Source: Granulicella sp. (GTDB lineage Bacteria > Acidobacteriota > Terriglobia > Terriglobales > Acidobacteriaceae). From it: DNA of 64,000 nucleotides. The notes under the pieces were generated by a model. It was not told the origin of the DNA. It saw only the letters and a program-made list of their open reading frames with translations, and searched no databases. The stretch is from positions 62,001-126,000 of the forward strand of contig JANXYX010000043.1 in assembly GCA_025408425.1 (NCBI GenBank). Reading direction: 5' to 3'. Shown piece after piece: positions 1 through 64,000 of this stretch. The number at the start of each line of letters is the position of its first letter. Position 1 is the first letter of the stretch. Position numbers and translations under genes: made by a program.

Positions 1-2
1 TC

Positions 3-1529
3 GCCGGCTTCCTCATATCTGCCCTCGGTGGTTCTCGCACCCAGATCGGCGGGCCCACCGGCGCCTTCGTCGTAATCGTTGCAGGCATCGTGGCAAAGTT
101 CGGCATCTCAGGCCTCTCCCTCGTCGCTCTTATGGCCGGAGTCATTCTGGTCATCATGGGCCTCACCGGTCTCGGCACCGCCGTCAAGTACATCCCTCGC
201 CCTGTCACCATTGGCTTCACCGGTGGCATTGCCCTCCTCATCGCGTCGACGCAGATCAAGGACTTCCTCGGCCTAAAAACTCCGCCCGTCCCCAGCGAGT
301 TCATTCCACGCATCAGCATGTTGATCCAGCACATCGGCACCACTCACTGGGAGACTGTCACTGTCGCGCTTGTTTCGCTCGCAACTATCCTCTTTTGGCC
401 AAGACTGACCAAACGAGTACCCGGTTCGATCGTAGCCCTGTCTCTCGCGACGGCGGCTACTGCACTCTTGCATCTTCCAATCGAAACGGTAGGCACCAAA
501 TTCGGAGGCATTCCTCATGGCTTCCCGCACTTTGCGTTGCCCGTCTTCCACGCCACTCATATTCTTCCGCTCCTACCGTCAGCCTTCACCGTCGCCATGC
601 TCGCCGCGGTCGAAAGCCTGCTCTCTGCCGTAGTCGCCGATGGCATGAGCGGAGATCATCACAACTCAAACGTCGAACTCGTTGCCCAGGGAGTTGCGAA
701 CATCGTCACACCCCTCTTCGGAGGAATTCCAGCCACCGGAGCGATAGCCCGAACGGCAACCAACATCAAGTCGGGGGCACTGACCCCAATGGCCGGGATG
801 ATCCACGCGCTCGTCCTGCTCGTGATCATCCTCATAGCAGCACCCTTGGTCAGCTTCGTCCCTCTCGCCTCACTTGCCGCCGTCCTCTTTGTCGTCGCTT
901 ACAACATGAGCGAGTGGCGCGAAATCGGCACCATTCTTCGCCTCTCCAAGACCGACATCGCCGTCTGGTTCACTACCTTCGCCCTCACCGTCTTCGCCGA
1001 TCTCACCGTCGCCGTCGGCGTCGGCATGGCACTCGCGGCACTGCTCTACATCTACCGCATCGCCGAAACCACCAGCGTCGCCCCCGTCACCGAGCAGTAC
1101 CTATTGGATGGCCAGGCCCACATTCTTCAGGACAAGGAGATTCCACCAAACGTAACCATCCTCCGCATCCACGGCCCATTTCTATTCGGCGCAACGGAAA
1201 AACTTATCGATGCCACCAAGGATCTCAATCAATTCGCACCTATTGTCATCCTTCGCTTGCGCAATATGACGGCACTCGACGCAACCGGAATCCACGCGCT
1301 GGAAGCATTTGCAGATCGGCTCCACAAAGCAGGAAAATTTCTTCTCCTCTGCGGTGCCAGAGATCAGCCAGCACGCCTCCTCGCTCAGTCGACATTCTCC
1401 AAACACCTTGGAACCGCCAATATCGTCCCCAACGTGCAGGCAGCCCTGGCACGCGCCGCCGAACTCAACGCCGAGTTCGATGGCGTCGCGCAGAATCTCG
1501 CCAGCGAAATCGTGCGCCACCCGCTGTAG
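3..1529 (+). CDS. SulP family anion transporter with STAS domain (5' partial)
   Basis: Inner-membrane SulP (SLC26-like) permease, probably carrying sulfate, bicarbonate or another small anion. The reading frame is already open at the window edge, so the N-terminus lies outside. The first visible residues carry the family signature GGSRTQIGGPTGAFVVIV, followed by many hydrophobic helices up to about window residue 350. A cytoplasmic STAS domain follows, from about residue 380 to 475, with the beta-alpha core around ILRLRNMTALDATGIHALE. The substrate cannot be told from sequence. The gene ends 71 bp before aroA on the same strand. Confidence 0.9.
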   Translation, partial: AGFLISALGGSRTQIGGPTGAFVVIVAGIVAKFGISGLSLVALMAGVILVIMGLTGLGTAVKYIPRPVTIGFTGGIALLIASTQIKDFLGLKTPPVPSEFIPRISMLIQHIGTTHWETVTVALVSLATILFWPRLTKRVPGSIVALSLATAATALLHLPIETVGTKFGGIPHGFPHFALPVFHATHILPLLPSAFTVAMLAAVESLLSAVVADGMSGDHHNSNVELVAQGVANIVTPLFGGIPATGAIARTATNIKSGALTPMAGMIHALVLLVIILIAAPLVSFVPLASLAAVLFVVAYNMSEWREIGTILRLSKTDIAVWFTTFALTVFADLTVAVGVGMALAALLYIYRIAETTSVAPVTEQYLLDGQAHILQDKEIPPNVTILRIHGPFLFGATEKLIDATKDLNQFAPIVILRLRNMTALDATGIHALEAFADRLHKAGKFLLLCGARDQPARLLAQSTFSKHLGTANIVPNVQAALARAAELNAEFDGVAQNLASEIVRHPL

Positions 1530-1600
1530 TCCACACCAAACTCATCAAATTAGTGCGCATCGCCCCCGGCAGCCCCTCACATGCCTTAAACTAGAAATCA

Positions 1601-2917
1601 ATGTCCACCCAAGTCATCCGCCCCGCACGCAACTTCCAGGGATCAGTCACTTTACCCGGCGACAAGTCCATCTCTCACCGTTACGCCATGCTCGCCGGAC
1701 TCGCCGAAGGAACCACGCGCCTCTCCAACTTCTCCACCGGCGCTGATCCCCACTCTTCCCTCGCCTGCATGGCTGCCCTCGGCGCACAGATCACCCACAC
1801 CGGCCACGGCCCCGCGCGCGTCATCGAAATCACCGGCACCGCTGGTAGCTTTATCCAGCCCGAGCACCCTCTCGACTGCGGAAACTCAGGCTCCACCATG
1901 CGCATGCTCGCTGGCCTCATCGCGCCCCATCCGCATCACTTCACCCTCATCGGCGACCACTCCCTCACCCTCCGTCCCATGGAGCGCATCCGCAAACCCC
2001 TCGCAGCCATGGGCGCAGAGATACATCTCACCGGCGGAGACGGAGCCCAGGGCGGACACGCCCCCATCACCATCAACGGCGGCCCACTCACTGCCATCGA
2101 CTTTGACACTCCCATTCCCAGCGCGCAGGTCAAAACCGCAGTCCTCTTCGCAGGCCTTCAGGCAAACGGCACCACCAGCCTCTCCGAGTCCGTCCGCACC
2201 CGTGATCACTCCGAGCACGCCCTCCGCGCCTTCGGTGCCAACCTCTACCGCAACGGTGACAGGCTCAGCATCCCCGGCCACCAGAAGCTTCGCGCCATCG
2301 ATGCCACCGTCCCCGGAGACCTATCCTCCGCCGCATTCTTCCTCTGCGCGGCACTCCTCTTTCCCGACTCCAACCTCATCCTCGACTCCATCGGCATGAA
2401 CCCCACTCGTGCTTCGCTGCTCGACGTCATCACCGCTCTCGGTGGAAAAATAAAAATCCTCAACGTCGAGGAGCACCACGGAGAACTCATCGGCACCATC
2501 CAGGTCACCACAGTCCCCGGTGGCTTCAAAGGGATGGAGATCGCCGGAGCACTCTCCGCCCAGATCATCGACGAGCTTCCCGTCCTCGCCGCCATCGCCC
2601 CTTACACCCGCGACGGCATCACCATCCGCGATGCCAAAGAACTCCGCGTCAAGGAGTCCGACCGCATTGCACTCGTCGCCCAGAACCTCAAAGCCATGGG
2701 TGCCACCCTCACCGAGCACGAGGACGGTCTCACCATCCCCGGCGGTCAGCAACTCCACGGTGCCGCAATCGACTCCGGCACCGACCACCGTATCGCCATG
2801 GCCTTCTCCATCGCTGCCCTCCGCGCCACCGGAGACACAGAGATCCACGGAGCCGAAGCCGCCGCCATCTCATTCCCCGAGTTCTTCTCCCACCTCGATG
2901 AACTCAGCCAGCGCTAA
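1601..2917 (+). CDS. aroA: 3-phosphoshikimate 1-carboxyvinyltransferase (EPSP synthase)
   Basis: Sixth step of the shikimate pathway: joins phosphoenolpyruvate to shikimate-3-phosphate in the cytosol. The protein has 438 residues, the usual length. Visible signatures are LPGDKSISHR near residue 20 (PEP/S3P-binding Lys), DCGNSGSTMRML near residue 90, and RVKESDRI near residue 350. No frameshift or gap is seen. It is followed at once by a convergent gene on the minus strand; a hairpin sits at the junction. Confidence 0.97.
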   Translation: MSTQVIRPARNFQGSVTLPGDKSISHRYAMLAGLAEGTTRLSNFSTGADPHSSLACMAALGAQITHTGHGPARVIEITGTAGSFIQPEHPLDCGNSGSTMRMLAGLIAPHPHHFTLIGDHSLTLRPMERIRKPLAAMGAEIHLTGGDGAQGGHAPITINGGPLTAIDFDTPIPSAQVKTAVLFAGLQANGTTSLSESVRTRDHSEHALRAFGANLYRNGDRLSIPGHQKLRAIDATVPGDLSSAAFFLCAALLFPDSNLILDSIGMNPTRASLLDVITALGGKIKILNVEEHHGELIGTIQVTTVPGGFKGMEIAGALSAQIIDELPVLAAIAPYTRDGITIRDAKELRVKESDRIALVAQNLKAMGATLTEHEDGLTIPGGQQLHGAAIDSGTDHRIAMAFSIAALRATGDTEIHGAEAAAISFPEFFSHLDELSQR

Positions 2918-2924
2918 AACCTCA

Positions 2925-2953
2925 ACGCGGTAGGGCCCAAATCCCTACCGCGT
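2925..2953. terminator. Hairpin between convergent aroA and GT9 gene
   Basis: Perfect 11-bp inverted repeat ACGCGGTAGGG / CCCTACCGCGT with a 7-nt loop. It overlaps the last codons of the minus-strand glycosyltransferase gene. There is no clear T-tract on either side, so a bidirectional terminator is plausible but not certain. Confidence 0.45.
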
Positions 2954-4066
2954 CGACCCCACCGGATACCGCCCCAGCAACTCCTCCAGCGCCCCCGTAA
3001 CCTCCGCCACACTCACTTCATCGATGATGTAGTCCGCCGGTGCACTAGCCATATCCAGATTCTTCAGAATCACAAACCGCGGATCATTCAGCGGCAGCCA
3101 CTCAATCGGCGGAGACCACGCTGGAGCAATGATCACCATCGGCAACCCTACCGCCCGCCCCAGATGCATCGTCCCCGTATCCAGCGTTACCCCGACATCG
3201 CTCAGCTTCAGCATCGCCGTCAACTGAGGGAGATTCGTCGCACCCGCCACACTCGCCGTCGCAAAACCCAATCCCTCGCGCAACTCATCAATCTTTGCAG
3301 CTTCACCCGCGGTCCCCACAAACACGATCTGCGCGCCATACCGCTCTCGCAGAAACTCCGCCACCGCCCGAAACCGCTCCACCCTCCAGCTCTTCCGCTG
3401 AGTCACGCTCGTCTGTGTCACAAAAATCGCAATCGGCCGCGCTAAATCCACTCCCAACTCCACCAGGCACTGCCGCGCAAACTCCACATCTGCATCCGCA
3501 TAGAAAACCTGTGGCTCAAAGTGCTGCGCCCCATACCCCAGCGCCTCAACAATCCGCAGATTATTCGCAATCTGGCTCATCGTCCGATCAAACTTCAGCG
3601 GCACCTCAAACAGCTCCGGAACCACCGTGAAGCCCACCCGCCGCGAAGCTCCGCTCAACACGGACTGCATCACAACCCGTGTCCGCTCATTCCCCGTCGA
3701 AGTCAGCGTCGCAAAGACCTGCCCGCGAAATGGATTCTGTGCTCGCAGCGAACGCACCGCCTCCCTCAAACCCTTGAACGGATTTGGTGTCTCCATCACC
3801 ACATCGACACCAGGATTCAGCCGAAAGATCTCCAGTGCCATCCCACTCGCCGCCACCGCAATCCGGCAATCCGGCACCGCCGCCCGCAAAGCAGGAATCA
3901 GCGGTGTCGCATGAATCACAGCTCCCAGCGCAGAGGGATGCAGTGGCAGCAGAAAATTCTTCACCTCACCCAACGGGCTAGCCGCAGCCTCACGCCCCCA
4001 AAGCGTCCGCTCCACCCGCGCCACCCCACCAAACACACCGCTCTTCACTCGCTCAGAAATCGTCAC
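2945..4066 (-). CDS. Glycosyltransferase family 9 (heptosyltransferase-like)
   Basis: 373-residue protein with the GT9 layout: an N-terminal Rossmann half containing LLPLHPSALGAVIHATPLIP, close to the usual GDVILTTPLL-type start, and a C-terminal donor-binding half with the LDTGTMHLGRAVGLPMV motif near residue 295, matching the family's D(S/T)GxxH signature. GT9 enzymes transfer heptose or other sugars onto lipopolysaccharide core or related glycans at the inner face of the inner membrane. It starts with GTG and lies 40 bp downstream of the bifunctional nuclease gene on the same strand. The acceptor is unknown. Confidence 0.85.
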   Translation of the reverse strand: MTISERVKSGVFGGVARVERTLWGREAAASPLGEVKNFLLPLHPSALGAVIHATPLIPALRAAVPDCRIAVAASGMALEIFRLNPGVDVVMETPNPFKGLREAVRSLRAQNPFRGQVFATLTSTGNERTRVVMQSVLSGASRRVGFTVVPELFEVPLKFDRTMSQIANNLRIVEALGYGAQHFEPQVFYADADVEFARQCLVELGVDLARPIAIFVTQTSVTQRKSWRVERFRAVAEFLRERYGAQIVFVGTAGEAAKIDELREGLGFATASVAGATNLPQLTAMLKLSDVGVTLDTGTMHLGRAVGLPMVIIAPAWSPPIEWLPLNDPRFVILKNLDMASAPADYIIDEVSVAEVTGALEELLGRYPVGSTR

Positions 4067-4106
4067 AGAATCCCGGCCTCACCCTCAAACGTCCACCCAA
4101 CCAGAC

Positions 4107-4631
4107 CTACATCTTGTACCGGCCCATCTCGTCGTCGTTCAGATTTTCCAACCATCTCCGCATCTCTTCCGCGTTGATGTTCTGTGGTCCACTCGCTGCC
4201 TGCTTCGAGTTCTCCAGCACCGTGCGATTCACATAAATCGGGCAATCCCACCGCAGAGCCAGCGCAATCGCATCCGACGGCCTCGCATCCATCGTCACTG
4301 CCTCGCCCGCCTGCTCCATCCAGATCACCGCATAAAACGTATCGTCGCGCAGTTCACTCACCACCACCTTCTGCACCTGTGCCCCCAGCCCCCGAGCCAT
4401 GTTCTGCAGCAGATCATGCGTCATAGGACGCGGCGTGGCTGTCTTCTCCAGCTCCAGCGCAATTGCATTCGCCTCAAAGATCCCCACCCAGATCGGCAGC
4501 ACCGTATCGCTGCCTACATCTTTCAGAACCACAATCGGCATATTCGTCACCGGGTCCATCATCAACCCGCGAATCTCCATCTCGATCTCATCCGAGCTGT
4601 GCACCGCGCGAGTTTGAGTCGGCGTAATCAT
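4107..4631 (-). CDS. Bifunctional nuclease family protein (DUF151/BFN)
   Basis: 174-residue protein of the BFN/DUF151 family. Conserved features are the N-terminal IxGLMMDPVTNMPIVVLKD strand, LPIWVGIFEANAIALELE near residue 45, and MDARPSDAIALALR near residue 122. Plant relatives have DNase/RNase activity; the bacterial role is poorly defined. It is placed 3 bp downstream of miaB, so the two are surely co-transcribed, and this pairing hints at an RNA-related role (inference). Confidence 0.85.
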   Translation of the reverse strand: MITPTQTRAVHSSDEIEMEIRGLMMDPVTNMPIVVLKDVGSDTVLPIWVGIFEANAIALELEKTATPRPMTHDLLQNMARGLGAQVQKVVVSELRDDTFYAVIWMEQAGEAVTMDARPSDAIALALRWDCPIYVNRTVLENSKQAASGPQNINAEEMRRWLENLNDDEMGRYKM

Positions 4632-4634
4632 CGG

Positions 4635-6029
4635 CTAATTCAGCACCACAAACTGCGGTTGACGAATCACAGGCACTAGCGGCAGAGCATCCGGATCAAC
4701 CGGCAGCGCCTCACCCACCAGGCAATTCGGCAGCGTCTTCGTAATCCTCACCGGAACATAGCTCCCAACCGGTGGCAGCGCCTCATAGCCCGAACCACTC
4801 AGATCGACAGTAAAGTTCACCGTCTTGTTCTGCGTACTCCGTCCTACAACCTGCATCCGCGCCATGTTGTGGCTCTCCACCATGCACTCCTGCACCTCAT
4901 TCAGATGCCGCCCATAGTGTTCGCGCTGTATCTCCCGTTGCCGATCCATCAAAATCCGCAGCCGCTCCGTCTTCACTTCATCCGGAATACTGTCAGCCAT
5001 ATGTACCGCTGGAGTATTCGGCCGCGGCGAAAACTTGAACGCGAACACCGCGTCATACTTCACCGCATCCAGCAGAGTAATCGTCTCTTCGAAATCGGCG
5101 TCCGTCTCTCCCGGGAACCCCACAATCATATCGCTCGTAATGCTGATGTCCCGCTTCGCGCCATGGATCCAGCTCATCCGCTCCAGGTACCACTCCCGCG
5201 TATACTCCCGCGCCATCGCCTTCAGCACCGCACTCGAACCCGACTGCACTGGCAGATGAATATGGTCACACAGCGTAGGCGTAGCATCGATCGCCTCGAC
5301 AATATCGCGCGTAAAGTCACGAGGATGCGAAGTCGTAAACCGCACCCGCTTCACTCCTTCAATCTCGCCCACCGCCACCAGCAACTCCGCAAACGACATC
5401 CGCCCCGAAGGGTCCCGGTACGAGTTCACATTCTGCCCCAGAAACTGGATCTCTGTGAACCCCATATCCGCCATCTTCCGCGCCTCAACCAGCACCGAAG
5501 CAGCAGTCCTCGACCGCTCCTTGCCCCGCGTATAAGGCACCACGCAGTAGGCGCAAAACTTGTCGCACCCTTCAATAATCGTGATGTACCCACGGTGCGG
5601 ATTCGACCGCGCGGTAAACTCCGTCTCAAACGTCAGATCCGTCTGCCGGTCATCCAGCCCCGTTATCCGAGTCTCTCCCAACTCCAGCCGAGCCAGCATC
5701 TCCGGCAGGTTCCGATAGCTCGCCGAACCCGCCACCAGCGACACATAGGGAGCCTTCTCAAAGATCTTCTCCCCCTCCTGCTGCGCCACGCACCCGATCA
5801 CGGCAAACCGCTTGCCCTCACCCTGCAGCTTCTTGTACTCATTCAGCCGGTGAAACACCTTCTGCTCGGCCTTATCCCGAATCGAACAGGTGTTATACAG
5901 AATCAGCCCCGCCTCCGCCTCATCCTGCACCTGCGCATACCCCTGCTGCTCCAGCGTCCCAATCACCTTCTCGGAGTCATGGGCATTCATCTGACAGCCA
6001 AACGTCTCGATATAAAAAGTCTTACTCAC
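4635..6029 (-). CDS. miaB: tRNA-2-methylthio-N6-dimethylallyladenosine synthase
   Basis: Radical-SAM methylthiotransferase acting on i6A37 of tRNAs that read UNN codons. Domains in order: UPF0004 with three cluster Cys (FGCQMN, NTCSIRD, GCVAQQ), radical SAM with CDKFCAYC, and a C-terminal TRAM region. I chose GTG at 6029 (VSKTFYIETFGCQ, 464 residues), which matches the family N-terminus. The frame stays open upstream to 6143, but those 38 extra codons run through a dispersed repeat (KGEKQILRCAKDDN is its translation), so they are not part of the protein. It heads the miaB - BFN - GT9 operon. Confidence 0.95.
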   Translation of the reverse strand: MSKTFYIETFGCQMNAHDSEKVIGTLEQQGYAQVQDEAEAGLILYNTCSIRDKAEQKVFHRLNEYKKLQGEGKRFAVIGCVAQQEGEKIFEKAPYVSLVAGSASYRNLPEMLARLELGETRITGLDDRQTDLTFETEFTARSNPHRGYITIIEGCDKFCAYCVVPYTRGKERSRTAASVLVEARKMADMGFTEIQFLGQNVNSYRDPSGRMSFAELLVAVGEIEGVKRVRFTTSHPRDFTRDIVEAIDATPTLCDHIHLPVQSGSSAVLKAMAREYTREWYLERMSWIHGAKRDISITSDMIVGFPGETDADFEETITLLDAVKYDAVFAFKFSPRPNTPAVHMADSIPDEVKTERLRILMDRQREIQREHYGRHLNEVQECMVESHNMARMQVVGRSTQNKTVNFTVDLSGSGYEALPPVGSYVPVRITKTLPNCLVGEALPVDPDALPLVPVIRQPQFVVLN

Positions 6030-6958
6030 CCCACCAGTATATCGCCCGGAATCAAGCCCCAACTCTCCAACATTGTCATCCTTCGCGCAGCGGAGGATCT
6101 GCTTCTCGCCCTTGCACTTGCCGTTGTTTGCCCTTGCCGACATCCTGACCCTGAGCTTGTCGGAGCGGAATTACCCCGACGAAGCCTAACTCCCACAACC
6201 GCTCGAACCTTTCCACCCACGCGCCTCCGCCTTTGCAGTTGCCCTTGCATTTGCTCTGCCACTCGCCCTTGCCGTTGCACTTGCTTCTGAGATAGGTCCC
6301 GGCTTCAGCCCGGACACCCAATCCCATCCAAAACTCCGGGCTTTAGCCCAATCCTTTCCACCCAAACGCCCGCCCTCGCCGTTGCTCTTGTCTTGGCTTC
6401 TGAGATAGGTCCGGGCTTCAGCCCGGACATTCAGGGACAGTCGAAAATACGGGCTTTAGCCCCTGAGATATGCCTTCTTATGCCGTCCCACCCCATTGTC
6501 ATCCTTCGCGCAGCGGAGGATCTGCTTCTCGCCTTGGCTGTTGTCTGTTCTCGCCCCAAACCAATTGCAAACACTTGTCATCCTGAGCGCAGCGGAGAAT
6601 CTGCTTCTCTCCTTGGCTTTGTCTTTCTCGCCCCAAACCAATTACAAACACTTGTCATCCTGAGCGCAGCGAAGGACCCCGACGAACCCCAACTCACCCC
6701 AACCGCCCAATCCTTTCCACCCAAACGCCCGCCCTTGCCGTTACTCTTGTCTTGGCTTCTGAGATAGGTCCGGGCTTAAGCCCGGACACCCCAAACCATC
6801 CAAAACCGGGCTTTAGCCCCCGGGATATGCCTCCCGTCCCGCTCCATCGCTCCGTAATCGTCCACTCAAGAGAATTATGATCCCGCTTAAGGGCACGGCT
6901 TCAGCCGTGCCGCAAACACATCCCACCACGGGCTTCAGCCCCTGAGGTATGCCTTCTT
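6030..6958. repeat. Mosaic of two dispersed short repeat families
   Basis: This 0.9-kb stretch has no credible gene except where the last repeat enters the next one. Family A has the core GTCATCCTTCGCGCAGCGG and is seen at 6072-6110, 6495-6533, 6574-6613, 6651-6680 and 6974-7012. Family B carries hairpins such as TCCGGGCTTCAGCCCGGA and a second CGGGCTTTAGCCC element, seen at about 6287-6352, 6400-6475, 6759-6831 and 6890-6953. A segment of about 80 bp (near 6349-6432) recurs almost exactly 359 bp later. Within the A copies there is a 77-bp tandem duplication (6552 and 6629). These resemble the extragenic repeats that give spurious 'HPERSEES' peptides in acidobacterial annotations. Confidence 0.85.
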
Positions 6959-7321
6959 ATGCCGTCCCACTCCATTGTCATCCTTCGCGAAGCGGAGGAT
7001 CTGCTTCGCGCCGCCCAAATATCCCCCGCATATAAAATCGCACGCATCCTCAGCCACCACCTCGGCGTGGACGTAGAGCCCGATTCCAGCGCCTGCTTCG
7101 GCGACAAGGATGTGGAACTCGCCCGATGGGCTATCGCGAACTCTCCCTGGGCCGACAAGCTGCGGCAGGCGGAGGACGTGACTGGCTTCTTCTCCGACAA
7201 CTTCTCGGCTATCAAGCGAGACATGGATAGGTACGCGGGTGAACCGGAGGACGGGAGCCATTCTGAACAGCGTTCAGTCGCACAAATGACTGGACGCCGT
7301 GCCATCCTGATGAAAGCATGA
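6959..7321 (+). CDS. Unknown small protein whose start lies inside a repeat
   Basis: 120-codon frame that I do not recognise. The first 19 residues (IVILREAEDLLRA region) are the translation of a family-A repeat, so the true start could instead be a downstream GTG near 7066. The rest is hydrophilic, containing DNFSAIKRDMDRYAG. Reality is supported by strongly G/C-ending codons in this frame, which the opposing frame lacks, and by an ATGA overlap with the next gene at 7318-7321. Translational coupling to that membrane protein is the only functional hint. Confidence 0.5.
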   Translation: MPSHSIVILREAEDLLRAAQISPAYKIARILSHHLGVDVEPDSSACFGDKDVELARWAIANSPWADKLRQAEDVTGFFSDNFSAIKRDMDRYAGEPEDGSHSEQRSVAQMTGRRAILMKA

Positions 7322-8532
7322 GCGTTATGCGTACATTGCTGGACCTGTCGAAGCGCATCCGTGCGTCAATTTGCCGAAGTACAACTAAACTAAGGACGAT
7401 TCCACGAAGACATCCAAAGGCCCTCTGGGTGTCAGTTAGCGCACTCACTATTGGCGGGATTGTGGCCACCCGGCACTACTGGAGGCCTGTCTTAGCTCGG
7501 GCTTCTTCTCGGGTAGGCAACTACGTCTTACAGTTCGTACCAAACCATTCCCACCTCGCTCGAATCCTACACGTTGTTCTGGATGTGGTTCCTGATGCCG
7601 TACCGCTGATTCTGGCGCTCGCAGGCCTCGGCTATTGCATGCCAAGACTGATCAAATCTATCGAGGAAAGTAGAAGCCTTCGAATAACCCTGATGTGTAC
7701 TTTCTTGGTGTGCGGGGTAGTAGCAATCCTGGTGAACGCTGTGAACCGGGAGGACCAAGAGCACGAGAAGGATCACCAAGAAGAGAGGTTTGGAGCACTA
7801 GGGACTTCGGTTGATCAGATACTCAAGTTTCTTGTATCCAAATCATCAGTAGCTCCGACCGAAGCTGAACGGCGGTATCTGATTGAGAAGGCGCTTCGAG
7901 ATGACTTCATTCGATCGCACGATCCAATCGATCCAGAAATCCTGGCTGGGACCAAGATGCCCCCGGAAACATGGATGAACCAACGCCTTGCTCAACTTGG
8001 AGAGAAGTGGAAGATCGCGGATGCTCCAAAGGCCCCCCTCTCAGGTACTCCGTTAGCCTTAGGGGAGCCGTCACTACCGCATGACTTCCTCTTGGACGAA
8101 GCTGATCAGCAACTGTATGTGTGTCAGTCGTTCCTCCGGCACTCAGAGCGCAGGAAGAACGCACCTTATGGTGCAGGCGGCCCGATCGAAGAAGATAGGT
8201 CAAAGATGCTGCACTTCGATCCCAGCGGATTGCCTCCCGGAGCGGCTGACAGAATACGCAATGGCTACCAGTCGAGCATAGATAGGATGGAGGCCTCGTT
8301 TTCAAGTAGAGAGATGGCCATCTGGGATAAGACATATGGCCAGGGTTTCGATTCAACTCTCATGAAGCTGCTTGAAGCAACCTCCAACGACTACACCGAC
8401 TTCTTCACTCAACACCCCACTAACCTAAAGAACCTTGCGAGCATGTGCAAATACTATAGCTTCCTGATCCCCAAGTACCGCGATCAGCTCATCAAGGAGG
8501 GGCAGCTTACAACACCCGATAAAGCTCGTTGA
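7318..8532 (+). CDS. Unknown three-helix membrane protein
   Basis: 404-residue protein that I do not recognise. Three likely membrane helices lie at about residues 35-55 (LWVSVSALTIGGIVA), 87-110 (VPLILALAGLGYCM) and 122-142 (ITLMCTFLVCGVVAILV). A charged hydrophilic region of about 260 residues follows, probably cytoplasmic or periplasmic, rich in Asp/Glu/Lys and without obvious catalytic motifs. It overlaps the preceding small gene by 4 nt. Codon third positions are less C-rich than in aroA or recJ, which fits accessory DNA. It sits between the repeat mosaic and two tRNA genes. Confidence 0.7.
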   Translation: MSVMRTLLDLSKRIRASICRSTTKLRTIPRRHPKALWVSVSALTIGGIVATRHYWRPVLARASSRVGNYVLQFVPNHSHLARILHVVLDVVPDAVPLILALAGLGYCMPRLIKSIEESRSLRITLMCTFLVCGVVAILVNAVNREDQEHEKDHQEERFGALGTSVDQILKFLVSKSSVAPTEAERRYLIEKALRDDFIRSHDPIDPEILAGTKMPPETWMNQRLAQLGEKWKIADAPKAPLSGTPLALGEPSLPHDFLLDEADQQLYVCQSFLRHSERRKNAPYGAGGPIEEDRSKMLHFDPSGLPPGAADRIRNGYQSSIDRMEASFSSREMAIWDKTYGQGFDSTLMKLLEATSNDYTDFFTQHPTNLKNLASMCKYYSFLIPKYRDQLIKEGQLTTPDKAR

Positions 8533-8787
8533 TGCTGACGTGAATGGGGATTTTGGAGGAAGCCCGGACCAACGTCATGACAGCCTGCGCCGCAGGAACT
8601 GGCCTTGGGGGGTCCAGTCCGGGGTTCAACTGCGTCTTTATGCTGCCCCAGAACCCACCGATTTGGTCGGAGAATGGTAATACGCTGCACAGTAATGCAT
8701 AAGTATGGAGTGCAGCCGAGCGCTTTTGAACCCCCGTTCGTTTATCGCTCAACTCTAGGAGGCAATTCTCTCGTAAGTCCTTTATTT

Positions 8788-8864
8788 TGGTAGCGCCACC
8801 GGGGCTCGAACCCGGACTCTCAGCCTTGAAAGGGCCGCGTGTTAACCAGTTACACCATGGCGCC
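8788..8864 (-). tRNA. tRNA-Glu (UUC)
   Basis: 77 nt including encoded CCA. The acceptor arm is GGCGCCA paired with TGGCGCT-type 3' strand, the anticodon loop is CTTTCAA with anticodon TTC, and the T-arm is GGGTTCGAGCCCC. It forms a tandem pair with a second tRNA-Glu 82 bp upstream in transcription order. The 255 bp between it and the preceding protein gene show no recognisable feature. Confidence 0.95.
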
Positions 8865-8946
8865 GTACACACACAAAAACATCCCACTACTTCACTATAT
8901 GCCGTCTGCAGCTCTCAAGCTGAAAATCAGAGGAAGGAAGAAGATT

Positions 8947-9023
8947 TGGTAGCGTTACCGGGGCTCGAACCCGGACTCTTCGCCTTGAGAGGGCGACGTG
9001 TTAACCAGTTACACCATAACGCC
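8947..9023 (-). tRNA. tRNA-Glu (CUC)
   Basis: 77 nt including encoded CCA, same fold as its neighbour. The anticodon loop is CTCTCAA with anticodon CTC, reading GAG. D- and T-arms are nearly identical to the UUC copy, which points to duplication followed by anticodon change. Confidence 0.95.
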
Positions 9024-9444
9024 AAACCATTGTCAGCACAGGAGAAAAGATGCCCTCAAGGCCACTCTCATGAGTATAGCAAGGACCACGCCTCTAACTC
9101 AAGTCGCAACAGCCTCACCCGCATCTTCTTCCATCACTCAATCTTCAACAAACGATCTTAGCCTCCCCAGCGCCTCGTCCCACTGCTCCGACACCAGCCC
9201 TATGTACTCAATCACGCAACCGTTTAGTTGCCATTCGTGGCAAACCAAAACCACACTCTAAATGATCCTCCCACTTGACAAAACCACCCGGCCAGATGCA
9301 CAAAGACCCGGCTTTACCCAAGCCGGGTCATGGCTAAATCCTCTTTAGCCCAAACCGAAGTCCGAAGCTAAAGCCTCTATTTCGAATACTTTGCACACTT
9401 TTGACGGGGTGGGGGATACCTGCACCAAACTCCCGAAACCGCTC
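9024..9444. other. Gene-free stretch before the DUF507 pair
   Basis: 421 bp without a credible reading frame. The only clear element is the hairpin at 9305-9329, described separately. The plus-strand frames here begin inside the tRNA complement and have no protein-like composition. Confidence 0.6.
9305..9329 (-). terminator. Intrinsic terminator-like hairpin downstream of the DUF507 genes
   Basis: Perfect 10-bp stem GACCCGGCTT / AAGCCGGGTC with a 5-nt loop. On the minus strand it is followed by a short TTTG run. Its place 115 bp after the DUF507 stop fits termination of that operon. Confidence 0.6.
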
Positions 9445-9720
9445 TTACAGCCCCAACTTCTTCACTTCATCGTTGTAGTACTTGCGATAAAGAATGTCCC
9501 ACTCCTGTGTACCTTCCAGGATGATCTTCCGCTGCGAAGAGATCTTCAACCGCGCTGCAGCGTCGATCTTGGTCTCTTCCATCAGCAACTTCTCCAGCGC
9601 CTTCCGGGCCTCCTGACGAATCGTGTTCCGATCCTCCAGAAAGTCCACCTGGTCGATCTCCGCCAGGGTGTCCGCAACCGTATGAGCCAGCTTGTTCAAT
9701 TTATCGCGCGAGATTCTCAC
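9445..9720 (-). CDS. DUF507 family protein (second of pair)
   Basis: 91-residue, mostly helical, charged protein of the DUF507 family (MRISRDKLNKLAHTVADTL start, ending YRKYYNDEVKKLGL). No function is established. It starts with GTG, which overlaps the stop of the upstream paralogue by 4 nt (GTGA), so the two are translationally coupled and probably made in equal amounts, perhaps as a complex (inference). Confidence 0.85.
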   Translation of the reverse strand: MRISRDKLNKLAHTVADTLAEIDQVDFLEDRNTIRQEARKALEKLLMEETKIDAAARLKISSQRKIILEGTQEWDILYRKYYNDEVKKLGL

Positions 9721-9995
9721 AGCACCGCCTTATACTTGCGGGCCAGCTCGTTCTTTACCTTCTTGAACATCTCCGGGTAGCTCGCGCCAGTCTTACGCAT
9801 GTCGTCCTGAAACGCTTCGAGGATCACCCGAACCTCATCGTTGATGCGGTCCTCCAGCGACAACTCTTCCACCATCGCAGTAGAGACACGCTCGTTCACC
9901 ACAGCTGGGCTGCCCGTGTGAATCATCTTCTCGGCCACCAGGTGCTTTACCGTCTGGCGCGCCAGATACCCTACGTAATCTTTAGAAAAAATCAT
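9717..9995 (-). CDS. DUF507 family protein (first of pair)
   Basis: 92-residue DUF507 paralogue, starting MIFSKDYVGYLARQTVKHL and ending VKNELARKYKAVL. Same helical, charged make-up as its downstream partner but clearly diverged. The order and overlap suggest an old tandem duplication. It is divergent from the unknown acidic protein starting at 10101, with about 105 bp between for two promoters. Confidence 0.85.
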   Translation of the reverse strand: MIFSKDYVGYLARQTVKHLVAEKMIHTGSPAVVNERVSTAMVEELSLEDRINDEVRVILEAFQDDMRKTGASYPEMFKKVKNELARKYKAVL

Positions 9996-10100
9996 TGACT
10001 TTCCTCTGAATATATCATGCGCAGCCTAACCCACTAAGCCCTCAGCCACTTATCGTTCCACGCACACACCCACCCCCTTTTCTGAGACAATACGGGTTCG

Positions 10101-10571
10101 ATGCAACCTGATAACCTCATCTCGCTCAAAGACGACATGGTGGCCTTCATCGCCGGCCACGGCATGCGCAGATTCAATGGCTACGTCACAGAAGAAGTCC
10201 CCACCGTCATCTTTGAAGAAGAAAACCCCGATGGCTGGAAAGACTTCGTCGAACACGCCAAAGCTGCCGGCGCACCCTTCGTCACCATGAGCGAAGTCGT
10301 CCTCGAGAAGGCTGACATCGCCATCCTCCTCGACCAACTCCGCGACCAGACCTTCCCCGGCGACCACTCCTCCGAACTCGACGACGCCGAATACCTCGTC
10401 AACTACGTCGGTAAAGTCGGATACCTCCAACTAGGCTTCGCCCACCAGGGCGTCATGTTCGTCTTCGAGATCGCCACCGACTGGTATGACCGTTTTCAGG
10501 ACCTCATCGAGACCGTCTCTGACCTCGGCGGAATCGTCGTCGACGACCACGACAGCGACAGCGACGACTGA
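10101..10571 (+). CDS. Unknown acidic cytosolic protein
   Basis: 156-residue protein without signal peptide or membrane helix. It is strongly acidic and ends in DDHDSDSDD. I know no function; similar acidic proteins of this length occur beside recJ in related genomes, as far as I recall (not checked). It ends 9 bp before recJ on the same strand, so co-transcription is likely. Confidence 0.7.
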   Translation: MQPDNLISLKDDMVAFIAGHGMRRFNGYVTEEVPTVIFEEENPDGWKDFVEHAKAAGAPFVTMSEVVLEKADIAILLDQLRDQTFPGDHSSELDDAEYLVNYVGKVGYLQLGFAHQGVMFVFEIATDWYDRFQDLIETVSDLGGIVVDDHDSDSDD

Positions 10572-10580
10572 TTCACCCGC

Positions 10581-12413
10581 ATGACCACCCCCTCAAAGTG
10601 GGTCCTCCCCACGCACGATCCAGCGGCAACCGAGCACATGGCAAGCCGACTCGACTGCCCCCTGCCAATCGCAGCCCTCCTCATCTCCCGCGGCATCACA
10701 GATCCTGCCTCCGCCCAAGCCTTCTTCCACCCCTCCATGGCCGACCTCCTCGACCCAATGCTCATGCTCGGCATGAAGCAGGCAGTCGAGCGCATCCAGC
10801 GCGCCATCGTGGCTTCCGAACCCATCCTCATCTACGGCGACTATGACGTTGACGGCACCACCGCAACCGTCCTCCTTAAGACCGCCATCGAACTTGCGGC
10901 GGCCCGCATCGCTCCCAATGACCCGCCCGTGAAGGTCACGTACCACGTACCCCACCGCATCCGCGAAGGCTACGGCATGCAGACCGGAATCCTCGGCCAG
11001 GCTGCAGCATCCGGCGTCCGCCTCGTCATCAGTGTGGATACAGGCATCCGTGCCTTCGCAGCCGCCACCGAAGCCAAAACCCTCGGCCTAGACCTCATCG
11101 TCACCGATCACCACCTACCTGATGACGCAGCCGGCGTCCCCGAAGCCATCGCCGTTATCAACCCCGCCCAGGACGACTGCCCCTACCCCTTCAAGTCGCT
11201 CTGCGGAGCGGCCGTCGCCTTCAAACTAGCCCATGCCATCCTCCTTGCAGCAACCGAAAACGACCAGCAGCGCGAACGTCTCATCAAGAAGACCCTCCCC
11301 TCCTTCCTCAAACTCGTAGCCATCGCCACCGTCGCGGACTCCGTCCCCCTCGAAGGCGAGAACCGCGTCATCGCCTCTCTTGGCCTCCACGCCCTCGCAA
11401 ATCCCGTCCAACCCGGCCTCCGCGCCCTCATGCAGGTCGCGGAGATTCCCATCAACCGTGCCCCCACCGCCAACGAGGTAGGGTTTCGCCTCGCACCACG
11501 CATTAACGCCGCCGGGCGAATGGATATAGCTAGCGAGGTCGTCGAACTCTTTCTCACCAAGGATCACGCCCGTGCCTCCGAACTCGCAGAGAAACTGAAC
11601 CACCTCAACGACGACCGGCGCGACACCGAAGCTAAAGCTCTAGCCGTTATTGAAGCCAGGCTAACCACCCTCCGCGACGCCTCCGCCACCTTCCCCGCCG
11701 AATGCATCATCCTCGACGACCCCACATGGCACCGCGGAGTCCTTGGCATCCTCGCCTCCCGAGTCGTCGATCGCACCAGCCGCCCGACCCTGATCCTCAC
11801 CCACGAAGACGGTCAGGCCCATGGTTCCGGCCGATCTATCTCAGGATTCCACCTTCTCGACGCACTAACAGCGATCCACACCAGCTCTGATCCAGATTCC
11901 ATCCCGGTATTCACCCGCTTCGGAGGTCACGCCCACGCGGTTGGATTTTCTCTGCCTTCGGAAAATATTCCACTCCTGCGCACCCGTCTGCAGGCTTATG
12001 GAGCATCGATCCTCACTGGTCCACTCCTTACCCTCAAACTCGCCTGCGATCTTGAAATCGCTCTTCGTGAGCTAACCCCACACTTCTCCGATTGGCTCAC
12101 CCGTTGCGCCCCCTTTGGCATCGGCAACCCTGAGCCCATCCTTGTCACCCGAAACCTCACTCTCGCGGCACCCATCCGCCTCATCAAGGAAAAACACATT
12201 TGCCTCACACTTCAGACAGCAGGTGAAGCTGGCACAATGACCGCTCTCGGCTGGAGCCGCACCAACCTCGACTGGACTGCCCGCTGCACTGCACTCGGCC
12301 TTATACCAGGCTCACAGCTCGACATAGCCTACCGACTCAAGTCGAAATCCAACCCCCGCTTTCCTGGCCTCGATCTCGAACTCATAGGCATAGAACTAGC
12401 AAGCCCCTCTTAA
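10581..12413 (+). CDS. recJ: Single-stranded-DNA-specific exonuclease RecJ
   Basis: 5'-3' ssDNA exonuclease used in recombination (RecF pathway), mismatch and base excision repair. 610 residues. The DHH domain carries YGDYDVDGTTA near residue 88 and VTDHHLPDD near residue 174. The DHHA1 part carries FGGHAHAVGFS near residue 447. A C-terminal OB-like region follows. All metal-binding Asp/His motifs look intact. Confidence 0.96.
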   Translation: MTTPSKWVLPTHDPAATEHMASRLDCPLPIAALLISRGITDPASAQAFFHPSMADLLDPMLMLGMKQAVERIQRAIVASEPILIYGDYDVDGTTATVLLKTAIELAAARIAPNDPPVKVTYHVPHRIREGYGMQTGILGQAAASGVRLVISVDTGIRAFAAATEAKTLGLDLIVTDHHLPDDAAGVPEAIAVINPAQDDCPYPFKSLCGAAVAFKLAHAILLAATENDQQRERLIKKTLPSFLKLVAIATVADSVPLEGENRVIASLGLHALANPVQPGLRALMQVAEIPINRAPTANEVGFRLAPRINAAGRMDIASEVVELFLTKDHARASELAEKLNHLNDDRRDTEAKALAVIEARLTTLRDASATFPAECIILDDPTWHRGVLGILASRVVDRTSRPTLILTHEDGQAHGSGRSISGFHLLDALTAIHTSSDPDSIPVFTRFGGHAHAVGFSLPSENIPLLRTRLQAYGASILTGPLLTLKLACDLEIALRELTPHFSDWLTRCAPFGIGNPEPILVTRNLTLAAPIRLIKEKHICLTLQTAGEAGTMTALGWSRTNLDWTARCTALGLIPGSQLDIAYRLKSKSNPRFPGLDLELIGIELASPS

Positions 12414-12538
12414 TAAAAATTCACCTTGTGATTTCAGAAGCATGCTTTCTCTCGCACCAATATCTATTAACTTGTTGGTGGAAAAACTTTTGCTTCGTTT
12501 TAGGTGCACGAATCGTCTTATATACTGACGCATACTCG

Positions 12539-13780
12539 ATGTCTCCTACCGAAACAAGCCGACGAAGTCCTGCTCTCCTTATAGGTATCCTCCTCGCCGT
12601 GGTTCTATCAATTTTTTTCGCGGTCAAGACGTTCACCCGCGACCTTGTTGAGATCCGCGTCGCCGAAGTGAACCATCAAAATCTAATAAGTTCTGTATCT
12701 ACCAACGGCAAGGTCGAGCCCATCGAAGAGTTTCAGGCGCACGCCTCTGGCCCCGGGGTCGTGCAGAAAATCCATGTAAGTGTCGGCCAAAAAGTTGCAG
12801 TAGGTCAGCTTCTTATCAAGATGGACGACGCCGATGCTGCCGCAAAGCTGGCCTCCGCCACCTCTGGTGTTAGGACTGCGGAAGTGGCAGCGCAGGACAT
12901 TCAGCAGGGGGGCTCGCAAGACGAGCGGCTTAGCTTTGCAAGCGAACTTAACCGTGCACAACTGCAGAAGCGTCAGGCCGAGGCAGATCTCGCCGCGCTT
13001 AAACAACTCCAGTTGAAAGGTGCCGCCTCCGCTGCGGAGGTGGCGGCTGCCGAGCAACGCCTCCAGGCCGCGACAGCCACTGTTCAGAGCAATCTGCAAC
13101 GTAGTACCGGTCGGTACAGTCCTGCGGAACACGCCCGTGCAAACGCCCAACTGGCTGATGCGCAGGCAGCCCTCGCAGCCGCTCACACCGCGTACGACAA
13201 TGTGAACATCCACTCTCCGATTGCAGGAACGGTATATTCCATCCCAGTCTCCGAGTACGACTTTGTCCCCGCAGGTGAAGATCTTCTCGACGTTGCAAAC
13301 CTCAATCGTATTCAGGTACGTGCCTACTTCGACGAGCCTGAGATCGGCAAGCTCGCCGTAGGACAAGCCGTCAAAATCGTTTGGGATGCCAGACCCGGCC
13401 AACTCTGGCACGGACATATCGAACGCGCCCCAACGACTGTAATCACCTATGGAACCCGTAACGTCGGCGAATGCATCGTCACCGTAGACGATGCGCGGGG
13501 GAATCTATTGCCGAACACCAACGTCACCGTTACCGTCACCACGTCGCAAGCTTTCAACGTGCTCAGTATCCCTCGTGAAGCCCTCCACACGGAAGGCCAG
13601 AGTAATTATGTCTTTCGGGTTATCGCAGGAAAACTCATCAGAACTCCAGTGCAGGTAGGCGTAGTCAACCTCACCCGCGTCGAGATCACGGGAGGCTTAA
13701 CCGAGAAAGACACCGTCGCTCTCAGCTCCATCAACAGCCGCGATCTTTCCAACGGTCTTGCGGTTAAGATTGTCGAGTAG
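12539..13780 (+). CDS. HlyD/MacA-type periplasmic adaptor protein
   Basis: 413-residue membrane-fusion protein linking an inner-membrane exporter to a TolC channel. One N-terminal anchor (LLIGILLAVVLSIFFAV), then lipoyl-like halves flanking a long Ala/Gln-rich coiled-coil hairpin (about residues 100-200), then beta-barrel and membrane-proximal domains ending in SINSRDLSNGLAVKIVE. I chose ATG at 12539, which puts the anchor near the N-terminus. The frame is open upstream to 12428 but that part is AT-rich and not protein-like. It begins a three-gene export operon and no pump gene accompanies it. Confidence 0.88.
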   Translation: MSPTETSRRSPALLIGILLAVVLSIFFAVKTFTRDLVEIRVAEVNHQNLISSVSTNGKVEPIEEFQAHASGPGVVQKIHVSVGQKVAVGQLLIKMDDADAAAKLASATSGVRTAEVAAQDIQQGGSQDERLSFASELNRAQLQKRQAEADLAALKQLQLKGAASAAEVAAAEQRLQAATATVQSNLQRSTGRYSPAEHARANAQLADAQAALAAAHTAYDNVNIHSPIAGTVYSIPVSEYDFVPAGEDLLDVANLNRIQVRAYFDEPEIGKLAVGQAVKIVWDARPGQLWHGHIERAPTTVITYGTRNVGECIVTVDDARGNLLPNTNVTVTVTTSQAFNVLSIPREALHTEGQSNYVFRVIAGKLIRTPVQVGVVNLTRVEITGGLTEKDTVALSSINSRDLSNGLAVKIVE

Positions 13781-13782
13781 CT

Positions 13783-14772
13783 ATGGTCATCCGCGGCCGC
13801 GTCGGTAACGCAGTGCTCATACTGCTGATCGTTCTCTTGTTTACAGGCACCTCGCGAACGGCCAATGCCCAGCCCTCAGACTTACATGCAGCTACTGCCG
13901 CACTGCTCCAGGGTCGCGTCGACGAGGCCGCCGCCCTGCTGAAATCGACTATCGCAACTCAGCCTGATAATGCGCATGCACATCAACTTCTCTGCCGTGC
14001 CTACTATGCGCAGGATCTCGCTGATCCAGCGGTCCATGAGTGCGAACTCGCCGTCTCCAACGCCCCTACCGATAGCGAGAACCAGATGTGGCTCGGCCGA
14101 GCCTATGGACTCAAGGCCTCTCATGCCAGCCCCTTTACAGCGCTCAATCTAGCAAAGAGGGTACGTGAAGCTTTTGAGCATGCGGCAGATTTGAATCCTG
14201 ACAACGTGCAGGCCTACAGCGATCTGGGAGAGTTTTATGTTGGGGCGCCAGGATTCGTCGGAGGAGGCCTGGACCGAGCCAAAGCCCTTGCAGACAGTAT
14301 GCAGCCGCGCTTCCCTGCCCAATCTCATCGCCTGCTGGCACTTATCGCGCGAAAGCGGAAAGACACAGCCACCGAGGAAGCCGAATTCAAGAACGCCGCC
14401 AATCTGGCCAGATCCGCCGCGACTTATGTCGACCTCGCCAGTTTCTATCAGCAGCACGACAAGACTGATCAGGCGGTCACCACAATTCACACCGCCATTT
14501 CCGCTGCCCGATCCAAAGATCCTTCCATCGTAGATGCGGCAAGCATCCTCATATCCGCGGGCCGCGAACCGGATCTGGCTGAACGGCTTCTGCGCGAATA
14601 CCTCGCCTCTCCAGCAAAAACTGACGAAGCCCCTGCCTTCAAGGTTCATATGCAGTTAGGAGACCTTCTCGCCCATCATGGCAACCTTGCTGCGGCACGC
14701 TCGGAGTACGCCGCCGCCCTTGCACTGGCTTCCTCCTACGCCCCAGCCCGCAAGGCCATCAAGACTCCTTAG
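13783..14772 (+). CDS. Secreted TPR-repeat protein
   Basis: 329 residues: signal peptide (ILLIVLLFTGTSRTANAQ) followed by tetratricopeptide-like helical repeats across the whole chain, for example HAHQLLCRAYYAQDLADPAV and NVQAYSDLGEFYVGAPGF. Probably a periplasmic scaffold. It starts 2 bp after the adaptor gene and precedes the TolC gene, so it likely serves the same export machine. Confidence 0.8.
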   Translation: MVIRGRVGNAVLILLIVLLFTGTSRTANAQPSDLHAATAALLQGRVDEAAALLKSTIATQPDNAHAHQLLCRAYYAQDLADPAVHECELAVSNAPTDSENQMWLGRAYGLKASHASPFTALNLAKRVREAFEHAADLNPDNVQAYSDLGEFYVGAPGFVGGGLDRAKALADSMQPRFPAQSHRLLALIARKRKDTATEEAEFKNAANLARSAATYVDLASFYQQHDKTDQAVTTIHTAISAARSKDPSIVDAASILISAGREPDLAERLLREYLASPAKTDEAPAFKVHMQLGDLLAHHGNLAAARSEYAAALALASSYAPARKAIKTP

Positions 14773-14798
14773 AGTCGCAGTATCAAGAAAGCGATACC

Positions 14799-16172
14799 AT
14801 GAGCTTCAGCCGATCTCGATGGAGTCACTCAGCACGTATGACCTTTATCTCTCGCCTTTTCGCCATCTCGTGTGTCATCGCCACTGCATCAGGCGCGTCG
14901 GCGCAAATTTCATTCACGACGGCTGTCGACCTCGCCCTTCGTAGCAACCCTAAAGTTCTCCTGGCCCAGGCAGACGTCGACAAGGCGCGGGCACAGCTTG
15001 CCGAATCACGTGACGTCTATATCCCCAGCATCATGGGCGCCTCTGGTCTCGGCTACTCCTATGGGTTTCCTCTCGGCCAACCCACTGTGTTCAGCCTCAC
15101 GTCGCAGTCGCTGCTCTTCAACTATTCCCAGCACGACTTCATCCGGGCTGCCCGTGCTGGACTTGAAGCCGCCAACTTTGCACTTCTGGATGCCCGTCAA
15201 CAGGTAGAAGAAGATGCCGCGATCACCTACCTCTCACTCGATCAGGCCCAGCAGCGCAGTGCAGCAATCGCGGACGAGTCGCGCTCAGCTGCCCGCCTCG
15301 TCTCCATCGTACAGGCTCGTCTCGACGCTGGTCAGGACAGTTCCATGGAACTCCTCCGAGCCCGCCGCACCAGCGCTCAGATTAGGCTCCTCCAGATCCA
15401 ACTCGACGACGAAATCTCCTCTTACGCTGACCACCTTGCTCGTCTCACTGGTCTACCTGCCACGCAACTCAACACGGTTCCCTCCAGCATCCCGACTCTA
15501 GCCGTGCCGGAATCCACGTCCCCCGCCACTTCCGAGAGCCCCCTCATCCTCTCCGCCATGGCTAACGCCAAAGCCAAGCAGAGTCAGGCTTTCGGGGATT
15601 CCCGCTATCTCTGGCGGCCCCAGGTTGTCTTTGTGGCCCAGTACAGCCGATTCAGTAACTTCAATAACTACACCGAGTTCTACCCTACATTCAACAACTT
15701 CAATGCGGCCGCCATCGGTGTACAGATTCAACTTCCCATGTTCGACCGTGTACATCAGGACAAAGCCCGGGAGTCACGCGCTGACGCAGTACACGCCACC
15801 CAGGAAGCAACCAGCGTTCGCAATCAGGTGCTCGAATCACGTCTCAAACTGCGTCACGCAACTACCGAGCTCGCTGCTCGCGCTGATCTAAGCGCTATTG
15901 ATCGTGAAATTGCCCAGAACCAACTCGATGTCCTCATGCTGCAGCTACAGTCTGCAACCAGCGGAACCGGCCCCCAACTCACTCCAAAAGACGAGCAGAA
16001 CGCCCGCATACAGGAGCGCCAGAAGTATCTTGACCTTCTGGACGCCGACTTTCAACTCCATCAGGCCCAGATCAACCTCCTTCGTCAAAACGGTCAACTC
16101 GAAGACTGGCTCAAGTCAGCCGCGCGTTCGCAGGTCCAGCCTCAGCAGGACAGCCTTCCCTTGCCCCACTAA
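14799..16172 (+). CDS. TolC family outer-membrane efflux protein
   Basis: 457 residues with a signal peptide ending near GASAQ. Two related halves contain long coiled-coil helices (ALRSNPKVLLAQADVDKARA; later AQNQLDVLMLQLQSATSG), typical of the TolC trimer that spans outer membrane and periplasm. An in-frame ATG at 14838 is an alternative start and gives a more ordinary signal peptide. It closes the HlyD - TPR - TolC operon. Confidence 0.9.
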   Translation: MSFSRSRWSHSARMTFISRLFAISCVIATASGASAQISFTTAVDLALRSNPKVLLAQADVDKARAQLAESRDVYIPSIMGASGLGYSYGFPLGQPTVFSLTSQSLLFNYSQHDFIRAARAGLEAANFALLDARQQVEEDAAITYLSLDQAQQRSAAIADESRSAARLVSIVQARLDAGQDSSMELLRARRTSAQIRLLQIQLDDEISSYADHLARLTGLPATQLNTVPSSIPTLAVPESTSPATSESPLILSAMANAKAKQSQAFGDSRYLWRPQVVFVAQYSRFSNFNNYTEFYPTFNNFNAAAIGVQIQLPMFDRVHQDKARESRADAVHATQEATSVRNQVLESRLKLRHATTELAARADLSAIDREIAQNQLDVLMLQLQSATSGTGPQLTPKDEQNARIQERQKYLDLLDADFQLHQAQINLLRQNGQLEDWLKSAARSQVQPQQDSLPLPH

Positions 16173-16262
16173 GTCTCAAACCCCTTTACCCTATCTTCGG
16201 GTAACGTGAACCACACAAAAACCACTTAAGCCCATAGCAAAATGGTAAACTTACACGTAAGT

Positions 16263-17750
16263 ATGCCTCTTAAAACTCTATTTCTGAACCCGCCCTCCTT
16301 TGAGAAATTCGACGGTGGTGCCAGCTCACGCTGGCCCGCTACACGCGAAATCGAGTCCTACTGGTATCCCGTCTGGCTCACCTACCCAGCTGGCATGCTC
16401 GAAGGCTCCCGCCTCCTCGACGCTCCGCCCCACCACATCAAGTGGCAGGAAGTTGTCGAAATTCTCAAGGACTACGAGTTCCTCGTCCTCTTCACCAGCA
16501 CAATGGGCTGGGATGGCGACCAGAAGATGGCCGAGGTCATCAAGCAGACCTACCCCAATATCAAAATCTCTTTCGTAGGCCCCCCCGTTACCACTTCCCC
16601 GGATAAAGCCCTCAACGAGTGCACAGCGATCGACTTCATTTGCCGTCGCGAGTTTGACTTCTCCGTCGTCGAATACGCGAACGGCAAGCCGCTCAACGAG
16701 ATCCTCGGCGTCAGCTACAAAGATAAAGAAACCGGGAAAATTCTCCACAATCCCGACCGTCCGCAGGTCACCCCAGAGCAACTCGATGAGATGCCTTGGG
16801 CCACGGACATCTACCACCGTGACCTCGACGTAACCAAGTACAGCGTCCCCTTCCTTCTGCACCCTTACATCGCCCTGTACTCCACCCGCGGATGCCCGGC
16901 CCAGTGCACTTTCTGCCTCTGGCCCCAGACACTCTCAGGGCACGCGTGGCGCAAGCGCTCCACCGACGATGTTGCCGCAGAGATGGCCAACGCCAAAAAG
17001 CTCTTCCCCCACGTCAAGGAATTCTTCTTCGATGACGATACCTTCAATATCCAGAAGGCCCGCACCATCGAGCTTTGCGAGAAGCTCAAGCCCCTCGGCC
17101 TCACTTGGTCCAGCACATCGCGAGTCACCACCGATTACGACACCCTCAAGGCCATGAAGGATGCAGGATGCCGCCTCCTTATCGTGGGCTACGAGTCGGG
17201 TGATCCCCAAATCCTCAAGAACATCAAGAAGGGTGCCACGGTACAGCGTGCACTTGACTTCACTCGCGACTGCCACAAACTCGGTCTCGTCATCCACGGC
17301 GACTTCATCCTCGGCCTTCCCGGAGAAACTAAAGAGTCGATTCGCAACACTATCGACTTTGCCAAGCAACTCGACTGCGAAACCATCCAGGTCTCCATCG
17401 CCCACGCCTTCCCCGGCACCGAATTCTTCGACTTCGCCAAAGAGAATGGATTCATTACCAACGAAGCCATGTCCGATGAGGGAGGCCACCAGATGGCCCA
17501 CATCGAGTACCCCGGCCTCCCCGTTGAGTACGTAATGGAGATGGTCCACCGCTTCTACGACGAGTACTACTTCCGCCCTAAGGCTGCCTTCCGGGTCGTT
17601 TGGAAAGCAATCGTCAACCGCGATGTACCTCGTCTCTATGAAGAGGCCAAGTCCTTCATGAAACTCCGTTCCAAGCGAAACAAGGCTGTACAGGCCGTCA
17701 AGGACGCCAACGCCGCCAAGGCCCAGGAATCAGTCAGCATGAATGCCTGA
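16263..17750 (+). CDS. hpnJ: Hopanoid-associated radical SAM protein HpnJ
   Basis: 495-residue B12-binding-type radical SAM enzyme of the hopanoid set. In other bacteria HpnJ is needed to make the cyclitol ether head group of extended hopanoids from bacteriohopanetetrol glycosides. The N-terminus LKTLFLNPPSFEKFDGG is family-typical and decides the start at 16263; an ATG 21 bp upstream is less likely. The cluster motif CPAQCTFCLWPQ lies near residue 212 and FILGLPGETKES near 354. It is on plus, separated by two small transporter genes from the convergent hpnCDE operon. Confidence 0.93.
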   Translation: MPLKTLFLNPPSFEKFDGGASSRWPATREIESYWYPVWLTYPAGMLEGSRLLDAPPHHIKWQEVVEILKDYEFLVLFTSTMGWDGDQKMAEVIKQTYPNIKISFVGPPVTTSPDKALNECTAIDFICRREFDFSVVEYANGKPLNEILGVSYKDKETGKILHNPDRPQVTPEQLDEMPWATDIYHRDLDVTKYSVPFLLHPYIALYSTRGCPAQCTFCLWPQTLSGHAWRKRSTDDVAAEMANAKKLFPHVKEFFFDDDTFNIQKARTIELCEKLKPLGLTWSSTSRVTTDYDTLKAMKDAGCRLLIVGYESGDPQILKNIKKGATVQRALDFTRDCHKLGLVIHGDFILGLPGETKESIRNTIDFAKQLDCETIQVSIAHAFPGTEFFDFAKENGFITNEAMSDEGGHQMAHIEYPGLPVEYVMEMVHRFYDEYYFRPKAAFRVVWKAIVNRDVPRLYEEAKSFMKLRSKRNKAVQAVKDANAAKAQESVSMNA

Positions 17751-17764
17751 TTCCAACCCACCTG

Positions 17765-17799
17765 AAAGCGGTCAGCATGCTTCATGCTGACCGCTTTTT
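17765..17799 (+). terminator. Intrinsic terminator after hpnJ
   Basis: Perfect 15-bp stem AAAGCGGTCAGCATG / CATGCTGACCGCTTT with a 3-nt loop, running straight into TTTTTATT. This is a textbook Rho-independent terminator. It implies that the two EamA genes downstream have their own promoter or live on readthrough. Confidence 0.9.
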
Positions 17800-17848
17800 A
17801 TTGACCGCAACTTCTGCCACCTTAACCATCCACTGAAGCTCACCTGCT

Positions 17849-18271
17849 ATGAAGCACACACTCACTCCCCAGCGCTATCTAATACTCCTCGCCGTCATGC
17901 TCACCGCCTCGGTTGGCGACACGCTGCTCTCGCACGGCATGTCCCAGGTCGGCCCAGTCTCACTCCACAATCTCCCTCTCCTCTTCATAGCTCTCCGCAA
18001 TCCCTGGATCATCACAGGAATCCTCTGCCTCCTCGGATTTTTCGCCAGCTACCTCACCGCGCTCAGTTGGGCAGACCTTACCTTCGTCCTCCCCTCTACC
18101 GCCTTCGGATACGTCGTCGTCGCACTGCTCGGGCACTTCTGGCAGCACGAGCACGTCTCCCTTGCCCGCTGGCTCGGAATCCTACTCATCGTTTGCGGAG
18201 TCGGCTTCGTCGCCAACGGCCCCTCCCTAACCGAACACGCTCACCAGCAACCTACGGAAGTCGCGGAATGA
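17849..18271 (+). CDS. Half-size EamA/DMT membrane protein (first of pair)
   Basis: 140 residues with four predicted membrane helices and the EamA-type layout (LILLAVMLTASVGDTLLSHG; WADLTFVLPSTAFGYVVVALL). Half-size DMT proteins work as dimers; the known pair ArnE/ArnF flips a lipid-linked aminosugar. The stop overlaps the next gene's start by 4 nt (ATGA), so the pair is probably a heterodimer. Its place between hpnJ and hpnE suggests a lipid substrate, possibly a hopanoid (inference). Confidence 0.82.
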   Translation: MKHTLTPQRYLILLAVMLTASVGDTLLSHGMSQVGPVSLHNLPLLFIALRNPWIITGILCLLGFFASYLTALSWADLTFVLPSTAFGYVVVALLGHFWQHEHVSLARWLGILLIVCGVGFVANGPSLTEHAHQQPTEVAE

Positions 18272-18657
18272 CCCCCACCAGCACCTTCGAAACCTGGGCC
18301 ACTATCCTCACTGTCGCTGTCACTGCGATCGCCGGCGATGTACTCACTGCGGGGGCCATGCGACGCATTGGCGACCTTGACATCATCCGTGCAAAATCCG
18401 GGCTCTCAGGAGCCATCAAGGCAGTCGTCAGCAGCCCCCTCTTTATGCTTGGAGTCCTCTGTATGGCTCTCAGCTTCTTCTCGCTGCTCTTCACCCTCAG
18501 CAAGGTAGACGTCTCGCTCGCAGCCCCTGCCAGCGCCTCACTTACCTTCATCGGCAATGCTGCTGCAGCCAAATTCTTCCTGCACGAAAACGTAGACCAC
18601 CGCCGCTGGTTCGCAGCCATCTTCGTCTGTGCCGGCGTCGTCCTGCTCTCACGCTAG
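18268..18657 (+). CDS. Half-size EamA/DMT membrane protein (second of pair)
   Basis: 129 residues from the ATG at 18268 that overlaps the previous stop. The frame is open further upstream, but that part is out-of-frame shadow of the first gene. Four helices are visible, including AVSSPLFMLGVLCMALSFF and WFAAIFVCAGVVLLSR at the end. It carries the paralogous V-x-L-A-A-P-A-x-A segment where its partner has a Pro-Ser-Thr segment. Likely heterodimer partner. Confidence 0.82.
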   Translation: MTPTSTFETWATILTVAVTAIAGDVLTAGAMRRIGDLDIIRAKSGLSGAIKAVVSSPLFMLGVLCMALSFFSLLFTLSKVDVSLAAPASASLTFIGNAAAAKFFLHENVDHRRWFAAIFVCAGVVLLSR

Positions 18658-18752
18658 CTGAGCGTTCCAGCCTAGCCCAGTCCAACGCTGATTTATTTCA
18701 AAGTCCGGCGCCCCGGCGACAAACCCACCATCCGTTGCCCGCCGTAATCCGG

Positions 18753-20192
18753 TCACACAGCTCCCACCTGCTCCGAACGTGCAAGCCAGCGCATCAATCC
18801 GCTCGCAGGTGTCTCTGCTGCCATAAACCGCTGCGGATCCCCCACAATCGCACCCGCAGCCAGTCTTCCGCTACGCACCCCACCCTCCATTGTTGAAGGC
18901 CAGCCAGTCGCTGTCCAATCACCCGCAAGGAACAATCCAGACAACTCAGTCCGTTGTTGAGGACGAAACTGATCCAGTCCGGGAGTCACGGAAAACGTCG
19001 CGCGCGCCTCCTTCAACACGCCACTCTTCACCAATGTTGCACCTCGTGCCTTCGGGAAAAACGTCTCCAACTCCCGCCGTGCCGAAGACAAAATCTCTTC
19101 CCTCGACATCCCCAACTGCGCCCGGGAACCCGCAATTACCACCTCTAAATAGCTGCCTAACTCCGGTGCATACCCTCGGATCCGGGACTTGTGAAAGAAC
19201 CATTCAATCGTCGTGTCCAACAACCATGCATGATCCAGATCCGTAATCTCACGGTCGTACCACAGCAGGACGGACGTGAATGGCGAATGCGTAAACCGTT
19301 CCGTCTGCGACCGCAGGTTAGCCAACGCCAAATGTCCGCTAGAGTCCCCGTCAGGATCAATCTGTATCGCTGGAAGCAGCTTCCCAATCTGTTCAAAGGG
19401 AAGAGCCAGAACCACGGCTTCAGCGGTATAGTCGCCTTCCGCTGTGCGTACGCTCCACCCACCGCCCGGCAGTTGCTTCATAGCTTCAACCGAGGTTCGA
19501 AGCCTTAGCTTGCCACCGTGAAGCTCCACCAACCGCGCACCGTCCTCATAGAACTCGCTCAGTGGAACCTTAGGGATACCCAGTCGGCCACCCGTAGAGG
19601 ACTTCACGAACAACTCATGAAAGACCTTGCCCGCGTATCGCGTTGAACACTCCGCGACACGATCATTGAGCGTCGCCATCACGATCGGATTCCAAAAATG
19701 CCGAACCGCTCGCTCAGTCTGGCGAGTTCGTTTCAGCCAACTCTCCACGCTCTCGTTGTCCTCTTCCGGAAACCCACGCACAAACTCAGCCAGACCTCTA
19801 GCAATTGCCGCCTTATCCTTCCAACCCAACATTGACGCAGTTAAAAAGCTCGGCGCAAAATGTAGCGGTGCCGGCATGCCACTCAAAGAGATGGTGCTCG
19901 ACCTGCCGCCCGGTTCCAGAAATATCTGTTCGTTGTACCACCGGATCTTGTCTTCAGATCCTGCGCGCTTGCAAAAGTCAATCAGATTGGTGCAGCAACC
20001 GAGCAGCACGTGCTGAGAATCCACAACCTCACGCAATGCTGGATGTTCATACGAGTAAGCCCTGCCTCCGACATGAGGCTTCCGCTCGATCAGCATTACT
20101 TTTGCGCCCGATTCTGCGAGACTGGCTGCCGCCGCCAGCCCAGCAACCCCGCCCCCCACCACGATGACATCGAACTGATCAGAAGAACTCAT
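18753..20192 (-). CDS. hpnE: Hydroxysqualene dehydroxylase HpnE
   Basis: FAD enzyme converting hydroxysqualene to squalene, last step of the HpnCDE route. 479 residues from the ATG at 20192. The N-terminal dinucleotide fold VVGGGVAGLAAAASLAESGA is followed by ERKPHVGGRAYSYEH; the C-terminal FAD contact is LAGDWTATGWPSTMEGGVRSG. The start overlaps the hpnD stop by 4 nt (ATGA). A longer frame to 20243 exists but lies inside hpnD. Confidence 0.94.
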   Translation of the reverse strand: MSSSDQFDVIVVGGGVAGLAAAASLAESGAKVMLIERKPHVGGRAYSYEHPALREVVDSQHVLLGCCTNLIDFCKRAGSEDKIRWYNEQIFLEPGGRSSTISLSGMPAPLHFAPSFLTASMLGWKDKAAIARGLAEFVRGFPEEDNESVESWLKRTRQTERAVRHFWNPIVMATLNDRVAECSTRYAGKVFHELFVKSSTGGRLGIPKVPLSEFYEDGARLVELHGGKLRLRTSVEAMKQLPGGGWSVRTAEGDYTAEAVVLALPFEQIGKLLPAIQIDPDGDSSGHLALANLRSQTERFTHSPFTSVLLWYDREITDLDHAWLLDTTIEWFFHKSRIRGYAPELGSYLEVVIAGSRAQLGMSREEILSSARRELETFFPKARGATLVKSGVLKEARATFSVTPGLDQFRPQQRTELSGLFLAGDWTATGWPSTMEGGVRSGRLAAGAIVGDPQRFMAAETPASGLMRWLARSEQVGAV

Positions 20193-21094
20193 CCCAAAGC
20201 TCGCTTCCACGCGGCCATCCCAATGCCACGAATCAGGACCCAAATCTTAGCTCCCGTTGGCACTTTGACGCGATGTGAAAACACATCGCCATCAAGCTTC
20301 CCAATTCTCAAAAGAAGATCGTGATATATCGTCACGAGCACCCACAGTGCCGCTTGACTGTCCGCATCGATCAGCGGCAGCAGCCGTTTCGCTGAACCAT
20401 AATATTCATCAGCTCGCGCCCCAATCGTAGACAACATCGAACGCTCATTTGGATGCATCGCAGCTCCCGAGGCCAGGGCTCTCACGCGCTCGATACTGAC
20501 ACCGAACTCATCCATCAAATCAAGCGGCAGATAGATGCGCCCACGCTCAACATCCTCTTTCACGTCTCTCAAGATGTTCGTTAGCTGGAACGCGATTCCA
20601 GTCTCCTCTGCCAACTTCTCCGCAGCCACATCGGTATACCCAAAAATGCGGATACACACTAGGCCCACCACCGACGCAACGAGATAGCAGTAACGATAAA
20701 GCTCATCGAAGGTAGCGTAAGTCTGCAGCCCGTCCTCCCCCACCGTCCGGGGTTCCAGATCCATCGTCGTACCCTGCACCAATTGATCCAACAGATCATC
20801 TGAAATACCAAATCGCTGCTGCGTATCACGAACTGCAAGGAATATTGGATCCGCTGATTCCCCGCCAGCCTGAGCATCGCGCCACGATTGCAGCCATTCG
20901 CTCATCACTGCGCGGCGCTCAGCAACTGACATGCTCTCGTCGTCCGCGATGTCATCCGCTCGTCGCATAAAGGCATAAACCGCGCACATCGCATCGCTCT
21001 TATGCTGCGGCAATACTCGAAACGAGTAGTAAAAGTTCTTCGCTTCGCGCCGGGCAATCGCCCTGCACTCCAGATAAGCTTCCGTTAGAGTCAC
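20189..21094 (-). CDS. hpnD: Presqualene diphosphate synthase HpnD
   Basis: 301-residue head-to-head prenyl transferase making presqualene diphosphate from two farnesyl diphosphates. The two Asp-rich Mg-binding motifs are present: MRRADDIADDE near residue 43 and NILRDVKEDVERGRIYLP near residue 172. It overlaps its neighbours on both sides by 4 nt. Confidence 0.95.
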   Translation of the reverse strand: MTLTEAYLECRAIARREAKNFYYSFRVLPQHKSDAMCAVYAFMRRADDIADDESMSVAERRAVMSEWLQSWRDAQAGGESADPIFLAVRDTQQRFGISDDLLDQLVQGTTMDLEPRTVGEDGLQTYATFDELYRYCYLVASVVGLVCIRIFGYTDVAAEKLAEETGIAFQLTNILRDVKEDVERGRIYLPLDLMDEFGVSIERVRALASGAAMHPNERSMLSTIGARADEYYGSAKRLLPLIDADSQAALWVLVTIYHDLLLRIGKLDGDVFSHRVKVPTGAKIWVLIRGIGMAAWKRALG

Positions 21095-22032
21095 CGCGAC
21101 ACACCTGCACGCATCTTGCTCACCAACGCACCAGCCAGCAGCGATACCTTCTTCATCTTCGAAACCACGGGGCGTCCCCGCAGCACGTCAAAGTCCTGTG
21201 CCGCGATGCCATCAAGAATCGCCTCGCCACCCTTCCGAAACAGATCCAGCGTCACGGCTAATTCCTTATCCACCAAACTGCTGATCAGCCCACCTTCTTG
21301 TAGCATCGTCCGGGTCCGCTTCACTAGGTCCTCAATCATCGCCCGAAACTCCGGCGTGAACACCCGACCTACGATTTGACCCTCATCAACTCCGTATCGC
21401 TGCACCGACTCCGCAGGAATATACCGTCTTCCACGTTCAGCGTCCTCCACCACGTCCTGCCAGAAATTCGCCAGTTGCAGAGCAGTACAAACCTTATCCG
21501 AGAGCAGTCCCAGTTCTTCATCCCGATAACCACACACCCAAAGCACCAGCCTGCCCACCGGATTGGCCGAGTAGTGCGAGTACTCCAACAACTCGTCCCA
21601 AGTCTCATACTCCGTCTTCACCTGGTCCATCCGAAAGGCCAGCAGCAGGTCGGAAAACAACCTCTTGGGCAGATCGCACTCCACGATAGTCTCCCGCAGC
21701 GCGACGAAAACCGGATGCATGGATCGCTCTGGCGCGTCATAGCACTCATCCAGCATGCAGCCCCAGGTATTTAGTAACCGCAACGCCGTAGAGGCATCAG
21801 CAACCTCGTCGCCAAGATCATCCGAAACCCTGCAATACGCATATATGCTCTCAAAAAGCGGGCGTATTTTCATGGGGAGAAAGAAGGTCGCCACATGGAA
21901 GTTTTCATAATGCGACGTGGTCAGTTCTCGACACCACGCACGAGCCTCGTCCAGCGAAGGCCGCATCTCCGGCGTCATGTACAGCACCGGCGCTCCTTCC
22001 AGGCTGTTTTGCATTGCAACTCCCTCGTTCAT
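21091..22032 (-). CDS. hpnC: Hydroxysqualene synthase HpnC
   Basis: 313-residue squalene/phytoene-synthase-fold enzyme that turns presqualene diphosphate into hydroxysqualene. Asp motifs are YAYCRVSDDLGDEVAD near residue 65 and NFWQDVVEDAERGRRYIP near residue 190. An ATG at 22014 is a possible alternative start. The first ATG overlaps the dehydrogenase stop (ATGA), which favours the longer form. Confidence 0.95.
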   Translation of the reverse strand: MNEGVAMQNSLEGAPVLYMTPEMRPSLDEARAWCRELTTSHYENFHVATFFLPMKIRPLFESIYAYCRVSDDLGDEVADASTALRLLNTWGCMLDECYDAPERSMHPVFVALRETIVECDLPKRLFSDLLLAFRMDQVKTEYETWDELLEYSHYSANPVGRLVLWVCGYRDEELGLLSDKVCTALQLANFWQDVVEDAERGRRYIPAESVQRYGVDEGQIVGRVFTPEFRAMIEDLVKRTRTMLQEGGLISSLVDKELAVTLDLFRKGGEAILDGIAAQDFDVLRGRPVVSKMKKVSLLAGALVSKMRAGVSR

Positions 22033-23096
22033 CGCGGAACTCCAGATGGAAACACCGCAGTCTTGATCTCACGGCTGCCGCCACTACGTTGCAGCATGCG
22101 TGAAAATATCTCGGGAACTTCCTTTAACTCCGCGCGCCCCGTAATGTACTCGGCGCACTTGAACCGTCCGTTCGTGATCAGATCGAAGGCGGTTCTGCAG
22201 GTTGCTGGCGTGTGGTGGAAGCTCGCTTTCAACGTAATGTCACCGTAGTGCAGCCGATTCGTATCCAGTGCAACCTTGGTTCCACTCGGTGGCCCACCAA
22301 AAAAATTCACCACTCCACCCTTCCGAACCATATCCACCGCCCACTCCCAGGTGGCCGGCGTAGCTACCGCTTCTATCACTACGTCTGCGCCTCTCGACTC
22401 CGGGGTCAACGCCCGCACAGCCGAAACAACATCCTCGACCGTCTCGGTTTGAACTACGACGCTCGCCCCAAACAGCTTCGAAGTCGCAATCTGATCCTCG
22501 CGCTTCACTACCGCAATCACATTCAGCCCGGCCAACTCCGCAACGTGCATGAACATCAGACCGATGGGACCCGCCCCAATAACGATCATCGTATCGCCTG
22601 CCCGTCCTCCGCTCTCCTCAAAACCTCGCACCACACACGCCAGAGGCTCTGTCAGCGCAGCATGTTCCAGCAGCACGCCCGTCGGAACGTGCAACGTATT
22701 CTTTTCCACAATCCGTGCCGGAATCCGGATGAAATCGGCATACGCACCATTATTGAACAGCAGGTCCTCGCAAAGGTTCTGCTGACCCTTCCCACAGAAA
22801 TAGCACTTGTCACAAGGAGCCGAGTTCAATGCCACCACCCGCTCCCCCAGCCTGAACCCAGTCACACCGTTACCAACCTCCGACACGATGCCAGCCAACT
22901 CATGGCCAAAGGGGATGGGCGGCTTCAGCATCATCGCGTGATAGCCCCGCCGATAAACCTTTAGATCGGTGCCACAGGTCAAGGCAGCTCCCACCTTGAC
23001 GACTAGCTCACCCGACCCCGCTCTCGGAATCGGCACCCGTTCGAGCCTGAGATCTTCTTTGCCGTACAACACCGCAGCCGTCATTTCAGCGATCAT
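22029..23096 (-). CDS. Zinc-dependent alcohol dehydrogenase (MDR) heading the hpn operon
   Basis: 355-residue medium-chain dehydrogenase. Catalytic zinc region CGTDLKVYRRGYHAM near residue 40 and GHELAG near residue 66, structural zinc Cys set CDKCYFCGKGQQNLC near residue 95, and NAD(P) fold VIGAGPIGLMF near residue 173. Reaction and substrate are unknown. It is translationally coupled to hpnC, so it may act in isoprenoid or hopanoid side-chain metabolism (inference). It is divergent from mlaE, with 123 bp between. Confidence 0.88.
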   Translation of the reverse strand: MIAEMTAAVLYGKEDLRLERVPIPRAGSGELVVKVGAALTCGTDLKVYRRGYHAMMLKPPIPFGHELAGIVSEVGNGVTGFRLGERVVALNSAPCDKCYFCGKGQQNLCEDLLFNNGAYADFIRIPARIVEKNTLHVPTGVLLEHAALTEPLACVVRGFEESGGRAGDTMIVIGAGPIGLMFMHVAELAGLNVIAVVKREDQIATSKLFGASVVVQTETVEDVVSAVRALTPESRGADVVIEAVATPATWEWAVDMVRKGGVVNFFGGPPSGTKVALDTNRLHYGDITLKASFHHTPATCRTAFDLITNGRFKCAEYITGRAELKEVPEIFSRMLQRSGGSREIKTAVFPSGVPR

Positions 23097-23219
23097 TACT
23101 ATCTATCTTCTCATTCCGGAACACCTATCTGCATCTTTCTGCCATCCACCCAGAATCATTTGAATTTCAACCAATCGCCGAAACCGATTGTGCATCTGAT
23201 ACATTGAGCCACAGAACAC

Positions 23220-23999
23220 ATGTCCTTCGTATCCCCAGAGATCTTCGCCAAGCAGAAAGTCGCCGCCGTCCAGGACTACTCGGTTCTGGCGTTGCACGCC
23301 GTCACCAATCTCTTTTCCGGCCCCAGATATTGGGCCGACATCATCACCCAGATGGACTCCATAGGTTTCGGCTCTCTCCCCATCATTGTGCTTACGGGGT
23401 TCTTCACCGGCTGCGTTCTGGCTCTCCAGTCAGCCACCTCGCTCCAGGAGTTCGGCGCAGTCAGCATGACCGGCAACCTGGTCTCGCTCTCCATGGTCAA
23501 AGAACTTGGACCAGTGCTAACCGGTCTCATGGTCTCAGGCCGCAACGCCTCCGGTATGGCCTCCGAACTCGGGTCGATGAAGGTAACGGAACAGCTGGAT
23601 GCGATGCGTGCCTTGGGCACCGACCCCGTCCGCAAACTCGTCACTCCCCGCCTGTATGCCACCATCTTCATGCTCTTCTTTCTAACCATTCTGGCAGACG
23701 CGTTCGGCATTGCGGGAGGCGCTCTTGTCAGCGTTGCGCTGCTCGGTCTCAATGGCTCATCCTACTTTCACAACTCTTACCAGGCGCTAGTCTATGCCGA
23801 TGTAGTCCAGGGGCTCACCAAGCCACTCTTCTTCGGCTTCATCATCGCCACCGTCGGCTGCTATTTCGGCATGACCACCAAGGGAGGAACCCAGGGCGTC
23901 GGTCGCTCAACCACTCAGGCGGTCGTCGTCTCTTCGGTCTTTATCATCATCGTCGACCTGCTGGTCACCAGATCGATGATCGGTATCTTCGGTAGGTGA
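23220..23999 (+). CDS. mlaE: MlaE-type ABC transporter permease
   Basis: 259-residue permease of the MlaE/YrbE family, which moves phospholipids between inner membrane and periplasmic carriers. Typical segments: GFFTGCVLALQSATSLQEFG near residue 61, ELGPVLTGLMVSGRNASGMA near residue 95 and GSMKVTEQLDAMRALGTDP near residue 117. Five or six membrane helices. It overlaps the ATPase gene by 4 nt (GTGA). Confidence 0.92.
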   Translation: MSFVSPEIFAKQKVAAVQDYSVLALHAVTNLFSGPRYWADIITQMDSIGFGSLPIIVLTGFFTGCVLALQSATSLQEFGAVSMTGNLVSLSMVKELGPVLTGLMVSGRNASGMASELGSMKVTEQLDAMRALGTDPVRKLVTPRLYATIFMLFFLTILADAFGIAGGALVSVALLGLNGSSYFHNSYQALVYADVVQGLTKPLFFGFIIATVGCYFGMTTKGGTQGVGRSTTQAVVVSSVFIIIVDLLVTRSMIGIFGR

Positions 24000-24856
24000 T
24001 CGCCTCTATGCCCGAAGCAACGCCTAACTCCATGCCCCACCAACTCCATACCGGCGCTGCAACGTTCGATGCTCCTGTTGTTGTCTTCAAAGATGTCTCT
24101 ATTACGTTCGACGTAAAGCCTGTCCTCCAGGATCTCTCCTTCACCGTCCATCCCGGTGAAACTCGCATCATCCTCGGCCCTGCCGGCTGCGGTAAATCCG
24201 TCCTGATGAAGCTCGCGAATGGCCTGATGCGACCGGATTCCGGCAGCATCCACGTCTTTGGACAGGACGTCACCAGGATGCGCGAAACGGACCTCTACAA
24301 ACTCCGCTCCAGAATTGGCATGGTCTTCCAGGAGTCCGCATTGTTTGACTCGCTCTCCGTAGAAGACAACGTTGCATATCGTTTGCATGAAGAGCATGTT
24401 CCAGAAGCAGAAGCCCACGACCGCGTTCTGGAAGCACTCAAGTTCGTCGAACTCGATCAGGCAATTGCTAAATTCCCCTCTGAACTCTCAGGAGGAATGC
24501 GCCGCCGCGTCTCGATTGCGCGAGCAATCATTACCAAGCCTGATCTCATCCTGTACGACTCCCCCACCGCCGGACTCGACCCCATCACCTCGACCACTAT
24601 CGTCGAACTCGTGATCAAACAGCGCGACGTAACGCATACGACATCGCTCTTGATCACCCATCGACTCCAGGATGCATTCACCCTAGCCATGAATCGCTTC
24701 AACCAGAGCACTGGCAAGATGGAACGCATCCCCAACGGCGGAATCGACGACAGCACCAAGTTCCTCGTCCTCAACGAAGGCAAAGTCGTATTTGACGGAA
24801 CCACCATGGAACTCGTGCATACCTCCGACCCATGGCTCAAGGACTATCTAGGCTAA
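23996..24856 (+). CDS. mlaF: MlaF-type ABC transporter ATPase
   Basis: 286-residue ATP-binding subunit. Walker A GPAGCGKSVLMKL near residue 61, Q-loop VFQESALFDSL, signature LSGGMRRRVSIARA near residue 163, Walker B LILYDSPTAGLDP near residue 182 and switch His in ITHRLQD near residue 220. A stretch of about 25 residues after the H-loop (MNRFNQSTGKMERIPNGG) looks like an insertion. It starts at GTG 23996 overlapping mlaE, or at ATG 24008. No MlaD (MCE) gene follows. Confidence 0.92.
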   Translation: MIASMPEATPNSMPHQLHTGAATFDAPVVVFKDVSITFDVKPVLQDLSFTVHPGETRIILGPAGCGKSVLMKLANGLMRPDSGSIHVFGQDVTRMRETDLYKLRSRIGMVFQESALFDSLSVEDNVAYRLHEEHVPEAEAHDRVLEALKFVELDQAIAKFPSELSGGMRRRVSIARAIITKPDLILYDSPTAGLDPITSTTIVELVIKQRDVTHTTSLLITHRLQDAFTLAMNRFNQSTGKMERIPNGGIDDSTKFLVLNEGKVVFDGTTMELVHTSDPWLKDYLG

Positions 24857-24887
24857 GCACCCTGCTGTAGCCCCACAAATTCCATCT

Positions 24888-25541
24888 CTATCGCTCACCC
24901 TTCTTCCATGCCTCATACGAGATCCGCGGCATCGTCAGAAAAGAGTCCCGCGTCTTCACATAAGAACCAAGCCCATTCATCCTGCCAATCGCATGCAACT
25001 CCTCAGCCTTTACATAGGGCCCAGCAGGGTCGAAAAATTGATCTTCGATATAAATGCTCACCACTCTCCCTAGAATGACGCGGGATCTGCCAATCTCGAT
25101 AGTGCAGTGTTCACGGCACTCAAGCGCGGCATGCGCCTCCAGTATTCGCGGCACCTTCACCATCTTTGAAGGCGCGGCAGACAGGCCAGCCATCGCCACC
25201 TCATCCACCTCTGGCGGGAAATCCGTCGCACAGATATTCATCTGCTTGGCGATATCCTCAGTCACAACATTCACCACGAACTCGCCAGTACGCCGAATAT
25301 TTCGAGCAGTATCCTTCGGAACATACTCGCCCCCCGGCCTGTCTGTCACACCCAATGCAACAACCGGAGGATCAATACAAACATAGTTATAAGCACTGAA
25401 TGGAGCGGCATTCAGTCTCCCGTCTTCATCCATGCTTGTCACCAGCGCGATCGGCCGTGGCGCCACCAATCCAATCAGCAGGTTGTACGTCTCTCGCGCA
25501 GTTATCTTCCCAATCTCGAACTCCATCCCCATTGCCTCCAC
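24888..25541 (-). CDS. Flavin reductase family protein (FMN-binding split barrel)
   Basis: 217 residues of the flavin-reductase/DIM6-NTAB family, containing LVAPRPIALVTSMDEDG near residue 27 and NAAPFSAYNYVCIDPP near residue 44, which form the FMN-binding split barrel. Such proteins reduce flavin with NAD(P)H or act as stand-alone FMN oxidoreductases. Substrate unknown. ATGs at 25532 and 25526 are possible alternative starts. Monocistronic. Confidence 0.88.
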   Translation of the reverse strand: MEAMGMEFEIGKITARETYNLLIGLVAPRPIALVTSMDEDGRLNAAPFSAYNYVCIDPPVVALGVTDRPGGEYVPKDTARNIRRTGEFVVNVVTEDIAKQMNICATDFPPEVDEVAMAGLSAAPSKMVKVPRILEAHAALECREHCTIEIGRSRVILGRVVSIYIEDQFFDPAGPYVKAEELHAIGRMNGLGSYVKTRDSFLTMPRISYEAWKKGER

Positions 25542-25713
25542 TCTGTCTGCAGCCTATCCGAATTGGCATACTAGTGCATTTGGGTCACAACAGATACTGA
25601 ATATGCAATGGCATCACAGCAAGATTTGACATACGGTGAAACTCCAGTAAATCGCAAAGAATCACCGCTTAATACCGCAACTTTTCCTGCCATACATCGT
25701 CTGATTGAGAAAC

Positions 25714-26562
25714 GTGAAATCTAATCATTTCCTTTCCCCTCTTCAAGTTAGCTTGCTAGCTTTGTCCATTTCGATACCGTCGGTACTCTTTGCACAAAGC
25801 CAGAACGAGGTAGCGTCGCTGACGGTGACACTGCCGGACGCTCCGCAAGCGCAAGCATACGGATTAGCTGGCCAAAATAGTCCTGAGAGCTCCTCCCAGA
25901 CTTCTGTCACAGAAAAGAACGCTGCCGACCACCAGAAGAAAACACTGGAACACGACCAGGCGGAACGGCAGTTGAAGGACGAGGAACACCAACACATACT
26001 GGGCGTCGTACCAAACTTCAACACGGTAACCGGTGGAACTGCACCACCGCTGAATTCACATCAAAAAATAGAGCTGGCTTTGCGTAGTTCGGTCAATCCA
26101 TTCCAATTTGTCGCGGCCGCGTTGACCGGTGCGTTGAGCCAGGCGCAAGATGACTTTCACGAATACGGGCAAGGGATGCAAGGCTACGGTAAACGTGTCG
26201 GGGCTTCCTATACCGACAGCTTCAATGCCACCATCATTGGAAATGCCTTCTTCCCAATACTGCTGCATCAAGATCCGTGATACTTCCGCAAGGGCACGGG
26301 CACGTTTCGGCACAGATTTTTGTATTCGGTAGCTACTGCAGTGATCTGCAAGGGCGACAATGGCAAGTGGCAGCCAAACTACTCGAATGTGCTCGGAAAT
26401 ATTGCTTCGGGGGGCATATCGAACCTGTACTATCCAGCCACGGACCGCGGTGTTGAACTTACGTTTGAGCGCGCTATGACCGTGACAGCAACTGGCTCAA
26501 TTGGAGCCTTGCTGGTCGAGTTTTATCCCGATCTCCAGAGACACTTTCAAAAGAAAAAATAA
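25714..26562 (+). pseudogene. Secreted-protein gene interrupted by one in-frame TGA
   Basis: The frame runs from a GTG at 25714 (TTG at 25705 is the alternative) to 26280, then continues in the same frame from 26281 to 26562 with no shift. Read through, it gives 282 residues: signal peptide (LALSISIPSVLFAQS), a charged linker, LGVVPNFNTVTGG, then YGQGMQGYGKRVGASY and, after the stop, YFRKGTGTFRHRFLYSV and GKWQPNYSNVLGNIASGG. From memory of this acidobacterial family the junction is normally H-x-D-P-R-Y-F-R, so CGA (Arg) appears to have become TGA at 26278-26280. Either a recent pseudogene, a sequencing error or a truncated but expressed protein. Function unknown. Confidence 0.75.
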
Positions 26563-26626
26563 GATGCCGGAAGGAATTCCCGCCAAGACAGCAACGAATC
26601 CTTGGCAAGGTAAAACCCTCCCGCAC

Positions 26627-26998
26627 TTATTTCTTTGAGGAAGGGGTATCAGGCAGCGTGTAAATCACTTCTCCGGGCCGAGTGTAATGCAATTCCTCGC
26701 GTGCCTGATGCTCAATTGCATTTGGATCAGTCTGTAGCCGGTCTACATGCCCCTTGAGCTGCTCATTCTCGTGCTCCAGGCTTTGCAACTGAACCCTCAG
26801 GCTCTGCGTATCCTGACGCTTCTGCTCATACGCAGTCAACCCATTCTGGCCAAACACAACGTGATATCCCAGCGCTACGGCAAGTGCTGCTGCTGCAACA
26901 GTTGCCACCTTGCGCCAACCCATATGGCTATGGCCGAACAAACGCGCCACGGAGCTCCGGATCAGGCCACCTTGGAGTCTCGACTTGGAACGCATCAT
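26627..26998 (-). CDS. FtsB/DivIC-like septum formation initiator
   Basis: 123 residues from the ATG pair at 26998/26995. Layout fits FtsB/DivIC: short cytosolic tail, one membrane helix (VATVAAAALAVALGYHVVF), periplasmic coiled coil (QSLRVQLQSLEHENEQLKG) and a conserved end HQAREELHYTRPGEVIYTLP. These proteins link FtsL and FtsQ in the divisome. The frame is open upstream to 27301, but that stretch is basic, low-complexity and unlike the family. Confidence 0.85.
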   Translation of the reverse strand: MMRSKSRLQGGLIRSSVARLFGHSHMGWRKVATVAAAALAVALGYHVVFGQNGLTAYEQKRQDTQSLRVQLQSLEHENEQLKGHVDRLQTDPNAIEHQAREELHYTRPGEVIYTLPDTPSSKK

Positions 26999-27237
26999 CA
27001 CTATCTCAGTACAAAGTTTGTCGCTCCCTGCGTCAAGTGGAAAACCCCCGCGACTCGCCTCGGAACCAAGTTCGTACCTGTTTCTTGGTATCTGATTGTT
27101 AGGTTCGCGCTTCCGTGATACCGCAACTGGACCCTCCCCACGCGCTCCGAATACCACCTTCTCGCCACTTCCCCCGGCAACCTGCCACCGAATAAACTGC
27201 ACGAATCTGCGGTGCCTTGTTATCCTTTTCTTGCGGT

Positions 27238-27717
27238 ATGCAGATTCTCTTCGCCATCTCGATCCTCTGCTTCTTGGCCATCGCTTGGGCGGCCATCGCA
27301 TTTGCGCGACATATCAAGGCAAGCTCTGTTCGACACAAGCACCACCGGGAAGCGTCCATCGTTCCCCGTCAAAACGAGTTTCGCCAGCATCTTTACTCCG
27401 CGGTGCAGTCAGAAGGCCCGCAGCCTCGTCACAGCGATCTTCATCAGAACGTCCGAGACATAACCGCCAACAAAAGCTGGAACATGCCGAAAAAATCCAC
27501 CCACTCAAACCGCAGCATCGTCATGCTGCCCCGCGTGGAGCCGACAAAGCAGCACCAACCAGCACGTAAGCCCCCCCAATCTGCTCGTCACGGCGCCATG
27601 GCGCTTCTTGATCCGGCCTATTTCAACAAGGATTCGGGCGATCTCACGGACCCTTATCAGACTCCACGTGTTCGCGCCAACGACGGTACCAGAACCACTT
27701 CATCGAAGCGTTACTAA
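27238..27717 (+). CDS. Unknown small membrane-anchored protein
   Basis: 159 residues from the ATG at 27238. One N-terminal helix (ILFAISILCFLAIAWAAIAF), then a hydrophilic, His/Arg/Pro-rich, probably disordered tail. No domain recognised. It ends just before the BioY gene with no terminator between, so it may be transcribed with it. Divergent from the FtsB-like gene; the 240 bp between hold no other credible gene. Confidence 0.6.
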   Translation: MQILFAISILCFLAIAWAAIAFARHIKASSVRHKHHREASIVPRQNEFRQHLYSAVQSEGPQPRHSDLHQNVRDITANKSWNMPKKSTHSNRSIVMLPRVEPTKQHQPARKPPQSARHGAMALLDPAYFNKDSGDLTDPYQTPRVRANDGTRTTSSKRY

Positions 27718-27738
27718 TTGTCTGAAAGGACTCGCAGC

Positions 27739-28335
27739 ATGCAATCTGCTCAATCCAGCTCTCTCCGCCTTATTCAATCCCCCACTTCACTCCAGGATTC
27801 ATTGACCGGACAAATCGTTTTCTCCATTGCTGCCACAGGTCTGGTTGCAATCTGTGCCCACATCTCTTTGCCACTCCCTTTCACGCTCGTGCCGCTTACC
27901 TTTCAGACTTTTGCTGTCATCCTCATCGGTATGTTCCTGGGACCGTTAGCGGGTTTCCTGTCCATGGTCTTGTATCTTGCAGAAGGCGCGGCCGGCCTGC
28001 CCGTCTTCACCCCGCATGGACCAGGCGGAATTGCTCAGTTGCTTGGCCCCACCGCCGGCTATCTGTTTTCATATCCACTCGCTGCGGCCCTAGCCGGCTT
28101 TACCATGCGCGCCGCCAAGGGGATCCGCTCAACCTTTACAGCCGCTATCATGGCCGGGATCTTCGCCAGCATCCCGATCTTCACGTTAGGCGCAGCCTGG
28201 CTGGCCCACCTGCTTCACTTGGGAGCCACCTCTGCATGGCATCTCGCCGTCGCTCCATTTCTTCCCGGCGAGGCCATCAAAATTACTGCCGCAGCTCTGG
28301 CCTTCACTTCACTTCAACGATGGCGCCAATCTTGA
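27739..28335 (+). CDS. bioY: BioY biotin transporter substrate-binding component
   Basis: 198-residue ECF-type S component for biotin uptake. Six hydrophobic helices with family segments ICAHISLPLPFTLVPLTFQT near residue 35, GPLAGFLSMVLYLAEGAAGLP and FTPHGPGGIAQLLGPTAGYL. ATG at 27739 is preceded at good distance by GAAAGGA. No ECF ATPase or T component lies nearby, so it may work alone or use a shared module. Confidence 0.93.
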   Translation: MQSAQSSSLRLIQSPTSLQDSLTGQIVFSIAATGLVAICAHISLPLPFTLVPLTFQTFAVILIGMFLGPLAGFLSMVLYLAEGAAGLPVFTPHGPGGIAQLLGPTAGYLFSYPLAAALAGFTMRAAKGIRSTFTAAIMAGIFASIPIFTLGAAWLAHLLHLGATSAWHLAVAPFLPGEAIKITAAALAFTSLQRWRQS

Positions 28336-28373
28336 ACTTCACCGCCTGACCTTCAACAGGACTCGGCCTATAT

Positions 28374-28396
28374 CTGCGGATCAACAGATTCCGCAG
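28374..28396 (+). terminator. Weak hairpin after bioY
   Basis: 7-bp stem CTGCGGA / TCCGCAG with a 9-nt loop between bioY and mqnD. No T-tract follows, so it may be only a processing or partial termination site. Confidence 0.3.
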
Positions 28397-28445
28397 TAAC
28401 TTGCCCTGCATCAGATAGCTCAGAACACTCTAAGGATTATCGAAA

Positions 28446-29300
28446 ATGACCACCGCCAGCACCGCAATTCAAGATATTAGTATTGCCCATAGCCCTGACT
28501 CTGATGACGCCTTCATGTTCTATGGCCTCGCGACCAACAAAGTTCGAGTCCCGGGCTTCAAATTCAGTCACACCCTGACCGACATTGAGACGCTCAATCA
28601 CAAAGCCATCAACGAAGCCTTCTACGACGTCACTGCTATCTCCTTTCACGCCTATCCCTACCTCCAGGACAACTACACCCTGATGGCCTGCGGTGGCAGC
28701 GTTGGCGACGGTTATGGACCGATGATCGTCTCCAGCCGCAAGCTCACACTCGATGAAGTGAAAAAGACCCGCATCGCGGTTCCAGGAACCCTTACCACCG
28801 CATACCTCACCCTTAAGCTCTTCGCTCCCGACATCGAAACCACCGTTCTGCCCTTCGATAAGATCATTCCAGCGGTTGCATCAGGCGAGTTCGACGCCGG
28901 ACTCATCATTCACGAAGGCCAACTCACCTACGCCAATGACGGACTGGTAAAACTCCTCGATCTCGGTCAATGGTGGCGTGAACAGACCGGACTCCCCCTC
29001 CCGCTTGGCGGCAACGCCATCCGCCGGTCCCTCGGGGCCGAGACCTTGCTCATCACCACAAATGCCCTGCGCGACTCCATTCAGCATGCACTGGACAACC
29101 GCGACGAAGCCCTCGCCTACGCCATGCAGTTTGCCCGCGATCTCGACACCTCGCTGGCTAACCGGTTCGTAGGAATGTACGTCAACGAGCGCACCCTTGA
29201 CTTCGGCGATGACGGAAGAATCGCGATCCAGAAGCTGCTCAATATGGGCTTCGAAAAAGGCATCATTCCTCATCGTGCAAACGTCGATTTTGTAGGCTAA
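28446..29300 (+). CDS. mqnD: 1,4-dihydroxy-6-naphthoate synthase
   Basis: 284-residue enzyme of the futalosine route to menaquinone; converts cyclic dehypoxanthine futalosine. Periplasmic-binding-protein fold without signal peptide. Signatures: AHSPDSDDAFMFYGL near residue 14, TLTTAYLTLKLFAPD near residue 115 and GLIIHEGQLTY near residue 152. AAGGA lies at proper distance upstream. No other mqn gene is in the window. Confidence 0.93.
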   Translation: MTTASTAIQDISIAHSPDSDDAFMFYGLATNKVRVPGFKFSHTLTDIETLNHKAINEAFYDVTAISFHAYPYLQDNYTLMACGGSVGDGYGPMIVSSRKLTLDEVKKTRIAVPGTLTTAYLTLKLFAPDIETTVLPFDKIIPAVASGEFDAGLIIHEGQLTYANDGLVKLLDLGQWWREQTGLPLPLGGNAIRRSLGAETLLITTNALRDSIQHALDNRDEALAYAMQFARDLDTSLANRFVGMYVNERTLDFGDDGRIAIQKLLNMGFEKGIIPHRANVDFVG

Positions 29301-29311
29301 CCCGACACTGA

Positions 29312-29356
29312 ACTGACTTATCCACGCCGCAGCTGTGATATCTTGGATAAGTCAGT
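29312..29356. terminator. Long inverted repeat after mqnD
   Basis: Perfect 12-bp arms ACTGACTTATCC / GGATAAGTCAGT around a 21-nt loop. No T-tract. It sits between mqnD and tRNA-Lys and may end mqnD transcription or shape the tRNA precursor. Confidence 0.4.
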
Positions 29357-29429
29357 CAAGTGCAATTCGCTCTGCAACATCCGCAGACAATTCTGGACGA
29401 CACCCTTCTCACGGGGAAGCTCCAACCGT

Positions 29430-29505
29430 GGACGCGTAGCTCAGCTGGTAGAGCATTCGACTCTTAATCGACTGGTCGCAGGTTCGATCCCTGCCGCGTC
29501 CACCA
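29430..29505 (+). tRNA. tRNA-Lys (CUU)
   Basis: 76 nt with encoded CCA. Acceptor GGACGCG / CGCGTCC, anticodon loop CTCTTAA with CTT, T-arm GCAGGTTCGATCCCTGC. The outermost anticodon-stem pair (27-43) is a T/C mismatch; the rest pairs well. It marks the border between the C-ending codon use to the left and the EPS locus to the right. Confidence 0.95.
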
Positions 29506-30138
29506 TTTACTATCAACAACTTACAGCATTTTTTTGAGGCTCCACACAGAGCCACTGTGCGAGGTTTTGTGCGAATCCATCTCAGCCTGCAGCCTTCAGC
29601 AGGTGCAGGCTTTTGGTGTGATTGCGCTGATTGACGACCGCTGCCACGCCACTGGTATCGGGGTGGTATCGGGGTGCAGATACTTCGTCCGGTAGGAGAG
29701 AGTTATCGTGCGGGCTCGTTGCGAGTAGGGTCCACAGCGGTCTGCATTTACTACTCGCGCGCCAGCCCGTACATCTCAGACCCGGCAAAGAAAAAGGCGC
29801 CGTCCGCAAAGACATAACTCGACGTAGCCCTGTATTTTCTTGGGGCCACCCCGGCAGGCTGAAGGCGCACTAATCTGCCATCGGAATAGATGTGCGTTAC
29901 GATTTCTCACTTATGTGAGCCATCACACTGATGAATAAGTACGGAATCTCTAGTGTGAAGATGTTGCTCCCGACAGGCGGAAGGTTTCATGAGAAACCCG
30001 TGATCCAGTAATCCATCGCATTGGATAAGGTTGCCCATAGGGTGCTTATCCGTGGTTCTTTGTAACAGCCTGAATTACGTTTGTCTGCTGACAGTTGATC
30101 GCTAATCCAAGTGATATCACGGTTAGAAAGGCACGGTC
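29506..30138. promoter_or_regulatory. Gene-free leader of the EPS antiterminator gene
   Basis: 633 bp without a convincing gene; I looked for an integrase remnant next to the tRNA and found none. The last 140 bp hold several inverted repeats: GGTTTC / GAAACC near 29987, ATCCA / TGGAT near 30011-30026, and GGATAAG at 30023-30029 pairing with CTTATCC at 30045-30051. The last two share the GGAT strand, so they exclude each other. A perfect GTGATATCAC palindrome lies at 30111-30120, and GAAAGG precedes the ATG at 30139. Confidence 0.45.
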
Positions 30139-30660
30139 ATGAAAACGCTGAACTTTGTGGAAAGTTCCGATAGGCCGCAGTGGCATGCGGCGTACACCTT
30201 GCCACGACACGAAAAAGCAGTCGCAGACCGGCTTATGAGTCAGAACATCGAGTCGTATTTACCTCTCTATTCGGCAGCGCGGTGCTGGAACCATCGTCGC
30301 GTCGAAGTAGAACTTCCTCTCTTTCCAGGATATGTCTTCGTTAAGATGCTACCTGCCGATAGAATTCGGGTCTTATCACGTCCAGGAATTATTCGAATTG
30401 TGAGCTTTAGCGGGAAGCCTGCTGTCCTTCCCGACGATGAGATCGAGAGGCTACGGTCGTCGCTCATGATCTGGAAAGCAACACCGTATCCGTACCTGAC
30501 TTCCGGCAAGCAGGTGAGGATCAACGCTGGTCCTTTTTCTGGGCTGGAGGGGAAAATCCTTCGCCGGAAAGGCAAGCTACGACTGCTGGTGACATTAGAC
30601 CTCATTCAGAGCGCGATGCTGCTTGAGTTGGATGCTGCCGAAGTGCAGTTAGCCAGCTGA
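30139..30660 (+). CDS. NusG-family specialised antiterminator (UpxY/LoaP/RfaH type)
   Basis: 173 residues: N-terminal NGN domain (WHAAYTLPRHEKAVADRLMS near residue 15; LPLFPGYVFVKM near residue 60) and a C-terminal KOW motif (GKQVRINAGPFSGLEGKILR near residue 120). Housekeeping NusG sits with ribosomal genes; paralogues beside polysaccharide loci prevent premature termination in the long operon. It is the first gene of the EPS region, but most EPS genes are on the opposite strand, so it would act in trans there. Confidence 0.88.
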   Translation: MKTLNFVESSDRPQWHAAYTLPRHEKAVADRLMSQNIESYLPLYSAARCWNHRRVEVELPLFPGYVFVKMLPADRIRVLSRPGIIRIVSFSGKPAVLPDDEIERLRSSLMIWKATPYPYLTSGKQVRINAGPFSGLEGKILRRKGKLRLLVTLDLIQSAMLLELDAAEVQLAS

Positions 30661-30814
30661 CAAAATATCCAGCGCCTTGAGTCTGGAATCGGCCACGACG
30701 CTACCGCTTACTGCTGCCCAGTGGCTGAGATGGGACACTTTTAGAAGACCTTATTCAACTCCCTGGGTGCAAATTAATCCCATAATTCTTCGTGACATTG
30801 AAAAGGAAAAACAC

Positions 30815-32227
30815 ATGCAAACCCATACAGTATTTACTCCTACTCTTCCACTTCTCAGCCCAAAGCCTCTTGCCCTTCCACTCAGCGCAAAGCTTATGAC
30901 AGAAGAAGCTATTGCGAAGTTCAGTTCCAAAACCGCAAATATCGGTGTCATTGGCTTGGGATACGTGGGTCTTCCTCTCGCGCTGCTATTCAGTGAAGAA
31001 GGCTTCCAAGTGACCGGGTTCGACATCGACAGTACTAAAGTCGGTATGCTTTCCACCTCTCGGTCCTACATCTGTCGCATTCCTGAAACTGAAATTGCTC
31101 TTGCCCGCGATCGAGGGTTTCAAGCGACTACAGATTTCACGTTCATCTCTGACATGGATGCCATCGTGATTTGTGTGCCTACCCCCCTGACCAAGTATCA
31201 CGAGCCCGATCTTAGCTTCGTGACAGAGACGGTGAAATCCATAGCTCCTCACTTGAGAGTTGGTCAGCTGGTCGTGCTCGAAAGCACCACCTATCCGGGA
31301 ACGACCGAACAAGTGGTGCTGCCTCTATTAGAGGATGGAAACCCGTTCCGATTGTTGGCTTCGCGTGACGACCCTGAAGCTGACAACATATTTTTTCTGG
31401 CGTTCTCTCCTGAACGCGAAGACCCCGGAAACAATACCATCGCACGCAGCGACATTCCGAAGATCGTCGGTGGAATCGATAGCCACGCCGGCCAGATAGC
31501 GGCCGCACTCTATTCATCTATCTTTCGCCGGGCGATATCAGTATCGAGCCCAGCTGTGGCGGAGATGACGAAACTGTTGGAGAATATCTACCGTTGCGTG
31601 AACATCGCGCTGGTCAACGAATTGAAGCTCCTCTGTCTGCGAATGGGTATTGATATTTGGGAGGTCATTGCGGCTGCGGCAACCAAGCCGTTCGGATTTC
31701 AACCGTTTTATCCGGGGCCTGGTCTGGGTGGACACTGCATTCCAATCGATCCCTGCTACCTCTCATGGAAAGCGAAAGAATTTGATTTCTCTACGCGCTT
31801 TATCGAACTCGCGGGCGAAATCAATACTGCCATGCCGTACCACATTGTCGACTTCATAGCGGAGGCTCTGAATGCCCGCAGCAAGTCGATAAAGGGGTCA
31901 AAGGTCTTGATACTAGGCGTCTCCTACAAGAAGGATATTGATGACCTCCGGGAATCGCCTGCAATCACGATCATCGAGTCTCTGCAAAATCATGGCGCCG
32001 TGGTGTACTACAACGATCCCTATTTTCCGAGTATTGGAAAGGGTCGCAAGTACGACCTGCAATTACAGCGCGTGCCACTGGAAGATCTCGGCCAATACGA
32101 TTGCGTGGTTATCATCACCGATCATTCTGATTATGACTACCAGAAAATCGTCGACGAAGCTCAATTGGTCATCGATACACGCAATGCAACGTCCGGGATT
32201 TGCTCGCCGCGAATAGTTCGTTGCTAA
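30815..32227 (+). CDS. UDP-sugar 6-dehydrogenase (WbpA/UDP-GlcNAc dehydrogenase type)
   Basis: 470 residues from the ATG at 30815, preceded by AAAAGGAAAA. NAD fold IGVIGLGYVGLPLALLFSEE near residue 48; catalytic Cys in GPGLGGHCIPIDP near residue 310; C-terminal UDP-binding domain with LGVSYKKDIDDLRESPA. It oxidises the C6 hydroxyl of a UDP-hexose, giving the uronic acid; the sequence resembles the UDP-N-acetylhexosamine branch, but substrate is not proven. A frame extension upstream to 30677 lacks a ribosome site. Confidence 0.9.
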   Translation: MQTHTVFTPTLPLLSPKPLALPLSAKLMTEEAIAKFSSKTANIGVIGLGYVGLPLALLFSEEGFQVTGFDIDSTKVGMLSTSRSYICRIPETEIALARDRGFQATTDFTFISDMDAIVICVPTPLTKYHEPDLSFVTETVKSIAPHLRVGQLVVLESTTYPGTTEQVVLPLLEDGNPFRLLASRDDPEADNIFFLAFSPEREDPGNNTIARSDIPKIVGGIDSHAGQIAAALYSSIFRRAISVSSPAVAEMTKLLENIYRCVNIALVNELKLLCLRMGIDIWEVIAAAATKPFGFQPFYPGPGLGGHCIPIDPCYLSWKAKEFDFSTRFIELAGEINTAMPYHIVDFIAEALNARSKSIKGSKVLILGVSYKKDIDDLRESPAITIIESLQNHGAVVYYNDPYFPSIGKGRKYDLQLQRVPLEDLGQYDCVVIITDHSDYDYQKIVDEAQLVIDTRNATSGICSPRIVRC

Positions 32228-33073
32228 GTGATTCACCCAACCGAGGGAGTGTCCTTTGACTAAGTTCGAGTCCACTTGATGATGTCGACAAGGCGAAGTG
32301 ACAAGGACGCTCCAGAATGATTGGACGTCAGGCCAGGAGCAGCATTTAAGGCATCGGCCGTGTCGTCAGCCACCTAAGCCCACCGAGTATGCCTGTCATG
32401 CTTCCGTAACTCCCTGTGTGGCTTCCAGTTACAATCCGTCTTGACTTATGGAGCTTGCGCGACAACCTTACTCCCAGCGCTCTTGCCTCGGTAGGGAAGG
32501 CATTTGTACTTAGGTAACTCTCTCATTCTTTGCGAAATTGTTACTTTTGACGCGCTGCGCTTCGATGCTGCGAAGTCGGCAATAGTTGCGCGTCAAACGG
32601 TAAATTTTGCGCAAAAGAAATTTACGTTTACCGACCAAAAGGCTGTTTCCAATTTTGTAAACCTTTTCCTTTCAGCAGAAACAAGTTATAGATTTGTTTG
32701 GCGCTCGACTTGCTATGAATTTGTTTATCTCTGGTGTGCATATTTTTGCGACCAGTAAATTTAGCTGGAGTTTTCAATGTCAAAAGTGACTATCACTTTT
32801 AGACATTCAACTTAAATTACCGGTCATAGATAGCGTGCACCTGTGCAAGGCCGCGGCAACTGTGGTGACATTCCGCGACACGCTTCCGATCGAACTCAAA
32901 GCCTTCGCATAAAGTGCGACGAACCAATTAGCTACCCAACAGTTTCGTTCTGTGAATTCTCCGGATGCCCTCGGACAACTTTGCCTCCCGCAGAGTTTAC
33001 CAGAACTATGCCCTTTGGCGACCGGTGAAGCTACCGGGTTATGTTGCTCTATGTTCAATAAAAGGATCAAATC
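32228..33073. promoter_or_regulatory. AT-rich structured intergenic region
   Basis: 846 bp without a credible gene. It holds a run of inverted repeats: TTTGACGCG (32546) / CGCGTCAAA (32589) enclosing CTTCG / CGAAG; then CGGTAAA (32598) / TTTACCG (32627) with GTAAATTT / AAATTTAC inside; then AAAAGTGA-CTA-TCACTTTT at 32782-32800. This could be an untranslated leader, an operator cluster or a small RNA. The downstream TTG start at 33074 has a good AAAGGA site. Confidence 0.4.
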
Positions 33074-35677
33074 TTGACGTTTATAAAGAAAGTCTACGGC
33101 GTACTTCCACTCCTTCTTTTAATGACTGTCGCTGCGTGCGGCAGCGGTGGCCATCTTACTCACCCGGTCACTATTACTTCTTCCAGCACCCTCCCGCAAG
33201 GCGTCGTATCCACCCCCTACAGCACTTCCCTCGCGGCTACCGGTGGAACTGCTCCGTACACATGGTCTGTCAAGAGCTGTTCAGGGGCCTGCAACACCGG
33301 TCTCGGTTTTAGTAGCTCGGGTGTCTTAGCCGGAACGCCTGTCAACACCGGAACCAGCACCTTCTCTTTTGCTGTAACCGATGCAAACGGACAGACTGCC
33401 TCGGCATCTCCGAGCATAACGATCGCAGCAGCTCCTACTACACCCGCTGCGGTCACAATTACTTCCCCGAGCACACTTCCAAGTGGCGTAGTGTCTACCC
33501 CCTACAGCACTTCCCTCGCGGCTACCGGTGGAACTGCTCCGTACACTTGGGGTATTAAGAGCTGTTCCGGCACCTGCAACACCGGTCTCGGTTTTAGTAG
33601 CTCGGGTGTCTTAGCCGGAACGCCTGTCAACACGGGAACCAGCACCTTCTCTTTTGCTGTAACCGATGCAAACGGACAGACTGCCTCGGCATCTCCGAGC
33701 ATAACGATCGCAGCAGCTCCTACTACACCCACTGCGGTCACAATTACTTCCCCGAGCACACTTCCAAGTGGCGTAGTATCTACCCCCTATAGCACTTCCC
33801 TCACGGCTACCGGTGGAACCTCCCCGTACACATGGTCTATCAAGAGCTGCTCAGGGGCCTGCAACACCGGTCTCAGTTTTAGTAGCTCGGGTGTCCTAGC
33901 CGGAACGCCTGTCAACACCGGAACCAGCACCTTCTCTTTTGCTGTAACCGATGCAAACGGACAGACTGCCTCGGCATCTCCGAGCATAACGATCGCAGCA
34001 GCTCCTGCTACACCCGCTGCGGTCACAATTACTTCCCCGAGCACACTTCCAAGTGGCACAGTGTCCACCCCCTACAGCACTTCCCTCGCGGCTACCGGTG
34101 GAACTGCTCCGTATACATGGGCACTTAAGAGCTGCTCCGGTACTTGTAACACGAGTCTAGGACTGAGTGCCTCAGGTGTTTTGTCTGGCACGCCGACCAC
34201 TTCAGGAACCAGTACCTACAATGTCGCTGTAACCGATGCGAACGCTCAGACTGCCTCGGCATCCTTAACACTCGTGATCGCGTCCGCGACTACTTCAGTC
34301 ACGATCACTTCCCCGAGCACACTTCCAAGTGGCACAGTGTCTGCGCCATACAGCACTTCCCTCACGGCTACCGGCGGGACGACTCCGTATACATGGGCAC
34401 TTAAGAGCTGCTCCGGTACTTGCAATCCTGGTATTACCTTGAGTAGCTCTGGCGTTCTGTCTGGCACGCCGACCACTTCAGGAACCAGTACCTACAATGT
34501 CGCTGTAACCGACGCGAAGGCTCAGACTGCTTCGGCTTCCGTAACTCTCGTAATTGCCGCGGCAACGACTAGCACGGGCAACACCTACTACGTCACACCA
34601 ACAGGTAACGATTCTAACCCTTGTACGCAGCTTGGCCCATGTGCCACGCCCGATCATGCCTTCAACATTGCGTCGCCTGGTGACACCGTACAGGTCGCAG
34701 CAGGCACCTATGATTACGGCAGTAGCCCAGCGCAATTCTCTCAATCAGGAACTGCGGGGAAATACATCACTGTCACCTGTACCACCAGGGGAGCCTGCAA
34801 GATTCAGAACTCCGTGACTGGCAATAGTACGGTTGTATATCTCTCAGGCAGTTACATGACCTTCGACGGTTTCGAGGTTACCAATACCAGCTCGGCAGGC
34901 AACAACCTCGGGTTGTACGTGACCTCGTCGTTCGTGAACATCACTCACAACACCATCCACCACATAGAGACTGACTGCGGCCAGAATGGCGGAGGAGGTA
35001 TTCAAATCGCCGGCAGTGGATCCAGCAATAGCGATCTGCACAACATCACCATCGACGGCAATCTGATCTATGACATCAATTATGTCGGAGGTAATCCAAG
35101 TTGCACTTCAAGCACTGTCCAGGCCGACGGAATTCTTGCCGAAACTGCAGGGACAGCTCTTCAGGTCACAAACAATGTTGTTTACCACACCTCGGGTGGT
35201 TGGGGCATTCTCGTCGGTAACTCGAACGCCACCTTCAACAACGTCACTTCGATGATTGCCAACAACACAGTCTTCTCAACGACGGGCGGCATCATCATTA
35301 TGAGCGGCAACGGCACGACCATCAGCAACAACATCGTAGCTGACACAGGTCAATCTACCGGCCGGTGCGGTATCAGTGCTCCTCAGGGAGTATCTGTTAC
35401 CTATTTCAATAACGACCTTTGGAATAACTCTGGAGGAAATTATTGTCTCGAATGGGGCACCAGCGACCAAAGCGTTCATTCGGGCGATATCTCTGTGGAC
35501 CCTGCGCTGGGCACTACATTTGTCAACTGGAAGGCGGATGGTTCCGGTGATTATCGCGAGAAGGCCGGTTCGCCAACAGTTGACAGGGGTTCTTCCACTG
35601 GCGCTAGCACCGACTTCAATGGCAGTGCGCGTCCTCTGGGCGCTGCCAATGATATCGGAGCCTACGAATCCTACTAA
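33074..35677 (+). CDS. Lipoprotein with five Ig-like repeats and a C-terminal beta-helix
   Basis: 867 residues. TTG start, chosen for AAAGGA 7 nt upstream and the lipoprotein signal LLLLMTVAACGSGG. Five repeats of about 95 residues follow from residue 32 (each VTITSPSTLP...GTPYSTSL-type start, SGVLAGTP..., ending VTDANGQTASAS), of the putative-Ig/He_PIG kind. From about residue 500 (TYYVTPTGNDSNPC) comes a DUF1565/right-handed beta-helix domain ending ANDIGAYESY. Likely surface-exposed polysaccharide-binding or -cleaving protein (lyase, hydrolase or epimerase not determinable). Paralogous at its C-end to the gene at 42702-43979. Confidence 0.85.
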   Translation: MTFIKKVYGVLPLLLLMTVAACGSGGHLTHPVTITSSSTLPQGVVSTPYSTSLAATGGTAPYTWSVKSCSGACNTGLGFSSSGVLAGTPVNTGTSTFSFAVTDANGQTASASPSITIAAAPTTPAAVTITSPSTLPSGVVSTPYSTSLAATGGTAPYTWGIKSCSGTCNTGLGFSSSGVLAGTPVNTGTSTFSFAVTDANGQTASASPSITIAAAPTTPTAVTITSPSTLPSGVVSTPYSTSLTATGGTSPYTWSIKSCSGACNTGLSFSSSGVLAGTPVNTGTSTFSFAVTDANGQTASASPSITIAAAPATPAAVTITSPSTLPSGTVSTPYSTSLAATGGTAPYTWALKSCSGTCNTSLGLSASGVLSGTPTTSGTSTYNVAVTDANAQTASASLTLVIASATTSVTITSPSTLPSGTVSAPYSTSLTATGGTTPYTWALKSCSGTCNPGITLSSSGVLSGTPTTSGTSTYNVAVTDAKAQTASASVTLVIAAATTSTGNTYYVTPTGNDSNPCTQLGPCATPDHAFNIASPGDTVQVAAGTYDYGSSPAQFSQSGTAGKYITVTCTTRGACKIQNSVTGNSTVVYLSGSYMTFDGFEVTNTSSAGNNLGLYVTSSFVNITHNTIHHIETDCGQNGGGGIQIAGSGSSNSDLHNITIDGNLIYDINYVGGNPSCTSSTVQADGILAETAGTALQVTNNVVYHTSGGWGILVGNSNATFNNVTSMIANNTVFSTTGGIIIMSGNGTTISNNIVADTGQSTGRCGISAPQGVSVTYFNNDLWNNSGGNYCLEWGTSDQSVHSGDISVDPALGTTFVNWKADGSGDYREKAGSPTVDRGSSTGASTDFNGSARPLGAANDIGAYESY
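33167..34572 (+). repeat. Five tandem near-identical coding repeats (285-bp period)
   Basis: Units begin at 33167, 33452, 33737, 34022 and 34298. The first three periods are exactly 285 bp and the fourth 276 bp. Units 1-3 and the start of unit 4 are almost identical at the DNA level, including synonymous sites; the last part of unit 4 and unit 5 form a second, related subtype. This suggests recent duplication or gene conversion, and a region prone to copy-number change. Confidence 0.92.
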
Positions 35678-35699
35678 CTACAACACGTGCCAATTACAA

Positions 35700-35739
35700 A
35701 ACCCCATTCGGCGAGGAGTTTTCCTCGCCGAATGGGGTT
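35700..35739. terminator. Strong bidirectional terminator
   Basis: Perfect 18-bp stem AACCCCATTCGGCGAGGA / TCCTCGCCGAATGGGGTT with a GTTT loop, AAA on one side and TTATTTG on the other. It sits between the convergent beta-helix lipoprotein gene and the minus-strand cassette, so it can stop transcription from both. Confidence 0.9.
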
Positions 35740-35807
35740 ATTTGTTCGCGTCGGAGATGTGTACGACTACATCAACGGTGCTTTGCACTCAGTCATACTC
35801 AAAGAAT

Positions 35808-36797
35808 CTATGGGCGGCAACCAGATCGCGCTGCAACAGTGATCCGCGGATCACCAGATCCTAGCCCATTCTTGGCTCGTTGTTCAGGAACTTCGCGGGA
35901 GCGAGACTCTGACTGCTGCCGCAATGTTGCGTCTCTATGTAACTTCTCGATTATTTCAGCAACCGTCCACTGGTCACGGCCCGTCCAGTCAGTGTTGGCC
36001 AGAGTTGATGTGACCTCTCGAACCCCGCGCATGATATGAGGCGTCAGACCGCTATTTAACATCGTCGCCTCAACTTCCTTTAGTTCTTCGCATCGTCTGG
36101 TTGCATGTTGAGGGTATGTGGGTAGCATCCGCCTAATGACTTCCATGATGCTGGGGTAAATCTCATCGCAGGCTTCAATTGCTTGATCGGCCAGATCCAT
36201 TTCTTCGGCCAATAGCATCGTCTCTATGAACAGCGCCGACAAACCCTTCGGTATTCCAGAGACAATCATCTTAAGAGCCGACGCTTGACCGGGAAAATCC
36301 CCTACTGCCTTGACGCGCATGATCAGTGCAAACTGGTCTGAAAGTTCTTTTGCGCGCGGGCCGCTAAGATATAGAGTGCCACGTTGCCTGAGTTGGGAAG
36401 CTAAACCAAATATCGCCGCATCGACGAAATCAACGGGAACATCGCACAGCACCTCAGCGATTTGCGCCACAGTCATGGGGGAAATAGAGTTTGCGTCGAT
36501 ATACAGCAGGGTGCGGGTAGAGCCCTCTAACAGCGCAGCCACCTCTCTGGCCACGGAGAGCGCTGTGGCAGGTGGTACAAGTGATATCACCACGTCGGAA
36601 CGCTGGAGTACTTCGAGCAGCGATGCAACAACTGTCAGTCCGGCCTGCTCGCATAGACATTTGGTACGAGCGCTTCTGCCCACGACGGTCGTGATAACGC
36701 GAAAGCCACACTCGCACAACAACCTCCCGAAGGCTGACCCCATTTCGCCCGGGTACAAAATCCCAATCATATTTCGGTGTGGGGTATCTTCCATCAC
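35808..36797 (-). CDS. 6-phosphogluconate-dehydrogenase-like oxidoreductase with DUF1932 domain
   Basis: 329 residues. N-terminal NAD(P) fold with the beta-hydroxyacid-dehydrogenase-like start IGILYPGEMGSAFGRLL near residue 11, then SLVPPATALSVAREVA and YIDANSISP near residue 98, then a helical C-terminal domain with GQASALKMIVSGIPKGLSALF near residue 175, the DUF1932 pattern. Members oxidise or reduce hydroxy acids; substrate unknown. Start overlaps the ATP-grasp stop by 4 nt. Last gene of the five-gene cassette. Confidence 0.8.
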   Translation of the reverse strand: MMEDTPHRNMIGILYPGEMGSAFGRLLCECGFRVITTVVGRSARTKCLCEQAGLTVVASLLEVLQRSDVVISLVPPATALSVAREVAALLEGSTRTLLYIDANSISPMTVAQIAEVLCDVPVDFVDAAIFGLASQLRQRGTLYLSGPRAKELSDQFALIMRVKAVGDFPGQASALKMIVSGIPKGLSALFIETMLLAEEMDLADQAIEACDEIYPSIMEVIRRMLPTYPQHATRRCEELKEVEATMLNSGLTPHIMRGVREVTSTLANTDWTGRDQWTVAEIIEKLHRDATLRQQSESRSREVPEQRAKNGLGSGDPRITVAARSGCRP

Positions 36798-38140
36798 GAT
36801 AAACGACCAGACGCCTCTTGCCGGGGCAGATCAATCGTCGGTACGCTTTGTGTATGGATATCCGACGCACCAGTGGTGGGCGAAGCTAGCAGTTGGGGCT
36901 CGCGCGAAAGCTTCGCCCCTCTTTTCATAATTCGGAGGCGAGACCAAGCGTACCGCACTACACGCGCACTGCCACGGATCGAAGGCAGCGGATCATTCCA
37001 CCGGAACACGGGGAGTACTTGAGGGTGCATGATGCTACGTATCCACGCGCTGAAGGTTAGGAGTCCCATCCTATTCAGCTCACGGTATGCGGCACAATCT
37101 GCAATGGGCTTCCATAGCCGCATCCCCATACGGTATCGGGGCGGTGGCTCTGCATGTGCTCGGCCAGTCAGCCTGTCATACACAAAGAGCGGCAAATTTA
37201 GGCCGCTTGCGACGAGCAAGCAATCAGCAGCCGTAAAGCGTGCATTGCATTCGATTAGTTTGAGCTTGCCATCTCTGTCATCCATTTTGAACTCAACATT
37301 TCCCACCCCAAGCAACCCTACCTGTCGAAACAGTGCCAATGCCAGCGCTTGAATATCCGGCACGTGGTCCGTGATGTGGTAAGTCGATCCACCCATGTTT
37401 ATGGGATACCTGCGAATAACTCTCTTCGTGAAATCGATGAGATTATTCCCTTTCTCATCCAGGTACGTATAGTAGCTACATAGTTTGTCATCTGGTCCGG
37501 GAATCAATTCCACAAGAAACGTCTGGATGCCGGCACCTGATACCTTATCAAAGGCACCAAGCAACTCATCCAGGTTGTTAGCAACGGTGTAATGTCCGTT
37601 AAACTTCCTGCTAAATGTATGTCCTATGATCGGCTTGAGGATTAGAGGAAAGACTAACTCAGTCGAGAGTTTTTCAATCTGTTCCCGCGTATCGGCAACC
37701 CAAAACTTCGGGGTAGGTACACCGGCAGCTTGCGCGGCACGATAGGTGCTGAGCTTGTCAAGCATACACAATTGTGCTGAGGGATTCGACAGGTCTAGAG
37801 TAAATTTTTCAGAGAGCGACTGCCGGTGTACAGCGATCAGTTCGATGGCCGCATCGCTCCCTGCTAGCAGAACGGCACCACGCAGATGTTCGGACTCTGC
37901 TCCCAGGAGGTAAGCAGCCCATGACTCTGTCCCGCCTCCGACAGCCTCCGGGAGATCGATCCACTTGCAAAACCGGGAGTAGCGAACGTCTGCTTGCGGA
38001 CGGTTAATCGCATAGACCTGAATGCCGGCAGCACCCAGGCTTCTGGCGATTGAAAGACTGCCGATGTCGCCTCCCACAATGAGCGCTGGCGGGAGCTGTT
38101 TGATTGACGATTCAATTCGCGAATCCACGTTATGGGGCAT
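36794..38140 (-). CDS. ATP-grasp carboxylate-amine ligase (first type)
   Basis: 448 residues. N-terminal pre-ATP-grasp Rossmann-like part (ALIVGGDIGSLSIARSLGAA near residue 19), ATP-grasp core with FPLILKPIIGH near residue 165, VELIPGPDDKLCSYYTYLDEK near residue 210 and the metal-binding VEFKMDDRDGKLKLIECNAR near residue 275, then a 120-residue C-terminal extension. Resembles D-aspartate-ligase/PylC-like enzymes that join an amino acid to an amine via an acyl phosphate. Begins 3 nt after the oxygenase gene. Confidence 0.82.
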   Translation of the reverse strand: MPHNVDSRIESSIKQLPPALIVGGDIGSLSIARSLGAAGIQVYAINRPQADVRYSRFCKWIDLPEAVGGGTESWAAYLLGAESEHLRGAVLLAGSDAAIELIAVHRQSLSEKFTLDLSNPSAQLCMLDKLSTYRAAQAAGVPTPKFWVADTREQIEKLSTELVFPLILKPIIGHTFSRKFNGHYTVANNLDELLGAFDKVSGAGIQTFLVELIPGPDDKLCSYYTYLDEKGNNLIDFTKRVIRRYPINMGGSTYHITDHVPDIQALALALFRQVGLLGVGNVEFKMDDRDGKLKLIECNARFTAADCLLVASGLNLPLFVYDRLTGRAHAEPPPRYRMGMRLWKPIADCAAYRELNRMGLLTFSAWIRSIMHPQVLPVFRWNDPLPSIRGSARVVRYAWSRLRIMKRGAKLSREPQLLASPTTGASDIHTQSVPTIDLPRQEASGRLS

Positions 38141-38143
38141 GGG

Positions 38144-39169
38144 TCACGCCGCCTGCGTAAGGGTTTTGGGACGAGATACTCCCATTGCAATAGGGCTTGT
38201 GAGCAGATCGACAATACCGCGTAGGGCTAACTGACGAATGGCCTCCTGCATGTCTGCACCCATTCCTGAGTTATTCATCAGCTTCGAGATTTCAGACACT
38301 GTTCGCTGTCCGTTCATCAAGCTGAGTGCTTCGAATTCAGCCTCTGTGACGGTGGCGTGCGGCTGCCCGTATATGACCACGCCGAACTGTTCGCTCCAAT
38401 CACGGCTATAGCGGCGATGCAGGTAATCTACGCGCCTGCCAAGTACCGGGTTGCTGTCCGTCCAGTCGGAGTGCGCGGAGTTTGCTAAGGATAGCGTGTC
38501 TTGTCTTGTTGCGGCGCTGTGCGGATCTTCCCCAAGGGTGTCGCAGTTATAAGTATTCAACTTCAAATACAGCACTGTAGTCCCCGCGCCGTGTTCGCGC
38601 AGATGCCACATTGCGTGTCCCCTGAATATCTGCACATCACGCGGTTGATCCTGAATTTCCACCCGCGGCGCACTCTTCAACTCCGCATCTGGAAGTGTGT
38701 GCGGGGAGAAGCTGGAGCGTAGTTCAGCTGTGGAGTTAAATGGGTTCACACTGACATCGTGTTCCGGGTAGATCACCAGCGTTGATCCTTCGGGAACACG
38801 GATCGAGAAGCCAACCGAGAATTCAGAGCCGAAACGGTCCTTGTGCGCGAGAGGGTACGGATCAGCACCGGGCTCGTACTCCTTGATGTGGCGCTCTGAC
38901 AAGGTCAGGCTGTTGGCATCGACCCCGCAAATCGACGCGACAGTCTCGCGCAACTCATCATAATGTTCCGGCTCAAGGAACTCGAAGATCGCTTGCTGCT
39001 TATCGCCTCGTGCAAAGTCCTTCAAATGCTTCTGTTCGAAAGAATCCTCGACATACTTAACTAGCTTGGCGTGGAAGTCTTCCGGCAAGCCCCCGGGGAT
39101 GTGGACATACCCTCGCTCTGCAAAAGCATCAGCATAACTATCGGCGTCGAAGTTGAACATCTTAGGCAT
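38144..39169 (-). CDS. Putative 2-oxoglutarate/Fe(II) oxygenase with PqqD-like C-terminal domain
   Basis: 341 residues from ATG 39169, chosen because AGGAG lies 6 nt upstream; the ATG at 39175 touches that site. Probable double-stranded beta-helix with H109-x-D111 (PLAHKDRFGSEF) and a distal His at 185 or 189 (RGHAMWHLREHG), then YLKLNTYN, giving the 2-His-1-carboxylate pattern of phytanoyl-CoA-hydroxylase-like enzymes. Residues about 257-325 (FEALSLMNGQRTVSEISKLM) look like a PqqD/winged-helix domain. Likely hydroxylates an amino-acid or peptide intermediate (inference). Third gene of the cassette. Confidence 0.65.
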   Translation of the reverse strand: MPKMFNFDADSYADAFAERGYVHIPGGLPEDFHAKLVKYVEDSFEQKHLKDFARGDKQQAIFEFLEPEHYDELRETVASICGVDANSLTLSERHIKEYEPGADPYPLAHKDRFGSEFSVGFSIRVPEGSTLVIYPEHDVSVNPFNSTAELRSSFSPHTLPDAELKSAPRVEIQDQPRDVQIFRGHAMWHLREHGAGTTVLYLKLNTYNCDTLGEDPHSAATRQDTLSLANSAHSDWTDSNPVLGRRVDYLHRRYSRDWSEQFGVVIYGQPHATVTEAEFEALSLMNGQRTVSEISKLMNNSGMGADMQEAIRQLALRGIVDLLTSPIAMGVSRPKTLTQAA

Positions 39170-39171
39170 TT

Positions 39172-40278
39172 TCATCTCCTGTCTGCGATTAGTGTGGTGT
39201 TCAGTTCAGCTACGCCAGGGGCGAGCAGAAATGGAAGGATGTGGACGGCAACGGGGTAACTTCCGTCCCGCTTGTAATAGTGGTGGTGATACGAGGGCGA
39301 TGTGTTGACCTCCAGGATGACTCCGCCCGACTCGGCCAATGGCACATGGGGATTTGACGTGATCACGTCGATGCCCGCGAATCGGACACCGACGGCTGCT
39401 GCGGCTGCTGCGCCATCGTCAATAATTGACTTGCATAAAAGATGCGCAGCCGAGAAGTTGTCCTGTTGCGAGTTGTCGTTGATAACCGCTTTGAGTGTTA
39501 CCACCCTCCCCTCTGCTGGGACAGAGGAGAGCTTCAAGCCCTGACTTGCAAGCGTACTTCGAACGTCGGTGTCGATCACAATCAGTGCATGTGCCAGGTT
39601 GGAACCTGTCTTCAACCTGGTATCGTTTTCCTGGCAAATCAATTCTCGTACGGTTGATTTTCCATCGGCTACCACTGAAGAAGGTCTTCGTAAGACCGCA
39701 TCTATCAACACACCGTCGAAGTAGAGGAGCCTGTAGACGTCGCCGGCGACGTGCTGTTCGACCATGAGATTTCGACCATAGACTGCTGCATGTGCTGCAG
39801 CACGAAGTAGCTCAAAGTGCCCACGAATACCAGTCGTCACGCCTTGGCCGCCGCCACCGTTAGCCGGTTTCACGACACACTTGCTTCTGGAGTTCTCGAC
39901 AAAAGCGGTGGCTTTGTCCAGCTCGTTCAACGTGAACTCGCAATAGGTGGGCGTTCGCAGTTGCCGCTTTGCTAAGAGACGATGCACCACAGGCTTGTTC
40001 TGCGCGACCATAACCGCGATTGCACTGTCTATGGCCGTGATGTTCTGTTGAACGCGGGTGTACTCCTCGCCAAGTCTAATCTCGAACATGTCATTCCCCA
40101 GCGCTTCGAGGCTGGCCCCAAGCTGAGATGCGGCACTGGACCAAAGGTCCGCATAAAAATGGGACCGATGTTTGAGAGCGAGTAGGGTCTTGGGACTACG
40201 GACACGCTGGCGCTCTTTCAGGCGATATCCAGCGTACAGAATTTGGGCTACACGGGGTCCACACAGTAGTGAAGACAT
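39172..40278 (-). CDS. Stand-alone CphA/GshF-type ATP-grasp ligase
   Basis: 368 residues from ATG 40278, with GAGG about 8 nt upstream. The ATP-grasp core matches cyanophycin-synthetase/GshF enzymes: CVVKPANGGGGQGVTTGI near residue 135, YRLLYFDGVLIDAVLRRP near 180, VVADGKSTVRELICQEN near 203, and GGVILEVNTSPSYHHHY near 325. The Mur-ligase half of cyanophycin synthetase is absent. Expected to make an amide or peptide bond. Second gene of the cassette; ends 2 nt before the oxygenase start. Confidence 0.85.
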   Translation of the reverse strand: MSSLLCGPRVAQILYAGYRLKERQRVRSPKTLLALKHRSHFYADLWSSAASQLGASLEALGNDMFEIRLGEEYTRVQQNITAIDSAIAVMVAQNKPVVHRLLAKRQLRTPTYCEFTLNELDKATAFVENSRSKCVVKPANGGGGQGVTTGIRGHFELLRAAAHAAVYGRNLMVEQHVAGDVYRLLYFDGVLIDAVLRRPSSVVADGKSTVRELICQENDTRLKTGSNLAHALIVIDTDVRSTLASQGLKLSSVPAEGRVVTLKAVINDNSQQDNFSAAHLLCKSIIDDGAAAAAAVGVRFAGIDVITSNPHVPLAESGGVILEVNTSPSYHHHYYKRDGSYPVAVHILPFLLAPGVAELNTTLIADRR

Positions 40279-40297
40279 CACAAATTCCTCGACTTCT

Positions 40298-41041
40298 TTA
40301 GGCAGCTACACTTTCACCCGTAGGAGTTACATCACATCCCGCTTGGGTGAGGATTCTATCCACCCAAGCGTTGGAAAAGTCACCGCGTTTGACGCCGGCC
40401 AAATACGCGGCCTGGCTGGCTTTCTGATTGCGCAATCTATTAAGGAGATTGAATGCAATTTCTTGTGGAATATCCACGATGCCTGCACCATCTGCAACGA
40501 TAATATCGCCGGGATTCACCACGATGCCGCCGCAGCATATGGGGTAGTTGATCTCGCCGGGCCCGCGATGGAGAGGTCCTATGGACGTCGTGCCTCGTGC
40601 AAATATGGGGAAGTCTAATTCCAGAATGTCTGGCAAGTCGCGAATAAATCCATCTACGATGAAGCCGGCTATTCCGCGATGTTTAGCCTTGGTGGACACG
40701 AGGTCGCCCAACACCGCGTTCATGGAGGAAGCGTGGGCATCAATGACCACGATATCGCCCGGCATGGCTACGTCGAGACTCTTATGGACCATGAGGTTAT
40801 CCCCTGGAAAAACCTTCACAGTACAAGCCGGCCCACACAGGCGGTGGTGGTTACCAGTCAGGCAGCTCAAGCCAGAGTCCATCGCATACAGTCGATTGAG
40901 CATGTCAGAAATGTCTGGTGTGGCGAACTCCGCAAATTGCGCCATCAGGTCTGAATCCGCGCGACTAAACTCTGCCTTTACGCGAAAACCCGGTCCAGGA
41001 AACATCTCTGCCGAAATAGGTTTTGCAGCCTTGCTGTCCAT
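40298..41041 (-). CDS. RraA-like lyase (HMG/CHA aldolase or oxaloacetate decarboxylase family)
   Basis: 247 residues. Core motif DLVSTKAKHRGIAGFIVDG then FIRDLPDI near residue 125 is the Mg/pyruvate-binding site of 4-hydroxy-4-methyl-2-oxoglutarate aldolases and relatives; NPGDIIVADGAGIVDIP near residue 187 is also typical. Family members cleave or form C-C bonds beta to a keto acid, while RraA proper inhibits RNase E. Pathway context favours an enzyme. AGGAGG 5 nt upstream gives a firm start. First gene of the cassette. Confidence 0.85.
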   Translation of the reverse strand: MDSKAAKPISAEMFPGPGFRVKAEFSRADSDLMAQFAEFATPDISDMLNRLYAMDSGLSCLTGNHHRLCGPACTVKVFPGDNLMVHKSLDVAMPGDIVVIDAHASSMNAVLGDLVSTKAKHRGIAGFIVDGFIRDLPDILELDFPIFARGTTSIGPLHRGPGEINYPICCGGIVVNPGDIIVADGAGIVDIPQEIAFNLLNRLRNQKASQAAYLAGVKRGDFSNAWVDRILTQAGCDVTPTGESVAA

Positions 41042-41152
41042 ACTGCCTCCTTATTGGGGTTGGTTTTGATGCATCGCACAGTGTGTGCGTGATAACTAAT
41101 ATTTCTATGTTTGTTTCTTGCCGTTCCTGATCCTGGCCCAACATCACTCCAG

Positions 41153-41168
41153 TGTGATGCAGATCACA
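41153..41168. promoter_or_regulatory. Perfect CRP/FNR-type palindrome upstream of the cassette
   Basis: TGTGATGCAGATCACA: half-sites TGTGA and TCACA with 6-bp spacing, identical in the conserved positions to the E. coli CRP consensus. It lies 112 bp upstream of the RraA-like start in the 160-bp gap after the sugar transferase gene. An AT-rich stretch between site and gene (ATAGAAATATTAG on minus) could hold the -10. Suggests separate control of the cassette. Confidence 0.6.
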
Positions 41169-41201
41169 TTGGCATGCCCACCCACCCGGTGAGCCATCAT
41201 G

Positions 41202-41903
41202 TTATGAGATGTGTGATTCGACGTGAGAGGAGACAGCCGAAGCTTCGCCCGAAGCATTCGCCAAGATTCCGTCTCCAAGAAACTCTGAGGCTCCGACCAC
41301 GCCCGGCTGGTCAATTCCGTCGCGATTGAAAATCTTCCACATAGTTCGAACAAGGATCTGTAGATCGAGCGAAAGGGATCTATGATCTACGTACCAAACG
41401 TCCATTGTGAATTTCTGGTCCCAACTCAGTGCGTTCCTACCATTGACTTGCGCCCATCCTGTGATGCCGGGAAGTACTTCATGGCGACGTCTCTGAAAGG
41501 GAGAATAGCGCCCGAGATAGCGGACTAATAGCGGTCTGGGACCGACGATACTCATCTCGCCGCTAATGACGTTAATCAGTTCAGGCAGTTCATCCAGACT
41601 AGTCCTACGAAGAACTCGACCAAAAGACGTAATGCGTGAGCTGTCCTGGAGCAGATCTTCTGCAACGTCGATACGTTCCTTCATGGTGCGAAATTTAAAT
41701 AACGTGAACAGCTTTCCATTCAACCCAGGGCGTTGCTGCCGAAAGATAACAGGCCTACCCAGGAACACCGCCACAAGCAGCGCAGTCAACAAGATCGCAG
41801 GGGACATGAGGACCAGGGCAATAACCGCGACACCTAGATCAAAAAGCCGCTTCAGCTTGTCGTATCGTGCGTGCTCTCGCGGGTTCTTCATAGTAAGTCT
41901 CAT
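41202..41903 (-). CDS. Polyprenyl-phosphate sugar phosphotransferase (PglC/WbaP C-terminal type)
   Basis: 233 residues from ATG 41903, which has GAGG just upstream; the frame opens at 41972, where no ribosome site is seen. Membrane re-entrant helix LKRLFDLGVAVIALVLMSP, then RQQRPGLNGKLFTLFKFRTM, RRTSLDELPELINV (catalytic Asp-Glu) and SIVGPRPLL. Transfers a sugar-1-phosphate from a UDP-sugar to undecaprenyl phosphate, starting the repeat unit at the inner membrane. It lacks the N-terminal four-helix part of full-length WbaP. Confidence 0.93.
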   Translation of the reverse strand: MRLTMKNPREHARYDKLKRLFDLGVAVIALVLMSPAILLTALLVAVFLGRPVIFRQQRPGLNGKLFTLFKFRTMKERIDVAEDLLQDSSRITSFGRVLRRTSLDELPELINVISGEMSIVGPRPLLVRYLGRYSPFQRRRHEVLPGITGWAQVNGRNALSWDQKFTMDVWYVDHRSLSLDLQILVRTMWKIFNRDGIDQPGVVGASEFLGDGILANASGEASAVSSHVESHIS

Positions 41904-41968
41904 ACGCCTCGTTGCTGGAGTCCGCCTAGTCGTCATCGATCGATAAAGCTTGCCGCAGATACAGCACG

Positions 41969-42664
41969 TCATGCGGCAGTTGGCACCGTCGGAGCAACAG
42001 CATTGACCGTTGCGCTCTTTGTCAGCTCTTTGGCTGGGACTCCAACCATCGTTGCCTCTGCCTGGACATCTTTGGTCACGACCGCTCCTGCGCCAATTCG
42101 TGCACCATCACCAATGTTCAAGTACTGCAATATCTGTGCCCCGGTTCCCACAAGCACGCCACTGCCCAACTTCACGCCACCTGATATGCTGACCATTGGA
42201 TTAAGCACACATCCGCGACCGATCACTGCCTCGTGTCCGATAGTGCAGGACGCATGAACTATGCAGAATGGCTCAAATCGAACGTTCACGGTGGCTATCG
42301 TACCGGCGCTGATGATCACGCCTTCCCCCACCTGCATCGTTCGTCGCTGCCATTTGACACTGGGATGGACCAACGCCGGCCATTCAACGTGGGGGAATTT
42401 CTCTCTAAGTTCCTGAGCAAGTTTGAGCCTGATAGCAGGAGTTCCAATCCCTATAGCAAGGGCATCGACGTGGTTTGATTCTAGCCATGAGAAATCTCCC
42501 AGTATGGCGCTGTCGTAGGGTCCGATCCGACTGATGTCGCTCACCAGAAAACCAACCATTTGATATTCGGTGGCCGCTTGATTTGCCGCAGCAGAAATAT
42601 CTTCTAGCATCCAGGCTACTTCCCTGGCACATCCGCCCGCACCGATGATCGCGATTCGCTTCAT
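41969..42664 (-). CDS. PglD/NeuD-family sugar O/N-acyltransferase
   Basis: 231 residues. N-terminal Rossmann-like sugar-binding part (RIAIIGAGGCAREVAWML), C-terminal left-handed beta-helix of hexapeptide repeats (IVHASCTIGHEAVIGRGCVL; VVTKDVQAEATMVGVPAKEL). Family members acetylate UDP-4-amino sugars (PglD) or sialic acid (NeuD). Next to a PglC-like transferase, a bacillosamine-type role is attractive but unproven. A GGGAG site precedes the ATG. Confidence 0.9.
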   Translation of the reverse strand: MKRIAIIGAGGCAREVAWMLEDISAAANQAATEYQMVGFLVSDISRIGPYDSAILGDFSWLESNHVDALAIGIGTPAIRLKLAQELREKFPHVEWPALVHPSVKWQRRTMQVGEGVIISAGTIATVNVRFEPFCIVHASCTIGHEAVIGRGCVLNPMVSISGGVKLGSGVLVGTGAQILQYLNIGDGARIGAGAVVTKDVQAEATMVGVPAKELTKSATVNAVAPTVPTAA

Positions 42665-42701
42665 AGAACTTGAATCTCCCTATACATTTGATCGTGCTTA
42701 C

Positions 42702-43979
42702 TCAGTTAGTCTCTTTCACCACGCGCTGGCCAGACTCATACACGCCAAGGTCAGGAGCAGTATTACTCAGTCGCAACATTCCATCGAAATCGGTTGGTGG
42801 AGCACCTATGACCGTACCGGCCCTCCGTGCCGGGCTGGAACCCTTTAAGTGATAGTCGCCCGTGAAGAACGTCCCAGTAGGGTTTACAAACTGCGGATCC
42901 GCATAGATGGCTCTATCAAATGAGTTACAAGTCCCAGTGGCAGAATTCCCACAATGCCCTTCAAGCAGCACATCACGAACACTGTTTCCGAACACCAGAT
43001 TGTTGGTGTAAACGTTATGCCGACCAGCTTTGGAGTACTGCCAGAAGCCAATCGTCTTGTTGTGGTACATGACGTTATTGGAGACGGTGATGTGATCCGC
43101 CACGCAGGTTTGATAGCACGGCGAATCTCCAGCGCCAACGAGGATACCTACATCGTTATCGAAAACAGTGTTGTTGCTAATTGTGTTGTACGAGGCAGCG
43201 TGCCAGGTGGCAATGCCCTTAGAGGCATTAAGATAGCTGATATTGTTGACTGCGGTATCGAACGGCGCGGCCAGGTAGATGCCGTGATATTTGTTGCAGC
43301 TTCCGGGTCCGCCTGCACCAATGTTATGCACTACGTTGGCAATAACTTCCATATAGCCCCCGGAGTAGTTGCCCTGCTCGACTCCACTGGCACCGTAGCT
43401 GGTGCAACCGGCCTGACCAGGTATATTGTGCACATGATTGCCTATGACGCGCACATGGGTGCCTAATACCCAAACCCCCATGTTGGCATTGCTCGTTACG
43501 TCGAAGCCTACCAAATCAACATAGTTTCCTGATACTACGATTCCCCACCCTAGTCCGTTGGCCGGGTTCACATGTCCGCTGATTCGCGCTGCCCATTTAG
43601 TTTGGGATACCCATCGTATGCGAGCTGACCCATCTCCACTCGTGGCGATTATAATAGTGTTTTCCGCCGTGTACCCGTTGTAAGATCCCGGCAGCACATA
43701 TACGGTGTCACCCGGTCGAACAACCGAATCGGCCTTCTTGAAGCTCACAAACGGTGCTTTTCTGGTGCCTGGATTGCGGTCACTGCCGTCAGGAGAGATG
43801 TAGAACTCATGGATGGAGTTTCGAATCGGGCCGGGTCGATACTCTAACGCCACGGCGCCGGAAATGGATGGGAAGATCACAAGCGCTATGCTCGCCAAAC
43901 GTGCCCATTGTCCGAAGTTAGGTCCCAGTCTTAAACCAACGTCTTGGTGCATTGGTTCTAACGGAGGCGTGCTTTTCAT
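42702..43979 (-). CDS. Secreted right-handed beta-helix protein (DUF1565-like)
   Basis: 425 residues from ATG 43979 (a GTG at 44024 is the alternative; neither ribosome site is ideal). N-terminal hydrophobic segment LASIALVIFPSISGAVAL, then ISPDGSDRNPGTRKAPFVSF and a series of beta-helix coils (NNTVFDN, NNVMYHN, NNLVFGN), ending NTAPDLGVYES. Pectate-lyase-like fold; likely a lyase, hydrolase or epimerase on the polysaccharide. Related in fold and ending to the C-terminal half of the 33074 lipoprotein. Confidence 0.83.
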   Translation of the reverse strand: MKSTPPLEPMHQDVGLRLGPNFGQWARLASIALVIFPSISGAVALEYRPGPIRNSIHEFYISPDGSDRNPGTRKAPFVSFKKADSVVRPGDTVYVLPGSYNGYTAENTIIIATSGDGSARIRWVSQTKWAARISGHVNPANGLGWGIVVSGNYVDLVGFDVTSNANMGVWVLGTHVRVIGNHVHNIPGQAGCTSYGASGVEQGNYSGGYMEVIANVVHNIGAGGPGSCNKYHGIYLAAPFDTAVNNISYLNASKGIATWHAASYNTISNNTVFDNDVGILVGAGDSPCYQTCVADHITVSNNVMYHNKTIGFWQYSKAGRHNVYTNNLVFGNSVRDVLLEGHCGNSATGTCNSFDRAIYADPQFVNPTGTFFTGDYHLKGSSPARRAGTVIGAPPTDFDGMLRLSNTAPDLGVYESGQRVVKETN

Positions 43980-44036
43980 ACTCCTCAATGTGGTATCAAC
44001 CTCTTGCTTCAATGTCAGTAGCACCGCTCCGAGTAC

Positions 44037-44783
44037 TCACGGATAACTTGTTAGACGAAGTGTGCTGAACCAATGATCGACTCTGGTGTTCGGGCTGCCA
44101 TCAGGTGCCTTTTCGATCCCATTCGCCGTCGGATGAACCATTATCTCGATATCGCCTGATGTGCTTGCAAGCACCTCTTGCACGTCAGCAGCAGAACCAA
44201 AGTAGCGGGTCTTTGCCAAGCCATGCATGCGGAGCCTGGTGTTGTATAGCCACTTATACAACTTGTGGACAAACGGAATCCCTGGACCGCAGTTGCGCGA
44301 CAAGCGGATTGCCTTTATCCCATATTGGCGCGCGACGTTAATGGCAGCCGATCCAACGGCCCACTCGGTATGGACGTGGTGATGTGAGTCCATATGTGTG
44401 GGTATAAGCCCACGATCAAGACATGCGGTGACTTGTGCGGCAATCTCCGTCTCAACGGCAATTCTCTCTTCCTTCGTCAATCGGAACCTGGTTTGCCTGC
44501 TGCGCAAGGTGCCACTCTCATCGCAGAGCCGTGAGCATAGTCGAATAGGAGTCGACAGAGGAAAGCCTTCTGTCAGATTCAGGTGTACTCCGATTCTTCC
44601 TAGCAGTCCGTGCCGGTGTGCCAACTCGCAGGCTTCTTCGAAACCAGGCATATTGGCCATTAGTGTGGCGCTGGAAATCATATGCTTCTCGAACGCCTCG
44701 ACTATGGCTTGGTTAACTTCATCATTAAGCCCAAAGTCGTCAGCGTTTGCTATGATCTTCCTGGATTCACTGGGAGTGAGCAT
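44037..44783 (-). CDS. ChbG/YdjC-family carbohydrate deacetylase
   Basis: 248 residues from ATG 44783, which has GGAGG 6 nt upstream. Metal-site motifs NADDFGLNDEVN near residue 12 and THMDSHHHVHTEW near residue 122; VHLNLTEGFPL in between. Family members remove N-acetyl groups from sugars (ChbG on chitobiose, HpnK in hopanoid loci). Overlaps the upstream glycosyltransferase stop by 17 nt. Probably trims the polysaccharide or its precursor. Confidence 0.9.
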   Translation of the reverse strand: MLTPSESRKIIANADDFGLNDEVNQAIVEAFEKHMISSATLMANMPGFEEACELAHRHGLLGRIGVHLNLTEGFPLSTPIRLCSRLCDESGTLRSRQTRFRLTKEERIAVETEIAAQVTACLDRGLIPTHMDSHHHVHTEWAVGSAAINVARQYGIKAIRLSRNCGPGIPFVHKLYKWLYNTRLRMHGLAKTRYFGSAADVQEVLASTSGDIEIMVHPTANGIEKAPDGSPNTRVDHWFSTLRLTSYP

Positions 44784-46059
44784 TATCAACCTCCAATGCT
44801 GCGGTGGGATCGACGTCCGCGCTGCGTGTTATATCCCGTACTTCGTCAGGGGTTGCAAGTGCGCTTTTTAGGACTGACTCTAGGCTGCGGGCAAGGTTAG
44901 TGAAGTTATGGCGTTCCTCGATGTAGCGCCTGGCACGCAACCCCATGTTCCATCTTTCTTCGTTCGACATAGCGGCCAACGCTTCGACTGCCCCGGCAAT
45001 TGCCTTGGAGTCTTCTGGTGGCACGCTAACACCCGCTTCCGCTTGGGCGATAGGATTGTTGTGGGAGTCTCCAGCAAAGATTGTTGGACGCGCAGCGGCC
45101 ATGTACTCGTGAAGTTTATTGGGACTTATTCCGTAACAATATAGTTCTGTTTTCCTCATGTTGATGATAAATGCGTCAGCTTCTTGCAGTGTAGAAAACA
45201 CCTTTTGCTTCGGCACCGGATCCTCAAACACCACGTTGCCAATGCTCTCTATTTGAACTCTCCGGCACATGGCAGACTTATTCGGGCCGTCTCCTACAAA
45301 ACGGAAACAGAAGCGTCCCGGAGCTTTCCAGTCCAGAATGGACGCGGCGTCGAGTATAGGATCCAATGCATCAGATAATCCGTGAGACCCCACGAACATC
45401 ACCGTGAACACATCGTGTGGAGTCCGTGGCCGAGGAGTCGGCATGAGTTTCATATCTACTCCATTCGGGATCCAAGTGATATCCTTCAGTCGCGCTCCTC
45501 GAGGCACCATGTACTCCGAAGCGTTAGGCAGCAGGGTTACAATCTTGTCCGCACGGCGGTACAGATATCGCTCAATCATTCCAAACACAACTACTGCAGG
45601 GTGGTATGCGGGCATGCCCATATCAATGAGTGTCTGCGGCCACAAGTCCCGGATCTCCAAGACAAATGGGACACGTAATCGACTGGCGACTCGCTCTGCG
45701 GCCAGAGCCGCAAGCAAGGTCAGTGAAGAGCCGATCACGATGTCAGGCTTAGGCATCTTCTGTGTGCCAAGGCCACACCACACTTCGAGCGCGAAAACAC
45801 ACATGTTCCACAGTCGAGCCACCTTGCTCTTATAAGCCGGGACGCGAAGTAGCAAGAACGGAACCTCGCCAAACCTCTCGAAGGTGCATAGTCTTCCGTG
45901 CGTGCAACTCATTTGCTTTCTTGTGGCGTAATTTATGCTCGATGCTATGACCGTGACATCGTGCCCGGCACGAATTAGCTGCCGGGAAAGACTATAGTGT
46001 CGCGTGCCGCCCGGCTCGGACGGAGGAACAGCATAGTGATTTATCAGCCAGACGCGCAT
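44767..46059 (-). CDS. Glycosyltransferase family 4 (WbuB-like)
   Basis: 430 residues. N-terminal LINHYAVPPSEPGGTRHYSL is typical of WbuB-like GT4 enzymes; the donor site includes YCYGISPNKLHEYMAAARPTIFAG near residue 310, the E-x7-E region. AAGGAGC precedes the start. Adds a sugar to the lipid-linked repeat unit; WbuB uses UDP-N-acetyl-fucosamine-type donors, but donor here is unknown. Confidence 0.9.
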   Translation of the reverse strand: MRVWLINHYAVPPSEPGGTRHYSLSRQLIRAGHDVTVIASSINYATRKQMSCTHGRLCTFERFGEVPFLLLRVPAYKSKVARLWNMCVFALEVWCGLGTQKMPKPDIVIGSSLTLLAALAAERVASRLRVPFVLEIRDLWPQTLIDMGMPAYHPAVVVFGMIERYLYRRADKIVTLLPNASEYMVPRGARLKDITWIPNGVDMKLMPTPRPRTPHDVFTVMFVGSHGLSDALDPILDAASILDWKAPGRFCFRFVGDGPNKSAMCRRVQIESIGNVVFEDPVPKQKVFSTLQEADAFIINMRKTELYCYGISPNKLHEYMAAARPTIFAGDSHNNPIAQAEAGVSVPPEDSKAIAGAVEALAAMSNEERWNMGLRARRYIEERHNFTNLARSLESVLKSALATPDEVRDITRSADVDPTAALEVDNAHSQ

Positions 46060-46120
46060 TTGAGATGCTCCTTAACTCCAGACGAAGCCTGCTAATTCTG
46101 ACATTCTGAAGGCTGCTCGC

Positions 46121-46900
46121 CTAGCCCTGTTGGGACTCGAGGCCTAACATTCGTCGCGTCCCAAAACTACCGCAGTTCATCAAAGCGTCTACGGCAGACA
46201 AATTTCCAACGAACTCGCCAAACAGTTGGGGATAACTCTGTTGCGAGAATGGTGAGTAAACCGGACTAATTCCGGAGGCCTCCAATTTCTCATCTTCCTG
46301 ATACGATTGGGCTCCAGTTCCAGCGAGATAGGTCGTCGCCCCAATCGTGTTGCAGATATTACAAAGTAATTCAGTTTTGTGGCCCGATACTTTCAATTCG
46401 CTCGCGCGCATAAACTGTGTCCCGAAACCAAGATAAGTACTGATAGAACAGATCAGGGCAATATTGAAATCGGCCAGAGAGATCGCGGTACACGTGATGA
46501 CGGAATAATGTGGCTCAAGCAAAGCAAAAACCTCTCTGAAATAGGGCGCCCTGCCATAATTGCTTCGGAGCGTTGCCAAATGTCGCACTGCCCAACGCTG
46601 CCTATGATCCGTCTGGACTTCATTGATCAGTTGGCCGTATCGACCAGTCGTAACTACAGGCACCGATAGCCACGCGCGACCGCTAGCAGTCTTGATGGAA
46701 TTGCGACTCACGAAGCTACCAGTTGGATATGCCACGTTATCCAGAAACACAAACTTATCCGCATGGGCTATCTTGAAGAAGTAACCCAGCCAGGGTATGT
46801 AGTTTGGTTGATGAATAGCCGCAATAGTACCGACGGCTGTATTCATTCCACAGCCGGCCGCGTGCTGGCTAGCACCATCGATTGGTTGCTCGTCTACCAT
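46121..46900 (-). CDS. WbqC-like family protein
   Basis: 259 residues. IAAIHQPNYIPWLGYFFKIAHA is the WbqC hallmark (usually at the very N-terminus), followed by FVFLDNVAYPTGSFVSRN and the end FGEFVGNLSAVDALMNCG. Biochemical role is not settled; found in O-antigen/EPS loci. The start at 46900 overlaps the PIG-L stop by 7 nt and gives about 27 extra residues; ATG 46846 would match family length better but lacks a ribosome site. Confidence 0.85.
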   Translation of the reverse strand: MVDEQPIDGASQHAAGCGMNTAVGTIAAIHQPNYIPWLGYFFKIAHADKFVFLDNVAYPTGSFVSRNSIKTASGRAWLSVPVVTTGRYGQLINEVQTDHRQRWAVRHLATLRSNYGRAPYFREVFALLEPHYSVITCTAISLADFNIALICSISTYLGFGTQFMRASELKVSGHKTELLCNICNTIGATTYLAGTGAQSYQEDEKLEASGISPVYSPFSQQSYPQLFGEFVGNLSAVDALMNCGSFGTRRMLGLESQQG

Positions 46901-47547
46901 CTCAATCTGATCACTTCAAAGGCTTCGGCATAAGGTGCGTGAACCTGCACTCCGCGCACTCGCGCCAGACTTTCGATGAACTCCCACGTAAAGTAGGGAC
47001 GACTGAGCTCAAATTGGGAGTGATATGCCTGAAGCGCCCCCCACTTCGCCTGCAAATCACAGGTTTCTAAAGTCACAAATGCTTGCGAGCTGAAAGAAAT
47101 GTTATTCCAAGGCAACTCATAACCCCAGAGGGTCATGTCTTTGAAGCAACGCAGTCCTTCGACGTTGAGGACCTGATGATCCTGGTGCAGATCGCTCGCG
47201 GAGGGAAGAAGTACCATATTTGGATTGACCTGCCTTCGTAGTTTCACTAATTCCTCTAATACTTCCTGGCGGTAATACGACAAGCGGCGCACAGGATATC
47301 CAAATACGAATGACTTCTCGGGCGGGATACCCAAGGTCTCCATGGCGGCTAAAAACTCGTCGCGGAGTCGAGTTGCAGGCACTCCGGGGGGGAGAGATGC
47401 CTCGGCCGTGGAAAACGCCGCCACATAGACGTCTTTCCCCTCTCTGAGTAGTCTCGCGATAGTGCCCCCACAGCCTAATTCGGCGTCGTCCGTATGCGGG
47501 GCGAGCACCAATATCCGCTGCGTGGAAATCATCAGATGTTGCATCAT
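46894..47547 (-). CDS. PIG-L/LmbE-family deacetylase
   Basis: 217 residues. Zn-binding motif APHTDDAELGCGG near residue 16 and distal HQDH near residue 122. Family members deacetylate GlcNAc in glycolipids, mycothiol precursors and antibiotics. With ChbG and WbqC it forms a modification block within the EPS locus. Confidence 0.92.
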   Translation of the reverse strand: MMQHLMISTQRILVLAPHTDDAELGCGGTIARLLREGKDVYVAAFSTAEASLPPGVPATRLRDEFLAAMETLGIPPEKSFVFGYPVRRLSYYRQEVLEELVKLRRQVNPNMVLLPSASDLHQDHQVLNVEGLRCFKDMTLWGYELPWNNISFSSQAFVTLETCDLQAKWGALQAYHSQFELSRPYFTWEFIESLARVRGVQVHAPYAEAFEVIRLRW

Positions 47548-47626
47548 GTATTGCCCCCGGAATCTCTAGGCACGGCGATCAGCCCTGACGGGCGCGGTCG
47601 TATAAGAAGGTAGAAACAAACTTAGT

Positions 47627-48814
47627 TCAGCTGTGCGATGGTGCTAGTCCTAGATGGTCGGCCTCGACAGGCACTCTGATCCAGAGCGGCAAAGGCTCAA
47701 CGGAGGCACGGTTGCTGCTGAGGACGTTCTTGTATACCTGGCTCAGCACTCTGCTCGCCGCGGGCCAGTTATAAGCTTTTAGTACCGCATCACGACCATT
47801 GCTTCCCATTTGTCGTCGCAGTTCCGGCTTATCAAGAAGATCCAGGATGGCCAGCGCAGCCCGTTCTGCGTTACATGGATCGATACAGATGCCACATTGC
47901 GCCGATTCGATGATTTGCTTCAGATTTGGAAAATCGGAAGAAACCAACGGAAGTTCGCACCACATATATTCGAACAGCTTCAGGGTGTTCTCTCCCGCAT
48001 ATGCGTAGGCAGGCACGGGCTGAAGGAGCAACAACCCTAAGTCCGCATCGACAAGGTGTTCGTAAACAGCCTGCAAGCTCTGGTTTCCGAGATAACGCAC
48101 GTTAGGTACTGCACGGATACGCTCCACATCCTCTGGGAATGGACAGGTTCCCATGAGTTCCAATTCCACATTCTGCTCATTGAGCAGCTCCGCAATTTTA
48201 AGCATCACCAGAAGTCCGCGTTCTTCGGATAGCCCACCGACGTAGATCAACCTGCGGGTGTTACGCCTGGCTTGCTCGGTGCGTTTCACAGGGGTAAGCA
48301 GGGGATAATTGGGCAACACGCTGACAGGACGACCAGTAAATGCCTTAGCCGTGTAACGGTCCGCCACGAGTACATGGTCCCACATGCTACTTGTAATCCG
48401 TTCATAGAACGAGAAGACAGTGCTCACGATTGGGCGCAATCCTATCGGAATCCACCGCATAGAGAGTATCTTGTCCGGATAGAACTCGCGGGTGTCATAG
48501 ATAACCTTCTTGCCGGAGAACTTCAACAGCAGACCCGCAGGAATCAGGTCGGGATGGTGAAACTGGTAGATGTCCGCATCCAACTCCCTTGCCTTTCGAT
48601 ACATCTTCCAAGAGAGACCGAACATACGCGAGAGCCGTCCTTTGGCTGGAGGCAAGGCTAATGTGTTGACTCCATCGACGCTTTCATCCTGCTCTTGACA
48701 AACGATCTGAGTAACCCGGTATCCTTCCGCTACCTCCAGGTCGCACGCCTTCTGGAAGATTCGGATGTCGTCGGCGGGGTAGGTGCTGAGATGCACAATG
48801 TGTGGTGCTTTCAT
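47627..48814 (-). CDS. Glycosyltransferase family 4
   Basis: 395 residues from ATG 48814 (AAGGA 9 nt upstream; the longer frame to 48895 lacks such a site). GT-B fold: IVHLSTYPADDIRIFQKACD at the N-terminus, LIYVGGLSEERGLLVMLK near residue 200, donor site LKLFEYMWCELPLVSSDFPNL. Sugar donor and acceptor unknown. Confidence 0.9.
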   Translation of the reverse strand: MKAPHIVHLSTYPADDIRIFQKACDLEVAEGYRVTQIVCQEQDESVDGVNTLALPPAKGRLSRMFGLSWKMYRKARELDADIYQFHHPDLIPAGLLLKFSGKKVIYDTREFYPDKILSMRWIPIGLRPIVSTVFSFYERITSSMWDHVLVADRYTAKAFTGRPVSVLPNYPLLTPVKRTEQARRNTRRLIYVGGLSEERGLLVMLKIAELLNEQNVELELMGTCPFPEDVERIRAVPNVRYLGNQSLQAVYEHLVDADLGLLLLQPVPAYAYAGENTLKLFEYMWCELPLVSSDFPNLKQIIESAQCGICIDPCNAERAALAILDLLDKPELRRQMGSNGRDAVLKAYNWPAASRVLSQVYKNVLSSNRASVEPLPLWIRVPVEADHLGLAPSHS

Positions 48815-48928
48815 CTGCAGATATCCTTCTTTGGGAGATGTACCTCGAAGAGATGCTGGCCGGCTAATGGCGCAGTCTAAGTTGATCTGAGTCACAGATC
48901 GAACTAGTGTCCATTGGCCAGCCGTGAC

Positions 48929-49969
48929 CTAAGCTACAGCGTCTGTGTTTTCCAGTTGCGGATAGCTAGTTTGAGGTTTTGCGGTGAAGCTATACGGTAG
49001 CGGCTTCTGCCTTTGCTTGAAGTACTCGGCAATCAGGTCAATCGTAGTATCCAGCGAGGTAGAGCGGTACCATCCGATGTGCCTTTCGATCTTAGCCGTC
49101 GACGGTACGCGACGCGGCATATCCTCGAAGCCAGCCTCATATGCCTGGTCATATGGAACATAGGTGATCGGTGAATCGCTGTTTAGCTTGGTTTTGATGA
49201 GCATGGCGAGGTCTTCAATGGAGATCTCTTCTGAACTGCCGATGTTGAACACCTGACCGATGGACTCAGGAGCATCCAGAAGCTTGAGGACACCAGCTAC
49301 GGTATCTCCGACATAACAGAAGCAACGACTTTGTTTGCCTGTCCCGAAGACAGTGATCGGCTTCCCTTCCAGCGCCTGCCGCACAAAGTTCGGAACCACC
49401 ATCCCATACTGCCCCGTCTGGCGGGGACCTATCGTATTGAAGAACCTTGCAATGACGACTGGGAGTTGCCTTTCTTTCCAATAGGCTAATGCCAGAAACT
49501 CGTCAAGTGCTTTCGATGCCGCATAACTCCATCTGCCCTTGTCCGTTGAGCCGAGAACCAGATCATCCTCTTCGCGGAAGGGAAAGTGCGTGCTCTTTCC
49601 ATAGACCTCAGAGGTCGAAGCAATAAACACCATCTTCTTCTTCTTACGTGCGGCTTCGAGCACCAACTCCGTTCCTTTTATATTTGTCTCAATAGTACGG
49701 ACGGGACTTTCAACAATAAGACGAACACCAACAGCCGCTGCCAGATGAACAACGAGATCGCACTCATCCACTAGTTCTGCCAGTAGACTTTTGTTCATTA
49801 CCGAATCGATCCAATAGTTCAACTTAGGTACATTCTTAAGGTGGCGAATGTTCTCCAAGCTGCCAGTTGAAAGATCATCCAGAATGAGAACTTCGTCACC
49901 TCTTGACAGTAAAGCTTCTGCAAGATGAGAACCGATAAATCCTGCACCGCCGGTAATTAGCACACGCAT
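48929..49969 (-). CDS. NAD-dependent sugar epimerase/dehydratase (extended SDR)
   Basis: 346 residues. TGGAGFIGSHLAEALLSRG at the start, catalytic Ser in STSEVYGKS, and YAASK with catalytic Tyr/Lys near residue 150. Closest in look to UDP-glucose 4-epimerases and UDP-glucuronate decarboxylases. With the upstream UDP-sugar 6-dehydrogenase, a UDP-xylose or UDP-galacturonate route is possible. Confidence 0.9.
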   Translation of the reverse strand: MRVLITGGAGFIGSHLAEALLSRGDEVLILDDLSTGSLENIRHLKNVPKLNYWIDSVMNKSLLAELVDECDLVVHLAAAVGVRLIVESPVRTIETNIKGTELVLEAARKKKKMVFIASTSEVYGKSTHFPFREEDDLVLGSTDKGRWSYAASKALDEFLALAYWKERQLPVVIARFFNTIGPRQTGQYGMVVPNFVRQALEGKPITVFGTGKQSRCFCYVGDTVAGVLKLLDAPESIGQVFNIGSSEEISIEDLAMLIKTKLNSDSPITYVPYDQAYEAGFEDMPRRVPSTAKIERHIGWYRSTSLDTTIDLIAEYFKQRQKPLPYSFTAKPQTSYPQLENTDAVA

Positions 49970-49996
49970 TTCATTTCCCCCTCTCTAGATGACGTT

Positions 49997-51256
49997 CTAT
50001 TTAGAACTAACCAGCGATGAATCGCCAGAAATGTATTGAGGATCGTAAGATCCGCTCAGGTGTCCAACCGCAGACAGACAAAGCTTCTCAAGCTTTTCCG
50101 CACTACAGGACCAGGAACAATGAGTCTCGACAAACCTACGCCCTTCTGTTGAGAGACGAGCGCGCTCCACTGGGTCAGCCAAAAGTCCAAGGATTCCTGC
50201 AGCAATCTCATCGGCGTTTTGACCCACAACCAGTGGAGGCTCCACGCCGTCCACGCACAGTCCAGCGACAACCACAGGAGTGGTGACAACTGGTATTTCC
50301 ATGGACATGGCTTCAAGCACTTTGTTTTGAACCCCAGACGCAAACCGGACAGCGGCAACAAATACGTCAGCTCGTTCCAGGTACGGTCTGACATCAGGAA
50401 CGAAGCCAGTCAGGGTCACATCGGGATAGCGTTGGGCCACAGTCACCAGTTCCGGTCGAGGATCGCGACCCACGATAAGTACTTCCAGACCATCAAGTAC
50501 TGGCCTTATGAGCGGCAAGACCTTCTCCAATAGAAACAAGGCCGCGTCATTGTTCGGAGAGTAGCTCATAACTCCAGAGAAGACGATGCAGTTCTTCCCG
50601 GAAGACGGCGCGCTACGCTTCCAGTAGTCATAGTCAACACCCTGCGGCACTATTTCACTTCGATCATTAGGCCCCAGAAGATTCTCTCGGTCTCGTGTGG
50701 AGATAAAGAAACGGTACGCGGTTTTGCGCGCGAGTCTTTCTTCCATTCGTCGCTCCCTCACGTAATGAACGAACAGTCTCGGCCAGCGCAAGAAGCCTGC
50801 TAGGCGCATCTGCTGCAAGATACGTGCGCAATTGGTATCGCCGCAGTCAACCACAATTGGCACTTTCACTCCATCCAAAACAGGCAGAGCATCGCGGCCA
50901 TGGAATAGTACAAGGTCGAAAGTCTGGTGCTTCAGCAGGCTCTTCACGGCTATCTGCATCTGCTTGACAGCACAGCGTGTCTTCCAGAACTTCTTCAATG
51001 GCCTACCAAATGCCGGTATTAGCCCGCACATCTTGATCACTGAGGTTTCTGGAACATCGCAGGTATTGAATATCTCTATCCTCTCGGCATAGGCCTGCAG
51101 AGCTGGGATAGATTCCGGCGGAATCTGCTTCTGGTCTGTAAGGGACAGGAATGTAACCGCATGGCGCCCACCTAACAGTCGCAATAGGTGGAAACCTCGC
51201 AGAAAGCCGCTGGTGAGCGGGTATGGGATCTCGGGATATATCCACATAATTTTCAT
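49997..51256 (-). CDS. Glycosyltransferase (TIGR03087/Stp1-like GT4)
   Basis: 419 residues. PEIPYPLTSGFLRGFHLLRLL start, IVPQGVDYDYWKRS near residue 210, FSGVMSYSPNNDAALFLLE near residue 230, and SGVQNKVLEAMSMEIPVV near residue 320. These segments fit the sugar-transferase subfamily often found in exosortase/EPS loci; no exosortase is present here. Confidence 0.87.
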   Translation of the reverse strand: MKIMWIYPEIPYPLTSGFLRGFHLLRLLGGRHAVTFLSLTDQKQIPPESIPALQAYAERIEIFNTCDVPETSVIKMCGLIPAFGRPLKKFWKTRCAVKQMQIAVKSLLKHQTFDLVLFHGRDALPVLDGVKVPIVVDCGDTNCARILQQMRLAGFLRWPRLFVHYVRERRMEERLARKTAYRFFISTRDRENLLGPNDRSEIVPQGVDYDYWKRSAPSSGKNCIVFSGVMSYSPNNDAALFLLEKVLPLIRPVLDGLEVLIVGRDPRPELVTVAQRYPDVTLTGFVPDVRPYLERADVFVAAVRFASGVQNKVLEAMSMEIPVVTTPVVVAGLCVDGVEPPLVVGQNADEIAAGILGLLADPVERARLSTEGRRFVETHCSWSCSAEKLEKLCLSAVGHLSGSYDPQYISGDSSLVSSK

Positions 51257-51382
51257 TGTCGTTGCGTCTGTTTTTAGTCCTCGGCCTGTGCCGGTAGTCG
51301 CTCTAAGGCCGGGAAAACCGGGCCAACCTCAATCGATAAAGAGCGACGGGAATTTCACTCGACACAACAGTCGAAGCGATTG

Positions 51383-52501
51383 TTACGGAACCCTGCCGTA
51401 GACCGCCATGCCCGAAACTGTCTGAAGAATTGCCTCGATTGTTCGTCGACCGGCTGCTTTTGCGCCGCTCATGGGAACGAACAATATGTCATCTGGTTGC
51501 AGATTGATGTCCGGTGACTTTGCGGACAGGATGCTCTTAAGTGAGATCAAGCTCTCTTGCGGATGACTATCCGGACCTGCTTTGCGGATCAACTGCGCTC
51601 TGTCCAGAGCGGCGGTAGAATTGGCACCTTGCGCCATAGCATAGGCTTGGAGAATCGACATATGTGAGTTCTCCATGACGAACCCGCCGGGCAAACGAAC
51701 ATCTCCAACGACGTAAACGACGCCTGCCTTCGACACCAACACCGTATCGCCTGGATACACATAAATGTTTGTCAGTTTAGATGACTTGTCGTCGTAGACC
51801 AGGCTCACGTTCTCCGACTTTTGTGAGTCAGACCGACGCAGTACCGATACCGTGTTCCCAGCGCGAGGAGTGGTGCCACCTGCGGCAGAAAGTGCGTCGA
51901 ATAATTTCCGGGGGCCTGGCATCTGGTAGACCCCTGGCTTCTGTACTTCGCCCAGGACGGAGATCCCTTGAGTGACAAATTCTTTGTCGAGGACAGAGAC
52001 ACGCGGGTCATTAAAGAAGTGACCGTCACTCAAACGCTGTGTAATGAGCGCTTCGGCTTTGTCTGGGGTCAGGCCGCCAACCTTCACCGTGCCCGCCAGA
52101 GGCAGTGTGATTTCACCTGTCGAGCCCACTCTGACCTGCTTGATATAGTCCGGCGCGCCATAGACACTCACTTCGAGTAAATCGCCGGGACCAATCAGGA
52201 TTTCAAAACTGGGCTCTCCGCTACCAGCCGGTGTTGGGAGCGCGGTCCCTGGAGGAGGGACTGCGGCATCGCCGCCAGGGACAGATCCTGTCGGACCGCC
52301 GCCACCTGAATGTTCCGCCGAAATCACATGCACAGCCGCACCGTTCTGGCCAGGAGCAATCAGATTCGGAAGTGGAGCAACTCTCACCGTGGAGACAGGT
52401 GATTGCGTAGAGCCTGCTTGGGCCAAAGAAGCTGCTCCGGACAGCAGAAATGTGATGCTAACCACAAATGCTTGGGTTTTTGAAATGTGTGGGCACGACA
52501 T
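51383..52501 (-). CDS. Wza-type polysaccharide export protein
   Basis: 372 residues from ATG 52501 (GAGG 5 nt upstream; GTG 52507 would overlap the previous stop). Signal peptide LSGAASLAQA without lipobox Cys, Pro/Gly-rich linker, Poly_export domain ILIGPGDLLEVSVYGAPDY near residue 105, then SLBB domains (VLGEVQKPGVYQMPGP; VVGDVRLPGGFVM). Forms the outer-membrane/periplasmic export channel. Confidence 0.93.
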   Translation of the reverse strand: MSCPHISKTQAFVVSITFLLSGAASLAQAGSTQSPVSTVRVAPLPNLIAPGQNGAAVHVISAEHSGGGGPTGSVPGGDAAVPPPGTALPTPAGSGEPSFEILIGPGDLLEVSVYGAPDYIKQVRVGSTGEITLPLAGTVKVGGLTPDKAEALITQRLSDGHFFNDPRVSVLDKEFVTQGISVLGEVQKPGVYQMPGPRKLFDALSAAGGTTPRAGNTVSVLRRSDSQKSENVSLVYDDKSSKLTNIYVYPGDTVLVSKAGVVYVVGDVRLPGGFVMENSHMSILQAYAMAQGANSTAALDRAQLIRKAGPDSHPQESLISLKSILSAKSPDINLQPDDILFVPMSGAKAAGRRTIEAILQTVSGMAVYGRVP

Positions 52502-52503
52502 AA

Positions 52504-54243
52504 TCACCTCGAACTCTTTGCAGCTTCAAAGGCCAACGCGTTGCAAGTCTTAGACCTCTGCGCGGCCGGGAATAGGTTGAAACCAAAACGTGGAATCGAA
52601 AACATGACGTCGATCACCCTCAAATCAGCATTCTGATTGAATGTATGCACGCCCTTACTACCTGGGATCCAGTTAGGAGTCACGGTCGCTAACAAGGACT
52701 CCTGATAGTCCGTCTCCGAAAGAACCTCCACCCTGTGTAGTTGGACAGCATAGCCATAACCTCTTGAGCAATCCTGAGCCGGCCTGATGAGTTGTCCGTT
52801 GTCGAAGTACATGGATCCGGCGGGACGGGCGTGACGAACGGACGACACTATAGGGTTCTTCGGGTGAGCCGTCCATGGTCCAAATGGGGAGTCCCCGAAG
52901 AACAGGCACAACCGCCACGTTTTATCGGGTGCATCCTCGTCGAGCACGCCAGCGGTAAACATCCACCATCGATCGCGATGGTGCAGCAACGTGGTGTCGA
53001 CTGCTGCTACGTCTGACATCAGGACCGCTTCGTGAACCCACGAACACGGAAAGTCGGTTGCACGATACATTTCAATCGTTCGGTTATCACGAGTTTCTGG
53101 GATCATATAGATCTCCCCCTGCCACGTGAAGAGGAACGGGTACGAAAGATGGTAGTCGCACTCCAGCACTACGCGTGGTTGGGTGTAGTTGCCCTCGCTG
53201 TCCACCTCGCAGCAGGAAATGAGACCCTTTCGAGAAGAGAACCTGTAATCCTCAAAGAAGAGATAATTGCGCCCATTTCGCTCGATTATGAATGGATCGG
53301 CGTAAAAGCGATCGCGAGGAGGTCGCATGATTCTAAATTCGCGATCGGAGGACATTTGCGGCACCGCAACCTTCGACTGGATAGCAATTGACCATTGCTC
53401 GCGGAACAGAAGTTTCATCAGTTCAGCCCGCAGAGTTCGCAGCGTCCACTTCACCAGGAAGCTCGCCATACGTGTATTGCTAAGCGTCCGAGAGATTGGC
53501 TCTTGGCTCTGATCCGAAGTGGCGAGTAATTGCGCCACTGTTCGCAGTTGCTCTGCATCGGCCAGTTGTTTCACTAGAACGTCTGCAATCTCCCAATACG
53601 CATCGTTCTGATTCAATGCCAGGGAGAGGAAATTGGTGGCGATGCATGAGCGATACACAACTCGCGTCCGATTCTGCTGTTGCTCAGTTATCTGCGGCCC
53701 ATGCAGTGTTACTCGATTGCCTTCGTACATGTCCCAAAACTGACCCAGGATTCCTCCACTTCCACTGTCTTGTACCGACCACGTACTTAGACTGGCGCAT
53801 GCAAGCAGTTCAGGGCTGGGAACGTCGCGACCAAGACATAGGAGCAACTCAAGGTTGGCAGCCTTGATCGGCGCAATGTCGCTGTCCGAGAGGGTCTTGG
53901 GCTTACTGGCCTGGAGCACCACAACTGGAATTGATCTGCTCGTCAATATCAAGTGCCAGTTCCGTACTCGGATAGCATTGGTCGCAGATCGACGGACCCA
54001 GCGATCGACAGCAGTCCAGTACCGAAATAGAAATGGTCCGCGCTCAGTCTCAAGCGTCTCCTTCGCATCGTGATTCAGGACGATGAGGAAGAGGTCGATT
54101 GAGTTGCAGTTTGTCAATTGGTCGACTAGGAACTCAATCCAGCCCGGCACATGCAAAGAGTCGAGCACCACCCCCAACCTCAGATGAGCACCAGGCGACG
54201 GGCTTCTCGAACTGGCGGGGACATTGGTGGAAGGTATGGACAT
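52504..54243 (-). CDS. Formyltransferase-like/GINT1-type beta-propeller fusion protein
   Basis: 579 residues. The N-terminal 240 residues resemble a formyltransferase/glycosyltransferase-like Rossmann domain (LRLGVVLDSLHVPGWIEFLV; GILGQFWDMYEGN). From about residue 310, RFYADPFIIERNGRNYLFFED, PFLFTWQGEIYMIPET and WWMFTAGVLDEDAPDK are blades of the N-terminal domain family of glucosamine inositolphosphorylceramide transferase. Likely modifies or transfers sugar in the EPS pathway; not shown. Overlaps the Wza gene region by 4 nt counting its GTG. Confidence 0.7.
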   Translation of the reverse strand: MSIPSTNVPASSRSPSPGAHLRLGVVLDSLHVPGWIEFLVDQLTNCNSIDLFLIVLNHDAKETLETERGPFLFRYWTAVDRWVRRSATNAIRVRNWHLILTSRSIPVVVLQASKPKTLSDSDIAPIKAANLELLLCLGRDVPSPELLACASLSTWSVQDSGSGGILGQFWDMYEGNRVTLHGPQITEQQQNRTRVVYRSCIATNFLSLALNQNDAYWEIADVLVKQLADAEQLRTVAQLLATSDQSQEPISRTLSNTRMASFLVKWTLRTLRAELMKLLFREQWSIAIQSKVAVPQMSSDREFRIMRPPRDRFYADPFIIERNGRNYLFFEDYRFSSRKGLISCCEVDSEGNYTQPRVVLECDYHLSYPFLFTWQGEIYMIPETRDNRTIEMYRATDFPCSWVHEAVLMSDVAAVDTTLLHHRDRWWMFTAGVLDEDAPDKTWRLCLFFGDSPFGPWTAHPKNPIVSSVRHARPAGSMYFDNGQLIRPAQDCSRGYGYAVQLHRVEVLSETDYQESLLATVTPNWIPGSKGVHTFNQNADLRVIDVMFSIPRFGFNLFPAAQRSKTCNALAFEAAKSSR

Positions 54244-54260
54244 ATCGTGAGCTCTTCAGA

Positions 54261-55649
54261 TCAACTGACGCGCACCTTAGACACCGGATACAGTGGAACG
54301 GGATCACCAGATTGGTCTTCTTCTCGCTTGACGAGGATTGCACCAGCAGAGAGAGCCCAGGCGAACCAGAATGCCTTGCGCCAAAGAATGTCGAGGGCAA
54401 ATCCCGCGATCAGCATCCCCCAACACGCCGCTTCGAAGGCCACTAGTTGGGATGAATCAAGGATGTTCTTAGTGGAGTGGGGAAATGCTCGCATATGCGT
54501 ACGGACTGCTTCAAACAAAAACAGCACTCCAAGAATTCCAAATTCAACAGAAACGGTGAGGTAGATGTTGTGAGAGGCGCGCTGGTCTCCTGCAAAGAAG
54601 CGAGATGTGCCGGCATACTTCTCAAACGCATTGGAGAAGTTATCCAACCCAGCACCGAATGCTCCATAGTGTTGTAGGGAATTGATGCCTATTTGCCAGA
54701 TATCCTCCCGCCCTGCCATTCTGGTGGAGGAAACTTCCTGCATCCGCTCAAAAAATAGCCGCGGCATGAACAGCAACGTACCGCCAGCCACAACCAAAGG
54801 TAGAAGCAGGCGCCAGTTCAGGTGCAAGCGAAGCAGAAATATGAATACGATTACTGCCACCGCAACGAGGGCGCCTCGCGACATTGTAAGGAACACGGCA
54901 AGTGCAATGACTCCGGTAGCAACCAAGTAGAGGGCGCGGCGCAACCACATGCGGCTTGACAGTACCCCTCCGAAGGAAAGCGACAAAGGCAGAAGGAGCG
55001 TGACCGCGAAAAAGTTCGGATCCGATAGATTCGATCCTTCTGCGAGAGAGATACGGCCGATCGCACCGCCCGATTGGACAAACATATAGGCGGAATACAT
55101 TGAAGCGCCGCACCCGCCGAGGATTGTCAGCAGAGTAATCCACGAAAACTCCTTCGCTGTGATTCGTACTGAAACTACGGCCATGTAGAGCAGCCACAAG
55201 CCCAGAGCAGTTGGAAGTCGAATCAGAGCCGTCTTTTCATCGATCGCCCATAGAGTTGAAATTCCGCCCCACAGGATGAACAGCGACCAGAACAGCGCCG
55301 TCTGTGGGGGCCGCACAATACGATCGCGTAGCCAGCCGACGCTGAGAGTTACTAAGATCGCAAGCAACCCCACATATCTCAGCAACGTTGCCGTCGGACC
55401 GGAGCTAACTTCCATGGCGGTCATGGATTCGAATGGGATCAAGAACGCATAGAGCCCAAGAGAACATTCAATCGGCCGCATCAGCAGCAACAGCAGGGCA
55501 AACATTCCAGCGACAAGCAGCCAATTCTCCGACGCAATCATCCACCCCAGGAAACACGCAGTCGTGACCAGGACCGCACCTTGTGACAACAGGAGCCATT
55601 TCCTCGCTGGCAAGCTCTCATTCGAATTCAGGATGGTCGTCGAAAGCAT
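54261..55649 (-). CDS. O-antigen ligase/polymerase-like membrane protein (Wzy)
   Basis: 462 residues from ATG 55649 (GGTGAG upstream); the frame opens at 55958 but the extra 103 residues are not protein-like and overlap the preceding gene. Ten to twelve membrane helices, with a periplasmic loop holding REDIWQIGINSLQHYGAFGAGLDNF, the Wzy_C/WaaL pattern, and SHNIYLTVSVEFGILGVL. Polymerises repeat units in the periplasm. Confidence 0.88.
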   Translation of the reverse strand: MLSTTILNSNESLPARKWLLLSQGAVLVTTACFLGWMIASENWLLVAGMFALLLLLMRPIECSLGLYAFLIPFESMTAMEVSSGPTATLLRYVGLLAILVTLSVGWLRDRIVRPPQTALFWSLFILWGGISTLWAIDEKTALIRLPTALGLWLLYMAVVSVRITAKEFSWITLLTILGGCGASMYSAYMFVQSGGAIGRISLAEGSNLSDPNFFAVTLLLPLSLSFGGVLSSRMWLRRALYLVATGVIALAVFLTMSRGALVAVAVIVFIFLLRLHLNWRLLLPLVVAGGTLLFMPRLFFERMQEVSSTRMAGREDIWQIGINSLQHYGAFGAGLDNFSNAFEKYAGTSRFFAGDQRASHNIYLTVSVEFGILGVLFLFEAVRTHMRAFPHSTKNILDSSQLVAFEAACWGMLIAGFALDILWRKAFWFAWALSAGAILVKREEDQSGDPVPLYPVSKVRVS

Positions 55650-55764
55650 GTTAATGTTCGTCTCACCTTTCGCTATCGGGTACGCGTTAACGGCCGTGAA
55701 GTCTTGGTCTCGGTCTGGCAGTAAGAAAGCAAGAGTAAGAGAAAGAGTGCTGCTCAAAGGAGCC

Positions 55765-57045
55765 CTATGCAACTTGTCGATAAGAGATGGATTGGTATAG
55801 CTCCACCACGCTTCTGGCATGCTTTTCGGCCGAGCCCCGCCGGTGGACTTCATCGCAAGCGACTTGCGTAATATTTGCCCGTAAGCGGGACTTATTGAAA
55901 ACGGACAAACATGCGCGGCCGAGATCCTTTGGATTATCCGAGTCAACCAGGATTCCATTTACGCCGTTACGAATCACTTCAGGTATACCGCCCACCTTAC
56001 GGGATACCACCGTAACCCCGAGAGCCATGGCTTCCAGCATAACCATAGGAATCCCTTCGTGGTCAGAGCAAATAAGCAGGATATCCATTGCCCGGAGCAC
56101 ATCGTAAACATCATTGCGTTCGCCAATAAGAGTTACTCGTTCCTGTAACCCGAAGTCGATAATCAATCGCTGCAATAACTCCTTCTGACGGCCTCCACCA
56201 GCAATCACGAAGTGCGCGTGGGGAGTCTTCTCCGCTAGATAAGCCGCTGTCGCAACGAACAAATCATGCCGTTTGATCGGTTCAAGCCGCGCCGCGATTC
56301 CAATCACAAGACTATTATCTGGAAGGTCGAGCCGATGCTTTGCTTGTCCCGGGCTGAAGTTCGAACTCACGCGTTCCAAGTCTACTGCGTTGCGAAGAAC
56401 CTTCACGTTCTGTGGATCAATATGCCTCTTCCAATACTTACCTAGATCAGAACTGACGCTGACGATTCGCACCTTCCTGTTCTTAGCCGCCAGGCGATCA
56501 GCAAGCAGTACACACCAGTGCTTCGGGTTACGTAGGACGGAATATGGCTCAGGATGGCCATGTTCCGTGCGAACCAGATGCGGCACTTTACACAATAACG
56601 ACAGCATAAGGGCGATGAGGTTCTCTTTGTAACTGTGAGTGTGCAGAACCTGAATCTTTTTTCCCTTAACAAGCGCCGCGCATTCAGTGATTACCTGCCG
56701 GAGACTCTTTCGCTCTTCCCTGACTACACTGACAGCTACCCCAACGCTGCGCAGTTCATCAGCGAACCGGCCTTCGTGAAGTACGATCGCGTGAAGGCTA
56801 ACTTCAGGGCACTTTAGGAGCGCGCGTAACAGGGTAACAACTTGCACTTCAGCACCAGCCCAGGAGCCGCCCGAACACAGATGACAAATAGAAATCGGGA
56901 AGCCTTTCTCTTGCTGCTCCAGGCGAGACCCGCTGATAAATGCGTCGGTCAGTTGGCCGGGAAAATTCAGCACGTTATCGTTGATTTCATGAGCCGCATG
57001 GGCGGAATATGCGGGGCGCTGATGGCACGTCTCTTTGTTGATCAT
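55765..57045 (-). CDS. Glycosyltransferase family 4
   Basis: 426 residues. After about 45 non-homologous residues comes ICHLCSGGSWAGAEVQVVTLL; acceptor-side VLHTHSYKENLIALML; donor site LLICSDHEGIPMVMLEAMALG with the E-x7-E motif near residue 335. GAGGTGAACG precedes the ATG. Substrate unknown. Confidence 0.92.
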   Translation of the reverse strand: MINKETCHQRPAYSAHAAHEINDNVLNFPGQLTDAFISGSRLEQQEKGFPISICHLCSGGSWAGAEVQVVTLLRALLKCPEVSLHAIVLHEGRFADELRSVGVAVSVVREERKSLRQVITECAALVKGKKIQVLHTHSYKENLIALMLSLLCKVPHLVRTEHGHPEPYSVLRNPKHWCVLLADRLAAKNRKVRIVSVSSDLGKYWKRHIDPQNVKVLRNAVDLERVSSNFSPGQAKHRLDLPDNSLVIGIAARLEPIKRHDLFVATAAYLAEKTPHAHFVIAGGGRQKELLQRLIIDFGLQERVTLIGERNDVYDVLRAMDILLICSDHEGIPMVMLEAMALGVTVVSRKVGGIPEVIRNGVNGILVDSDNPKDLGRACLSVFNKSRLRANITQVACDEVHRRGSAEKHARSVVELYQSISYRQVA

Positions 57046-57053
57046 CGTTCACC

Positions 57054-58613
57054 TCAAGCAAGCAGTCTGCCAACAACTGGAAGACGAAGAACCTCTGGAA
57101 AGATATCTACGATGTTTAGGTGCCTTTTGACCAGCCACAACACGAATATCGAGGCTCCTAAGGCAAGGGTCGCTGCAACGTAGATATTGTCAGGTGTGAA
57201 GAGTTGAATCAGATACAGCGCCACAGCGCTTGAACCGAGCACCAGAAAGAATGACGCATACCGCTTCTCAAAAAAACTAATGTCGCCACCCTCACGCCAC
57301 AAACAAAGCTGGCGAATCAGATTCTGCACAATCAAGCCGCCAGAAGTTGCAATCGCCGCACCGATTGCCCCGTAGTGGGGAATCAGCAATAGGTTGAATA
57401 GAACGATGAAAAGAGGAGTTACGAGGTTCAAGATCACCATTAATCGAATCTTGCCGAGGACTTTCAGAGTTACTCCATTGAACGCGAACACAACGTTAAA
57501 ATAATAGCCAATCGAAAGGATCGCCAATATCGGGGCTGAGGGAGCGTAGCGTGCGCCGTAAAGAAGGAGCGTGAGCGGTCTCGCAAAGCACGAAGTAGCG
57601 ACTAAGATCGGAAATGCCAGCACACTCATCCATACGGATGTTTCCCAGAAGAGTTGGTTGATGCCAGCCGTGTCGCCGCGGGCAAACATTCGTGACGCGC
57701 TTGGCATATACAGCGGCATGAAATTGCCCGGAATCATAGTGCAGAGAACCGCTGCCGGCAGCACAACACGGTAATGAGCTACCGTTGACATCGGATGAAA
57801 GTATCCGAGGAGCAATACGGGTATTGAACTTCCAATCATCCCAATTATGTTCGAGGCCATCAGTGGCACGCTGAAGCCAAAAATCTCAGCGATTGGAAGT
57901 CTGACGCATGCCCACTTTTGCAGCAGTTCCTGCCGCTGCAACTCCCAAAAAATGAGTGCGCCAAAACCAACAACAGTGACGAACTCTACCACTACGTATC
58001 CATAAGCCAGATATGCAAGCCCTGTGTGTCTTATGACAACCAGCGTTATCACAATTACCCGCAGCAGCGGCGGAAGGATGAATCGTCCCCAGAAGATCTC
58101 CTTAGTCCGAGCGAAGCAGGCAAACAGGTTTAAGATCAATAAATTTATGGTTTCCAGCGGAACCAGAAACATCAGGATCATCAACAGACCAGCCGGTTCC
58201 CTTCCTTTTGTGAGTAGCGCCAAAATTGGACCGGACCCAAAAGCGAAGGCTGCAATCAGTAGGCCGCTGATCAGGAGCGATATGGCAAAAACTACAACAA
58301 TGCTGCCAAGCACCTTCGAAGGTTCTTGCCTTGTATGGTAGATCGGCACGAAGCGGCTCAACGCTTCATTGAAGCCCAAGGCGTACGTCTTGGAAACCGC
58401 CACCAGTGAGAGTGCATACGCCAAATGTCCGAACGCTTCTGTGCTCAAGTACCTCACTAATACAAGGTGGGGAAGAAACGTAATTACCAAAGATGTAATG
58501 TTCCCAACCAGGAATAGGCTGGAACCGCGAATCTGTTGACGAGCGATTCCGACAGAGTTGTTTCCGGCTTCTTCGTTGGTAGCGGAGCTGAGGTCGATTA
58601 GTTTGGAAGCCAT
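57054..58613 (-). CDS. Wzx-type oligosaccharide flippase
   Basis: 519 residues with 12-14 membrane helices of the polysaccharide-transport/MOP superfamily. Typical opening GSSLFLVGNITSLVITFLPHLVLVRYLS and GNFMPLYMPSASRMFARGD in the middle. Flips undecaprenyl-linked repeat units across the inner membrane for Wzy. Confidence 0.92.
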   Translation of the reverse strand: MASKLIDLSSATNEEAGNNSVGIARQQIRGSSLFLVGNITSLVITFLPHLVLVRYLSTEAFGHLAYALSLVAVSKTYALGFNEALSRFVPIYHTRQEPSKVLGSIVVVFAISLLISGLLIAAFAFGSGPILALLTKGREPAGLLMILMFLVPLETINLLILNLFACFARTKEIFWGRFILPPLLRVIVITLVVIRHTGLAYLAYGYVVVEFVTVVGFGALIFWELQRQELLQKWACVRLPIAEIFGFSVPLMASNIIGMIGSSIPVLLLGYFHPMSTVAHYRVVLPAAVLCTMIPGNFMPLYMPSASRMFARGDTAGINQLFWETSVWMSVLAFPILVATSCFARPLTLLLYGARYAPSAPILAILSIGYYFNVVFAFNGVTLKVLGKIRLMVILNLVTPLFIVLFNLLLIPHYGAIGAAIATSGGLIVQNLIRQLCLWREGGDISFFEKRYASFFLVLGSSAVALYLIQLFTPDNIYVAATLALGASIFVLWLVKRHLNIVDIFPEVLRLPVVGRLLA

Positions 58614-58661
58614 AGTCTTTCGTCGATCAGCGAACTTTCGGTCGCATATGCCAGACCCGCC

Positions 58662-59921
58662 TCAGGAAGCCAGAGCCTCAGAGAACTTGTCGGTTGCGCT
58701 CTCGAGTACCTTCTCAACTGCTCGAGCGGTGTCGAGCATGTCCTGCTCCGAAAGCGTTGGGTGTACGAAGAACATCAGACTTGTCTCGCCCAACCGTTGC
58801 GCTACTGGTAATCTCTCAGCGGGCCGCATGTCTTTGGGAAACGCATTTTCAAAGTAGATCTCACTGCAACTTCCGCTAAAGCATGGAATTCCTTCTGCAA
58901 CCACTGCTTGCAGCAAACGGTCTCGATTCCACCCATCCCGCAGCCATTCCGGAGAAAGAAACGCATAGTACTTGTAGTACGCGTGACCTATCTCGACCGG
59001 GGGAACCGTAACCCTGAGAGCGGGGAGCTTGGTGAAGTGCTGACTCAGCACTTCAGCGTTTCTGCGACGGCACTCCAGTTGGTTAGGAAGCTTTGCAAGT
59101 AGACTTCGTCCGATCGCGGCCTGCATTTCGGTGAGGCGCCAATTGGTGCCAAAAGAGTCATGCAACCAACGAAACCCTGGAGACTTTTGCGGACTATTGG
59201 CTGCGTCATAGTCCTTGCCATGATCCTTGAAACTCCATGCCCGTTTCCAAAGAGCATCGTCGTTGGTGGTCACCATCCCCCCTTCGCCACCGGTCGACAT
59301 GATCTTGTCCTGGCAAAACGAGAAGGCGGCAATATCGCCCAGGCTTCCAACGGGCCGTCCCTTGTAAGTCGCCCCATGTGCCTGAGCGCAATCTTCGATG
59401 ACTTTGAGCCCACGTTCGCGCGCTATTGAGATGATTGGATCCATATCACAAGGCCAACCCGCTAGGTGAACGGCAATGATAGCTCTCGTGCGTGGAGACA
59501 ACACTTCGCGGATACTATCTGCCGTGAGTGTTTGACTGATAGGATCGACATCCGCGAACACCGGCTTAGCGCCTCTCATGACTGCACAGCTCGCTGACGC
59601 GATGAAGGTACGGCTGGGGACTATCACCTCGTCGCCGGTTCCAATCCCCAAGGCATAAAGCGCCAGCTCCAGAGCCACCGTTCCGTTTGCAACTGCAAGT
59701 CCGTGTTGACACCCTGCAAAAGATGCAAATTCCTCTTCGAAATGTTTAACCTCTTCACCTGTCCAGTAATTCAGTCTCCCTGATCGCAAGACACGGCTGA
59801 CGGCTTCGATTTCATCTTCCGACAGTGACGGCCACGGTGCAAAGCTACGGGTTCGCACAGGCGTGCCACCGTCTATTGCTAAAGCACTGATTAGCTTTGG
59901 CCGCAGCATGTAGGAATCCAT
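58662..59921 (-). CDS. DegT/DnrJ/EryC1/StrS sugar aminotransferase
   Basis: 419 residues. PLP enzyme with VANGTVALELALYALGIG near residue 78, VIEDCAQAHGA near residue 173 and the PLP-Lys in SFCQDKIMSTGGEGGM near residue 199. Installs an amino group on a nucleotide-linked keto sugar. It would accept the product of the 4,6-dehydratase at 62343, giving a UDP-4-amino-sugar. Confidence 0.93.
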   Translation of the reverse strand: MDSYMLRPKLISALAIDGGTPVRTRSFAPWPSLSEDEIEAVSRVLRSGRLNYWTGEEVKHFEEEFASFAGCQHGLAVANGTVALELALYALGIGTGDEVIVPSRTFIASASCAVMRGAKPVFADVDPISQTLTADSIREVLSPRTRAIIAVHLAGWPCDMDPIISIARERGLKVIEDCAQAHGATYKGRPVGSLGDIAAFSFCQDKIMSTGGEGGMVTTNDDALWKRAWSFKDHGKDYDAANSPQKSPGFRWLHDSFGTNWRLTEMQAAIGRSLLAKLPNQLECRRRNAEVLSQHFTKLPALRVTVPPVEIGHAYYKYYAFLSPEWLRDGWNRDRLLQAVVAEGIPCFSGSCSEIYFENAFPKDMRPAERLPVAQRLGETSLMFFVHPTLSEQDMLDTARAVEKVLESATDKFSEALAS

Positions 59922-60005
59922 GAAAATCCCTGTTACCTGTAAGTTGATATGTCGAGATGAGCGGAACTATCCTGCTAACCGTCAGGAGACGAGACTTCTA
60001 AATAC

Positions 60006-62297
60006 TCAGCCTGCCATGCCCCTGGCAGAATAATAGTTATAGCCAGTGGCAGAGGATTCGACTGCGTTAAGAACGAGTTCGACTACTGGAGCGGATCGCA
60101 CGCCGCCCAATAAGGCCATGGTGCGTGTGAGATTGTCGCGTGTCGTCACACCGGAACGACCAACTACGATCACCCCGTCTGCAAGGGTGGAAAGTGCTCG
60201 TCCGTCGGAGAATAGGAGCATCGGCGGCGAATCGATGACAATGAATTCGAACCTTCGTCTCAACTTCTCCACCAGGCCCGACATAGCCACAGATGAGATC
60301 AGCCCACCTGGTTCGCCTGGAGCCGAGCCTGTTGCCAAAAGCCACAGATTGGGCAGTTGCTTGGCCTCAACGAGAACCTCGTCAACGTCCATGGCGTCGG
60401 ACAACACTTCCCTGATCCCGTAATCGGCAACTAACCCCAGAGCCTGCGCTATACTCTCCTTCCGGAGGTCAGCATCCACGATGCAAGTTCTGCCGTGCCG
60501 CGCAAGCGCGAGCGCAAGGTTGATAGAGAGTGTTGTCTTCCCTTCGCCCCTAAATGGGGAAACGACAAGCAGAACTTGAGATGGACAGCTATTCTGGCGA
60601 GATAGGCGCACAGACAAACTGAGACCACGAAGCGCCTCCCCCTCCGGGGAATTTGGCCGGTCAATCTGAAACAGATGGGGCGTGTGCTGAGCGTTACATG
60701 GCCGTAACATCTTCCATGGACGAGCCTGTACCGCCTCACCTCCGTCGCTGATCACTGGGACTATCGAGATCGAATCCGTGCCCAGGTGCCGCCGCATATC
60801 GTCAGGCGTGTGGATCCGGGTATCCATCCCTTCCCGAAGGAATGCGATGACCACTCCGCCCAATAACCCTACCAGCAGACCCGTGCCGATGTTCTGCATG
60901 CGATGTGGGCGCGTAGGTGCATCCAGTACGCGTGCCCGGTCCACCACGCGGATATTGCTGGACTTCGTCTCCGCAGCGATAGCGGCCTCCTTGATCTTCT
61001 GGTAGAGCGCCTCATAAAGCTGCCTATTTGCATCTGCTTCTTTCTTAAGACCGTTGTATTGTGCCAGCACCGCCATTTGCTGAGTTGCGCCCTGCATCTG
61101 TGATTGCATCAAATGCTCGCGGGATTGCGATGCAGTGTAGCTGGTCTTAATGTCGCGGAGAATCTCCGCCCGCTGCGCGTTCAACTGCGATTGAAGCTCA
61201 TCGGCCTGGTTCTGGAGCCTCTTGGTATTGGGGTGACTCGTGCCGTAGATCGCCTTGGTCTCTGAGATCTCTGCTTTTACTTCCGCCAGTTTTTCGGTCA
61301 ACACTTGAACTACAGGGTTACTGCTAATCTGGGGCAGGGAGCTGTCTTGAACGCCTTTGGCGTCGTTCATGTAAGACTCCAACTGAATGCGGTCGGCCTG
61401 CGCCTGCATCAACTGCCGACTTAGTTCAACCATTTGGTCAGAAAATCTATTCTGGTTGTCCCCGATCGTACTAATTCCATGGTCGTTTTCGAATTTGTTC
61501 AGCGCGCGATTTGAATCATCCAAGCGCAGGCGAATATCATCCAGCTGTCTTTGCAGCCACATCGATGACTGCAATATCGCATCGTTCCGCAACTTGTAGT
61601 CCCGTTCAATAAACATGTTTACCAGCGTGTTTGTAACTATCGCCGCCACAATTGGATTGTGAGCTGAGACACTCACAGTGATGAGCCGACTTACTGCGTC
61701 ACGCGTGATCTTTCTCGACTGCTTGAAGGCAATAAGCGCCTTGTTTTCGGCGGGCGTCCATGGAATGGCAACGTCACTCGCCAGTATCGGGCCACCGCTG
61801 ACTGCATAAGGATCCCCTCCGAAGTAAGGACTACGATCGAGGCGGAGCTTGCGAATGACTTCCAAGGTTAACTCGTCATCTTGCAGGTTCTGCGCCTGAG
61901 TCTCCATATAGTCCGTCGAAGCCGCACTATTGTTACTCCCCTGGAGCGAGAACACCTCAGCTCCCGGAGGGTCGACTTCCAATCGTGCTTGAGGCTCATA
62001 CACCGGTTTCATTACCAGCGTGGCGACCGTCACGCTCACCACGACGACTAAAGCAAACGCCGCCGACAGGCGCCAATGCTTCTGGAGAATATTCAGACCT
62101 CGCAGCCAATCGGTGCGTTCGTAGCTATTGGGCTGGCCTTGCTGGGAGTCAACATGCCGACTCAACCCCGCCGAGAAGTGTGGACCAGAACCCTGCCTAC
62201 CCTCCAACTCAAGGTGTCGGGGCGTTGACTCAGGGAGTTGCGGGGTGATCATATCCCATGCTTCAGGCCGTAGCCAGTGTTCAGATTTTCTGCTCAT
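60006..62297 (-). CDS. Wzc-type chain-length determinant and tyrosine autokinase
   Basis: 763 residues from ATG 62297 (GGAG 5 nt upstream). Wzz domain with helix LSAAFALVVVVSVTVATLVM, VKPVYEPQARLEVDPPG, long coiled coils, second helix IGTGLLVGLLGGVVIAFL near residue 480, then a BY-kinase domain: Walker A SPFRGEGKTTLSINLALA, Walker A' CIVDADLRKE and Walker B FIVIDSPPML. The tail carries only a short Tyr cluster (GYNYYSARG). Controls polymer length and export with Wza. Confidence 0.93.
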   Translation of the reverse strand: MSRKSEHWLRPEAWDMITPQLPESTPRHLELEGRQGSGPHFSAGLSRHVDSQQGQPNSYERTDWLRGLNILQKHWRLSAAFALVVVVSVTVATLVMKPVYEPQARLEVDPPGAEVFSLQGSNNSAASTDYMETQAQNLQDDELTLEVIRKLRLDRSPYFGGDPYAVSGGPILASDVAIPWTPAENKALIAFKQSRKITRDAVSRLITVSVSAHNPIVAAIVTNTLVNMFIERDYKLRNDAILQSSMWLQRQLDDIRLRLDDSNRALNKFENDHGISTIGDNQNRFSDQMVELSRQLMQAQADRIQLESYMNDAKGVQDSSLPQISSNPVVQVLTEKLAEVKAEISETKAIYGTSHPNTKRLQNQADELQSQLNAQRAEILRDIKTSYTASQSREHLMQSQMQGATQQMAVLAQYNGLKKEADANRQLYEALYQKIKEAAIAAETKSSNIRVVDRARVLDAPTRPHRMQNIGTGLLVGLLGGVVIAFLREGMDTRIHTPDDMRRHLGTDSISIVPVISDGGEAVQARPWKMLRPCNAQHTPHLFQIDRPNSPEGEALRGLSLSVRLSRQNSCPSQVLLVVSPFRGEGKTTLSINLALALARHGRTCIVDADLRKESIAQALGLVADYGIREVLSDAMDVDEVLVEAKQLPNLWLLATGSAPGEPGGLISSVAMSGLVEKLRRRFEFIVIDSPPMLLFSDGRALSTLADGVIVVGRSGVTTRDNLTRTMALLGGVRSAPVVELVLNAVESSATGYNYYSARGMAG

Positions 62298-62342
62298 AGC
62301 TTCTCCGTTCCCTCGCTCTCGCAACTAGAAAGCAGAACCACG

Positions 62343-64000
62343 TTAACGCAACTGTTCATGGCTTACCGGTGTCGGGATAGTGAATCGGGCGGGTAGAAGC
62401 TCGATAGGCATGGTGCTGGCCGAGTGCCAGAGTTCGCCCCGAGCGCGCCGGCACGCAAGGGCCATGTCGTGACGATCAACTTCACACAAGGCAAGCACCT
62501 CGGCGCTGGGCTTATATTCCGGCACAATGCTCTGGAAGGCCTGTATCAAGCCCGACATGTTCTTCGCTTCTACTAGGGCAGAAAGTTGATCCAGCCAGAC
62601 CCGCACCTGCTCAAAGCTTACCGCTCCGCCATCGAGCACCCGAATCTTGGGGTGCGACGTTGGTTTGATGCCCTCGCCATCCAACATTAGTTCCTCGAAC
62701 AACTTTTCACCTGGACGCAGTCCGGTGTAGATGATCGACATGTCCTGATCGGGTTCCAGACCGGAAAGACGAATCAAGTTCCGCGCCAGATCCGCAATCA
62801 GAACCTGCTGGCCCATTTCAAGCACAAAGATGTCACTGGCTACACCCATGGTCGAAGCCTGCAGCACCAGTTGAACCGCCTCCGGAATCGTCATGAAATA
62901 ACGCCGAGCTTCGGGATGCGTCACAGTGATGGGTCCACCCGCTGCGATCTGCTGCTGAAAGATCGGAACTACACTGCCGTTGCTCCCGAGGACATTTCCG
63001 AATCGTACGGCGACGTACCGCGTATGCTCACGTTGCAGACTCAGGATGATCAACTCAGCAATCCGCTTCGTTACGCCCATCACATTCGTCGGGTTAACAG
63101 CTTTGTCTGAGGAGATCATGACGAAGGTCTTGCAACCGAACTGCCGCGTCACAAGGGCTACGTTGTAGGTGCCGAAGATATTGTTATTCACCGCCTGGAA
63201 ACAGCTTTGCTCCATCAGGGGCACATGCTTGTACGCAGCTGCATGGAAAACGATGTCAGGCCGATGTAAGGCAAAGATCTCGCGTATTGCGCTCACATCC
63301 TGGATGTCAGCAATTGCTGGGACAAAATGTTGCTGAGGTCGGTTAGTGCTGAGATCGAGCCCCAGTTGGAACAACGAATTCTCCGACCGGTCTACCAGAA
63401 TCAACTCGCGTGGCGCGAAGTCACAAACTTGCCGGCTTAGCTCCGATCCGATCGACCCACCAGCCCCGGTAATCAGCAGCACCTTACCTTCGATTTGATT
63501 CCGTATGCTGGCCAAATCAATCTGGACAGGCTCTCGTCCGAGCAGGTCTTCCAGCCTCGCACTGCGCAGATTGGCAATGGACGCGCGACCCCCGCTAACA
63601 TGCCGGCTAAGGGGAGGAAGTATTTTGAAATCAACCTTGCATTGACGGCACTTTGCAATGATCTGTTCCACTTCACTCCCACTGGCCGAAGGGATCGCGA
63701 TCAATACGCATCGGATACTCAACTTGCGGATGATATCTGCCATCGAGTCGGTTGACCCCAAAACCTTTAGTCCTTGAATCCGAATACCGTCTTTACTGGG
63801 GTCGTCGTCAACGAATCCAACTGGCCTCAGGTTGAGTTGCGAGTTTCGCTTCAGTTCCCGCGCAATGGTACTCCCTGCCCTCCCGGCGCCAACAATCAGT
63901 GTGTTGAGCTCAGCCGCCCCGCGCTGCGCACTTTCCGTGTAAGCGCGAACAGCAAAGCGTGAACCCCCAACAAACAACATGGTTAGTATGAGATTGATCG
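62343..64000 (-). CDS. CapD/WbpM/PglF-type UDP-sugar 4,6-dehydratase (5' partial)
   Basis: The frame is still open at the window end, so the N-terminal membrane helices are cut. Visible part: end of a membrane segment (LTMLFVGGSRFAVRAY), a CoA-binding-like Rossmann domain (NTLIVGAGRAGSTIARELKR), then the SDR domain with VLLITGAGGSIGSELSRQV, HAAAYKHVPLMEQ and ISSDKAVNPTNVMGVTKR. These full-length enzymes convert UDP-GlcNAc to the 4-keto-6-deoxy sugar. First enzyme of the proposed amino-sugar branch. Confidence 0.93.
   Translation of the reverse strand, partial: INLILTMLFVGGSRFAVRAYTESAQRGAAELNTLIVGAGRAGSTIARELKRNSQLNLRPVGFVDDDPSKDGIRIQGLKVLGSTDSMADIIRKLSIRCVLIAIPSASGSEVEQIIAKCRQCKVDFKILPPLSRHVSGGRASIANLRSARLEDLLGREPVQIDLASIRNQIEGKVLLITGAGGSIGSELSRQVCDFAPRELILVDRSENSLFQLGLDLSTNRPQQHFVPAIADIQDVSAIREIFALHRPDIVFHAAAYKHVPLMEQSCFQAVNNNIFGTYNVALVTRQFGCKTFVMISSDKAVNPTNVMGVTKRIAELIILSLQREHTRYVAVRFGNVLGSNGSVVPIFQQQIAAGGPITVTHPEARRYFMTIPEAVQLVLQASTMGVASDIFVLEMGQQVLIADLARNLIRLSGLEPDQDMSIIYTGLRPGEKLFEELMLDGEGIKPTSHPKIRVLDGGAVSFEQVRVWLDQLSALVEAKNMSGLIQAFQSIVPEYKPSAEVLALCEVDRHDMALACRRARGELWHSASTMPIELLPARFTIPTPVSHEQLR

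Follow-up and report, generated by a model that had tools for sequence, protein, structure and literature searches.

An NRPS-free gene cassette with an RraA-type enzyme and two ATP-grasp ligases, proposed to build an amide-linked substituent of an exported polysaccharide

Introduction

The closest described relatives of the locus presented here are pathways in which ATP-grasp ligases join small acids to amines. In the phosphonoalamide pathway, two such ligases (PnaB/PnaC) make peptides of a PEP-derived acid (PMC11867202). As far as the available text of that paper goes, the likeness lies in a small acidic building block followed by two amide bonds made by two ATP-grasp ligases, whereas the phosphonoalamide pathway uses a phosphonate-forming enzyme and an aminotransferase; a term search of this text (PMC11867202) finds no mention of an aldolase or an oxygenase. 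In the E-64 pathway (Cp1), a Fe/2OG oxygenase acts on a C4-dicarboxylate before an ATP-grasp enzyme forms an amide. That system differs in being fungal, in using an ANL-type amide bond synthetase for the second amide and in releasing a free product, and neither RraA nor a dehydrogenase is mentioned for it in the accessible part of the source (PMC12568646). In C. jejuni, ATP-grasp amidation of capsular GlcA involves Cj1438/Cj1435 (PMC11800379). According to the accessible text, this too is an ATP-grasp amidoligase within a surface-polysaccharide cluster, but there a TupA-like domain is fused to a glycosyltransferase and the amine is serinol or ethanolamine phosphate, while the ligases described below belong to other ATP-grasp families.

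We analysed a stretch of 64,000 nucleotides (the window) that carries a set of five genes for which we found no description in the open-access literature searched. Amide-type decorations of bacterial polysaccharides alter the charge, stickiness and recognition of these polymers; to our knowledge, few routes to such decorations through ATP-grasp enzymes have been described. On balance, and with modest confidence, we favour the reading that the set is a conserved, patchily distributed cassette whose product is a small, amide-linked substituent (a pseudo-dipeptide) of an exported polysaccharide, built in an NRPS-free manner.

Organization of the locus

Inspection of the open reading frames shows five intact and tightly packed genes on the minus strand between positions 35808 and 41041 (Table 1). 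The spacing given in the preliminary description, gaps of 19, 2 and 3 nt and then a 4-nt overlap, is reproduced with the ATG starts at 40278 for the first ligase (ATPg1) and 39169 for the oxygenase; with the longest reading frames, the first gap shrinks to 16 nt and the second turns into an overlap of 4 nt. GTG 40281 is an alternative open start for ATPg1. For the oxygenase, ATG 39169 is likelier because most close homologues share the length of 341 aa and begin at the later Met. An RBS-like AAGGAGG lies directly 5' of the RraA gene. At the other end, a hairpin between converging genes is the likely terminator of the operon, judging from its sequence, and is the strongest of 12 terminator-like sites (7.0 expected, sd 3.0).

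Table 1. Features of the cassette and its surroundings (positions in the window)
Feature	Position	Strand	Basis or detail
Likely terminator, operon end, between converging genes	35700..35739	.	perfect 18-bp hairpin, T-rich tails
DUF1932 / 6PGDH-like dehydrogenase	35808..36797	-	PF09130 + PF03446
ATP-grasp ligase 2 (ATPg2), CarB/PRK12767-like	36794..38140	-	profile matches
Fe(II)/2-oxoglutarate oxygenase	38144..39169	-	341 aa from ATG 39169
PqqD/RRE-like winged-helix domain, oxygenase C-terminus, residues 238-331	38183..38464	-	
Putative iron site H111-x-D113 ... H191	38603..38845	-	21/21 aligned sequences
ATP-grasp ligase 1 (ATPg1)	39172..40278	-	NCBIfam PRK14016, PDB 7txv; ATG start 40278
RraA-like enzyme	40298..41041	-	247 aa; PF03737
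Putative metal/catalytic motif of aldolase, D113-X20-R134-D135	40637..40705	-	alignment
Polyprenyl-phosphate sugar transferase (Bac_transf) + PglD-like hexapeptide acyltransferase, directly upstream of cassette	41202..42664	-	Pfam, tblastn
Remaining co-directional polysaccharide cluster	44037..63980	-	Pfam

Enzyme families of the cassette

The gene families named in the preliminary description held up in comparisons with Pfam, NCBIfam, PDB and predicted folds. By sequence, the first product belongs to the RraA / HMG-CHA aldolase / oxaloacetate decarboxylase superfamily (PF03737, E 2.1e-45, 155.1 bits against a gathering score of 24.5; top PDB match 3noj, E 1.4e-27). Its D-X20-R-D motif, which we take to be the metal/catalytic motif of this superfamily, is invariant in all 11 aligned RraA proteins, which represent 11 of the 17 known cassette copies. 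The protein fails the NCBIfam LigK equivalog cut-off for the HMG/CHA aldolase proper (124.5 versus 304.5 bits) and just misses that of subfamily PRK06201 (227.5 versus 231). Pyroglutamyl sugar substituents, presumably derived through an HMG aldolase, were another candidate product type considered.

Both ligases match Pfam weakly, yet are recognisable as ATP-grasp enzymes through NCBIfam and PDB sequences. ATPg1 matches PRK14016 (E 3.3e-47) and 7txv (E 1e-23); its similarity to the ATP-grasp domains of cyanophycin synthetase (CphA) and GshAB extends over about 290 residues. ATPg1 differs from them in being a stand-alone protein of 368-369 aa that scores far under both cut-offs; for cyanophycin synthetase it reaches 161 of 877 bits, covering only profile positions 184-473 of 871. 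Many close homologues of ATPg2 carry the source name D-aspartate ligase. Aligned copies of ATPg1 (14 of the 17 known) keep K96, K138, E175 and N326 without exception, with E at position 324 in 13/14 and D in one, while K129, K169, E211, E283, E297 and N299 of ATPg2 are invariant in 20/20. The Lys pair and the E-x-N in both are presumably the ATP/Mg residues of ATP-grasp enzymes; apart from the single E-to-D exchange in ATPg1, both sets of putative residues are kept. PEP mutase is the phosphonate-forming enzyme of the phosphonoalamide pathway, and a Pfam scan of 25 window proteins showed no member of its family.

The oxygenase has no Pfam or NCBIfam match at E <= 1. Its predicted fold is the Fe/2OG double-stranded beta-helix, which confirms an assignment that had been put forward as putative. 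The best VIA-align Z for its core (16.3) is to BesD/HalA, a family of free amino-acid halogenases and hydroxylases, and SnoN, SnoK and prolyl hydroxylases score equally well. In the sequence alignment, H111, D113 and H191 are invariant, as are R193, Y203 and K205 (21/21 each); R193 and K205 are candidates for the basic residue that contacts 2OG in such enzymes. Halogenases of the BesD/WelO5 type have HxG, with Gly or Ala replacing the iron-binding acid, whereas the cassette enzyme has HxD and, in addition, a C-terminal winged helix. A halogenase reading is countered by the Asp found in every sequence, and the enzyme is probably a hydroxylase because the HxD...H site is invariant. Weak WelO5 matches occur in four of eight oxygenase relatives (E 0.04-0.33, far under cut-off).

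The winged helix at the C-terminus of the oxygenase is an RRE-like domain, a feature of RiPP pathways. A RiPP-like peptide-scaffold system would have it bind a precursor peptide that the ligases extend or modify, but 135 small open reading frames from 13 loci yielded no convincing precursor candidate common to the loci, and we consider this reading very unlikely.

The window's dehydrogenase combines PF09130 (DUF1932, E 7e-11) with the Rossmann domain PF03446, and its K184 is invariant in the eight copies aligned (of nine known).

Recurrence of the cassette

A search with two short peptide patterns gave at least 12 loci. Automatic gene calls missed genes, for example in high-GC loci, and these were recovered with tblastn and the list of reading frames. 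Altogether, 16 carriers of the oxygenase were found, in Acidobacteriota, Planctomycetota, Ignavibacteria, Actinomycetota and one proteobacterium. Co-occurrence of the families in other genomes had been set beforehand as the test of a common pathway, and ATPg1, RraA and ATPg2 are present in 15, 15 and 14 of the 16 carriers, respectively. Three genomes (G445, G449 and G450) have RraA on a separate contig from the other cassette genes, and in L012 the oxygenase is alone within its 20.9 kb. Between phyla the gene order is shuffled and the proteins are 33-72% identical, with the putative catalytic residues kept; we take this recurrence to exceed chance, in support of the one-pathway idea of the preliminary description. 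Pairwise distances of the four core proteins are correlated between their matrices (r 0.66-0.87; 10-14 loci for each pair, leaving out L007, L008, L012, L031 and some single proteins), an agreement that could also stem from shared descent.

A dehydrogenase gene adjoins cassette genes in 13 of the 16 carriers and is of DUF1932 type in eight, Ldh_2 (malate/sulfolactate) type in three and Iso_dh (isocitrate) type in two; that of G919 is just 22-25% identical. Three unrelated families in this position suggest a single redox step that was filled independently. In turn, G131 keeps RraA, ATPg1, ATPg2 and a dehydrogenase inside a glycosyltransferase/exosortase cluster, and the oxygenase has no match in the 16 kb read there or in a second Pseudonocardia stretch. 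The five genes are thus less fixed a set than first described: RraA and the two ligases stand, while the dehydrogenase is replaceable and the oxygenase optional, so we define the core as RraA and two ligases, usually with some dehydrogenase.

Relatives of RraA and of the DUF1932, Ldh_2 and Iso_dh enzymes are frequently catabolic, which would suit a catabolic module for hydroxy or keto acids with two unrelated ligases alongside. However, both ligases turn up as consistently as the lyase does and the set sits in EPS clusters, and we consider this reading very unlikely.

The distribution is patchy, probably as a result of horizontal transfer. In samples of genomes, and mostly at loci already known, the oxygenase occurs in 2/61 relatives, 2/396 Acidobacteriota, 3/245 and 2/249 members of the classes of G441 and G448, and 1/294 of the phylum of G442. 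No oxygenase relative appeared in viral contigs (pattern scan) or plasmids, and the plasmid search for ligases returned only relatives below 60% identity (those listed, 26-33%). Among 327 Acidobacteriota genomes, 10 encode a protein that resembles ATPg2 at E <= 1e-60, and cassette-type ligases are present in three of these (window, G096 and G131). Six of the other seven were fetched (G283 was left out); their ATPg2 shares 26-33% identity with the best cassette query, and an ATPg1-like gene neighbours it in one of them (G367). In the 5-20 kb fetched, all six lack a match to RraA, the oxygenase or the cassette dehydrogenase. On this basis we treated distant ATPg2 relatives as generic and excluded them from the counts.

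Association with polysaccharide genes

The cassette follows a Bac_transf and PglD-like pair that stands beside it in all four cassette-bearing genomes of the window's genus. The cluster beyond encodes YdjC, glycosyltransferases, WbqC, PIG-L, Poly_export, an O-antigen ligase, a flippase, a DegT aminotransferase, Wzz/kinase and a Polysacc_synt_2 sugar dehydratase. The question of whether EPS genes accompany the set had been raised at the outset, and they do: in 16/16 carriers, genes of polysaccharide type are found on a contig that also bears cassette genes, most weakly in L012. The polysaccharide calls in L012, L054, L055, L057 and L058 and the transferase matches in L010, L011 and L029 were made by similarity to proteins of the window or of other loci, rather than by Pfam for each. 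Of 62 genomes of the genus, the identical 4 have the oxygenase and wbqC, an EPS gene (1/C(62,4)=1.8e-6, relatedness ignored).

EPS clusters are gene-rich and variable, and linkage to them is no proof that a product is placed on a sugar.

Three products had been suggested earlier, an EPS decoration, a metallophore and a signal; the first is now favoured over the other two because of the linkage in all 16 carriers. Were the product instead a metallophore, signal or inhibitor, secreted as a free small molecule and encoded by genes that merely adjoin EPS genes, it would have a precedent in sets of 2OG oxygenase and ATP-grasp enzymes that yield free pseudo-peptides, such as E-64 in the accessible text of PMC12568646. 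Against it stand that linkage, weak in one carrier, and the distribution shared with wbqC; moreover, no recurrent exporter, receptor or regulator was seen among the compared neighbours, many of them unannotated. We therefore judge a free product unlikely.

Alternatively, one ligase could amidate a glucuronic-type EPS residue, with the remaining genes building the attached amine, a chemistry that Cj1438C performs according to the accessible part of PMC11800379. UDP-glucose dehydrogenase-type genes are found in the window (30677-32227) and immediately before RraA in L010 (Pfam), and L013 has a homologue close to ATPg1 on the opposite strand. Such genes are frequent in EPS clusters, however; ATPg1 falls below the Pfam cut-off for sugar-transfer ATP-grasp proteins (19.6 versus 31.4 bits), TupA is absent among the listed Pfam matches of the cassette proteins, and two ligases suggest two amide bonds. 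This uronamide variant is, in our estimate, also unlikely.

Proposed pathway

For the favoured polysaccharide substituent, we infer substrates, step order, product and attachment site as follows. Together, the metal-dependent RraA-type enzyme and the NAD(P) dehydrogenase would supply a short 2-hydroxy or 2-oxo acid bearing a second acidic group, malate-like and drawn from oxaloacetate or pyruvate, or possibly sulfolactate-like in the single locus with ComA and ComB. The two ligases would convert carboxylates into acyl phosphates and form two successive amide bonds between the acid, an amine or amino acid and, last, a sugar amine (or a uronic acid). Where present, the Fe/2OG enzyme would hydroxylate the product, aided by its PqqD-like winged helix, and the decorated sugar would enter the EPS repeat unit.

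The sulfolactate variant is prompted by L005, where ComA and ComB homologues adjoin RraA and an Ldh_2 resembling L-sulfolactate dehydrogenase, as in the ComA-ComB-ComC route of coenzyme M. ComA and Ldh_2 of this locus score under their NCBIfam cut-offs, and ComB under those listed. As a general substrate, sulfolactate was not upheld by the ComA search: ComA is absent from the window's genome, while the control search was positive in B. subtilis and M. jannaschii, and among the 16 genomes searched (15 carriers and G131) it occurs in three and is linked to the cassette in L005 only.

More tentatively, and with some doubt, the loci may belong to a so far undescribed pathway that works without an NRPS and has reached at least five phyla through horizontal transfer. 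It would fix hydroxy-acid pseudo-dipeptides to exopolysaccharide (of malyl type and, in one lineage or more, of sulfolactyl type), three unrelated dehydrogenase families would have come to fill its redox step independently of one another, and the RRE-bearing 2OG hydroxylase would serve as optional tailoring. The interchangeable dehydrogenases offer a natural control, as the substrate that they share should equal the pathway's acid. The carriers include Pseudonocardia bannensis DSM 45300, an isolate according to its record, and Edaphobacter bradus, a described species; with so few core genes, these give a short list of proteins whose product might be traced by EPS analysis.

Recurrence of the gene set and its polysaccharide context

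A pattern scan of one genome per species (84,980 species) returned 12 loci with the Fe(II)/2OG-type oxygenase, a lower bound; with four more carriers from searches of genomes (the window's own, G096, G453 and G919) the total is 16 (locus L008 sits in G451, at the same contig place as G017). By record names, the carriers belong to Edaphobacter, Planctomycetota, Phycisphaerales, Ignavibacteria, Kiloniellaceae and Actinomycetota, the last including Pseudonocardia, Solirubrobacterales and Blastococcus. The co-occurrence predicted in the preliminary description was borne out: the CphA-like ligase ATPg1 is found in 15 of the 16 (12/12 in one search, the window, G453 and G919), RraA also in 15 (on a different contig from the oxygenase in three), and the CarB-like ligase ATPg2 in 14 (11/11 in one search, the window, G096 and G453; the contig of G017 ends within the oxygenase, and for this genome the ATPg2 count covers that contig only). 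Locus L012 holds the oxygenase without other cassette genes in its 20.9 kb.

As to whether the set travels with EPS genes, a check proposed in the same description, polysaccharide-type genes or homologues share a contig with cassette genes in every carrier, most weakly in L012, through one glycosyltransferase-like neighbour. Within the genus, the oxygenase and WbqC occur in the identical 4 of 62 genomes, a coincidence with a chance of 1.8e-6 assuming independent genomes, which these are not. Distances of RraA, ATPg1, ATPg2 and the oxygenase correlate (r 0.66-0.87, 10-14 loci per pair), with Mantel counts of 0/2000 in five of six protein pairs and 6/2000 for ATPg2-oxygenase; this agreement fits joint movement and joint descent alike and does not discriminate between them.

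A GINT1_N/GH43-like protein of the window's EPS cluster, with ~34% identical homologues on the RraA contigs of G449 (L054) and G450 (L055), may be an additional recurring partner. Pairs of FemAB-like proteins are encoded near the cassette in one Ignavibacteria and one Planctomycetota genome.

Operon layout

Five intact ORFs fill the cassette interval, and taking 40278 and 39169 as ATG starts reproduces the previously described gaps of 19, 2, 3 and -4 nt. The second of these starts (oxygenase) is supported by close homologues, mostly of 341 aa among the matches listed. The hairpin downstream is probably the operon end. L027 and L028 (the G453 locus) have a sequence similar to the convergent He_PIG gene on the corresponding flank. 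The beta-helix protein is 71% conserved in G096, and a distant relative lies just past the cassette in G453.

Features of the window and of related loci
Feature	Coordinates	Strand	Remarks
Cassette	35808-41041	minus	RraA, ATPg1, oxygenase, ATPg2, DUF1932 dehydrogenase
RBS-like AAGGAGG		minus	directly 5' of RraA
Hairpin	35700-35739		perfect 18 bp, T-rich tails; terminator-like
Polysaccharide cluster		same as cassette	5' of cassette; sugar transferase, PglD-like acyltransferase, glycosyltransferases, WbqC, PIG-L deacetylase
Cluster, further genes		same as cassette	export, O-antigen ligase, flippase, DegT aminotransferase, chain-length kinase, Polysacc_synt_2 sugar dehydratase
He_PIG protein	33074-35677	convergent with cassette	five Ig-like repeats
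Right-handed beta-helix protein	42702-44024		within EPS operon
Beta-helix relative	L028:13407-14549
GINT1_N/GH43-like protein	52504-54243		EPS cluster
FemAB-like pairs	L003:11826-14440; L004:13542-16049		Acetyltransf_6
Extended ATPg2	L011:4447-6351; L057:9476-11728		605 aa ORF in the Solirubrobacterales genome
ComA and ComB homologues	L005:4000-5574		immediately ahead of RraA
Second Pseudonocardia copy	L029:9030-14943		G447:C44

Enzyme families

The RraA protein belongs to PF03737 (Pfam), with HMG/CHA aldolase 3noj as closest solved relative, and keeps D113-X20-R134-D135 in 11/11 aligned copies (11 of 17 known). ATPg1 resembles cyanophycin synthetase and GshAB in their ATP-grasp portions, its motif residues being kept in 14/14 aligned sequences with one E/D exchange. 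ATPg2 is CarB/PRK12767-like (motif residues kept in 20/20), and many close homologues carry the source name D-aspartate ligase. The dehydrogenase combines DUF1932 with a 6PGDH-type Rossmann domain and keeps K184 in 8/8 aligned copies. For the oxygenase, searches of Pfam and NCBIfam (E <= 1) and of PDB sequences (E <= 0.1) came back empty. It is matched by 302 proteins at E <= 0.001, 120 of them among the matches listed, and four of eight relatives gave weak WelO5 matches.

In one Solirubrobacterales genome, ATPg2 is extended at its C-terminus by a further ATP-grasp fragment, possibly a ligase fusion or duplication; G919 may have a comparable arrangement.

Proposed chemistry

Two tandem ATP-grasp ligases suggest two amide bonds, and an aldolase/decarboxylase with a hydroxyacid dehydrogenase suggests a custom short acid. 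A likely acceptor is an amino sugar, given the sugar dehydratase, DegT aminotransferase and PglD-like acyltransferase encoded in the window's EPS cluster. In the open-access literature searched, we found no paper joining RraA, ATP-grasp and exopolysaccharide, none with any two of RraA, DUF1932 and ATP-grasp, and no description of the cassette among the titles and abstract openings of the matches listed; subscription journals may differ. Iyer and colleagues reportedly surveyed the gene neighbourhoods of amidoligases in 2009, work that may extend to ATP-grasp genes within sugar clusters. Mechanistic precedents appear in papers on the PnaB/PnaC ATP-grasp ligases (PMC11867202), the E-64 pathway (PMC12568646) and Cj1438 (PMC11800379).

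Replaceable dehydrogenase and optional oxygenase

The DUF1932 type occurs in eight of the 16 carriers (window, G096, G453, G442, G445, G447, G449, G919), adjoining RraA in G445 and merely 22-25% identical in G919. All three Ignavibacteria carriers have an Ldh_2 type, for which the top NCBIfam model is L-sulfolactate dehydrogenase at a score under the cut-off, and G448 and G450 an Iso_dh type; no dehydrogenase was seen in L012 or on the short contigs of G017 and G446. This swapping of families among carriers is our best clue to a dehydrogenase that would act on the cassette's own acid, and to an acid suited to malate-, isocitrate- and hydroxyacid-type enzymes.

In the Ignavibacteria locus L005, the homologues of phosphosulfolactate synthase (ComA) and phosphosulfolactate phosphatase (ComB) would yield sulfolactate. 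A ComA search covering 15 carriers and G131 found the gene in 3 of these 16 genomes, cassette-linked solely in L005.

Judged by gene content, the oxygenase is an optional member. G131, of the same family but another genus, has RraA-ATPg1-ATPg2-DUF1932 consecutively. These genes adjoin an exosortase, a polysaccharide deacetylase and glycosyltransferases, and the 16 kb read gave no match to the oxygenase; by its numbering, G131 also belongs to the genomes that the Acidobacteriota oxygenase search left unmatched. L029, the second Pseudonocardia copy, shows no oxygenase or dehydrogenase match and comprises a sugar-transferase match, ATPg1, ATPg2, RraA and an epimerase. Its ATPg1 lies ~30 kb from that of the first copy.
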